This document shows, piece after piece, positions 1 to 37,929 of a DNA stretch of 37,929 nucleotides (position 1 is its first letter; the number at the start of each line of letters is the position of its first letter). Origin of the DNA: a virus; the IMG/VR virus record IMGVR_UViG_3300048918_000230, positions 1 to 37,929 of that record; one strand, 5' to 3'. The position numbers were made by a program, and so were the translations under genes. Under the pieces are notes generated by a model. It saw only the letters and a program-made list of their open reading frames with translations, was not told the origin of the DNA and made no database searches.

Positions 1-127
1 GTCCGTGCGCTGTACGTGCCCAGCTCGGGCGACGCCATCGCCGTGCGCGGCTCGGCCGTGTATCGCGTGGCCGCCGACTGGTCCCTCACGTTCGTGGGTT
101 CGATTGACGCGGGCACAGCGCCCGCCG
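1..127. repeat. terminal overlap, left copy
   Basis: These 127 bases are identical to the last 127 bases of the window (37803-37929). The reading frame that enters at base 1 continues exactly from the frame leaving at 37802. A 127-base perfect overlap is a common assembler k-mer length, so this most likely marks closure of a circular assembly graph, not a physical terminal repeat. It implies circularly permuted (headful) or otherwise circularising DNA. Confidence 0.95.
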
Positions 128-1263
128 TCATTGCCGACAATGGCTCCGTGGCCGTGATCGTCACCGGCGCATTTGGCTGGGCGCTCGACCTGAGCACAAA
201 TACCCTCGCGCAGATCACGGACGAGGCGTTTTATGGCGCCGATTTCGTCTACTACAACAAAACGGTGTTCATCTTCAACAAGCGCGGCACGGACGAGTTT
301 TACCTCGCCTCGTGGATCAAGGGCGCGCTGGTATTCGACGCGCTCGACTATGCCAAGGCGGCCAGCAATGCCGAGCCGATCGTCCGGCACATCATCAACC
401 ACGAGGAGCTGATCCTATTCAAGCGCACCACGGCGGAAATCTGGCGCGCTGTGAGCGGCGGAGACTTCCTGTTCATGCGCGACACGAACGTCGCCATTGA
501 AAAGGGATGCGACGCGGCGCACTCCGTGGCTGCGCTGGACAACACCGTCTACTGGCTGGGCGGCGACGGCGACGGCCGCGGCATCGTGTGGCGCCTGAAC
601 GGCTACACGCCGGAGCGCGTGTCGCACAACGGGCTGGAGTTCGCCATCCAGAACTACGGGGACATTTCCGACGCCTGGGCGTACAGCTACCAGCAGGAGG
701 GCCACACGTTCTACGTGCTCAACTTCCCGAGCGCCGGGGCCACCTGGGCCTATGACGTGGCCACGCAGCTGTGGCACGAGCGCGCATACCGGAACCCGAT
801 GTCCGCGCGCTTTGAGCGCCACCGGGGGACGTGCCACATGCACTACGGGATGGAGCACGTGGTGGGGGACTGGCAGGACGGCCGCATCTACGCACTGGAC
901 CTGGACTGTTTCACCGACGACGGCGACCCGCTCATCGCGTTGCGCGCGGCCCCGCACCTGTCCGGCGCTGGCGGCAACGAGCTGCGGTACAACCGCATCC
1001 GCGTGGAGGTGGAGGCAGGCGTCGGCCAAGTGGATGGCGACGGCGCGGACCCCATGCTCATGATCCGCTGGTCCAACGACGGCGGGCGCACCTGGTCCTG
1101 CATCAAAAACGTGCCGCTGGGCCGCCTGGGCGAGTTCCGCCGGCGCGCGCAGCTTGACCGCCTCGGCATGGCGCGGGACCGCGTGTTCGAGGTATCCATC
1201 GCTGACCCGGTGAAACGGGTAATTCTCGGGGCCACCGTTGACGCGGTGGACACTGGCCGATGA
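1..1263 (+). CDS. packaged-DNA stabilisation protein (P22 gp10-like), 3' part
   Basis: This is the continuation of the gene that starts at 37614; the internal ATG at 16 is not the real start. The segment codes for the bulk of a beta-rich protein of the P22 gp10 type, which caps the portal/gp4 ring and keeps packaged DNA in the head. Repeated short strand-turn patterns and aromatic residues are visible, and there is no signal peptide or membrane segment, as expected for a virion protein. The stop overlaps the ATG of the next gene in an ATGA junction, indicating translational coupling within the late operon. Assignment rests on the N-terminal signature, total length and gene order (ejection proteins, gp10, coiled-coil tail protein, tailspike). 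Confidence 0.88.
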   Translation, partial: VRALYVPSSGDAIAVRGSAVYRVAADWSLTFVGSIDAGTAPAVIADNGSVAVIVTGAFGWALDLSTNTLAQITDEAFYGADFVYYNKTVFIFNKRGTDEFYLASWIKGALVFDALDYAKAASNAEPIVRHIINHEELILFKRTTAEIWRAVSGGDFLFMRDTNVAIEKGCDAAHSVAALDNTVYWLGGDGDGRGIVWRLNGYTPERVSHNGLEFAIQNYGDISDAWAYSYQQEGHTFYVLNFPSAGATWAYDVATQLWHERAYRNPMSARFERHRGTCHMHYGMEHVVGDWQDGRIYALDLDCFTDDGDPLIALRAAPHLSGAGGNELRYNRIRVEVEAGVGQVDGDGADPMLMIRWSNDGGRTWSCIKNVPLGRLGEFRRRAQLDRLGMARDRVFEVSIADPVKRVILGATVDAVDTGR

Positions 1264-2285
1264 GCGACGACGCAATCATCCTGTTCCCGGCGCGCGCGCC
1301 GATCGGCCGCGTGGACCCGTCCGGCGCGGTCTACATGACGCCCGAATTTACCCGCGCGCTGGGCGAGGTAATTCTCCGCATGGGCGGCCCTCTCGGCCCC
1401 AACGTGGGCGACTTGGCCACGGAATTGGCCACGCCGGCGGCTCCGGCGGCCAGCTACGCCTTGGCGCTTGAACTGGACGCGCTCCAGCTGCAGTCCGTGC
1501 AAGTAGCCCAGCTGCGGCGCGAGCTGGAGGAACAAACCGAAGTGGCCCGCTCCGAACACGCCGCGCTGGCCCAGCTGCGGCGCGAGCTGGAGGAACAGGC
1601 CGGGGCCGCGCGTGCGGAACTGGTGGCGCTCGCCCAGCTGCGCGCCGAACTGGAACAGCTCCAGCTGGAGTCCGTCCAGGCGCGCACGCCCACCGATTGG
1701 GAGCACCCGGGCAAGATTGGCGCGCAAACGCCCAACAGTGGGGCATTCACCACGCTCAAGGCGTCCGGCCAGATCACCTCCACGTTGGCCAACGGAACGG
1801 CGCCGCTCGTGGTGGCGTCGCAAACCCTCGTGGCCAATCTCAACGCGGCGTTGCTGGGCGGGAAAAGCTGGGCCTCGCCGGACACTATTGGCAACGTGAC
1901 GCCCGGCATCGGCAATTTCACGACTGTGGCGGCCAGTTCCACGGCGGTTGAATACGGCCTCGTGCACCAGGGCGGCGTGGTGTCTGGAACCAAGACTTAT
2001 GCGGGCTTTTCCGCCGGGCCGCTGAATCACTCGGGTGGCTTCGGGTTCGTGTACGACACCGCCGGAACGTCCTTTTTCCACCTCACGCCCTACGGTTCCG
2101 CCGAGGGCTCCGTTTTCAAGCTGGACGTGTTGGGCAACCTCACGACAAAGGCCGGGTTCGGTTGTAACGGCAAGGCCGCGCAGTCGGCCTATGCAGTCGG
2201 CGCAGCAGCAACGGACGCCGCTACCACGCAAACGCTCGCCAACAATCTCCGCCTTGCACTCATCGCCAACGGCATAGCGGTTTAA
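1260..2285 (+). CDS. coiled-coil tail fibre/needle-like structural protein
   Basis: The product is 341 residues and starts in an ATGA overlap with the gp10-like gene. Residues about 1-60 form an N-terminal region. Residues about 80-140 are three tandem 21-residue heptad blocks (QLRRELEEQ type), a clear coiled coil. The rest carries two copies of the IG-x-x-TP-x-x-G-x-FTT pattern (near residues 151 and 209) common in phage fibre shafts. The last 40 residues (GCNGKAAQ..., ending LRLALIANGIAV) resemble a C-terminal segment I have seen in other phage structural proteins. The slot just after gp10 is where P22 encodes its trimeric tail needle gp26, so a needle or a fibre linking to the tailspike is likely. 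Exact role is inferred. Confidence 0.65.
   Translation: MSDDAIILFPARAPIGRVDPSGAVYMTPEFTRALGEVILRMGGPLGPNVGDLATELATPAAPAASYALALELDALQLQSVQVAQLRRELEEQTEVARSEHAALAQLRRELEEQAGAARAELVALAQLRAELEQLQLESVQARTPTDWEHPGKIGAQTPNSGAFTTLKASGQITSTLANGTAPLVVASQTLVANLNAALLGGKSWASPDTIGNVTPGIGNFTTVAASSTAVEYGLVHQGGVVSGTKTYAGFSAGPLNHSGGFGFVYDTAGTSFFHLTPYGSAEGSVFKLDVLGNLTTKAGFGCNGKAAQSAYAVGAAATDAATTQTLANNLRLALIANGIAV
1506..1694 (+). repeat. 63-bp tandem repeat coding heptads (three units)
   Basis: Units begin at 1506, 1569 and 1632 with the sequence gcccagctgcg. The first two are nearly identical over their first 29 bases and the third is diverged. Each 63-bp unit codes 21 residues, exactly three heptads, so gain or loss of a unit would keep both frame and coiled-coil register. 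Confidence 0.85.
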
Positions 2286-2289
2286 TTTC

Positions 2290-2318
2290 TTGCCTATAGG
2301 CAGCAATTGGCGAATAAT
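2290..2318 (+). promoter_or_regulatory. late-type sigma70 promoter upstream of 2350 and tailspike
   Basis: A -35 box TTGCCT (2290-2295), a 17-base spacer and a -10 box AATAAT (2313-2318) lie in the short AT-rich gap between the fibre gene and the next gene. The spacer contains GCAAT (2303-2307), and TGTGC follows the -10. Both resemble the elements at 29895-29923 and 27517-27543. The TGCCTATAGGCA palindrome at 2291-2302 overlaps the -35. Confidence 0.55.
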
Positions 2319-2349
2319 TGTGCAAAATTAATTATTGGCCGGGGGCACT

Positions 2350-2685
2350 ATGGCAATCAAGAACTACATTTACGAGGGCGGCGTCCTGACGGCCGCAGCT
2401 ACCGTGCAAGGCGCGGCCGTGGGCACGCTCACCAAGCGCGTCATTACCGCCGCCGCGCTCGTCAACACTACCGGCGCCGCTGTGGCCGCCACGGTGTACC
2501 TGGTGCCGTCCGGCGGCGCGGTGGGGGCCGCCAATGCGCTGATCAGCGCGCGCACGATCAACCCGGGCGAAACGTATTTCTGCCCCGAACTGGTGAACCA
2601 AGGGATCAACGAGGGCGGTTCAGTCCAGGCGCTCGGCCTCGGGCTGACGTTCCGCTACGCCGCAAAAGACATTACGAACGGGTAA
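2350..2685 (+). CDS. small beta-rich virion protein (putative)
   Basis: The product is 111 residues. ATG at 2350 is preferred over an in-frame TTG at 2335, because a GGGGG tract lies just upstream of the ATG. The sequence is rich in Ala, Thr, Val and Gly with alternating hydrophobic residues (TVYLVPSGG, RTINPGETYFCPELV), like a single beta-sandwich. Phages often carry small proteins of this kind next to fibre or spike genes as decoration or collar components. No catalytic motif or signal peptide is seen. It sits between the coiled-coil tail protein and the tailspike and shares the 2290 promoter. Virion role is inferred from context. Confidence 0.6.
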   Translation: MAIKNYIYEGGVLTAAATVQGAAVGTLTKRVITAAALVNTTGAAVAATVYLVPSGGAVGAANALISARTINPGETYFCPELVNQGINEGGSVQALGLGLTFRYAAKDITNG

Positions 2686-2691
2686 CGCGCC

Positions 2692-4905
2692 ATGACCACC
2701 TCTTTGATGCCCGAAGGCCGGCAACGGTATTTCAACAACGACGGCACCCCATGCGCGGGCGGCAAGCTGTGGACCTACGCGGCAGGCACAACCGCGCTCA
2801 AGACCACCTACGCCGACGAGGCGGGCACGGTCCCCAACACCAATCCGATCACCTTGGACGCCAAGGGCGAGGCCGTTATCTACTGGTCCGGCGCCTACAA
2901 AGTGGACCTCAAGCAAGCGGACGGCACGCAAGTGACGGGCTATCCGGTGGACCACTTCAACACCGACCCGGCGGGCCTGTGGGGACTCGTGGCCACGCTG
3001 GCCACCGCTTTGGGCGCAACCATGCTTGGCTGGCTGCAGGCTGGCGCGGGCGCCGTGCTGCGCACGATCGCGGACAAATTCAAAGAAACGATCAGCGTTA
3101 AGGATTTCGGGGCCAAGGGCGATGGCGCCACCAACGACACGGCCGCTATTGCCAAAGCGGACGCCTACGCGGCCAGCATCGGCGCAAACCTGTTTTTCCC
3201 GGCCGGCACCTACATGGCCGACGCCCTCACCGCCACCACCAGCTGGCGCGGCGAGCGCAAGAGCACCATCAAATACCGCGGCACGTCCAACGTGGACCTT
3301 GTGACGGCCGATGGCGTGGACAACATCGAGTTTCAATGCCTGGAGCTCGACGGCGCCGTGTCGGCGGATCCGGGCGCGTGGTCCGCGGCGAACTATGACG
3401 CCTTTACCGGCGCCACGGGCCTGACCATCGCCAACTGCGAGGGCGCCAGCGTCGTGCGCTGCCGGGCCAAAAACACGCGGCAACATGGGTTCCGCCTGCT
3501 CTCGACCACCAACGCCTTGCTGGACCGCTGTACGACCAACCGCAGCCGCGGCAACTTCGGGGACGGCTTCTACATGAACAGCACCATTGGCACGATGGTG
3601 CGCAACTGCCGGGCTTACGACTTTACCCGCATCGGCTTCGTGTTTGATACGTTCGGCACGGACCCGAAAACCGGCTACCACAACAACATCACCGCGTGCT
3701 CCGCCGAGTACGGCCACGACTGCTCGCTCCTGTACGGCGGCGCCGAGTACAACGCCGGCCTGTGGGCCGAGAACTCCGCGCATTTCAACATTGACGGGTT
3801 CACCGCCAAGCGCATGGACCGGGCGTTTGCGCGTGGCGTCGTGCTCACGACCGGCATCCAGAATAACGGCGTGGTGGGCGCGGCGGCCACCTACAACGCC
3901 TGCAACATCACGTGCGAGGACACCGCCATTGGCCTGATCGCGTACAGCCTGGGCACGTTCCCTGTCGCCGTCAACGTCACCAACCTGAAAGCGTACAAGG
4001 TGTACCAAGGCGTTGCGTTCACCGCCAACAACCCCACGGACAGCTTCGAGTGCACCAGCGCCTACGTGGACATTGATTTCACCGTCAACCCCAACGTCAC
4101 GACCGCTTACGGCTACGGGGTCAAACCGGGCCTGTCGGGTAAGCCATCCATTTCGTTCGTGGACTGCACCGTCGCGCACACCAACGAGGATTTGTCCAAG
4201 CTGACCAGCTACGGCACCAGCTCGGCGGTTACGGACGTCGGCCAATGGACCGGCGACCCGCTCCACAATGGCGCCCACATCACTGTCCGCAACCTGAAAA
4301 ACGCGGCAGGCGGCCCGGTGTGGATCAACAACGCCTACCGCCAGCCGAACGACACCGAAATCAGCAACACCTACGTCCGCATGCCCTACGCCGGCGAACT
4401 GTGGACCGGCTCCATGCGGCTGGATAACTGCCGCGTGCATTCGGCCATGCTCGGGGAAGGCACGTCGTCCAAAACGGAACTGATCGACTGCACGATCGAG
4501 GGACTCACCCACGTGGGCGGCGATTCCGTGGCCGTCAAGGGCGGCTCCGCCTCGTTCGCTACCGCGGACGACTTCCTGTGGCTGTTCGCCACGCCGACCG
4601 ACAAGCGCCCCGCGATCATCGTGTCGGACTTCCTGTTCAAGAAGGACATTGCGGCCAACGGCAAGTGCATGCGTATCGGCTTTGCCGGTACCTTCAAATG
4701 CACGGCCCTGTTAAATGACGTCCAGTTTTACAACACGAGCGGCACCGCCACGGCCGGCCCCTGCCTGGCGTACAGCCCCGGCACCGGCCAAATCATTTTC
4801 AACAACGTGCTCAAGGATGCCACCGTCACCAACATTTACGACTACGACTCCGGCGGCAACCCGGGGGCCACTTACGCAGGCGTGGCAGATGCGACTTTCC
4901 ACTAA
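2692..4905 (+). CDS. tailspike with pectate-lyase-like beta-helix
   Basis: The product is 737 residues. Residues about 1-90 form a virion-attachment domain with the NNDGTPCAGGKLWTYAAGTT pattern, NPITLDAKG and a YKVDLKQADG strand, typical of podovirus spikes. A short linker leads to the SVKDFGAKGDGATND motif near residue 137, which opens the Pectate_lyase_3 right-handed beta-helix domain of phage depolymerases. The rest is repetitive beta-helix rungs with many Asn, Thr and Cys residues. The protein should bind and perhaps cleave host surface polysaccharide during adsorption. The catalytic residues cannot be assigned by eye, so hydrolase, lyase or pure binding activity is open. The C-terminal half is likely the host-specific part. 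Confidence 0.85.
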   Translation: MTTSLMPEGRQRYFNNDGTPCAGGKLWTYAAGTTALKTTYADEAGTVPNTNPITLDAKGEAVIYWSGAYKVDLKQADGTQVTGYPVDHFNTDPAGLWGLVATLATALGATMLGWLQAGAGAVLRTIADKFKETISVKDFGAKGDGATNDTAAIAKADAYAASIGANLFFPAGTYMADALTATTSWRGERKSTIKYRGTSNVDLVTADGVDNIEFQCLELDGAVSADPGAWSAANYDAFTGATGLTIANCEGASVVRCRAKNTRQHGFRLLSTTNALLDRCTTNRSRGNFGDGFYMNSTIGTMVRNCRAYDFTRIGFVFDTFGTDPKTGYHNNITACSAEYGHDCSLLYGGAEYNAGLWAENSAHFNIDGFTAKRMDRAFARGVVLTTGIQNNGVVGAAATYNACNITCEDTAIGLIAYSLGTFPVAVNVTNLKAYKVYQGVAFTANNPTDSFECTSAYVDIDFTVNPNVTTAYGYGVKPGLSGKPSISFVDCTVAHTNEDLSKLTSYGTSSAVTDVGQWTGDPLHNGAHITVRNLKNAAGGPVWINNAYRQPNDTEISNTYVRMPYAGELWTGSMRLDNCRVHSAMLGEGTSSKTELIDCTIEGLTHVGGDSVAVKGGSASFATADDFLWLFATPTDKRPAIIVSDFLFKKDIAANGKCMRIGFAGTFKCTALLNDVQFYNTSGTATAGPCLAYSPGTGQIIFNNVLKDATVTNIYDYDSGGNPGATYAGVADATFH

Positions 4906-4921
4906 AACCCCGGAGCCCTAC

Positions 4922-5299
4922 ATGCTCGAAAAACCGCCCACCGCCACCGTCCCCGCCGATTGGGCGCCCCTGCTCGCGTGGTTTTGGGTGCTGGGCGTGT
5001 CCGTCCTGGGCGGTTTTGCCTCGTTCCTGCGCAAGATGAAGCACGGCCACGTGCGCGCCTGGAACATTACGGAGCTGCTGGGCGAAATGACCGCCGCCGC
5101 CCTTACCGGCATCATCACCGCCAACCTGTGCGCGTGGATGAGCTACCCGGACCCGCTGAAATATGCACTCGTGGGCATCACTAGCCACATGGGCTCCAAG
5201 TTCCTATTCATGCTGGAGCGCCTGGCCGCCGCCAAGCTCCAGGTGCCGCCGTCCGCCACTTCGGAGAGTGCGACAGATGAAACCCGAACAGTTCCTTGA
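4922..5299 (+). CDS. holin, LydA-like (Phage_holin_3_3 type)
   Basis: The product is 125 residues from the ATG at 4922, preceded by a GGAG ribosome site. It has three hydrophobic segments: about residues 14-37 (LAWFWVLGVSVLGGFASFL), 53-70 (TAAALTGIITANLCAW) and 77-95 (YALVGITSHMGSKFLFML). The pattern with KMKHG between the first two segments and GITSHMGSKFL in the third matches LydA-type holins. The protein would form inner-membrane lesions that let the endolysin out. It overlaps the endolysin start by 23 bases, the usual holin-endolysin arrangement, and follows the tailspike directly. Confidence 0.85.
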   Translation: MLEKPPTATVPADWAPLLAWFWVLGVSVLGGFASFLRKMKHGHVRAWNITELLGEMTAAALTGIITANLCAWMSYPDPLKYALVGITSHMGSKFLFMLERLAAAKLQVPPSATSESATDETRTVP

Positions 5300-5759
5300 C
5301 ATGCTGCTCGGCCCGGCGCAGGCGTGCCAGGCCGCCCACGGGATCCCGGCCTCGTTCACGCTGGCGCAGGCCGCGCTGGAATCGTCGTGGGGCCAGTCCA
5401 AGCTGGCCAACAGCGGGTGCAACCTGTTCGGCGTGAAAGCGGACCCGAGCTGGCGCGGCGCCGTCACGTGCATCAACACGACCGAATACACAAAGGGGCC
5501 GAACCCCCAGCCCTACACCGTCACGGCCAAATGGCGCTGCTACAAGAATTGGGACGAGTGCATCGAGGATCGCGCGCAATTCTTCATCAAGAACAAACGT
5601 TACGCCGCGGCGTTTAAGGAAACCACCGGCGAGGGCTGGGCGCGCGCTGTGGCCGCTGCCGGCTACGCCACGGACCCGGACTATGCCGCCAAAGTCATCG
5701 GCGTGATGCGCGGCCGGAACCTGCAACGCTTTGACCAACCACCGAAGGGGAACCCATGA
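5277..5759 (+). CDS. endolysin, glucosaminidase (FlgJ/LytG type)
   Basis: The product is 160 residues and starts inside the end of the holin gene. It is a single glucosaminidase-family domain with the signature QAALESSWGQSKLA near residues 31-44, where the Glu is the expected catalytic acid, followed by NLFGVKADPSW and later Y-x-x-W-x-x-C. It should cleave the glycan backbone of peptidoglycan. There is no signal peptide or transmembrane start, so release must depend on the holin. The stop overlaps the ATG of the lipoprotein gene (ATGA). Length is normal for a one-domain phage endolysin. Confidence 0.88.
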   Translation: MKPEQFLDMLLGPAQACQAAHGIPASFTLAQAALESSWGQSKLANSGCNLFGVKADPSWRGAVTCINTTEYTKGPNPQPYTVTAKWRCYKNWDECIEDRAQFFIKNKRYAAAFKETTGEGWARAVAAAGYATDPDYAAKVIGVMRGRNLQRFDQPPKGNP

Positions 5760-6073
5760 AACGCCTATTCGTAGTTGCTGCGCTGTTCGCCGTTGCGGCC
5801 CTGTCCACGGGCTGCGCCAGCGTGTCCCAAGCCGTGCAAGCTTACGGCAACGTGGCCGTGACCAGCGCCAAGGCCGCCAACGATACCGCGATCGAGGCGC
5901 AAAAAGTGGCGCTGTGCGCGATGCCGGTGTCGGCCCTCGTGCGCCATCCGGAAATGCTGTCGGCCGTGCGTTCGCTGTGCGTGGACGCCCACGACGCCAA
6001 CACCGGCGCGCTGCTCGACGCGGTAGCGGCGGCCAGCACCAAGCCCGGGATCCAATCGGCCGCCTCGCCATGA
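5756..6073 (+). CDS. phage lipoprotein in lysis cassette
   Basis: The product is 105 residues with an N-terminal signal (MKRLFVVAALFAVAALSTGC) that ends in a lipobox with Cys20. The mature part is Ala-rich and helical with two further Cys residues (CAMP, LCVD) and no C-terminal membrane segment. Its place right after the endolysin suggests an outer-membrane role in lysis, such as an o-spanin-like function. No matching i-spanin is evident and the Pro-rich pattern of Rz1 is absent, so it may instead be an exclusion or envelope-modifying lipoprotein. Overlaps both neighbours by 4 bases. Confidence 0.75.
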   Translation: MKRLFVVAALFAVAALSTGCASVSQAVQAYGNVAVTSAKAANDTAIEAQKVALCAMPVSALVRHPEMLSAVRSLCVDAHDANTGALLDAVAAASTKPGIQSAASP

Positions 6074-6492
6074 GCGCGCCCGAGTTCCGTTCGGAGCTGG
6101 AGCTCCGCGAGGCGGACAACACGGACGACGGCAAATGGATCGTGTGCGAGCCGCTCGTCTATGCGTCCGCCGTCGCTGCCACCGCGCCAGCTATGGAGCG
6201 CGTGATCACCGTCCCCGCCGGGTTCCACACCGACCTGGCCAGCGTGCCGCGCCTGCCCGTCGTGTACTGGCTCACCGGCGGCACATCGAACAAGGCGGCC
6301 GTGGTGCACGACTACCTGTATTCCACGGGTCTGGTGCCGCGTAAGGTGGCGGACGCCGTGCTCCGCGAGGCGTCGGGCGTCACGGGCGTGCCAGCGTGGC
6401 GCCGGTGGCTCATGTGGGCGGGCGTGCGCGTGGGCGGTTCGTCGCATTACACGGACGCGCCAGCCGTCACGAGCCCAGCAACATCAAGTTGA
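6070..6492 (+). CDS. DUF1353 family protein
   Basis: The product is 140 residues with start ATG at 6070 inside the stop of the lipoprotein gene. The core motif is VPAGFHTDLASVPR followed by KAAVVHDYLYSTG and R-x-x-AD-x-x-x-x, diagnostic of DUF1353. The conserved His-Asp pairs (FHTD, VHDYLY) suggest a metal-binding or hydrolytic site, and the family is common at the end of phage lysis cassettes, but its role is unknown. It is the last rightward gene of the late block, and its end overlaps the end of a convergent leftward gene by 26 bases. Confidence 0.8.
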   Translation: MSAPEFRSELELREADNTDDGKWIVCEPLVYASAVAATAPAMERVITVPAGFHTDLASVPRLPVVYWLTGGTSNKAAVVHDYLYSTGLVPRKVADAVLREASGVTGVPAWRRWLMWAGVRVGGSSHYTDAPAVTSPATSS

Positions 6493-6826
6493 GCCGGTCC
6501 ATCATGAGCGCGGAATCCTCGTTCACCGCGCCCACGCCGAACGCCTGCAGTTTGCCATAGGCCCACGCGACCGCCTCGACGTCCAGATTGACGGACGGCG
6601 GCGGCAACGTGGGCGCTGGCGCAATGGCGGGCGGCAAGGCGGGCATGCCGTGCACCGCGAACTCCCGGAACGCTTTCGACACGGCCGCGCTGGCCTCGCT
6701 GCGCGGGCGGCTTCGGCGCTCGTGCTGGAGACACGCCGGCGGGTTCGGGTCTTTCACTTCCCAGCGCAGGCCGCACCGGCCACACGCCATTTCATCGCCC
6801 TGCTGCTGTGCGTTGCACACGCTCAT
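6467..6826 (-). CDS. zinc-ribbon-like hypothetical protein
   Basis: The product is 119 residues and is the last gene of the leftward operon from 7373. The N-terminus has four Cys in a C-x10-C-x2-C-x13-C arrangement (C4, C15, C18, C32), which could bind zinc. A basic stretch, a Pro-rich linker (PPAIAPAPTLPPP) and a helical C-terminus follow. The function is not recognised. Small zinc proteins in phage early operons often bind host proteins, but that is only a possibility here. The gene ends inside the tail end of the DUF1353 gene on the other strand, and I see no strong terminator between them. Confidence 0.7.
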   Translation of the reverse strand: MSVCNAQQQGDEMACGRCGLRWEVKDPNPPACLQHERRSRPRSEASAAVSKAFREFAVHGMPALPPAIAPAPTLPPPSVNLDVEAVAWAYGKLQAFGVGAVNEDSALMMDRLNLMLLGS

Positions 6827-6983
6827 GGGTGCCTCCGTCCTTGGTGAAATCAGCGGCGGCGCGCAGCGCGGCCACCATCGCCGTGTGTTTCTGGCGCAGG
6901 TTCGGCCGCTGCTCCAAGCCGATCACCTCGTCATAGGCTTGCATCGCCGCCGTAACCTGGGCGGGCGTCGGGTTGCGGTTCAT
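6792..6983 (-). CDS. small hypothetical protein, 63 aa
   Basis: The ATG at 6983 overlaps the stop of the upstream membrane protein gene, so the longer in-frame ORF to 7307 is not needed. The product is an acidic-to-neutral, mostly helical protein (TPAQVTAAMQAYDEVIG, KHTAMVAALRAAADF) with no Cys and no membrane segment. The C-terminal coding end overlaps the next gene by 35 bases. It is not recognised. It lies in the HTH-led leftward operon. Confidence 0.65.
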   Translation of the reverse strand: MNRNPTPAQVTAAMQAYDEVIGLEQRPNLRQKHTAMVAALRAAADFTKDGGTHERVQRTAAGR

Positions 6984-7129
6984 ACGCCGATTTTCCCCAG
7001 CGCGATACCCACGAGCAGCAGGCCCACCAGCACCTTGCCGGCGATGGCGGCCCACTTCATGCGGCGTTGCGTGGCCAGGTATTGCTGGTACGGCGTGCCG
7101 CGCGGCGGCGTGTAGGAGCGGAGTTTCAT
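6980..7129 (-). CDS. small single-pass membrane protein, 49 aa
   Basis: The start at 7129 overlaps the stop of the HTH gene (ATGA) and its own stop overlaps the start of the 63-residue gene. A basic N-terminal half (MKLRSYTPPRGTPYQQYLAT) is followed by one hydrophobic helix (WAAIAGKVLVGLLLVGIAL). Tight overlaps on both sides and the clear membrane segment support it as real. Small phage membrane proteins may act in exclusion or host takeover; no family is recognised. Confidence 0.65.
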   Translation of the reverse strand: MKLRSYTPPRGTPYQQYLATQRRMKWAAIAGKVLVGLLLVGIALGKIGV

Positions 7130-7320
7130 TGTTGGTTTTCCCCTTGTTTCTTTTTCCAGGCGCGGTAGGCCCGGTTTTGGCTAATGGCCGATTGCGATAC
7201 CTTGAACCGCTGGGCGGCAGCGTAGGCCGTGATCCGCTGTGCCGGGTCCGGGTGCGTGGCCAGCTGGACAGCCTGTTCCATGCGTTTGGCCCGGTCGATT
7301 CGTTCATCTACGGAAAGCAT
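7126..7320 (-). CDS. small HTH DNA-binding regulator, 64 aa
   Basis: The ATG at 7320 has a strong GGAGG ribosome site. The N-terminal half is helical (DERIDRAKRMEQAVQLA). Residues about 31-50 (TAYAAAQRFKVSQSAISQN) read as a helix-turn-helix, with VSQSAISQ as the recognition helix. The C-terminus is basic (RAWKKKQ). It is the first gene of a four-gene leftward operon whose promoter (7345-7373) has a TTAAGTATCTTAA palindrome in its spacer. A Cro-like or early repressor that binds this operator, and the matching sites at 11317 and 22252, is the simplest model. Binding is inferred. The size is typical of minimal phage regulators. Confidence 0.7.
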   Translation of the reverse strand: MLSVDERIDRAKRMEQAVQLATHPDPAQRITAYAAAQRFKVSQSAISQNRAYRAWKKKQGENQQ

Positions 7321-7344
7321 TGTTTCCTCCGTTGTTGCAAGTCA

Positions 7345-7373
7345 ATAATAGTTAAGTATCTTAAGTATGTCAA
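7345..7373 (-). promoter_or_regulatory. early leftward promoter with TTAAGT palindrome in spacer
   Basis: On the minus strand a perfect -35 TTGACA (7368-7373) is followed by 17 bases and a -10 TATTAT (7345-7350). The 13-bp palindrome at 7352-7364 (TTAAGTATCTTAA on the plus strand) fills the spacer, where a bound repressor would block RNA polymerase. The promoter sits directly after the stop of the DNA polymerase gene and drives the HTH operon. Confidence 0.82.
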
Positions 7374-9881
7374 CTAGTCTTTGCGGTATCGCTTGCCCCG
7401 CCAGCCGCCATTGGCCCGGATCGGCCAGTCGGCGGCCCACGGGGGCATTGTGGACATGATGCGCTCGAACTCCTCCACGCTGCCGAAGCCCTCCGGCACC
7501 TCCGCAATGTCCTCGTCGTACACGTGGAGCACGATCGGGTAGCCGGCCGCCTTGAGCGCGCGCATCCCGTACCATTGAATGTCGCGGGCCGTGGCTTGGA
7601 CCAGGTTCTCCGTGAGGCGCCCGCCGTAGGTGTCCATGCGGATCCAGCCCACCGGGCCGTTTTTCGGGTTCGTGTTCCAGCCCTCGTAGGAAATGCGGAA
7701 CTGCGCGCGGCCGTATTTCTCCTCCAGCTGCAGCCGGGGCCGATGGTATGTAAGGTAACGCCCGGACAGCAGCCGGATATACACCGCGTCGCCCTCCATG
7801 CGGAACTTAAAGCCGCGGTACTCCGTTTCGGTGCCGGGCGAGAGAATGGCGCCGACGAACGCGCCCTCCACGCCGTACAGCTCTTTGCGCCAGCCCCCGC
7901 CGTCCAGGCGGCGCCACTGGCCGCCCCAAAACTCGGGTATCTCCGGGGAGGCCGCGCGCCACTCCAGCGTGGCCGCCTTCATTTCCTCCTCCGTCATGTA
8001 CTTGTCGGCGCCGAAAGCGATCCACGCGCCCACCCAACCGCCGTAGCCACACGCCAGCTCGGCGCGCTTTCCCTTGTCGCGGAGCGGATGGTGGGAGCCG
8101 TGCACTTTCTTGTAGTTGAGCACCTCGTCCACACTGATTTTAGCCATCATGGCGGCCGACGCCTCGTAAATCTTCCCGTGGGTGCGGAACACGTCAATTC
8201 GCCACTGGACGCCGGCCAACATGGCCAGCACCACCGCCTCAATGGCGGAATAGTCGGAGCAAACCAAATCTTTGCCGGGTCCGGCGATGAACAGGCCGCG
8301 CAGGCACCCGGAAACGGTGCGCACGGCGTCCCCGAAATACCACTCCACGTAATCCAGGCGGCGCGTGGCGATCACGCGTAGCGCGTCGGCGGCGGCCCGC
8401 CAGCTCCACTCCTCGGGCTCGGCCTTGGGGCGCGCGGCGTTGCACCACGGGCAGCTGGCGGCGTGGGCGCCATAATGCTGCCGGCATCCGATCGCGTAGC
8501 CGTGTGCGACGAGCTGCTCGTCCGACCAGCCCGCTTTGTGCCAGTCGCGCAGCGGCGTGGCGCCGGCGCGCTCCGTGAGCTGGAAACAGCGGAACACGTC
8601 CGGCCCGGATTTAGGCAGGTTCGTGGGCTGCGCGTCCTGCCCCGTGGTGCGGCCGGTGCGCGCGCCGTAGTAGTTGTAAAGATCGTGCAGCCGCCCGGCG
8701 GCCGACACGCTGCGCGCCATGCTGAACAGCTTTTTGATGGACGCGGAGCCCACCTTTTGACGCAGTTCGAGCGCCTGGCGTGCGTGCGCCGGCAGCGTGG
8801 GCGATTCGAGCAGGTTTTCGAGGATTTCGTCGGTCAGCGACGTGCCGCCCTTGTCGGTGCGCGGCAGGTGCACGCCCTGCGCCGTAAGCCACTCTTTGAG
8901 CTTGGGCATTTCGGACGCCGCCGGCACCGCGCCACCCGTGAGCGTGGCGAGCTGGCCGTCGTACTTGGCGAACGCCTGGTCCACGATGGCGATGCAGTCG
9001 TCAATGGCCTGGACGTCCATTTGCACGCCGCGCTGGTTGATTTCCTGATCCAGCAGCCAATAATCGAGCTCGTCCGGCGGCAGGTCCGGCGTGCGGCTGG
9101 ACGCCTCGGCCTCGGCCATGATGTCGCGCTCGTTGTAGGCGTACAGGCGCGGCCCGTCGATCGGATCAAGGGCCGGGTAGTTGCGCGTGGCCGCGTTGGT
9201 CTTGGTGGGGTTGCGCGGCACGCTGAATTTGTCCAGTAGCCGGCCGCCGTCCTTGTCCTTTTGGTGCGCGATGGCGAGCACCTCGCCCGCCTTTTCCAGC
9301 TTGCCCGGCAGCGACCACGCGCGCGCCTTGGCCATCGCGCACCGCAGCTGGTGGAGCGGCAGCGGCGGCCAGCCGTAACGGCGCCGGCACACCAGGTTCC
9401 AAATGCGGTATTCAAAGCCGCTGTTCCACGCCTCCAGCACGCCACCGGCGGCCACGTGGGCAAACAGGTCCACCGGCGGCAGCGGGTCCGATGGGAGCCA
9501 GCGCCGACGCCCGCGTCCGTCCTTCAAATCGTAGTACAGGCTGAGAACTTCCGTGCTCGGGTGCTCGGCGTACACCTGGGCACCCACGACGCCCAGCCCC
9601 TTTTTGTCGGCCCCGCGTGGCGGCCCCCATTTCTGGCGCGCGGCGTCCCACACATAGCCCGCCTCGCTGTACGTTTCAAAGTCCAGGTCCGGTAGCACCG
9701 TGGCCAGCCCGAGCCCCGCGCGCAGCTGCGTGCCGGCGGGGAGCTCCCACACGGGCACGGGCGGCGCGATCGGCGGCGGAATGTTGGGCGGCTGGGCCTG
9801 CGCGCGTAGCTGCGCGAGGTAGTCCGCGCGCGGCATCGCCTCGGGGGGGAACAGCGGCGGGGGAATGTCGGACAGGCTCAT
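7374..9881 (-). CDS. DNA polymerase, family A, with 3'-5' exonuclease
   Basis: The product is 835 residues from the ATG at 9881, which overlaps the stop of the upstream small gene; the upstream in-frame extension to 9998 is rejected. The exonuclease domain begins with LDFETYSE (D67, E69). The polymerase domain has motif A near residue 540 (LVCSDYSAIE), motif B near 600 (RDKGKRAELACGYGG) and motif C near 786 (VLHVYDEDIAEV), where the usual His-Asp-Glu reads Tyr-Asp-Glu. A Cys-rich insert near 465-480 (C-x4-H-x7-C-x2-C) may bind zinc. No 5'-3' exonuclease domain is present, as expected for a phage replicative polymerase. It is the last gene of the SSB operon. Confidence 0.93.
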   Translation of the reverse strand: MSLSDIPPPLFPPEAMPRADYLAQLRAQAQPPNIPPPIAPPVPVWELPAGTQLRAGLGLATVLPDLDFETYSEAGYVWDAARQKWGPPRGADKKGLGVVGAQVYAEHPSTEVLSLYYDLKDGRGRRRWLPSDPLPPVDLFAHVAAGGVLEAWNSGFEYRIWNLVCRRRYGWPPLPLHQLRCAMAKARAWSLPGKLEKAGEVLAIAHQKDKDGGRLLDKFSVPRNPTKTNAATRNYPALDPIDGPRLYAYNERDIMAEAEASSRTPDLPPDELDYWLLDQEINQRGVQMDVQAIDDCIAIVDQAFAKYDGQLATLTGGAVPAASEMPKLKEWLTAQGVHLPRTDKGGTSLTDEILENLLESPTLPAHARQALELRQKVGSASIKKLFSMARSVSAAGRLHDLYNYYGARTGRTTGQDAQPTNLPKSGPDVFRCFQLTERAGATPLRDWHKAGWSDEQLVAHGYAIGCRQHYGAHAASCPWCNAARPKAEPEEWSWRAAADALRVIATRRLDYVEWYFGDAVRTVSGCLRGLFIAGPGKDLVCSDYSAIEAVVLAMLAGVQWRIDVFRTHGKIYEASAAMMAKISVDEVLNYKKVHGSHHPLRDKGKRAELACGYGGWVGAWIAFGADKYMTEEEMKAATLEWRAASPEIPEFWGGQWRRLDGGGWRKELYGVEGAFVGAILSPGTETEYRGFKFRMEGDAVYIRLLSGRYLTYHRPRLQLEEKYGRAQFRISYEGWNTNPKNGPVGWIRMDTYGGRLTENLVQATARDIQWYGMRALKAAGYPIVLHVYDEDIAEVPEGFGSVEEFERIMSTMPPWAADWPIRANGGWRGKRYRKD

Positions 9882-10063
9882 GCGGGCTCGGCCTCGGGCT
9901 GTTTGTGCTCGCACGCGCCCCGGAACCCGCAATACATCAAACCAACGCGCACGTGGCCGCACATCGCGCGCGGCGCAATCATTCCACGCACGGCGCAAAG
10001 GGATCGCGCGGGTGTTTCGTTCGCAACCGGAACGACCGGGCGCGGGCGGATTTGTTCGTCCAT
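9878..10063 (-). CDS. small Cys-containing protein upstream of polymerase, 61 aa
   Basis: I chose the ATG at 10063 (MDEQIRPRP), because the longer frame to 10285 is an antisense shadow of the SSB C-terminus. Cys and His residues in the C-terminal half (C35, H37, C45, C51, H53) suggest a small metal-binding or disulfide-free knot. The stop overlaps the polymerase start (ATGA), so the two are probably co-translated. It lies just past a hairpin terminator. No family is recognised. Confidence 0.6.
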   Translation of the reverse strand: MDEQIRPRPVVPVANETPARSLCAVRGMIAPRAMCGHVRVGLMYCGFRGACEHKQPEAEPA

Positions 10064-10078
10064 TTTGAGGAATCCCGT

Positions 10079-10103
10079 AAAAAATGGCCCGCCCCGAAGG
10101 GCG
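10079..10103 (-). terminator. rho-independent terminator/attenuator after SSB gene
   Basis: On the minus strand a CGCCC-TTCG-GGGCG hairpin (10090-10103) is followed two to five bases later by a run of six T (10079-10084 as A on the plus strand). A second small hairpin (GTCGC-N5-GCGAC) lies just before it. It falls between the SSB gene and the small gene/polymerase pair, so it probably makes SSB more abundant than polymerase through partial termination. Confidence 0.72.
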
Positions 10104-10139
10104 AGCCGAGTGTCGCGTCCTGCGACGGGCGGAGAGACT

Positions 10140-11303
10140 TTACGCCACGTAGCCGTGCTGGACCAGCAAGTCCATGTTCCAGCCCGGCATGGCGAGCAGC
10201 TGGTCCAGCGTGCGGCCACCGGCCAGCGCCGTGGGCTGGCGCACCGGCGCAGCGACGGCACCCGGCGGAGGCGGCACAGCGGCACCAGCGGCCGGCGGCG
10301 GCACCATCTGCGTGAACGCCGGATTAGGCGTCACAGGCACAGGCGCAGTCCCGGCAGCGGGCGCGGGCGCCGGAACAGAACCAGCCAAAGGGGCGGGCGG
10401 AGCCGGCGGCACGGCGGCCGGAGCGGGGGCAGCTGCACGCGTGGCCACGCCGGCGGCGACGATTTGCTCGTCGGTCCATTGCGCCTGGCGGCATTGCTCA
10501 ATGGTGTACTGCGCGCCCAGAACTTGCACCAGGCCGCCCGCCGCAGCGGCCGGAGCAACCGGCGGGGCCGGAGGTGCGGGGGGCGTGACCACGGGGGCAG
10601 GGGCAGCAGGCGCACCACCCGGCGGAGGCGGAACCGCGGCGCCCGGAGCCGGCGGCGTGGTCATACCGCCCAGCGGCGTGGCCGATGCGCCGGCCGGCAG
10701 CTGGACGCCCTGGCCGAAACCAGCGGCCGACAGGTCCGGGCCGCCTACGATTTCCGGGCCGTAACCGGACAGCGCCACGTAGTGCGGGTTCCAGTACAAG
10801 CCCGGCGTTTCGCTCGGCTTGTTGTCGGTGACGGTGCACATGACCTGGACGTAATAGCCCGGCTTGATGGCGTCCGGCTGCGTGAGCACTTCCGTGCCGT
10901 TGGCGTTGACCGCCTTGGGTGCCGTGGTGCTGGAGAACCAGATCACCCAATGGCCCGGGTAGCCTTCCTGATCGCACGGGCGTTTCATGTTCTTGTTGGG
11001 GAGCTGGCTATCGCCGTCCGTGATCTTGAACGAGAAGTCCGGGCGGTTCGCCTGACCCTGCGGGAACGCGGCGTGTGCCAGCGCCCACACTTGCTGGAGC
11101 CACGGCTCGCTGGCCCAATGCTGGACGCCCGGGGTTTTCGGGTAGGCCACGCCGAACGAGAAGTCTTGCCGCGGCTGGCCCTTTTTGGCGCCATTCTTGT
11201 ACACGAGCGGCTGGCCTTTGCTGTCCGTCGTTTTGGGGCGGTAGAGACTGCCGCCGATCATACGCCCCACGGGCGTGGTGAACTGGTGTTCTTGGTCTGC
11301 CAT
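10140..11303 (-). CDS. single-stranded DNA-binding protein, Enc34/DUF2815-like
   Basis: The product is 387 residues from an ATG with an AAGAGGATC ribosome site. Residues about 1-190 form a folded domain matching the phage Enc34-type ssDNA-binding/DUF2815 style: RPKTTDSKGQPLVYKNG, then FSFKITDGDS and GYYVQVMCTVTDNK. The rest is a long Pro/Ala-rich disordered tail holding a short TIEQCRQAQWTDEQIVAAGV helical block and ending in LDQLLAMPGWNMDLLVQHGY. The two helical blocks look like two versions of one docking motif. It should coat ssDNA during replication and recruit partners through the tail. It is the first gene of the operon that ends with DNA polymerase. Confidence 0.8.
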   Translation of the reverse strand: MADQEHQFTTPVGRMIGGSLYRPKTTDSKGQPLVYKNGAKKGQPRQDFSFGVAYPKTPGVQHWASEPWLQQVWALAHAAFPQGQANRPDFSFKITDGDSQLPNKNMKRPCDQEGYPGHWVIWFSSTTAPKAVNANGTEVLTQPDAIKPGYYVQVMCTVTDNKPSETPGLYWNPHYVALSGYGPEIVGGPDLSAAGFGQGVQLPAGASATPLGGMTTPPAPGAAVPPPPGGAPAAPAPVVTPPAPPAPPVAPAAAAGGLVQVLGAQYTIEQCRQAQWTDEQIVAAGVATRAAAPAPAAVPPAPPAPLAGSVPAPAPAAGTAPVPVTPNPAFTQMVPPPAAGAAVPPPPGAVAAPVRQPTALAGGRTLDQLLAMPGWNMDLLVQHGYVA

Positions 11304-11316
11304 TTGATCCTCTTGG

Positions 11317-11329
11317 TTAAGTGACTTAA
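11317..11329. promoter_or_regulatory. TTAAGT-type operator in SSB leader
   Basis: TTAAGTGACTTAA is a perfect 13-bp palindrome about its centre base. It lies between the SSB promoter and the SSB start codon and matches the palindromes at 7352-7364 and 22252-22264 in 12 of 13 and 12 of 13 positions or nearly so. A protein bound here would act as a roadblock to transcription of the SSB/polymerase operon. Confidence 0.7.
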
Positions 11330-11339
11330 TTACTGCGGG

Positions 11340-11371
11340 TTGACTTTAATCAATTCTGACGATGCCGTCAA
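11340..11371 (-). promoter_or_regulatory. SSB operon promoter with composite operator
   Basis: The minus-strand -35 is TTGACG (11366-11371) and the -10 is TAAAGT (11343-11348), 17 bases apart. The palindrome TGACGATGCCGTCA (11357-11370) covers the -35, and TTGACTTTAATCAA (11340-11353, TTGA-N6-TCAA) covers the -10. The same pair of palindromes recurs at 14385-14448 and 18322-18374. The -35 overlaps the stop codon of the DUF2800 gene, so this is an internal operon promoter. Confidence 0.7.
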
Positions 11372-12522
11372 GAATTATTCTGGAAGATTTTACGCACCCG
11401 GTCCATGTTGATGGGGACCAGCTGCAGCGCGGCGTGGGTGCGTTCCGAGTACAGCGCGACGAGCGCCGGGTCCATCAACTTTTTGGCCTGCGTTGGCGTG
11501 ATCGGCGCGGCCGGTTTGGCCAGGTTCACGCCGCACAGGGTGCCCAACGCGAGCACCTCGTCCACGGGCTTGGTCCAGATGAGTTTGGACTCGCCCGGCT
11601 CCAGCGCGTAATGGCCGCTTTGCTGGCCGTCGCGGAGCGCGTGTTCGATTTGCTCCGCGAGGCCGGACGCGCGCGCCTGGGCCAGCTTGATTGCGCGCTC
11701 CAGCATGCGCAGCTCCAGACCGGCCGCATCGAGCGGCATTTCCAGCGGCGTGGACATGCCCGCCAGGTCCATTGCGCGGTAGCCCTCGCGCTGCAGCGCC
11801 TCGCACGCGTGACGTCCGGGGCAGTGTTTGCAGTTCGAGGGCTCGGGCCGCGCCACCGGGTTGGGCATGTGGGCCGCCTCGGCCGCGCCGCGCAGCTTGT
11901 TGGCCAACGGGCGGAGATTGGCGGCCACGGTGCACCAGCGCCGGACGGGGCCGTCCTTGTGGTAGCTGCGTGGCTGAACGATCACGAACTCGACGTCAAG
12001 CACCTGGTCCGCCGCGCCATCAATGCCGAGTTCGTCAAGGATGCCGAGCGCGTAGTCAACGAGCTGCCAATTCTCGAACACCTCCACGAACTCGTGGCCG
12101 AACTTGTAGTCCAGCACGATCAGGCGCGCGCGGCCCGTCGTGGGGTTGTGCCCGAAAATCCACGTGTCCGGCGTGCCCCAATTATTCGGGTGCACGTCGT
12201 TGATGGCGACGCGCTGCTCCACCTTGTAGTGCGACACACTGGCCAGGCTGGCGTAGGCGCGGCCGACCTCCGCGACGTACATGTCGGCGCCCTCCAGCAT
12301 TTCGACGGTGACGGGCTCGCCGTTCTCCGCGATCATGCCCTCGTCCACCGGCCGTTGGTACAGCTGCTCCGTGAACACCCAATGCGCGGCCGTACCCTCG
12401 CGCGCCTCCGGGCCGTCCTCCAGCTCCGGGTAACGCTGATTCATCGTCGGCCACAGCGCGCACACGACCCACGCGCCGGCGCCGGACGGCGGCAAAAATG
12501 CGTGTTGGCTGGTGGCGCTCAT
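11368..12522 (-). CDS. DUF2800 protein, Cas4/RecB-like PD-(D/E)XK nuclease
   Basis: The product is 384 residues from the ATG at 12522, which overlaps the upstream stop; the longer frame to 12726 is not used. The nuclease core is visible as DTWIFG, then LIVLDYKFGHEFVEV (the D-x-K of the active site) and QLVDYALGIL, the QxxxY element of RecB-family exonucleases. Near residue 220, NCKHCPGRHACEAL gives three closely spaced Cys as in Cas4/AddB-like iron-sulfur nucleases. It likely processes DNA ends in phage recombination or replication. It sits upstream of SSB in the leftward replication block and is translationally coupled to the preceding 86-residue protein. Confidence 0.82.
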   Translation of the reverse strand: MSATSQHAFLPPSGAGAWVVCALWPTMNQRYPELEDGPEAREGTAAHWVFTEQLYQRPVDEGMIAENGEPVTVEMLEGADMYVAEVGRAYASLASVSHYKVEQRVAINDVHPNNWGTPDTWIFGHNPTTGRARLIVLDYKFGHEFVEVFENWQLVDYALGILDELGIDGAADQVLDVEFVIVQPRSYHKDGPVRRWCTVAANLRPLANKLRGAAEAAHMPNPVARPEPSNCKHCPGRHACEALQREGYRAMDLAGMSTPLEMPLDAAGLELRMLERAIKLAQARASGLAEQIEHALRDGQQSGHYALEPGESKLIWTKPVDEVLALGTLCGVNLAKPAAPITPTQAKKLMDPALVALYSERTHAALQLVPINMDRVRKIFQNNS

Positions 12523-12779
12523 GATTTCACCCCATCCGTGGGGGCAAGTGCGGCCACCTGGGCCGTGTCGCGCTGCTCGGCGTCCGGGCCGTCCTCGCGC
12601 GCCAACATGCGGGCGTGGGCTTTCTCCAACGTGTCCAGCATTTTGCGGCGGGCCAGCGCGTCCGGCAGGGCTACGAACAGCAGCTCCATGCCCCCCGTGT
12701 GGGTGCCGTTGTACTCGGTGCGGCACGTGGCCGTGCGCAGCTTGTAGGCCAAGCCGGTAGCGGGGCGTTTAGCGGGCAT
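12519..12779 (-). CDS. hypothetical protein, 86 aa
   Basis: The ATG at 12779 has an excellent GGGAGG ribosome site; the longer frame to 12887 is rejected. The sequence starts with a basic stretch (MPAKRPATGLAYKLRTATCR), continues with a GMELLFVALPDALARRKML helix and ends in a loose tail. No known motif is recognised. The stop overlaps the start of the DUF2800 nuclease, so it may be an accessory to that protein. Confidence 0.7.
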   Translation of the reverse strand: MPAKRPATGLAYKLRTATCRTEYNGTHTGGMELLFVALPDALARRKMLDTLEKAHARMLAREDGPDAEQRDTAQVAALAPTDGVKS

Positions 12780-13287
12780 GGACACCTCCCGCGACTTTGC
12801 CGAGCGTGAACTCCAGTTGCCAATTGCGGATTTTGGCCTCGGCGGCTTCGGCGCGGGCTTTCCACGCGTTGGCGGCGCGCACGGCAACGATCAGCTGGTC
12901 CGCCAGGTCCGAGCGGCTCGGGCACTTGTCGCCCTGCTCGCAATCTTGATTGCACGGGCTGGCGGGCAGCAGGCGAGCGAGCCACCCCCGAAACGTCGGG
13001 CGCGGCGTGGGCTGCAGCAGGCCGAGCAGCGCGGGCAGGCTGACCACGAGCACGTGGCCGGATTCGTCCGCCACGCGCACGCCAGCTTGGTACGCGCCCT
13101 CCAGCGCGGCGCCCTGGGCGCGGTCCAGCAACACCGGCGGCACGTCGCGCACGTCGTTGAGCTGTTCGAGGAACGCGCGCACCGTGGCCAGTTGCTCGCG
13201 GCTGATCACGCCGTTCACGCTGCCGCCATCCAGCGCGACGATGGCGTCGTCCAGGTTGGGCGACATTTCAGGGGCGGCGCGCATCAT
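12769..13287 (-). CDS. hypothetical protein, 172 aa
   Basis: Two adjacent ATG codons (13287 and 13284) overlap the stop of the upstream gene, and either may be used. The N-terminal half is helical and acidic (NLDDAIVALDGG, REQLATVRAFLEQLNDV). Residues near 110-124 carry CNQDCEQGDKC, a compact three-Cys motif. The C-terminus is a probable coiled coil (WKARAEAAEAKIRNW). It overlaps the next gene by 11 bases. No family is recognised; the position suggests a replication or recombination accessory. Confidence 0.7.
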   Translation of the reverse strand: MMRAAPEMSPNLDDAIVALDGGSVNGVISREQLATVRAFLEQLNDVRDVPPVLLDRAQGAALEGAYQAGVRVADESGHVLVVSLPALLGLLQPTPRPTFRGWLARLLPASPCNQDCEQGDKCPSRSDLADQLIVAVRAANAWKARAEAAEAKIRNWQLEFTLGKVAGGVHAR

Positions 13288-14366
13288 TGCGGGATCCCCA
13301 GCGCGTCCAGGCGGGCGCTAAATTGCGGGATGAACGCCGGGGCCACGGCCAGCATGGCCACCGCCTGCACCTGGCCGCCCGTGAGCTCGGACACGATCGC
13401 GCCGGCACTGTCAGCCGTGAGCAAGCCCGCGCTGATCGCCTTGGTGACGCGTGGCAGAAGCGTGGCCATCGTGACGGTGTTAGAGCCGTCCGTGCCGGGC
13501 GTAGTCTGCGGCGATGCTTGCGGCATAGTCGGCATCGCCGCCGGTGCGTTTCCCACCGGTGCACCAGCAGGGACCGGGGGCGGCAAGGCAGCGGGCGGCG
13601 GCATAGCAGGGGCGCCAGTCGTGGCGGCGGCGTTTCCCGCGCCCACGGCGGCCTTGAGCTGGGCTTTGCGCTCGTTGAGGTACGCCTCGCCCGTGCCGCG
13701 CTTCACTTTCCATTTGCCGTCCTGGGTCTTGGTCTTGGTGCTGGCGTGGATGCTCGCGTCCCACGGCACGCCCTCGCTATCCAGTTCAACGCCGACGTTC
13801 GCCGGGGTACTCGCCCCAGCCGTTTGCGCGCCATTGCTCGGTGCGGGCGGCGTGCCATTCGGCGTCGCTGAGGGCACAGCCGGGGCGTTTGGGACGCTAC
13901 CCGGCGGCGGGGGGATGACCGGAGCAGCCGCCGCACCAGGCGCGGGCGGAACAGGCAATGCCGTCGTGGATGCCGCCGGCTCGCTCATCGAGGCCGCACC
14001 AGTCGATACAGGGCTCGGGGAAGATGCAGAACCCGAGGCGGCCAAGGCGTTTCCCGCGCCAAAGCCCACCGTGGCCGGATCCGGCAGCGGCTTGGCGTGG
14101 CCAGCGTCCGCGAACGCTTCGCGCGCCGTGGGGATGCCGGCGGCCGGATTGTCGGCCGGGTCCAGCTGCGTTTGGCCAGCGTAGGGCGCTGCGACGGCCT
14201 GCGGCATACCGACCACGCGCTCGCCCATCACCTTGTCGTCCAGCGCGGCGCGGGTTTGCTCCGCCGTGGAGCCCTGCGCCAGCTGCGTGAACAGCGCGGC
14301 GAGCGCCAGGAGTTGCGGCCCGTCCGAGCGGCGCGGGTCGATGATTTCTAAGTTCATTTTGATCAT
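13284..14366 (-). CDS. Pro/Ala-rich phage protein with a PWDASIHA-type motif
   Basis: The product is 360 residues (ATG at 14366) or 357 (ATG at 14357), with a weak ribosome site for both. A helical N-terminus (LLALAALFTQLAQG) is followed by more than 100 residues of Pro/Ala/Ser-rich low complexity. Then comes a compact motif near residues 193-222: ELDSEGVPWDASIHA and then TQDGKWKVKRG. I recognise this motif from several unrelated phage hypothetical proteins, where its function is not known to me. A second low-complexity stretch and a helical C-terminus end the protein. It is the first gene of the leftward replication operon and faces the composite operator region. Confidence 0.65.
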   Translation of the reverse strand: MIKMNLEIIDPRRSDGPQLLALAALFTQLAQGSTAEQTRAALDDKVMGERVVGMPQAVAAPYAGQTQLDPADNPAAGIPTAREAFADAGHAKPLPDPATVGFGAGNALAASGSASSPSPVSTGAASMSEPAASTTALPVPPAPGAAAAPVIPPPPGSVPNAPAVPSATPNGTPPAPSNGAQTAGASTPANVGVELDSEGVPWDASIHASTKTKTQDGKWKVKRGTGEAYLNERKAQLKAAVGAGNAAATTGAPAMPPPAALPPPVPAGAPVGNAPAAMPTMPQASPQTTPGTDGSNTVTMATLLPRVTKAISAGLLTADSAGAIVSELTGGQVQAVAMLAVAPAFIPQFSARLDALGIPQ

Positions 14367-14384
14367 GTGCTAGTCCAAGAAAGG

Positions 14385-14449
14385 TTGAGGATAGTCAACA
14401 AATTTATTGATGCCCGTCAATAGTAGTGTTATTCTGACGGTTCCGTCAA
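14385..14449 (-). promoter_or_regulatory. leftward replication promoter with three operator palindromes
   Basis: The minus-strand -35 is TTGACG (14444-14449) and the -10 is TACTAT (14420-14425), with an 18-base spacer. A second TTGACG at 14415-14420 could serve an alternative start. Palindromes are TGACGGTTCCGTCA (14435-14448), TTGATGCCCGTCAA (14407-14420) and TTGAGGATAGTCAA (14385-14398). The -35 region TTGACGG-N3-CGTCAGAAT is shared with the SSB promoter at 11371. Confidence 0.62.
14407..14435 (+). promoter_or_regulatory. rightward replication promoter (divergent)
   Basis: A plus-strand -35 TTGATG (14407-14412) and -10 TATTCT (14430-14435) are 17 bases apart, directing transcription toward the methyltransferase gene. 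The -35 lies in one TTGA-N6-TCAA palindrome and the start site would fall in the TGACGGTTCCGTCA palindrome, so one set of bound regulators could control both divergent operons. No good ribosome site precedes 14475. Confidence 0.5.
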
Positions 14450-14474
14450 TAACTATTTTTGCCATAACACAACT

Positions 14475-17233
<2,759 letters not shown>

Positions 17234-17243
17234 GGAGGCCGTT

Positions 17244-17579
17244 ATGCTTGACCTTTTATCCCCTACTCCCGCGCCCGCAAAGCCAGAATGTAAGGGGGCG
17301 TTTGTGCGCTACCGCGAATCCTCGTTTGCGCTCAAGGCCGTGCGCGGCGTCAAAACCACGTGGGAGCTCTACGAGCTGGAAAGCCGTTCGTGCCCCGGCT
17401 GCGCGCAATGCCTGTCCATCTTTGATGACTTGCGCGAGTTCCCCGACCGCGTGGAACTGGACCCGGCGCTCCAAAATGGCGACATGGCCGTCCTGAGCAT
17501 CAAAGTGGATTCGGTGGATTGGGAAACGGGGCACGCCGACGACTGGCACGTTGTAGCCACGAAGGTGGCGCCATGCTAG
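17244..17579 (+). CDS. hypothetical protein, 111 aa
   Basis: The ATG at 17244 is preceded by a strong TGAGGAGG site, so the longer frame from 17115 is rejected. The N-terminus is short and Pro-rich. Then comes a beta-rich part with SCPGCAQC near residue 52, a tight three-Cys cluster. The C-terminus ends in DWETGHADDWHVVATKV. No family is recognised. The stop overlaps the next start. Placement between helicase and nuclease suggests a replication or recombination accessory. Confidence 0.75.
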   Translation: MLDLLSPTPAPAKPECKGAFVRYRESSFALKAVRGVKTTWELYELESRSCPGCAQCLSIFDDLREFPDRVELDPALQNGDMAVLSIKVDSVDWETGHADDWHVVATKVAPC

Positions 17580-17830
17580 ACAACATCGCTAAACAACAGG
17601 CCGAGGCCGCGCAGCTGCGCCCGCTGCTCCAAGGTGTCGCGGACGGCAAACTCACGCGCCGCGGCTACGTGGTTTTTACGCTCCTGTGGGATGGCCCCCG
17701 CGCCGCGCCCGCCGACATTAAGCGCAAGGCCCGCGAGGCGTCGGAGGCGGGCTTGATCACGTGGGGCTGCGCCACCGGGCCGCGCGTCGTGGCCACGCTC
17801 ACCGACAAGGGCCGCGAGGTGCTCGGATGA
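17573..17830 (+). CDS. small winged-helix-like protein, 85 aa
   Basis: The ATG at 17573 overlaps the previous stop. The order of elements resembles a minimal winged helix: a helix (AQLRPLLQGVADG), LTRRGYVVFTLL, a candidate recognition helix (ADIKRKAREASEAGLITWG) and a wing ending in VATLTDKGREVL. That last phrase is typical of MarR/PadR-like domains. A DNA-binding role, perhaps regulatory, is plausible but unproven. The stop overlaps the start of the VRR-NUC gene (ATGA). Confidence 0.7.
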   Translation: MLDNIAKQQAEAAQLRPLLQGVADGKLTRRGYVVFTLLWDGPRAAPADIKRKAREASEAGLITWGCATGPRVVATLTDKGREVLG

Positions 17831-18303
17831 ATCTGGAGGCATGGGCAATTCAATGGGGCGTGCCCTATGCGGCGCTGGCGGACCTGCGCGACCGGATGCG
17901 GCTGGCCGGTGGCGACTACATGGACGACAAGGCGGGCGAGTCCGAGGCGGCCGTCCAGGCACAGGTGCGGCTGGAGGCGTCCCGCAAGGGCGTTCTACTG
18001 TGGCGCAACAACGTGGGCGCGCTCAAGGACGAGCGCGGCGTCATGGTGCGCTACGGCCTGGCCAACACCAGCAAGGGGGAAAACAAGGTGCTCAAGTCCG
18101 CCGACCTCATCGGCGTGCGGCCGGTGCTGATCGGCCCCCAGCACGTGGGCCAGCTGCTCGGCCAGTTCGTGTCCCGCGAGGTGAAAGAAAAGGGATGGAC
18201 GTATAGCGGCACCGAGCGCGAGCAGGCCCAGCTGGCGTGGGCAAACCTCATCCTGTCATGCGGTGGGGACGCCTCGTTCTGCACCGGCGCCGGCACATTG
18301 TAG
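17827..18303 (+). CDS. VRR-NUC domain nuclease
   Basis: The product is 158 residues. The conserved pattern is visible: ESEAAVQAQVRLEASRKG, then LLWRNNVGAL, SADLIGVRP with the catalytic Asp, FVSREVKEKGW with the E-x-K pair, and REQAQLAWANLILSCGGDA. Stand-alone VRR-NUC proteins are common in phages and are thought to act as structure-specific or Holliday-junction nucleases in replication and packaging. The start is in an ATGA overlap. The gene is the last before the internal promoter of the TetR-like gene. Confidence 0.88.
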   Translation: MNLEAWAIQWGVPYAALADLRDRMRLAGGDYMDDKAGESEAAVQAQVRLEASRKGVLLWRNNVGALKDERGVMVRYGLANTSKGENKVLKSADLIGVRPVLIGPQHVGQLLGQFVSREVKEKGWTYSGTEREQAQLAWANLILSCGGDASFCTGAGTL

Positions 18304-18320
18304 GAGCCCTCCTATAAATG

Positions 18321-18374
18321 TTGACGGCCCCGTCAGTATTGAGTAGCATCAAGGAAATTATTGACCAACATCAA
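18321..18374 (+). promoter_or_regulatory. promoter and composite operator of the TetR-like gene
   Basis: The -35 is TTGACG (18321-18326) and the -10 is TAGCAT (18344-18349), with a 17-base spacer. The palindrome TGACGGCCCCGTCA (18322-18335) overlaps the -35, and TTGACCAACATCAA (18361-18374, TTGA-N6-TCAA) lies just past the predicted start site. The promoter lies over the first codons of the longest frame from 18318, which argues for the later start at 18378. Confidence 0.65.
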
Positions 18375-18377
18375 CAC

Positions 18378-18704
18378 ATGATCACTGACACCAACAAAGC
18401 GCGGCCTGGCCGCCCGGCCCGGATTTCCGGCGACGCAATCCTCGCGGCGGGGCTCAAGCTGGCCGAGGCCAAGGGCTACCAGCAAGTGACGCGGGATGAC
18501 CTGGCCGCGGCGGTGGAGGCGTCCCCGGCGGCAATCTCGTTTCACTTCGGCACCATGCACCAATTCCAACGTGCCGTGATGCGCGCGGCCGTGCACCAGC
18601 AAAACCTGCGCGTGATCGCCCAAGGGCTGGCCGTGCGCGACCCCCAAGCCCTGCACGCCTCGCCCGAGCTGCAGCAAAAAGCCGTCAACGCCATCAAGGG
18701 ATAA
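18378..18704 (+). CDS. single-domain TetR-like regulator, 108 aa
   Basis: I chose the ATG at 18378 because the earlier ATG at 18318 lies within the promoter; the ribosome site is weak. Residues about 14-66 match a TetR_N DNA-binding domain: ISGDAILAAGLKLAEAKGY, then VTRDDLAAAVEASPAAISFHFG, with the HTH ending in the S-F-H-F that replaces the usual Y-x-x-F. Only about 40 residues follow, so the ligand-binding/dimerisation domain of normal TetR proteins (about 200 residues) is missing. Two palindromes at its own promoter, shared with both replication promoters, suggest autoregulation and control of those operons. It directly precedes the primase-helicase with one spacer base. Confidence 0.78.
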   Translation: MITDTNKARPGRPARISGDAILAAGLKLAEAKGYQQVTRDDLAAAVEASPAAISFHFGTMHQFQRAVMRAAVHQQNLRVIAQGLAVRDPQALHASPELQQKAVNAIKG

Positions 18705-18705
18705 C

Positions 18706-21120
18706 ATGCACCAGCTGCCCGCCGCGCTGGCCGCGATGGCCGCCTATCGGCAATTCATTGTGTGCCAGCTGGTGCCGGATCCCGACCACCCCGGCAAAAC
18801 GTTCAAGTACCCGCTGAACATTTACGACGGCAAGAAACACGACGCCCACGACCCGGCTATCTGGCTGGACGCGGCCACCGCGTGCGCCGTCGTCACCAGC
18901 TGGGGCGCGAGCTACTGCGTGGGCTTCACGTTCACCGAGCAAGACCCGTTCTGGTTTATCGACGTGGACAACTGCCTTGACGCCGCCACCGGGCAATGGA
19001 CGCCGATCGTGGCCGAGCTGTCCGCCGCGCTGCCTGGCGCTGCGTGCGAAGTGTCCCAATCGGGCCGCGGGCTCCACTTCTTCGGCACCGGCACCGCGCC
19101 GGCCGAGCGCCGCAAAAAGGACTACACGAACAAGCTGTTCGACCTGTACACGGAAAAGCGGTTCGTGGCGCTCACCGGCCACGGCATCGTGGGCAACATC
19201 GCCACGGAGCACACGCCCGCGCTGTACGCCCTCACGGAGAAGTGGCTCAAGCGCGTGACGACCAGCGACGGGCGCGACGCGGAATGGACCTATGGCCCGT
19301 GCGAGGGCTGGAACGGCCCGGCCGACGACGCCCAGCTCATCAAGCGCGCCATGCAGTCGCAAAGCGCGCGCGGGGCGTTCGGTGGCGCCGCCAGCTTTGC
19401 CGACCTGTGGGAGTGCAACGAGGAGGCGCTCGCCAAGGCATACCCGCCGGACGGCAACGGCAAAGCCGCGTGGGATATGTCGCGCGCCGACCGCGCCCTC
19501 GCCCAGCACCTCATGTTTTGGACGGGCAAAGATTGCGAACGGACACGCCGCTTGATGATGCAGTCCGGGCTGGTGCGCGAAAAGTGGGAGCGGGAAAGCT
19601 ACGTGCTGGCCACGATTCTGTCCGCGTTCGCCGTCCAGCAGTCGGACCAGGTGCTCGCGGACAAACCGCCCGAGCCGGCGCCGATGCTGGCCGCCCCGCT
19701 GCCGGTGTCGGAGGATCCCGACGCCGAGGCCGCACCTGTCGCCAAGTACGTGACCGGCTCCACCTATCTGGACCCGGCCCAGCAAATTTCCATGTTCACC
19801 GGCTGCACCTACGTGTGCGATAAGCACGCCGTGTTGACCCCGGGCGGCTACCTGCTCAAGCCCGAGCAGTTCCGCGTGATGTACGGCGGCTACACGTTCC
19901 TCATGGACCTGGAGAACGCGCGCACCAGCCGCGACGCCTGGGAGGCGTTCAGCCAGTCCCAAGCCTACCGCAGCCCGCGCGCCGATTCGGTATGCTTCCG
20001 GCCCGATCGCGCGCCCGGCGCCCTGATCGACTACGACGGCCAGAAACGCGCCAATCTGTGGTGGCCGGTGGACACGCCGCGCATGGCCGGCGACGCCGCG
20101 CCGTTCCTCAACCACCTGGCCGCGCTGCTGCCCGACGAGCGCGACCGCACGATCCTGCTGTCCTACATGGCCGCCGTCGTCCAGTACCCGGGCATCAAAT
20201 TCCAATGGGCGCCGTTCATCCAGGGCGCCGAGGGCAACGGCAAAACGTTCCTCACGCGTTGCGTGGCGCGCGCTGTGGGGAGCCGCTACACCTATTTCCC
20301 CAAGGCGTCCGACATTGCCGACAAGTTCAACGACTGGCTGTATGGAACCATCTTCGTGGCCGTGGAGGACATTTACATTCCGGGCGGCCGTGACGAAGTG
20401 ATGGAGGAGCTCAAGCCGATGATTACCGGCGACGAGCAGCAAGTCCAGGGCAAGGGCGAGAAGAAAGTCAGCCGCGAAATTTGCTGTAACTTCATGATCA
20501 ACAGCAACCACAAAGACGGCTGGCGCAAGCACAAGAACGACCGCCGCATCGCGCCGTTCTTCACCGCCCAGCAGACCGCCGACGACGTGGCCGAATGGGG
20601 CATGACCGGCGAGTATTTCGAGCGCCTGTATGCGTGGGCACGGGGCGGCGGCTTTGCGATCGTGAACGAGTATTTGCGCGCGTATCAAATCCCCGACGAG
20701 TTCAACCCGGCCACGCGCTGCCAGCGCGCCCCGCTCACGTCCAGCACCGAGGAGGCGATCAGTGCCGGCTTGGGCAGCGTGGAGCAGGAGATTCTGGAGG
20801 CCGTGGAGCAGGACCAACCGGGCTTTGCCGGCGGCTGGATCAGCTCTATGGCTCTCAACCGCCTGCTGGAGCAGATGGGCCGCGCCAACCGCGTGCCGAT
20901 CAACAAGCGCCGCGAGCTGCTGGCCAAAATCGGGTACGACTGGCACCCGGGCCTGGCCACCAATAACGGCCGCGTCAACAACCAGGTGGCACCGGACGGC
21001 GGCAAGCCGGTGCTGTTCGCCAAGATTGGCCACCCCGTCACCCGCATCATGGGGCCGGCGGAGATTGCCAAAGCCTACAGTGAGGCCCAAATGGCCCCGC
21101 TGCTCAAGACCGTGAGCTAG
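18706..21120 (+). CDS. PrimPol-type primase / SF3 helicase fusion
   Basis: The product is 804 residues. The N-terminal primase-polymerase region has FWFIDVDNC near residue 84 (Asp86, Asp88 as metal ligands) and SQSGRGLHFFG near 121, as in AEP-type PrimPol proteins. The C-terminal helicase has Walker A QGAEGNGKT near 506-514, Walker B VAVEDIYIPGG near 550 and a sensor block FMINSNHKDGW near 598, matching the DUF5906/SF3 group. It should prime and unwind at the phage origin, working with family A polymerase and SSB. No other primase or replicative helicase is present. Confidence 0.9.
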   Translation: MHQLPAALAAMAAYRQFIVCQLVPDPDHPGKTFKYPLNIYDGKKHDAHDPAIWLDAATACAVVTSWGASYCVGFTFTEQDPFWFIDVDNCLDAATGQWTPIVAELSAALPGAACEVSQSGRGLHFFGTGTAPAERRKKDYTNKLFDLYTEKRFVALTGHGIVGNIATEHTPALYALTEKWLKRVTTSDGRDAEWTYGPCEGWNGPADDAQLIKRAMQSQSARGAFGGAASFADLWECNEEALAKAYPPDGNGKAAWDMSRADRALAQHLMFWTGKDCERTRRLMMQSGLVREKWERESYVLATILSAFAVQQSDQVLADKPPEPAPMLAAPLPVSEDPDAEAAPVAKYVTGSTYLDPAQQISMFTGCTYVCDKHAVLTPGGYLLKPEQFRVMYGGYTFLMDLENARTSRDAWEAFSQSQAYRSPRADSVCFRPDRAPGALIDYDGQKRANLWWPVDTPRMAGDAAPFLNHLAALLPDERDRTILLSYMAAVVQYPGIKFQWAPFIQGAEGNGKTFLTRCVARAVGSRYTYFPKASDIADKFNDWLYGTIFVAVEDIYIPGGRDEVMEELKPMITGDEQQVQGKGEKKVSREICCNFMINSNHKDGWRKHKNDRRIAPFFTAQQTADDVAEWGMTGEYFERLYAWARGGGFAIVNEYLRAYQIPDEFNPATRCQRAPLTSSTEEAISAGLGSVEQEILEAVEQDQPGFAGGWISSMALNRLLEQMGRANRVPINKRRELLAKIGYDWHPGLATNNGRVNNQVAPDGGKPVLFAKIGHPVTRIMGPAEIAKAYSEAQMAPLLKTVS

Positions 21121-21122
21121 AC

Positions 21123-21314
21123 ATGGACCTCAAACCGCACCAGCACCACCTGTTGGAACTGCGCCGGTTCGCGTTTGAGGTGCTCGTCGTTCTCCCGGCA
21201 GTCCAACCCCAACTAGAGGAAAAACCGAAATGGAAAAACCGTTCCCGTCCGCGCCAACCCGCATTGGTGCCGCTGTCGCCTCCACACTCGCCCCGGTCCA
21301 GTCCGGCGACGTGA
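21123..21314 (+). CDS. possible small ORF, 63 aa (doubtful)
   Basis: An ATG lies two bases after the primase-helicase stop and opens 63 codons. The 3' end overlaps the next gene by 85 bases in another frame and that part is Pro/Ser/Arg-rich, like an out-of-frame shadow. There is no strong ribosome site. If it is not real, 21121-21229 is simply a leader for the gp49-like gene. Confidence 0.25.
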   Translation: MDLKPHQHHLLELRRFAFEVLVVLPAVQPQLEEKPKWKNRSRPRQPALVPLSPPHSPRSSPAT

Positions 21315-22201
21315 TGGCCCCCAAGTCGGACGCCGAGCTCCAGCAGCTCACCGACTCGCTCAAGCCCACCGCGCCGCGCCTCACGCCCGAGCTGATCCAA
21401 TCCGTGATCGTGGACGAAACCTACACGCGCCTGGAGGGCACCAACACCACCGTGTGCCGCCTGCAGCTGGCCAACGGCTTTTGCGTCGTGGGCGTCAACA
21501 ACGGCCCCGTGAGCGCGGCCAACTTCAGCCAGGAACTCGGGTGCGAGTACGCGTACAAGGCGGCCGTGGACCAGGTGTGGCCGCTGGAAGGCTACTTGCT
21601 GGCGCAACGGCTGCACGAGCTGGCCAGCGCACCGGAAGGCACCACCCACGTGGCCAACCGTGTCTACGTCACCGCGCGCAAGATCCAAACCGTTTCCGGC
21701 GCCACGGCAATGGGCGACGAGCTGCCGGTCAACCACGCGCGGCTGATTTTGGAGAACGGCGAGGACGCGACGATCGACGCGACCATGACGTCGCGCTACT
21801 GGCCGACCGCCGGCGACTACTATGTCGTGCAATCGGACGGCTACGCCTACATCAACCCGGCCGACGTGTTCGAGCGCAAATATGCCAGCCTGGCCGGTGT
21901 GGAGCGCAAGCCCGCCGGCGGCAACCTGTTCCGCAAAAAGCCCGTGACCGTGGAGGCCATCACTTTCGAGCAGCTGGTCCAGCACGGCCGCGACAACGGC
22001 GGCAACATCGTGGACGGGATGCCGTGGTCCTTCGAGTACAAAGGCCACCCGATCACGCACGAGAACGATCAGTGCTACCTGATCCCGACGAAAGAGGGCA
22101 CGATGCGCTTTACCCCGGATGACATGCTCATCACTGGCGTGCAAGGCGAAATCTATCCGTGCAAGCGGGACATTTTCGCCGCGACCTACGACCGGGCGTA
22201 A
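21230..22201 (+). CDS. gp49-like fusion protein (Gp49 + PGDYG + C-terminal phage domain)
   Basis: The product is 323 residues with an AGAGGAA site before the ATG. Three modules can be read. Residues about 50-130 carry the N4 gp49/phage_gp49_66 pattern (TVCRLQLANGFCVVG, ELGCEYAYKAAVDQVWPLEGY). Residues about 180-215 match the PGDYG-type motif (SRYWPTAGDYYVVQSDGYAY, FERKY). The C-terminus, about 225-323, has the frequent KKPVTVEAITF ... GEIYPCKRDIFAATYD module. Functions of all three are poorly known. It is the last gene of the operon and a strong terminator follows within 15 bases. Confidence 0.75.
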   Translation: MEKPFPSAPTRIGAAVASTLAPVQSGDVMAPKSDAELQQLTDSLKPTAPRLTPELIQSVIVDETYTRLEGTNTTVCRLQLANGFCVVGVNNGPVSAANFSQELGCEYAYKAAVDQVWPLEGYLLAQRLHELASAPEGTTHVANRVYVTARKIQTVSGATAMGDELPVNHARLILENGEDATIDATMTSRYWPTAGDYYVVQSDGYAYINPADVFERKYASLAGVERKPAGGNLFRKKPVTVEAITFEQLVQHGRDNGGNIVDGMPWSFEYKGHPITHENDQCYLIPTKEGTMRFTPDDMLITGVQGEIYPCKRDIFAATYDRA

Positions 22202-22215
22202 CGTCCGATTTGACG

Positions 22216-22239
22216 AAATGGCCCTCCGGGGCCATTTTT
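22216..22239 (+). terminator. strong rho-independent terminator after gp49-like gene
   Basis: A 9-bp perfect stem AAATGGCCC / GGGCCATTT (22216-22224 with 22229-22237) with a tccg tetraloop is followed by a T run (22235-22239). It ends the rightward replication operon just before the next promoter. Confidence 0.93.
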
Positions 22240-22242
22240 AGC

Positions 22243-22271
22243 TTGCAATGCTTAAGTAACTTAAGTATAGT
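22243..22271 (+). promoter_or_regulatory. early rightward promoter with TTAAGT palindrome in spacer
   Basis: A -35 TTGCAA (22243-22248), a 17-base spacer and a -10 TATAGT (22266-22271) make a near-consensus sigma70 promoter. The palindrome TTAAGTAACTTAA (22252-22264) fills the spacer, exactly as at 7345-7373. It drives the accessory cluster from 22297. Confidence 0.85.
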
Positions 22272-22296
22272 TCGTCCATCAACAACGGAGGAACCT

Positions 22297-22434
22297 ATGG
22301 AACAGCTGTTCATCACCTACCAGCAAGGGCTGGATTTTCACCCGGAGTTTGACGCCGCGATGGACGAGGCGTTCGCACCCACCGCATTGGCGCTGGAGCC
22401 GGTTGACCCCGTGATGACGTATTGCGGGCTCTAA
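22297..22434 (+). CDS. small acidic protein, 45 aa
   Basis: The ATG has a perfect ACGGAGG site and is the first start after the strong 22243 promoter, about 20 bases after the predicted transcript start. The product is short, acidic and has a QQGLDFHPEFDAAMDEAF core. It is not recognised. Small acidic proteins expressed first from strong phage promoters are often inhibitors of host enzymes, which is only a possibility here. Confidence 0.7.
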   Translation: MEQLFITYQQGLDFHPEFDAAMDEAFAPTALALEPVDPVMTYCGL

Positions 22435-22436
22435 CC

Positions 22437-22565
22437 GTGCGCCCGTTTGACTGGTTCCTCCTGGGCCTCATCGGCCTGTGCATCTACGGCGCGCTGGACC
22501 CGGACGCCGCCGCGACGCTGCTGTCGCAAATCCGCAACAACCTAGCAACTTTGATAGGGAAATAG
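22437..22565 (+). CDS. small membrane protein, 42 aa (GTG start)
   Basis: A GTG at 22437 opens a frame to TAG at 22563-22565. The product begins (M)RPFDWFLLGLIGLCIYGAL, one hydrophobic segment, and ends with a helical tail (LSQIRNNLATLIGK). It lies two bases after one gene and three bases before the next, filling the gap exactly. The ribosome site is poor, so translation is probably coupled. Confidence 0.55.
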   Translation: MRPFDWFLLGLIGLCIYGALDPDAAATLLSQIRNNLATLIGK

Positions 22566-22568
22566 ACC

Positions 22569-23060
22569 ATGCACACCAAACCCGCGCGCGAGCTCGTCCC
22601 CGGTGACGTGTTCGTCAATCCTCACCCGTCCAGCGCGATCCGCTGGGCCGTGCTGTGCGTCGTGCCGGCCGACAACGGCCACGTGGCGCTCACGCTCGGC
22701 GGCCTGGGCGAGCTGCCGCCCCACATCAACCGGCTGGCCAACGCCTCGTACAACGGCACGCTGGAGCTGGAAATGGTGGGGCCGGTCCTCACGCCGGCGC
22801 AGCAGCACGCGGACGAGCTGCTCGCCTTGGTGGAGGAATTTCTCCGCGATGGCGTCCGGCCCGACGCGATGAACCGTGCGGCCGCGCTGCGCGACCTGAT
22901 CGCGCCTACCGTACCGCCAACTGTGGTCGAGGTGCTATCCCGCTTGGAAGAGTACGCGGGCCTTGTGACCGGCTCCGAGGGCGCCAGCTCGCCCGAAGCA
23001 ATGCAAGCCCGCGCGTTCGTGGAGCGCGTGCGCCAGCTGGGAGTGCGCGCCAATGGCTAA
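22569..23060 (+). CDS. hypothetical protein, paralogue of the next gene, 163 aa
   Basis: The N-terminal half has a small beta-barrel-like pattern: RELVPGDVFVNP, then AVLCVVPADNGHVALTLGGLGELP and LTPAQQHADELL. The same order appears in the following gene (RALQLGDVILSD, AVLSAVATDPGHVVLTLGMIGPLP, LTPAQAVADQLL), so the two are tandem paralogues with diverged C-terminal helical halves. No outside family is recognised. It overlaps its paralogue by 8 bases. Likely an accessory early protein. Confidence 0.75.
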   Translation: MHTKPARELVPGDVFVNPHPSSAIRWAVLCVVPADNGHVALTLGGLGELPPHINRLANASYNGTLELEMVGPVLTPAQQHADELLALVEEFLRDGVRPDAMNRAAALRDLIAPTVPPTVVEVLSRLEEYAGLVTGSEGASSPEAMQARAFVERVRQLGVRANG

Positions 23061-23574
23061 CGTCCTCACCCCCGTGCGTGCGCTGCAGCTGGGCGACGTG
23101 ATCCTCTCGGACGACCAGCCGCCGTGCGCCGTGCTGTCCGCCGTGGCGACCGACCCGGGCCACGTGGTGCTTACGCTGGGCATGATTGGCCCGCTGCCCC
23201 AGCCGGACCTGCCGCGCGCCATCAACGTGCGTTGGTGTGCAGATGCCAAGGTGCACGTGCAACGGCTGGACCTCACGCCGGCGCAGGCTGTGGCCGACCA
23301 GCTGCTCGCGGCGGCACGCGCCCATGCCGACATGCTGGAGGCGCTCCGCAAGGAAAAGGGGCTCACCTACGAGCACACCAACGTGGGCTACGTGGCCGAA
23401 CTGGTGGCGCTCAACGCGCTGCTGGAGCCGCTCGGGCCACCCCCGCCGCCGCCCAGCGTGGAGGAAATCGTCAAGGCGCTGGCCGATGTGGTGAACAAGC
23501 GCGAGGGCGCCGACAAGGCGGCCACGGACGTGCTGGACCGCGCGCGCCGCGCCGGAGTGTGGTCCCATGCGTGA
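23053..23574 (+). CDS. hypothetical protein, paralogue of the previous gene, 173 aa
   Basis: It shares the N-terminal about 90 residues with the 22569 product by order of motifs and spacing. The C-terminal half is helical with a PPPPPPS linker near residue 135 and ends RARRAGVWSHA. The start overlaps the previous gene and the stop overlaps the next small membrane protein gene. The pair probably arose by duplication within the phage lineage. Function unknown. Confidence 0.75.
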   Translation: MANVLTPVRALQLGDVILSDDQPPCAVLSAVATDPGHVVLTLGMIGPLPQPDLPRAINVRWCADAKVHVQRLDLTPAQAVADQLLAAARAHADMLEALRKEKGLTYEHTNVGYVAELVALNALLEPLGPPPPPPSVEEIVKALADVVNKREGADKAATDVLDRARRAGVWSHA

Positions 23575-23659
23575 CATGCTGCTGATCCTGCTCGCGGCCG
23601 ACATTGCCGCCGCCTGGGCCATTTTCAAACTCATTAACCGATGGAGCGCCAAGCCGTGA
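23567..23659 (+). CDS. very small membrane protein, 30 aa
   Basis: The frame runs from ATG 23567 to TGA 23657-23659 and overlaps both neighbours. The product is one hydrophobic helix (MLLILLAADIAAAWAIFKLI) with a short basic tail. The overlap arrangement and hydrophobicity support it, but the size makes it uncertain. Confidence 0.45.
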   Translation: MRDMLLILLAADIAAAWAIFKLINRWSAKP

Positions 23660-24099
23660 ACCAAGACCCCACCGCCATTTGCCCCGGCTGCTGCCAACGC
23701 GTACCCGCGTGCATGTGCAACGCAGGCCCGGCCAGGTTCGACCGCGTGACGCGCGGGCCGGATGGGAAGTTCTGCCACTGGTTCCGCGGCGAGCCGGTGA
23801 ACGACCCCGGCGCCCAGCCCGAGCAGCGCCCGCACGACTGGCCGTATTGCGCGACCGAGCGCGCGCACCAGGACGTGGCCCAACATGGCACCGGCGCCGT
23901 ATGTGTGGGCGCGGACGGCGTTTTGCGGCATGTGCCGGTGCACGACATGTACCTCTCCCCCGTGCCGGATCCTGTCGGCACCACGGACGCCCTCGTCGCG
24001 CTGGCCGACCTGGAGGCCGCCGCCAAGCAAGGCCCGGCCAACCCGGAGCGCGTGCGCCAGCTGGCGGCCAAGGTGCGCGCGGCGCTGCTGCCGGAATGA
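23641..24099 (+). CDS. Cys-rich hypothetical protein, 152 aa
   Basis: The start is ATG 23641, with GTG 23656 as an alternative. The N-terminus has CPGCCQRVPACMC, five Cys in 13 residues, suggesting zinc binding. Further Cys/His pairs follow (KFCHWF, PYCATERAH). The C-terminal third is a helical region with ALVALADLEAAAKQG. It is not recognised. It sits in the accessory cluster after the paralogous pair. Confidence 0.7.
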   Translation: MERQAVNQDPTAICPGCCQRVPACMCNAGPARFDRVTRGPDGKFCHWFRGEPVNDPGAQPEQRPHDWPYCATERAHQDVAQHGTGAVCVGADGVLRHVPVHDMYLSPVPDPVGTTDALVALADLEAAAKQGPANPERVRQLAAKVRAALLPE

Positions 24100-24167
24100 C
24101 GTGCGACACCGCCCGCGCCCCCGTGCCAAAATGCAACGGAGGAGGGCAACGACCATGTGGGGAATAA
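24096..24167 (+). CDS. tiny ORF, 23 aa (doubtful)
   Basis: An ATGA overlap with the previous gene opens 23 codons that end within the next gene. It may act only as a leader that brings ribosomes to the GGAGG site of the following gene. There is no other support. Confidence 0.2.
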   Translation: MTCDTARAPVPKCNGGGQRPCGE

Positions 24168-24322
24168 TCCGAGAGCGCCGGGTCCACACCCAGCGCCGTG
24201 AGTTTGAAACCTGGGCGCGCGGCGCGGGCTACGACGTGGCCGCCGATGCGCTCGGCAACTACACCAATGCCGCAACCAGTCACGCGTGGATCGTGTGGCG
24301 GGCCGCGCGCGGCATCAAGTAA
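24155..24322 (+). CDS. small basic protein, 55 aa
   Basis: ATG 24155 follows a strong GGAGGAGGG site. The product is basic at its N-terminus (MWGIIRERRVHTQRREFE) and continues with a GYDVAADALGNYTNAAT stretch and a W-x-x-W end. The spacing of aromatic and Gly residues resembles small proteins found in many phage accessory regions, but no function is recognised. It is the last rightward gene before the convergent leftward gene and overlaps it by 8 bases. Confidence 0.65.
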   Translation: MWGIIRERRVHTQRREFETWARGAGYDVAADALGNYTNAATSHAWIVWRAARGIK

Positions 24323-24863
24323 ATTTCCATTCCGTTTCGCCGTTGTTCCGCGTGGCCTCGGCCTGGCTCGTGAGGCGCTCCAATATCTGCTGGCGGATCG
24401 CGTTGCCGTCCGGGCCATACTGCCGGTGGAGGGCGCTTTCGATCTGCCGCAGCGCCGGCACGTCCGCCGTGTCCACGTTCACCATGTAAAGCCACGTCCC
24501 ACCCTCGGGCTTGGTGCCCTGCCGCGTGCCCACCACGTCGCCCGGTGCCAGCTCCGGGTGGCGCGCGAGCGTGAGCCCGACCGCCGCATCGAGCAGCCCG
24601 TCCGCGCCCGGCGGGTAAGTGCGCAGCCTGATCCGCGCCAACCGCTCGCGCACCGCCTGCCGTTCCGGCGTCATCGGCGCAGCTGCCGCCCGGCCCGCAT
24701 CGCCGGAACGGCGCACACCGTCCTGTGCCTCGCGCAGACAGTCCACGCACGCGCCGCAGCTCGTGTAACGCTCGGCCATGTGGTTGTTTCGGCACGGCTT
24801 GCCCGTCCAGTAGGTGCGCTGGCCAGCTGCTTTAGCCTGCGCCTTAGTCATCGTTTGTCGCAT
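24315..24863 (-). CDS. zinc-motif protein (HNH-associated TGKPC motif), 182 aa
   Basis: The ATG at 24863 has a GGGGAG site; an internal ATG at 24851 is possible. Residues about 10-45 form a motif of the type Y-W-TGKPC-x3-H followed by C-x2-C (TGKPCRNNH, SCGACVDC), seen at the start of many phage HNH-type and zinc-finger proteins. The expected HNH core is not evident afterwards. The C-terminal half is helical with an LYMVNVDTADV strand. It may be a DNA-binding accessory or a degenerate endonuclease. It is the only leftward gene between 22 and 38 kb, with convergent ends. Confidence 0.65.
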   Translation of the reverse strand: MRQTMTKAQAKAAGQRTYWTGKPCRNNHMAERYTSCGACVDCLREAQDGVRRSGDAGRAAAAPMTPERQAVRERLARIRLRTYPPGADGLLDAAVGLTLARHPELAPGDVVGTRQGTKPEGGTWLYMVNVDTADVPALRQIESALHRQYGPDGNAIRQQILERLTSQAEATRNNGETEWKFT

Positions 24864-24956
24864 TATGTTTTCTCCCCGAAGATGGTTCTACGCCCGCTCG
24901 TCGCGGGTAGTCCGCATTGTACTATGCGTTTCTTGTAAAAACTATGAGAATATCTT

Positions 24957-24985
24957 AAAAAGTGCCACCCGGAACCCGGCACTTT
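24957..24985 (-). terminator. hairpin terminator or attenuator upstream of 24863 gene
   Basis: An 8-bp stem AAAGTGCC / GGCACTTT (24959-24966 with 24978-24985) with an 11-base loop. Read leftward, the stem is followed by five T (24957-24961 as A), a good intrinsic terminator. Read rightward, the T run is interrupted. It could stop leftward transcripts from the AT-rich island before the 24863 gene, or act in both directions as a boundary. Confidence 0.65.
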
Positions 24986-25128
24986 CACCGTTTTTCTATA
25001 CTCCTCCTATCTCTATTATATTTATACTTATATTATGTATTTATCATACATATAAATATATTCTCTCTATATACAGACTTGTTTATTAAGGGTATTAAGG
25101 GTAAAGAGTAATAAAGGGAAGAAAATCA
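24986..25128. other. AT-rich island, candidate origin or promoter region
   Basis: About 140 bases composed mainly of A and T in an otherwise very GC-rich genome. It contains a hairpin-forming inverted repeat TATGTAT-N5-ATACATA (25034-25052), short TATA-like runs and the iteron-like repeats at 25084-25118. Together with 25129-25293 this is the only long gene-free stretch (24864-25293). A replication origin with an easily melted segment, or the main control region for late genes, is likely. Confidence 0.55.
25084..25118 (+). repeat. iteron-like direct repeats
   Basis: TATTAAGGG occurs twice back to back (25084-25092, 25093-25101), with a related TAATAAAGGG at 25109-25118. The G-rich ends lie on one strand. 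Short tandem repeats beside an AT-rich segment are a typical origin layout. Confidence 0.6.
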
Positions 25129-25234
25129 ATGACTTACAACACCCGGAACGTAGGGGGTGACTTCCGGGCAATGGCGGGTAGCGCGTGGCTATCGTGGCGC
25201 CGTGTGGCGAGTGTGCCGCGCGCCGGGTTATCTG

Positions 25235-25260
25235 TTGGCCTGAAATTTCCCGAGTGGAAT
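25235..25260 (+). promoter_or_regulatory. weak late promoter upstream of small terminase
   Basis: TTGGCC (25235-25240) and TGGAAT (25255-25260), 14 bases apart, are poor as sigma70 boxes. However, the sequence TTGGCCTGAAATTT...CCCGAGTGGAATTT parallels TTGACCTG...CCCGTGTAGAATTT at 27517-27545 upstream of the portal, so a shared late element is likely. Confidence 0.4.
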
Positions 25261-25293
25261 TTTTTGCGGATTTTGTGTATCCTCGGGCGCACT

Positions 25294-26061
25294 ATGGCCC
25301 TCAATACCAACCGTCAACGCTTCGTGCTCGCCCTGCTCGGTTCGCCCAAGTTCAATTTGGCGGACGCGTACATGGCGGCTTACGGCGTGGCCAATCGTGA
25401 GTACGCCGCCAAAGAGGGCTGGGCCTTGCTCCAGATTCCCGAGGTGGCCGAGGCCGTCGAAAAGGGCAAGGCGGAGCGCCTGGCCAAAATGGAATTGGAC
25501 GCCCAAGCCGTGCTCCGCGACATTGCCCTCGGCGTGCAATCGGACGGGTCCGAGCTGGTGGAGCATGTGCTCGACTGCTGCCGCTACTGCCACGGCGACG
25601 GCCACAAATATCAGTTCACGCCGGCCGAGTTCGAGGAGCGGCTCGCCGCCTACCTGCGCGCCGATGCCGAGCGCAAGGGCGGCCCACGCGACCCGCAGGG
25701 GCTGGCGTTCGTTGAGAAATACGGCTGCAGCATCGGCTACGACCCGCGCCGGCCGCCGGCGGACGACTGCCCCGAGTGTTTCGGCCGCGGCATCCCGCGC
25801 GTGCTGGCCAAGGACACCCGGTTCCTGTCCGAAGCGGGCCGCCGCGCCTACGCCGGCGCCAAGTACGGCAAGCACGGCGTGGAAATCCTGACCCGCGACC
25901 GCGACAAGGCGCTCGACCTGGCCGCCAAACACACCGGCGTGGCCAAAGAGCACCTCAAGATCGAGGATTTGCGCACCATCCCCGACGACGAGCTCGCGCG
26001 CCGTACCGCGCAGGCCGAGCACGCGCTCCGCCAGGCTGGCGCCCTGCCGCCCAAACCATGA
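25294..26061 (+). CDS. terminase small subunit with two CxxCxGxG zinc motifs
   Basis: The product is 255 residues from the ATG at 25294. An in-frame ATG at 25129 with an AAGGGAAG site would add 55 residues that look non-coding, so I prefer 25294. The N-terminal 75 residues fit a Terminase_2-type domain (NRQRFVLALLGSPKFNLADA, then LLQIPEVAEAVEKG). Near residues 91-98 and 160-167 there are CRYCHGDG and CPECFGRG, a DnaJ-like pair that probably binds zinc. It should recognise the packaging site and load the large subunit. Its stop overlaps the large-subunit start (ATGA). Confidence 0.85.
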   Translation: MALNTNRQRFVLALLGSPKFNLADAYMAAYGVANREYAAKEGWALLQIPEVAEAVEKGKAERLAKMELDAQAVLRDIALGVQSDGSELVEHVLDCCRYCHGDGHKYQFTPAEFEERLAAYLRADAERKGGPRDPQGLAFVEKYGCSIGYDPRRPPADDCPECFGRGIPRVLAKDTRFLSEAGRRAYAGAKYGKHGVEILTRDRDKALDLAAKHTGVAKEHLKIEDLRTIPDDELARRTAQAEHALRQAGALPPKP

Positions 26062-27527
26062 TTCTCGCCCCCAACGACCCGGCCAACCCGTACCACGTGC
26101 GGGTAGCGTATCTGGAGCTGCTGGAGGAGCAAGTCCGCCGCCTGACCCGCCGCAAGTTCTGGACTTACTACCCCGAGGAGGGGCCGCTCCGGCGCGAGCT
26201 GTACCCCAAGCACATGGCGTTCTTTGCCGCCGGGTCCAAGTTCCGCCAGCGCCTCATGCTGGCCGCCAACCGCGTGGGCAAAACGGAGTCCGTGGGCGTC
26301 TATGAGCTCGTGTGCCACCTGACGGGCATCTACCCCGAATGGTGGGACGCGATCGGCGGGCGCCGCTTCAATCGGCCCATTGTTGCGTGGGCAGCGGGCG
26401 ACACCGGCAAGACCGTGCGCGACATTCTCCAGTTCAAGCTGCTGGGGCCGTGGGGCAACTTCGGCACCGGCGTGCTGCCGGGCGACACGCTCAAGAGCAC
26501 CACGAGCAAACAGGGCGTGTCCGAGGCGATCGAGGGCGTGACGGTGCGGCACGTGTCGGGCGGCACGTCGCAAGTGCTGCTCAAGTCCTACGACCAAAAG
26601 CGCGAAGCGTTCCAGGGCACGGAGGTGGACGTCATCCTCTTGGACGAGGAGCCGCCGCTCGACATTTACACCGAGTGCCTACTCCGCACCATGACGAACA
26701 ACGGCATGCTGATGCTGACGTTCACGCCGCTGATGGGCATGTCGGACGTGGTGCTCGCGTTCCTCCCATCGGGCAAGCTGGACGAGGGCGCGGCCGAGGG
26801 CAAGTTCGTCGTCATGGCCACGTGGGACGACGTGCCCCACCTCTCGCCACAGGTCAAGGCCGAGCTGTTGGCCAGCATCCCGCCGTTCCAGCGTGACGCG
26901 CGCTCCAAGGGCGTGCCGCAGCTGGGCGCCGGCGCCATCTACCCGATTCCCGAGTCGGACATCATCATTCCCGATTTCGCACTCCCCGCGCACTGGCCGC
27001 GCGCCTACGGGTTGGACGTGGGCTGGAACCGAACGGCCGCCGTGTGGGGCGCGATCGACCGCGAGGCCGAAACGGTCTACCTGTACAGCGAGCACTACAA
27101 GGGCCAGGCCGAGCCCGTGGTTCACAAGACCAGCATAGACGCGCGCGGCAAGTGGATCCCCGGCGTGATCGACCCGGCCAGCCGCGGCCGCGGGCAAAAG
27201 GACGGCGAACAGCTGCTCCAGGCGTACAAGGATTTGGGGCTGGACGTCAGCGAAGCGGACAACGGCGTGGAGGCCGGCTTGCTGCGCGTGTGGGAGCGGA
27301 TGAGCGGCGGCAAGCTCAAGGTGTTCAAGTCCATGCAGAACTGGCTGGCCGAGTACCGAATGTACCGGCGCGACGACAAGGGCCACGTGGTCAAGGCCAA
27401 CGACCACCTCATGGACGCCACGCGCTACCTCGTCGTGTCGGGTCTGGACCGGGCCATCGTGCAGCCGATCGCGCTCCACCAGGTACAGACCGAAGCGCCC
27501 CAATCCTTTTTTGGTATTGACCTGTAG
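26058..27527 (+). CDS. terminase large subunit (P22 gp2-like)
   Basis: The product is 489 residues; P22 gp2 has 499. The ATPase has Walker A AANRVGKT near residue 70-77, Walker B VILLDEEPP near 192-200 and a coupling region TFTPLMGM. The nuclease has GLDVGWNRTAA near 317, VIDPASRGRG near 372 and NDHLMDATRYLV near 450, giving the RNase H-like Asp triad. It drives headful packaging. The start is coupled to the small subunit, and the gene ends over the 27517 promoter. Confidence 0.95.
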   Translation: MILAPNDPANPYHVRVAYLELLEEQVRRLTRRKFWTYYPEEGPLRRELYPKHMAFFAAGSKFRQRLMLAANRVGKTESVGVYELVCHLTGIYPEWWDAIGGRRFNRPIVAWAAGDTGKTVRDILQFKLLGPWGNFGTGVLPGDTLKSTTSKQGVSEAIEGVTVRHVSGGTSQVLLKSYDQKREAFQGTEVDVILLDEEPPLDIYTECLLRTMTNNGMLMLTFTPLMGMSDVVLAFLPSGKLDEGAAEGKFVVMATWDDVPHLSPQVKAELLASIPPFQRDARSKGVPQLGAGAIYPIPESDIIIPDFALPAHWPRAYGLDVGWNRTAAVWGAIDREAETVYLYSEHYKGQAEPVVHKTSIDARGKWIPGVIDPASRGRGQKDGEQLLQAYKDLGLDVSEADNGVEAGLLRVWERMSGGKLKVFKSMQNWLAEYRMYRRDDKGHVVKANDHLMDATRYLVVSGLDRAIVQPIALHQVQTEAPQSFFGIDL

Positions 27528-27543
27528 CAATCCCGTGTAGAAT
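27517..27543 (+). promoter_or_regulatory. late promoter upstream of portal
   Basis: TTGACC (27517-27522) and TAGAAT (27538-27543) with a short 15-base spacer, GCAAT in the spacer (27527-27531) and TTGC directly after the -10. These features are shared with 29895-29923 and 2290-2318. The -35 overlaps the end of the terminase gene. Confidence 0.45.
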
Positions 27544-27578
27544 TTGCGCCATTGCAACTCACCCACCGAGCCCCGACC

Positions 27579-29729
27579 ATGAGCGACCTCGCCACGTCAG
27601 CCACAGCCGCCACCGGCCAGCCGTCCCAAACTCCCAGCACCGGACAAGACGCCCTATCCGTGACGCTGCAGGGCCGTTTCGAGAACTGGCTCCAGTCGCG
27701 CGAGCCGCAAGAGCTCAAGTTCCTGGACGCCTACATGGACGCCATGCGCATCCCGCGCGCGGACGACACGGCCGGCACCGGCACGGCCAAGGCGCGCAAG
27801 TCCAAGCTGTTCGTGGGCAGCACGCGCGGCAAAATCCGCTCCGCCCGCGCCAAGATCAAGGACTCGCTGTTCGGGTCCGGCAAGATGCCGTTTGACACCG
27901 CTCCCGTGGACGAGCAGCTCAAGCAATACTCCGACACGATGGAAGAAATTATCTCGTTCCAGCTCAAGGACATGGAGTTCAAGCCGATGCTGGGCGGGGC
28001 CATCAACGCGCTGTGCACCTACGGCACCTCTGTGATCTTCGGGCCGTTCGAGCGCCCCAAAGAGCACGTTACGGTGGGCCTGGCGCCCGACCCGGCCAGC
28101 GGCGTGCCGATGCTGGCGGAGCAGCGGTTCACGTACCGGATGCCGTACTTCGAGCACGGCGCCACGATGGACGTCTATCCCGACCCGGAAAGCCCCGACC
28201 CGCAGCACGGCCGCGGCATCTACTGGAGCAGCTGGAAACAGCCGTCCGAGGTGCGCAGCTGGAAAGGCCAGCCGGGCTACAACGAGCAGGCGATCGACTA
28301 CGCGCTCACGCAGGAGCAGAACACGACCACGAGCCAAGGCTCGGACAAGACCACCGACGTGCGCGCCGCCACCTACCGTTTCGGCAAGGACGGCCGCATC
28401 CGCATCCTGCGCTACATCGGCCAGGTGCGCGCCGACGAGCTGGCAGCATGGACCGGCGAGCAGCTGGCGGAGGGCGCCGACCCGGCCGACACGGTGGAGG
28501 CCGTCGTCATCATGGCCGGCGGCGTAGTGGTCAAGGCCGACCGCTCGCCCTACAAATGCGGCTACCGCCCGGCCCTGCGCGCCGTCTACGAGGAGGTGGA
28601 GCACGAGTTTTGGGGCGTGGGCATCGCGGAGAACAACGACCCGCACCAGCGCGTGGTTAATGCCGCGTTCCGCCTGTTCATCGAGGGCAAGGCGTTTGCG
28701 CTGCTCAAATGCTTCTCCGCCGACCGCTCCAAGTTCCAGCCCACGGAAGATTTCAAGCTCTACCCGGGCAAACAGTTCCAGATGAAACCGGGCCTCACCC
28801 CGGACGAGCGCAAAACTGCGCTCATCTGGCACGACATGGTGGACGTGTCGAACGGCTGGGAAAACGTTATCGCCATGAGCGAGAAGTTCAGCGACGACGA
28901 CACCGGCATCACCAAGTACACGCAGGGCACGGACGCCGACCACCTCAACCGTACCGCGACGGGCATTTCCATGATCATGGGCGCCAGCTCGTTGCCGATG
29001 AAGGAAGTCATCCAGAACATTGACGACATGTGGATCGTGCGGGCCATTGAAGCGCTGATCGACTGGAACATGCAGAACCTGGACCCGGAAACGGTGCGCG
29101 TGCTGCTGGGCGATAAACACGCGGCCATTTGGGCTGAAATCCAACGGTTCGGCAAAACATCGTTCATGGCCTGGAAAGCCACGGGCTCGTCCACTTTCAT
29201 GATGAAAGAGGTGCTCATGCAAAAGCTGCAAGGGTTCCTCCAGCTATGCCTGTCGAACCCGATCACGGCCGAAAAGGTGGACGCGCGCGAGCTGCTCGAA
29301 CAGGTGTGGGACGCCGGCGAGGTGGGCAAGGAAAGCCCGATCCTTACGGACGACGAAATCGCCCGCCGCAAGCAAGAGCAGCAGGGCGGCGCGATCCCGC
29401 CGCAAATTCAGGACGTGCTCCAGAAACAGGAGGCCATGATCCAGAACTTGGAACAGGCGCTCAAGGATGCGCGCGACCAATTCCAGCTCAAAGCGATCGA
29501 GCTGCAGATCAAGGACCGCAACAGCCGCGTGGACGCCGAGGGCAAGCTCGCCAACGTGGAGCTGACCGAGGCCATGCGCGACAAGCTCCAGGCCGAGGTG
29601 CTGGCGATCGTCACCAATGCGTTGGGCCTGGCGATGGTGCCGCCGGCCACGCAACAGGCCGCCGTTACGCTGGGCGATCCGTCCCCCGATGAAGCAACCG
29701 AACCGACCGGAGCCGGGGCCGAAGCATGA
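27579..29729 (+). CDS. portal protein (P22 gp1-like)
   Basis: The product is 716 residues, close to the 725 of P22. I chose the ATG at 27579 over an upstream TTG at 27552; neither has a strong ribosome site. The core contains KLFVGSTRGKIRSARAKI, GTSVIFGPFERP, a YFEHGATMDVYPDP segment and HEFWGVGIAENNDPHQR, the conserved portal region where helices line the channel. The long C-terminal helical part (QEAMIQNLEQALKDARDQF) fits the P22 barrel domain. It forms the dodecameric ring through which DNA enters and leaves. Ends coupled to the 87-residue gene. Confidence 0.92.
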   Translation: MSDLATSATAATGQPSQTPSTGQDALSVTLQGRFENWLQSREPQELKFLDAYMDAMRIPRADDTAGTGTAKARKSKLFVGSTRGKIRSARAKIKDSLFGSGKMPFDTAPVDEQLKQYSDTMEEIISFQLKDMEFKPMLGGAINALCTYGTSVIFGPFERPKEHVTVGLAPDPASGVPMLAEQRFTYRMPYFEHGATMDVYPDPESPDPQHGRGIYWSSWKQPSEVRSWKGQPGYNEQAIDYALTQEQNTTTSQGSDKTTDVRAATYRFGKDGRIRILRYIGQVRADELAAWTGEQLAEGADPADTVEAVVIMAGGVVVKADRSPYKCGYRPALRAVYEEVEHEFWGVGIAENNDPHQRVVNAAFRLFIEGKAFALLKCFSADRSKFQPTEDFKLYPGKQFQMKPGLTPDERKTALIWHDMVDVSNGWENVIAMSEKFSDDDTGITKYTQGTDADHLNRTATGISMIMGASSLPMKEVIQNIDDMWIVRAIEALIDWNMQNLDPETVRVLLGDKHAAIWAEIQRFGKTSFMAWKATGSSTFMMKEVLMQKLQGFLQLCLSNPITAEKVDARELLEQVWDAGEVGKESPILTDDEIARRKQEQQGGAIPPQIQDVLQKQEAMIQNLEQALKDARDQFQLKAIELQIKDRNSRVDAEGKLANVELTEAMRDKLQAEVLAIVTNALGLAMVPPATQQAAVTLGDPSPDEATEPTGAGAEA

Positions 29730-29989
29730 CGCCCGAGCAGCTCAACGAGCGCCGGGGCCAGGTAACGGCCCTGCTCAACGCGCTGCCGGCGGCGTGGTCA
29801 TTGCTGGCCGCTGAATTGCGCCAGCGCCGGGCCGACCTGCTGGAGCGGCTCGTGGCCGCGGATGACCCGGAATTGCGCGGGGCGATTAAAGAGATTGACC
29901 AAATATTGCAATTACCCAATAATTTGCAGCAGGAATTATTGTCGTTCGTCAATGCACTACCCGATGAGGGCGCGGACACGGACGTTTAA
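29726..29989 (+). CDS. small helical protein between portal and scaffold, 87 aa
   Basis: The ATG overlaps the portal stop. The sequence is almost entirely helical (LNERRGQVTALLNAL, RQRRADLLERLV, LRGAIKEIDQILQLP) and acidic at the end. No Cys or membrane segment is seen. The position suggests a head-assembly accessory. The last third of the gene also carries the promoter at 29895, and codon use there is unusually AT-rich. Confidence 0.65.
   Translation: MTPEQLNERRGQVTALLNALPAAWSLLAAELRQRRADLLERLVAADDPELRGAIKEIDQILQLPNNLQQELLSFVNALPDEGADTDV
29895..29923 (+). promoter_or_regulatory. strong late promoter for scaffold and capsid
   Basis: TTGACC (29895-29900), a 17-base spacer and AATAAT (29918-29923), with GCAAT in the spacer (29908-29912) and TTGC just after. 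It lies inside the 3' end of the 87-residue gene, about 100 bases before the scaffold start, and would boost capsid gene expression. Confidence 0.68.
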
Positions 29990-30030
29990 CGGACTACCGG
30001 AGCAATCCGGCCCAATGGAGAAACGACGAA

Positions 30031-30846
30031 ATGGGAACTCAGGACCAAGGCACCCCGAGCGATTACGACAAGGCGTATCAGGCCGAAATGGACCGCCTGG
30101 AGGCAGAGGCCGCGAAAGCGACTACCTCGAACACCAGCGAACCGACCCCGGCACCGACCGCCGCCCCGGAAGGTGAACCCGCCCCGACTCCGGCCCCCTC
30201 GGCCGCACCGGAAGGCGAGCCCACCCCGCTGGAGGCACGTATCGCCCAGCTGGAGCAGGAGCTCGGCAGCACCAAAAAGGCGCTGAACGACACCAAAGGC
30301 TGGGCCAGCAATACCGCCGCGGAACTGAAACGCCTCAAACGCGAGCAAGCCGAACGCGAGCGCCTGGCCAACCCGCCCCAAGTCCTCAGGGACAACCCGG
30401 GGCTGGACGAGGCCATCCGCTACGTTACCGGCGCTCCGGCACCAGGCCAGCCGCAACAGCACGACCCGGACGCATGGGCCGAGGCTGTGGGCACCGCCCT
30501 GCCGGACCTGGACGGACTGCTCGCGGCAAACCCGGACCTCCACGCCAAGGCGCAAGCCAAGGCCAAAGAGCTGGGCGAGGCGTGGAACAACCCCATCGTG
30601 GCTATCCGCGAGCTGGGCGCACTGCAGCTGGAGCATGAGCGCAACCGCATGGCGGCTGCTGCTCAGGACGCAGCGCGCCGCGATTTCCAGCAACGGCAAC
30701 AGAAACAAACGGCTATGCAAGTGCCAGGCGCCGGCGGCGGCAATTCCCGCCCCAACCAGCAACCCCGTGACGATGCGGGCCGCTGGGCCTCCATGAGCAG
30801 CGCCGATTTTGCCAAGGAACGCGCCCGCGTCCTGGGCATGGGCTAA
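30031..30846 (+). CDS. head scaffolding protein
   Basis: The product is 271 residues with a GGAGAA site. The N-terminus is acidic and helical. Two copies of a TPAPxAAPEGEP repeat (about residues 36-63) form a linker, then a coiled coil (RIAQLEQELGSTKKALNDT ... LKRLKREQAERERL). The C-terminus is basic and flexible, as in scaffolds that bind the coat protein. Position between portal and major capsid fits exactly. It is not homologous in any obvious way to P22 gp8; assignment is by composition and position. Confidence 0.8.
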   Translation: MGTQDQGTPSDYDKAYQAEMDRLEAEAAKATTSNTSEPTPAPTAAPEGEPAPTPAPSAAPEGEPTPLEARIAQLEQELGSTKKALNDTKGWASNTAAELKRLKREQAERERLANPPQVLRDNPGLDEAIRYVTGAPAPGQPQQHDPDAWAEAVGTALPDLDGLLAANPDLHAKAQAKAKELGEAWNNPIVAIRELGALQLEHERNRMAAAAQDAARRDFQQRQQKQTAMQVPGAGGGNSRPNQQPRDDAGRWASMSSADFAKERARVLGMG

Positions 30847-30872
30847 ATCACCTCATCCATTGGGAGTAGCAA

Positions 30873-31862
30873 ATGAACACTATCTCGAATCTGCCGCCAG
30901 CAATCCAGGCGTACTACGATCGCAACCTGCTGGAACGCGCTGTTCCGGCGGACATTCACGGCCGCTTTGGCCAGGTCCGCCCGATCAAGCTCCGTTCGGG
31001 CAACCAGATCAAATTCCGCCGCTATGAATCGCTGACCCCGGCATCCACGCCGCTGACTGAAGGCGTGACCCCGAGCGGCCAAGACCTGACCGTTACCGAC
31101 GTCACCGCCACGCTGGCGCAATACGGCGACTTCGTGAAGATCACCGACATGGTGGACCTGACCAACCAGGATCCGGTGCTCACCGAGGCCGGTTCGGTGC
31201 TGGGCGAGCAGGGCGGCACCACCGTGGACCTGGCCCGCCGCGACGTGCTCGTGGCCGGCACCAACGTGATCTACACCAACGGCACCGCGCGCAACACGCT
31301 GAACACCACGATCAGCACCGTGGCGCTGCGTACCGCCATCCGCGCGCTGGACCGCCAGAACGCCAAGCACGTGCGCGAAATGATCGGCGCCACCAACGGC
31401 ATCGGCACCCAGCCGATCCGCGCGGCCTACATCGGCCTGGTTCACGCGGACACCGTGGCCGAGCTGGAGCAGCTGACCGGCTTTACCTCCATCGACAAAT
31501 ACTCGTCGGCCATGAAAGCCGAGGAGGACGAGGTGGGCGCGTACCGCAATATCCGGTTCTTCAAGTCCACCAACTGCAAGGTGTGGGCGAACGCCGGCGC
31601 GGCGATCGGCACGGACGGCATGATCAGCACCGGCGGCGTCAACAACGACGTCTACGCGACCCTGATCATCGCGCAAAACGCCTACGGCATCGTGCCGCTG
31701 GCGGGCCAGGCGATGCAAAACATCGTCAAGCCGATGGGCTCGGGCGATGACCCGCTGAACCAGCGCGCCACCTCGGGCTGGAAAGCAATCACTACCACGA
31801 AAATCCTCAACGATGCGTGGATGGTGCGTATCGAGCACACCAACCACGCGACGCTGACCTGA
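30873..31862 (+). CDS. major capsid protein, N4-gp56 family
   Basis: The product is 329 residues with a GGGAG site. The N-terminus (PPAIQAYYDRNLLERAVPADIHGRFGQ) followed by KLRSGNQIKFRRYESL, TPLTEGVTPSG and ATLAQYGDFVKITDMVDLT is the recognisable start of the N4-gp56 major capsid family (HK97 fold). The middle contains AYIGLVHADTV and the C-terminus has KPMGSGDDPLNQRATSGWKA, also typical. A strong terminator follows. The capsid type differs from P22 coat although portal, terminase and tail plug are P22-like, indicating a mosaic head. Confidence 0.93.
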   Translation: MNTISNLPPAIQAYYDRNLLERAVPADIHGRFGQVRPIKLRSGNQIKFRRYESLTPASTPLTEGVTPSGQDLTVTDVTATLAQYGDFVKITDMVDLTNQDPVLTEAGSVLGEQGGTTVDLARRDVLVAGTNVIYTNGTARNTLNTTISTVALRTAIRALDRQNAKHVREMIGATNGIGTQPIRAAYIGLVHADTVAELEQLTGFTSIDKYSSAMKAEEDEVGAYRNIRFFKSTNCKVWANAGAAIGTDGMISTGGVNNDVYATLIIAQNAYGIVPLAGQAMQNIVKPMGSGDDPLNQRATSGWKAITTTKILNDAWMVRIEHTNHATLT

Positions 31863-31880
31863 TTTAGCGGCGCAGCGGTT

Positions 31881-31910
31881 CCGGGCGGCTAGTCCAGCGC
31901 CCGGCTTTTT
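31881..31910 (+). terminator. rho-independent terminator after capsid gene
   Basis: A 7-bp perfect stem CCGGGCG / CGCCCGG (31881-31887 with 31898-31904) with a 10-base loop and a CTTTTT run (31905-31910). It probably limits read-through so that capsid transcript is most abundant. Confidence 0.9.
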
Positions 31911-31936
31911 GACCCACACGTAAAGGACGGACCCAA

Positions 31937-32557
31937 ATGGACCGCCAAGACCTCGAAAAGAAAGACAAAGCCGCGTTGCTCGCACTGGCAACGGAAAAGG
32001 GCTTGCAAGTTACCCCCGCCATGACCAAAAACGTGCTGATGGACGTGATCGTCGCGGCCGATCAGATGGCCGCCGCCGGCACCCCGGCACCGACCGAGGC
32101 GCCTGCCCCGGCCGTCAACATCATGGACGCCACCAATTCGCGCATTGCGGAGCTGGAGGCCCAGCTGGCGCAGGCCAACACGCTGCTGGCCACCCAATCG
32201 ACCAACTCCGCCGCGCCCGTCGTGGCTGACGTCGCTACTGCGGCCAAGCTGGCCGAGGACGAGCGCCGCAACCCGCTGCCGCAGGAGGGCCAGCTCCGCA
32301 CCCTGGACGGCAAGCTCGTGCCCATCAAGCGCGTGCGCGTCACCATCATGGCGACCGAGAACGAGCAGGAGGACGTGAAACTCGGCCTCAATGGCCACCT
32401 GCTGCAGATCAAGCGCGGCGTGCCCGTGGAAATCCCGCACCACTACCTGGACGTGCTGAAAAACTCCACGATCGACACGTTCACCAAAGACCCGGAAACG
32501 GGCAAGGTGCAGCGCGTGCAAATCCAGCGTTACCCGTACACCGTCGAACTGGTGTAA
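31937..32557 (+). CDS. head-associated protein with SAP/Rho-N-like N-terminus, 206 aa
   Basis: Residues 1-40 (LEKKDKAALLALATEKGLQV, then KNVLMDVIVAA) resemble the short helix-extended-helix of SAP/Rho-N domains. A Pro/Ala linker and a short coiled coil (NSRIAELEAQLAQANTLL) follow. The C-terminal 90 residues form a beta-rich domain with KRVRVTIMATENEQEDVKLG and VPVEIPHHYLDVLKN, seen next to capsid genes in several phages. Probably a capsid cement or head-completion protein; the link is by position. Confidence 0.65.
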   Translation: MDRQDLEKKDKAALLALATEKGLQVTPAMTKNVLMDVIVAADQMAAAGTPAPTEAPAPAVNIMDATNSRIAELEAQLAQANTLLATQSTNSAAPVVADVATAAKLAEDERRNPLPQEGQLRTLDGKLVPIKRVRVTIMATENEQEDVKLGLNGHLLQIKRGVPVEIPHHYLDVLKNSTIDTFTKDPETGKVQRVQIQRYPYTVELV

Positions 32558-32563
32558 CTCATC

Positions 32564-32950
32564 ATGGCATCGCTCACCCGCGCGCAGATTGGCCAAAAGG
32601 CGCTCCAGAAAGTAGGAAATCTGGCGCGCGGGGAGACTGCCGACCCTGACGACCTGAAAATCGCCACCGATGCGCTGGACCGGCTCATCACGAGCCTGCC
32701 GGTGCATGGCTACACGGTGCCCGACCCGTTGCCCGCGACCGACACCGGCCTCGTGGACGAGTGGGGCGAGGCGCTCATCCTGGGCGTGGCGGCCGAGATT
32801 GGCGACGAGTTCGGCGCCGACCTGACCCAAAAGACACTGTGGCTCCAGCAATGGGCCGGACTGCGCGATCGTTTAATCGCGTACACCGCGCCGGCGCTGC
32901 CGGACGTGAGCGTGGACGATGGGGCCGGCAATGCAATTGACTGGATTTAG
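32564..32950 (+). CDS. head-to-tail connector (P22 gp4-like tail accessory factor)
   Basis: The product is 128 residues with start ATG at 32564, six bases after the previous stop. The pattern TRAQIGQKALQKVGNLARGE, DLKIATDALDRLITSLPVHG and ALILGVAAEIGDEFG is that of gp4/gp6-type helical adaptors that bind under the portal. P22 gp4 is 166 residues, so this is a shorter version; it has no sign of the muramidase activity reported for P22 gp4. Overlaps the next gene. Confidence 0.75.
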   Translation: MASLTRAQIGQKALQKVGNLARGETADPDDLKIATDALDRLITSLPVHGYTVPDPLPATDTGLVDEWGEALILGVAAEIGDEFGADLTQKTLWLQQWAGLRDRLIAYTAPALPDVSVDDGAGNAIDWI

Positions 32951-33416
32951 CTACTCCGGCCAGCTGGACCCGCGCGCCACGCTGCGCACGCGCATTTACC
33001 AGCTGGAGGCGGAAATCCTCGAACAGCCGCAGGTAGATTGCCCCGTGGTGCACCACTACGCGCCAGGCATCTACGTGCGCGAAATGACAATCCCGCCGTT
33101 CACGGTGCTGACCGGCGCCGTGCACAAAACGGAGCACCTGGCCATGCTCATTCAAGGCCGCATTGAGGTGCTGACCGAGGACGGGCTCCAGGTGCTTACC
33201 GCGCCGTGCACGCTGCTGTCCAAGCCGGGCATCAAGCGCGTGGGCCGCACGTTCGAGGAGGGCGCGGTTTGGTCCACCATCCACGCCAACCCGGACGACT
33301 GCCGCGACATGGACGTCATCGTGGAGCGGCTTTGCACCTCGAAGAATAGCGAACTGCTGGGCAATCGCCCGGTCCTGAACAACACCAACAAGGGGGCGCC
33401 ATGTCTCTCGGATTAA
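32931..33416 (+). CDS. cupin-like virion protein, 161 aa
   Basis: The start is ATG 32931 or 32919 (four residues longer); neither has a clear ribosome site. The middle is a single-stranded beta-helix/cupin-like fold: REMTIPPFTVLTGAVHKTEH, AMLIQGRIEVLTEDGLQVL and then a RTFEEGAVWSTIHANPDDCRD segment. The H and E pattern could bind metal, but the protein is more likely structural, as in other phages where this type sits between connector and ejection genes. The C-terminus is a loose tail. It overlaps both neighbours. Confidence 0.65.
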   Translation: MQLTGFSYSGQLDPRATLRTRIYQLEAEILEQPQVDCPVVHHYAPGIYVREMTIPPFTVLTGAVHKTEHLAMLIQGRIEVLTEDGLQVLTAPCTLLSKPGIKRVGRTFEEGAVWSTIHANPDDCRDMDVIVERLCTSKNSELLGNRPVLNNTNKGAPCLSD

Positions 33417-34162
33417 CCGCCGCCGGCTGGGCCGCAGTCGGTGCGATCGGCACCACCGCCGTGGCCGCCTACGGGGCGAACAAGGCCGCTAACACGCAAG
33501 CCGATGCCGCACAGGCTGCACAATCGTCCAGCGACCGCCAATTCGACATTTCCCGGCAAGACCAGCTCAACCTGCTGGCCCAGCAACGTGAGGACCAGGC
33601 GCCGTACCGCGACGCCGGCAAGGGCGCGCTGGCGCAAATCATGGCTGGGCTGTCCTCGGGCGGCCAGTTCGCGCAAAAGTTCGACGGCTCGACCCTGACG
33701 GCGGATCCCGGCTACCAATTTCGGCTGGACCAAGGCATCGCCAATATCGACCGCTCCGCCGCGGCGTCCGGCATGTCCGGCTCGGGCGCCGTGCTCAAGG
33801 CGCTGGCTCGGTTCAACAGCGGGCTGGCCTCCGACGAGTACCAGCGCGCATGGGACCGTAACCAAGGCGACACGACGGCGCGCTTTAACCGGCTGGCCAG
33901 CGTGGCCGGCATCGGCCAAACGGCGACCAACGCGACCACGCAGGCAGGGGCGACCGCCACGGGCCAGCTCAACACGTTGGGCACGAACTACGCCAACACC
34001 AACGCCACGCTGCTGGGCAATTTGGGCGAGGCGCGCGCCTCCGGCTACGTGGCCGGCTCCAACGCGATCGGCTCCGGCATCAAATCGCTGTACAACGCCT
34101 ACCAGGCCGGCCCGTGGACCACCGGCGGCGGTTCCGGCGCTGTGGACAACACGCTTTTCTAA
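33401..34162 (+). CDS. DNA ejection/transfer protein (P22 gp7-like position)
   Basis: The product is 253 residues. The N-terminus has a hydrophobic Gly/Ala helix (GWAAVGAIGTTAVAAYGA), which may insert in membrane. The middle is Gln-rich, then YQFRLDQGIANIDRSAAASG and an ALARFNSGLASDEYQRAWDR block, a pattern found in phage DNA-transfer proteins. The end is Gly/Asn/Ala-rich. It probably leaves the head with DNA and helps build the periplasmic conduit. First of three ejection genes in P22 order (7, 20, 16). Confidence 0.78.
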   Translation: MSLGLTAAGWAAVGAIGTTAVAAYGANKAANTQADAAQAAQSSSDRQFDISRQDQLNLLAQQREDQAPYRDAGKGALAQIMAGLSSGGQFAQKFDGSTLTADPGYQFRLDQGIANIDRSAAASGMSGSGAVLKALARFNSGLASDEYQRAWDRNQGDTTARFNRLASVAGIGQTATNATTQAGATATGQLNTLGTNYANTNATLLGNLGEARASGYVAGSNAIGSGIKSLYNAYQAGPWTTGGGSGAVDNTLF

Positions 34163-34171
34163 GGACCGACT

Positions 34172-35689
34172 ATGGCGACGAACACCATTGCGCTGCTGGC
34201 CAAGCCGGCGGAAATCGACTCCACCGAAATGCCCACCAAAATGGCCACGCTGCGCAATCTCTCGCTGCAGAACGACGAGGGTTCGCTCAAGCTGGACGCC
34301 GCGCGGCAGGACATGGCCGACATGCAGACCGCGCGCGCCGCGATCCAGCAGGATCCGACCGGCGGCGACGGCTACCTCAAGGCGCTGGCCAGCGCGGGCA
34401 ACGTCAAGGGCTTCTATGCGGGCGCCAAGGCCAACGCCGACCTGGCCAAAACGCGCGCTGAAACCGGCAAGGACGTGGCGACTGCCGACAAAACCGGCGT
34501 GGAAACGATCAATCTGCGCACACAGCGTTACCGCGACGCCCTCAACAACGTGAACGACCCGGCCAGCGCCGCCGAGTGGGTCAAATCCATCTACGCGGAC
34601 CCGCACATCGGCAAAGTGATCGCGGGCGAGCTCGGGCCGGAGGACGCCGCCATCGCGCGCATTCCGACCGACCCGCAGGCGTTCGCGGCGTGGAAACGCG
34701 GCTCCCAGCTGGGTGCGGAGAAGCTGGTCGAAATCACCAAACCCGTGGTGGGCACGCGCAGCCTGGGCGACCGCGTGGAGAACACGCTCACCGATCCGAC
34801 CACCGGCGCCGTCACTGTCACCGGCTCGGCCAAGATCGGCCAGTCCCCGGACAATGCGGCGACCAACGCGACCACGCAGCGCGGCCAAAACATGACGGCG
34901 GCAACGGCCAAAGAGGGCCAGAAAGTCCAGCTCCAGGTGGCGGGCATGAACCCGGACGGCACGCCGGCGGGCGACGTCGAAACGATGGCGCAGGGGATCG
35001 CGGCTGGCAAGCTGCCGCCCCTGTCCGGCTTCGCGCTGGCGCGGCCGCGCGGGCAGAACATCATGGCGCGCGTCATGGAAATCAACCCGCAGTACGACGC
35101 AGGCGACTACCAGGCCAAAAATGCCGCGCTCAAGGGCTTTGCGACCGGCAAAGAGGGCACGGCGCTGCGCTCGTTCAACGTCGCCGTGGACCACCTCAAC
35201 AGCCTGGCCGAGCTGTGCGACCAACTGGGCAACGGCAACACGCCCGCGTTTAACAAGCTGTCCAATTTCGTGGCGCAGCAGACCGGCAGCGCCGCGCCGA
35301 CCAACTTTGACGCGGTTAAGGCGATCGTGGCCAAAGAAGTGGTCAAGGCCATCGTGGCCGGCGGCGGCGGCGTGGCCGAGCGCGAGGAGCTATCGAACCT
35401 GATCAACAAAGCTAACAGCCCGGCCCAGCTCAAAGGCGTGATCGGCCACTATCTGGACCTCATGGACGCGCAGCGCGCGGGCCTGCTCGACCAGTACCAG
35501 CGCACCACCGGCCGCACCGATGGGGATCAGGTATTCGCGGCCAAGCGCCACGGCGGCCGACCCGGTGAGGCTCCGGCGGGCGGCTCGCTGCCGACCACGA
35601 ACGCGAACGGCTGGGCGCTCCACGTGGACGCCAACGGCAACAAGGCATACGTAAGCCCGGACGGTAAGCAATTCCAGGAGGTGCAGTAA
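34172..35689 (+). CDS. DNA ejection protein (P22 gp20-like position), 505 aa
   Basis: An AAGGA site precedes the ATG. The product is mostly helical and Ala-rich (RQDMADMQTARAAIQQDPTG, SLAELCDQLGNGNTPAFNKL) with no membrane segment. The C-terminus carries a WALHVDANGNKAYVSPDGKQ element, a short beta motif frequent in phage injection and virion proteins. It should be packaged in the head and ejected. Stop and next start overlap as TAATG. The exact homology to gp20 is not visible; position and composition support the call. Confidence 0.72.
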   Translation: MATNTIALLAKPAEIDSTEMPTKMATLRNLSLQNDEGSLKLDAARQDMADMQTARAAIQQDPTGGDGYLKALASAGNVKGFYAGAKANADLAKTRAETGKDVATADKTGVETINLRTQRYRDALNNVNDPASAAEWVKSIYADPHIGKVIAGELGPEDAAIARIPTDPQAFAAWKRGSQLGAEKLVEITKPVVGTRSLGDRVENTLTDPTTGAVTVTGSAKIGQSPDNAATNATTQRGQNMTAATAKEGQKVQLQVAGMNPDGTPAGDVETMAQGIAAGKLPPLSGFALARPRGQNIMARVMEINPQYDAGDYQAKNAALKGFATGKEGTALRSFNVAVDHLNSLAELCDQLGNGNTPAFNKLSNFVAQQTGSAAPTNFDAVKAIVAKEVVKAIVAGGGGVAEREELSNLINKANSPAQLKGVIGHYLDLMDAQRAGLLDQYQRTTGRTDGDQVFAAKRHGGRPGEAPAGGSLPTTNANGWALHVDANGNKAYVSPDGKQFQEVQ

Positions 35690-37614
35690 TGGGCTTTGAC
35701 CTCGCCACCGCCAAGCCGGTAGGTGCCGCCGCGCCAGCACCGTCCCCGCGCGGGTTCGACTTGGCCACCGCGCGCCCGATCGACACGCCGGACCCGCGCA
35801 TGGCGGGCGTGCCGGGCTACGACGCGCAAGGCCGCCCGCAGCAGGCCCAGCCGCCCGCGCAGGACGAACGCCCGGTCAACGGCGTGGACGTGCTCGTCGG
35901 GAAAAAGAACAGCACGGCGGGCAACCTGTTCGACAAGGCGCTCGGCGTCGTGGAGGCTCCGGTTACGGCCATCACGGGCGCGCTGGGCGGCATCGTGGGC
36001 GCCGCGGCGGGGCTGGGCAAAGCCGCCCACAACAAGATTACGACCGGACAAGGCACGAGCGACGCGGACGTCAATAAAACCGTGGAGAACGTGGCGAATT
36101 CGCTCACGTACCAGCCGCGCACCCAAACCGGCCGCAAGATTCTGGAAACCGTCGCTCCGGCCGCCGAAGCGCTCGGCGCGCTTCCAACGGCGGAAATTGC
36201 CAACCTGGGCCGCGCCGCGAGCAGCTCGGGCGGGGCAATCCGCAATCTCGCCACCGCGAACGCCGCCGCGCAGGACGTGGCCGATGCCGCCACCGTCGCC
36301 AACGGGACGCCGGGCCGGCTGCGCGACCTCGTGAAAGCACCGGAACCGGCCATGTCCGGCGTGGGCGCGGCTGCAACGCCGGAAGTCACGCAGCGCGTGC
36401 AGCGGGCGGCCAGTCTGCCGGTGCCGGTCAAGCTCACCAAGGGCCAGCAAACCCGCGATTTCTCCCAAGTGGCATTTGAAAAGGAAACGGCCAAACAGCC
36501 CGAGGGTGCCCCGCTGCGCAACCGCGAAGTGGAGCAGAACCAGCAATTGCTGCAGAACTTCGACGCGTTCCGCGACCAGACCGGCGCGCAGGCGCCGACC
36601 TTGCGGGCCGCTGGCCAAGTTGTGGACGCCGCGCTCGTGAAGAAATACCAGGCCGCGCAGGCCGAAGTGAACGCCGCCTACCAAGCCGCGCGCGACGCCG
36701 GCGAAATGGCCCAGCCGGTGCCCTATAAAACGCTGTCCGATTACCTCGACAAGCACTCGGCCGAAATCGACACCAACAACGTGCCGATGCTGGCCGCCGT
36801 GCGTGCCAAGCTGGCCAAGCTGGACCCGGAGGGCACGGGCACGATCCCGCTCAACGACATGGAGGAGTTGCGCAAGATGGCTGGCCGCCTCACGCAGCCG
36901 GACACGCCCAACGCCGCCCACATCGGGGACGTAAAAAACCTGATCGACACGGCCACCGAGAACGCCGGCGGCGACCTCTACAAAGAGGCGCGGCGCCTGA
37001 ACACCCTCAAGGCCCGCCAGTTTGAGAACGTGGGCGTGATCGACAAGATGATGCGCACCAAGCCGGGCACCAACGACCGCGCCGTCGCGCTGGAGGACGT
37101 GGTGGATCATGCCATTTTCAACGGCTCGCTGGACGACGTGCGCCAGGTGCGGCGCGTGCTGCAGGCCGGCGGCGGCGAGGAGGGCGCGCAGGCGTGGCGC
37201 GAGCTGCAGGGCGGCGCGATCGACAAACTACGGGAAACCATGTTCCCGGCCGGCGGCGCGGCCAACACGGCGGGCGATACGACCGCGCGCTATGCGCAGT
37301 TCGCGCGCATGGTCAACAGCTTGGACAAGGACGGGAAACTGGACTTCGTGTTCGGCAAACAGGGCGCCGCGCAGCTGCGGGACTTCACCCAAACGGCCCA
37401 AGACATTCTCACCACGCCGCCGGGCACCGTCAACACCTCGAACACGGCGTCCGCGCTGCTGCGCGCGTTCGACAAGGCCACGAGTGTGACCGGCAGCGTG
37501 CCGGGCCTGACGAGCGCCACAAAGTTTGTCCAGAAAAAGGTGGGTTCCGCCGTGCTCAAAAAGCGCGTGGACGCTGCCGTCAACCCGCCGGACCCCTCGG
37601 GAGGTAAGCAATAA
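35689..37614 (+). CDS. DNA ejection protein (P22 gp16-like position), 641 aa
   Basis: A GGAGG site precedes the ATG. The N-terminus has two copies of GFDLATA (residues 2-8 and 22-28). A Gly/Ala hydrophobic stretch (AITGALGGIVGAAAGLG, about 85-101) could interact with membrane. A long helical body follows (VKKYQAAQAEVNAAYQAARD, MEELRKMAGRL), and the C-terminus is basic (FVQKKVGSAVLKKRV). It is the last and largest ejection protein, likely needed to move DNA across the inner membrane. It overlaps the gp10-like start (TAATG). Confidence 0.72.
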   Translation: MGFDLATAKPVGAAAPAPSPRGFDLATARPIDTPDPRMAGVPGYDAQGRPQQAQPPAQDERPVNGVDVLVGKKNSTAGNLFDKALGVVEAPVTAITGALGGIVGAAAGLGKAAHNKITTGQGTSDADVNKTVENVANSLTYQPRTQTGRKILETVAPAAEALGALPTAEIANLGRAASSSGGAIRNLATANAAAQDVADAATVANGTPGRLRDLVKAPEPAMSGVGAAATPEVTQRVQRAASLPVPVKLTKGQQTRDFSQVAFEKETAKQPEGAPLRNREVEQNQQLLQNFDAFRDQTGAQAPTLRAAGQVVDAALVKKYQAAQAEVNAAYQAARDAGEMAQPVPYKTLSDYLDKHSAEIDTNNVPMLAAVRAKLAKLDPEGTGTIPLNDMEELRKMAGRLTQPDTPNAAHIGDVKNLIDTATENAGGDLYKEARRLNTLKARQFENVGVIDKMMRTKPGTNDRAVALEDVVDHAIFNGSLDDVRQVRRVLQAGGGEEGAQAWRELQGGAIDKLRETMFPAGGAANTAGDTTARYAQFARMVNSLDKDGKLDFVFGKQGAAQLRDFTQTAQDILTTPPGTVNTSNTASALLRAFDKATSVTGSVPGLTSATKFVQKKVGSAVLKKRVDAAVNPPDPSGGKQ

Positions 37615-37929
37615 TGGCCAAGGGCATGGAGTTCCCACTCGTGGGCGGGGCGTACCAGTCGCGCTCCATGAGCCTGGACGCGCAACGGTGCATCAACTTT
37701 TACCCGGTGCTGGGCGAGTCCGGCACGGCCAAAGTGGTGCGCGCGCTGTTCGGTACGCCCGGTTTGCGCCGCTTGGCCACGCTCACCGAAGGCGAGGGGG
37801 GCGTCCGTGCGCTGTACGTGCCCAGCTCGGGCGACGCCATCGCCGTGCGCGGCTCGGCCGTGTATCGCGTGGCCGCCGACTGGTCCCTCACGTTCGTGGG
37901 TTCGATTGACGCGGGCACAGCGCCCGCCG
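37614..37929 (+). CDS. packaged-DNA stabilisation protein (P22 gp10-like), 5' part
   Basis: This is the N-terminal part of the gene that continues at base 1 of the window. The unique part is 37614-37802, and 37803-37929 duplicates 1-127. The start is an ATG in a TAATG overlap with the stop of the preceding ejection-protein gene, with a strong GGGAGG ribosome site upstream. The N-terminus has the pattern seen in P22 gp10-type proteins: a PLVGGAYQSRS segment, then DAQRCINFYP, then FGTPGL. Joined to 1-1263 the product is 483 residues, close to the 472 of P22 gp10. In P22 this protein forms part of the tail plug that closes the portal channel after headful packaging. Position after the ejection genes and before a coiled-coil tail gene matches that role. 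Confidence 0.9.
   Translation, partial: MAKGMEFPLVGGAYQSRSMSLDAQRCINFYPVLGESGTAKVVRALFGTPGLRRLATLTEGEGGVRALYVPSSGDAIAVRGSAVYRVAADWSLTFVGSIDAGTAPA
37803..37929. repeat. terminal overlap, right copy
   Basis: Exact copy of bases 1-127. Removing one copy gives a circle of 37802 bases. The overlap lies inside the gp10-like gene, which is an unlikely place for a functional direct terminal repeat. Confidence 0.95.

Follow-up and report, generated by a model that had tools for sequence, protein, structure and literature searches.

A candidate late-operon control region that accompanies NrS-1-like PrimPol genes in phage genomes

Direct repeats beside an AT-rich element characterize the two SPP1 replication origins, oriL and oriR, which are described as lying approximately 13 kb apart and as being served by the origin-binding protein gp38 (PMC6316719). 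One of the two lies within the late region, next to moron genes (PMC6316719). In pRN1, a regulator gene (orf56) is followed by a PrimPol-helicase gene (orf904), and the essential cis element downstream is described as a 100-bp stem-loop without iterons (PMC4234260). The recognition site reported for the PrimPol of phage NrS-1 is TTTGGTTA (PMC8718748; PMC7102993). As for late gene expression, Mu C is described as a phage protein that switches on late operons (PMC4461284), and the SPP1 promoter PL1, upstream of gene 1, as having an atypical -35 (PMC6316719).

Here we describe an intergenic element in a viral record of 37,929 bases (66% GC), the whole of which is referred to below as the window. 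The element resembles SPP1 oriL/oriR in its direct repeats, its AT-rich element and the occurrence of two copies at a similar distance. It differs from SPP1 in that its copies precede late operons and carry a promoter-like box, in that the helicase is PrimPol-type rather than DnaB, and in that it is only a candidate origin. As in pRN1 and the proposed AEP-SF3 phage origins, the PrimPol-helicase gene is preceded by a regulator gene, here a candidate one; unlike pRN1, the locus carries iterons and an AT dyad, and its hairpin is not unusually stable. The PrimPol belongs to the same family as that of NrS-1, in which a gene annotated as CII-like precedes the primase. However, the NrS-1 site sits inside a small gene, and this octamer is absent from the window. 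Compared with Mu C and SPP1 PL1, an iteron array and an AT island are present upstream. Judging from the comparison of related genomes, the gap that holds the element probably serves for late-operon control in a phage that encodes PrimPol.

The gap ahead of the terminase genes

The control region, taken as the whole intergenic gap (24864..25293, +), lies between a divergent gene of 182 aa (24315..24863, -; phrog_1081, unknown function) and the gene for the terminase small subunit (TerS; 25294..26061, +), which is the first gene of the late block and is followed by the annotated gene for the large subunit (TerL; 25776..27527, +). Thus, the gene-free stretch and its location ahead of terminase, both claimed in an earlier note on this DNA, were borne out. 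An open reading frame from the ATG at 25129 continues in frame into TerS, and the TerS proteins of relatives align from residue 1 at 25294. The layout is shared by four viral contigs (L003, L004, L005 and L027), in which TerL is 76-83% identical to that of the window.

The genes of the PrimPol module include a ResIII/Helicase_C helicase (15470..17233, +) and an NrS-1-like PrimPol with a helicase part (18706..21120, +). Directly upstream of PrimPol is the gene for a TetR-type HTH protein (phrog_8723; 18318..18704, +), a candidate regulator. The phage also encodes a DNA polymerase (phrog_17; 7374-9998, -), and the PrimPol may therefore act here mainly as a primase-helicase. In the relative G005, matches to genes of both window ends were found 17 bases apart (29024-29041), so that the record is probably near complete and its ends cut arbitrarily.

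Within the gap, an AT-rich island (24995..25080, limits by eye) forms the first AT peak of the record; a 120-bp segment at 25017 reached 78% AT compared with a mean of 34% and ranked first in the record, in agreement with the earlier note. The inverted repeat TATGTAT-N5-ATACATA, also claimed there, was exact at 25034-25052 (0.03 matches expected at ≤3 mismatches). It lies within a larger AT-rich dyad (25017..25060) with 10-bp arms at 25017-25026 and 25051-25060. The flanking terminator fared less well. A hairpin, AAAGTGCC-N11-GGCACTTT, was present at 24959-24985, but by eye it was not conserved in the alignment of relatives. Our hairpin scanner, with a loop limit of 8, missed this N11-loop hairpin, and the hairpin that it did report (24913-24928) was weaker and no more than expected by chance.

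Immediately after the island, the iteron TATTAAGGG occurs in tandem (25084..25101, +), with copies at 25084-25092 and 25093-25101; this sequence forms part of the profile that detects the element elsewhere. The repeats were thus as the earlier note had described, but only two copies are perfect. At ≤1 mismatch, the whole window contained three matches to TATTAAGGG compared with 1.2 expected. The repeat alone is weak evidence, and it becomes significant because it is conserved in relatives. The earlier note had named a lack of such conservation as refuting its reading; we found that all four close relatives align over a block that spans the iterons and the GGGT sites after them. The iteron of L005 reads GTTAGGGGT, suggesting that the repeats within one genome change together.

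Three features extend the earlier description. First, CACCCGGAAC occurs on both sides of the island as a direct repeat. The left copy (24966..24975, +) has the same ten bases in L003 and L004 and was absent left of the island in L027 and L005 in the alignment of the four close relatives; the right copy lies at 25140..25149 (+). Second, the alignments revealed a conserved AATCAATGACTTAC block (25124..25137, +). Third, a promoter-like box is present at 25184-25196. The right copy of CACCCGGAAC is followed by GTAGGGGGTGA (25150..25160, +), a GGGT-type site in the orientation opposite to CACCC, with counterparts by eye in other copies of the element.

Closer to the TerS ATG, TATCCT (25278..25283, +) is a possible second -10, and by eye the aligned close relatives carry TATCCT or TATTCT at the same place. 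No Shine-Dalgarno sequence was seen by eye before TerS (25254-25296). Given this and the conserved hexamer before the ATG, a near-leaderless TerS message is possible.

Linkage of the element to the PrimPol module rather than to terminase

Two short blastn searches against 50,697 phage records, with an E limit of 1, yielded 19 and 18 of them, several with weak matches (E 0.02-0.7). The records were those of Klebsiella, Edwardsiella, Pantoea, Erwinia, Acinetobacter and Pectobacterium phages and phage vB_KsaM-C1. Among the 11 records that were fetched, 10 encode PrimPol; the one in which we did not detect it is a partial record. The exact 15-mer GGGTATTAAGGGTAA was not useful alone, as its 99 stretches in viral contigs were close to chance by a rough estimate; the profile narrowed them to a few with the whole core. 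One viral contig (L161, 948-1496) contained GGGTATTAAGGGTAA three times within about 550 bases. The profile of the block also matched L111, L123 and L126, which encode a helicase and a PrimPol 40-52% identical to that of the window, without a window-type TerS. The repeat core of approximately 110 bp therefore recurs in phages that have no detectable terminase similarity but encode an NrS-1-like PrimPol.

A profile search of 22 records (the window and 21 others) detected the element in 21, with two copies in 11 and one in 10, and did not find it in Agrobacterium phage 7-7-1. This set is not neutral, since 17 of the 22, the window included, were chosen because they bear the element. Five records were chosen for PrimPol alone (SppYZU01, Scuro, B2, FZ14 and Agrobacterium phage 7-7-1) and four of these carry it; with the first profile, the matches in Scuro, SppYZU01 and B2 were weak, and that in B2 stayed so with the later one (0.009). 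In contrast, a tblastn search with the window TerL among these genomes gave matches in the four close relatives only. Further, the element was absent in 46/46 TerL relatives with at least 1.5 kb of upstream sequence and without a window-type TerS (best E 0.33), drawn from 65 TerL relatives without this TerS.

We also examined the best 80 of 288 PrimPol loci. The element matched at E<0.01 on the PrimPol strand in 32, of which five (L256, L257, L258, L267 and L315) are contigs already in the profile and two pairs are near duplicates (L274/L275 and L264/L268). No match at E<0.01 was found in the other 48, some of which end too early. Ten non-matching loci with a TerS match were inspected by eye: L313, L317 and L318 showed TAGAGGTA repeats with an AT island, L259, L260, L261 and L266 showed other repeats at the same place, and no repeats were seen in L294, L310 and L311. 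In two loci, a reverse profile match lay approximately 88 bases to the left of the forward match (L282, 10992/11079; L308, 12371/12459), indicating a nearly symmetric element. A search of bacterial genomes gave only eight PrimPol loci, at 38-48% identity over the best segment; we therefore name no host.

Element-bearing genomes have in common PrimPol, a helicase, a VRR_NUC-type nuclease, an exonuclease and a small TetR-type HTH protein, which in B2 was detected by PHROG only. Comparison across these genomes shows the element to be linked to the PrimPol module rather than to terminase. The TetR-type gene (phrog_8723) lay upstream of PrimPol in 77 of the 80 loci, within 65 bases in 68. In the window protein, the TetR_N HTH was detected by Pfam (6.1e-8), and the structural model (pLDDT 90) matched 8wp6 (Z 10.8, rmsd 2.1 over 82 residues). 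Foldseek gave no match for the model at E ≤ 0.001; VIA-align had TetR-type regulators, by title, among the matches listed. Beyond the HTH, where the family has its C-terminal ligand-binding and dimerization domain, the monomer model of the 128-aa protein shows short helices only. In many versions that are longer (about 165 aa, L256-L335), a second HTH-like segment seems present by eye, for which there was no Pfam match. The idea that this protein is missing where the element is missing was rejected, as Agrobacterium phage 7-7-1 encodes a divergent copy that matches phrog_8723 at 1.5e-5.

Among 28 loci, similarity of the element tracked PrimPol distance (partial r 0.32, p 0.001), with the caveat that no other protein compared was as long and that PrimPol had served as bait in collecting the loci. 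This covariation persisted when helicase distance, obtained from joined local matches, was controlled. There was no such relation to TetR distance (partial r -0.11, p 0.81). We thus found no support for the TetR-fold protein as the determinant of the iteron sequence, and the covariation pattern speaks against this protein as the setter of specificity.

The octamer TTTGGTTA as the PrimPol site was rejected: it occurred zero times in the window and in 4 of 13 records searched, never at the element. In NrS-1 itself, one TTTGGTTA (17198-17205, minus strand; L336, 9199-9206) lies about 250 bp upstream of TerS; the search covered 8000-26000 of 37159, in which 0.74 matches are expected by chance.

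Position before late genes and the promoter-like box

In the annotated records that we viewed, the element precedes TerS, genes leading into TerL, or neck/tail genes, in the direction of those genes. TerS comes next after a copy, with at most one small gene between them, in BUCT_49532, LAPP1, KsaM-C1, PEAT2, Geezett and B2; in Scuro and SppYZU01, the genes after the copy lead into TerL. In PEi21, the terminase copy is at the record end and TerS at the record start. The second copy is followed by named neck genes in AAM22, Geezett, HF1013 and KsaM-C1, in BUCT_49532 by a tail sheath gene that comes after unnamed genes, and by unnamed genes only, as far as seen, in LAPP1, PEAT2, RCIP0045 and PEi21. 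Outside these views are the FZ14 copies, those at terminase in HF1013, RCIP0045 and AAM22, and the MSW-3 neck copy.

The matched PrimPol loci gave a similar picture, with a late-type gene recognized downstream in 27/32 (all but L273, L275, L279, L288 and L309). In 17 of the 32, the TerS match began 142-449 bp after the profile match. Terminase genes were also downstream in L267 (TerL 2.9 kb on), L304 and L305, and a neck/minor-tail gene was among the first downstream genes in seven loci.

Where two copies are present (11 genomes), they lie on one strand, 12.1-15.4 kb apart. Copies from the same genome were 86-98% alike over the 65-nt core in nine two-copy genomes, compared with between-genome means of 84 and 85%. 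Such likeness, only slightly above the between-genome level in three of the nine, is as would be expected of sites for one trans-acting protein.

We considered whether the element is a packaging site (cos or pac) recognized by TerS. In lambda, cosB has repeats and a bend, which the repeats and bendable AT tract here may resemble; further, the element lies shortly upstream of TerS in many phages. However, the second copy, 12-15 kb away before neck/tail genes in 11 genomes, does not suit a packaging site, nor does the sharing of the element by phages without detectable terminase similarity and its absence in all 46 TerL relatives. We consider a packaging site highly unlikely.

The gene to the left points away from the element in 16 of the 17 copies whose neighbor was seen in the annotation. 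The exception is the neck copy of PEi21, which has a + gene on the left and little AT island. This association would fit a region that is merely the divergent early promoter of the left - gene, with the late genes read from elsewhere. However, the correlation rests on one lineage, and a divergent promoter leaves the conserved box on the right and the second copies before neck genes unexplained; such an arrangement is very unlikely to be the whole account.

The box on the right was analyzed in 43 non-redundant copies of the element (deduplicated from 65), among which related copies persist. The TGTGGYATTATNG motif lay at a median of 138 nt after the profile start (quartiles 125-160). Its total LLR was 363 compared with 232.6 ± 9.0 (maximum 252) in 25 shuffled sets; the motif was seeded after inspection of the copies, with the identical seed for the shuffled sets, and was iterated 30 times for the real set and 15 times for the shuffled ones. 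TGTGG was present in 33/43 copies, compared with 10.8, and at most 19, in 200 shuffles. The TGTGGYATTATNG box reads as TGn plus a -10 hexamer, although plain TGnTATAAT scored per copy was weak (most p >0.05), and the signal sits in the shared motif.

The window has a weak version of this extended -10-like box, CGTGGCTATCGTG (25184..25196, +), which is a putative late promoter; its LLR was 7.5, and those of the closest relatives were also weak (5.5-6.9). In L005, the motif was placed elsewhere than the usual spot. In MSW-3, the neck copy lacks both the box at its usual position and an upstream AT island (AT 0.44 over 75 bases), and by eye the neck copy of PEi21 resembles it.

The element might instead act as RNA, for example as a leader with an antitermination (put-like) site, since its short GGGT/ACCC complements could pair in RNA. 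Folding of the 43 copies was, however, near that of shuffles (mean z -0.08 for the iteron part and -0.59 for the following part, 30 shuffles each), and 24300-25700 contained no Rfam match at gathering scores. In addition, the box lies downstream of the iterons, which would therefore be left untranscribed from it. An RNA element is extremely unlikely.

Comparison thus shows conservation of the module, its place and direction before late genes, the box downstream and the linkage to PrimPol. From this we infer that the box acts as a late promoter and that a phage protein activates it. In the late-control reading, the promoter at 25184-25196 would drive the packaging and virion genes, with transcripts predicted to begin approximately 90 nt ahead of the TerS ATG. 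Upstream of the promoter, the control module would consist of GGGT/ACCC-type iterons on either side of the AT-rich dyad. A phage protein from the replication operon would bind the iterons and aid RNA polymerase at the promoter, and late genes would consequently follow replication. The TetR-fold protein beside PrimPol and PrimPol itself are candidate activators. At more than 100 bp ahead of the expected start, the AT island would not be needed for the promoter and suits an origin better.

A possible role in replication

The earlier note had offered two readings of the gap, late control and a replication origin. Late control is well supported by the comparison, in that terminase or neck/tail genes follow the element and are read in its direction, and a promoter-like box is conserved downstream. 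As an origin, the element is a candidate in its anatomy, with iterons plus an AT-rich dyad, and in its association with the PrimPol module.

In 16 of 19 genomes, the highest AT peak coincides with a copy of the element, and in 8 of 11 two-copy genomes the two highest peaks are those of the two copies. Upstream of the iterons, TATGTAT was found in 14 and ATACATA in 13 of the 43 copies, compared with 4.5 and 3.1 in shuffles. Inverted-repeat arms had a mean of 6.9 compared with 5.7 in shuffles (combined z 7.4); this holds for the sum over partly related copies, and most single copies were not significant. The DNA fold of 24995-25115, which includes the dyad, was not more stable than shuffles (z 0.22), and the rest of the window was scanned just for arms of at least 10. 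A stem-loop origin of the pRN1 type was rejected because the dyad was no more stable than shuffles.

If the element were an origin only, an initiator would bind the iterons, the AT dyad would melt and PrimPol/helicase would load, with the promoter merely adjacent; genomes with two copies would then have two origins, as SPP1 has oriL and oriR. The iterons adjoining the top AT peak, the travelling of the element with the PrimPol module and the tracking of PrimPol distance by its similarity argue for such an origin, as do the spacing of 12.1-15.4 kb between copies, with its SPP1 precedent, and the reverse profile matches in L282 and L308. Conversely, an origin does not predict the placement ahead of late genes, the NrS-1 octamer is absent from the window and the dyad has no unusual stability. 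GC skew, a check proposed in the earlier note, which had named a minimum elsewhere as refuting its reading, gave no support for an origin: in the window, the minimum (8414) lies 16.7 kb from the element and the maximum is at 18522. This evidence is weak because skew in phages also reflects transcription. Taken together, an origin alone seems rather unlikely.

Among the other genomes, the skew minimum falls on the element only in SppYZU01 (1326-1331, 5 bases away), and the next nearest minimum is 2.5 kb from it (AAM22). In PEi21 and AAM22, it is the skew maximum that lies near the terminase copy, at a distance of about 1 kb.

That the same module, besides late control, also works as a replication origin is a tentative reading to which we give somewhat less than even weight. 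In its integrated form, the module would be origin and late promoter at once: an iteron-bound complex would open the AT dyad for PrimPol to load and activate the late operon, and the module would be portable with PrimPol. This particular combination we regard as rather doubtful.

In the literature searched, mostly outside subscription journals, we found no account of the element, and the papers listed for its repeat and box sequences and for the PHROG were from other fields only. The element provides a sequence-defined candidate late switch, and perhaps an origin, for widespread phages with an NrS-1-like PrimPol. This group includes cultured Klebsiella, Edwardsiella, Pantoea and Acinetobacter phages, for which the literature searched held no account of a late switch or an origin. 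Together, the element and the phrog_8723 gene make the late-switch question directly testable. If the dual function is true, the module, single or as an SPP1-like pair, would be a portable, replication-coupled late switch across virion types.
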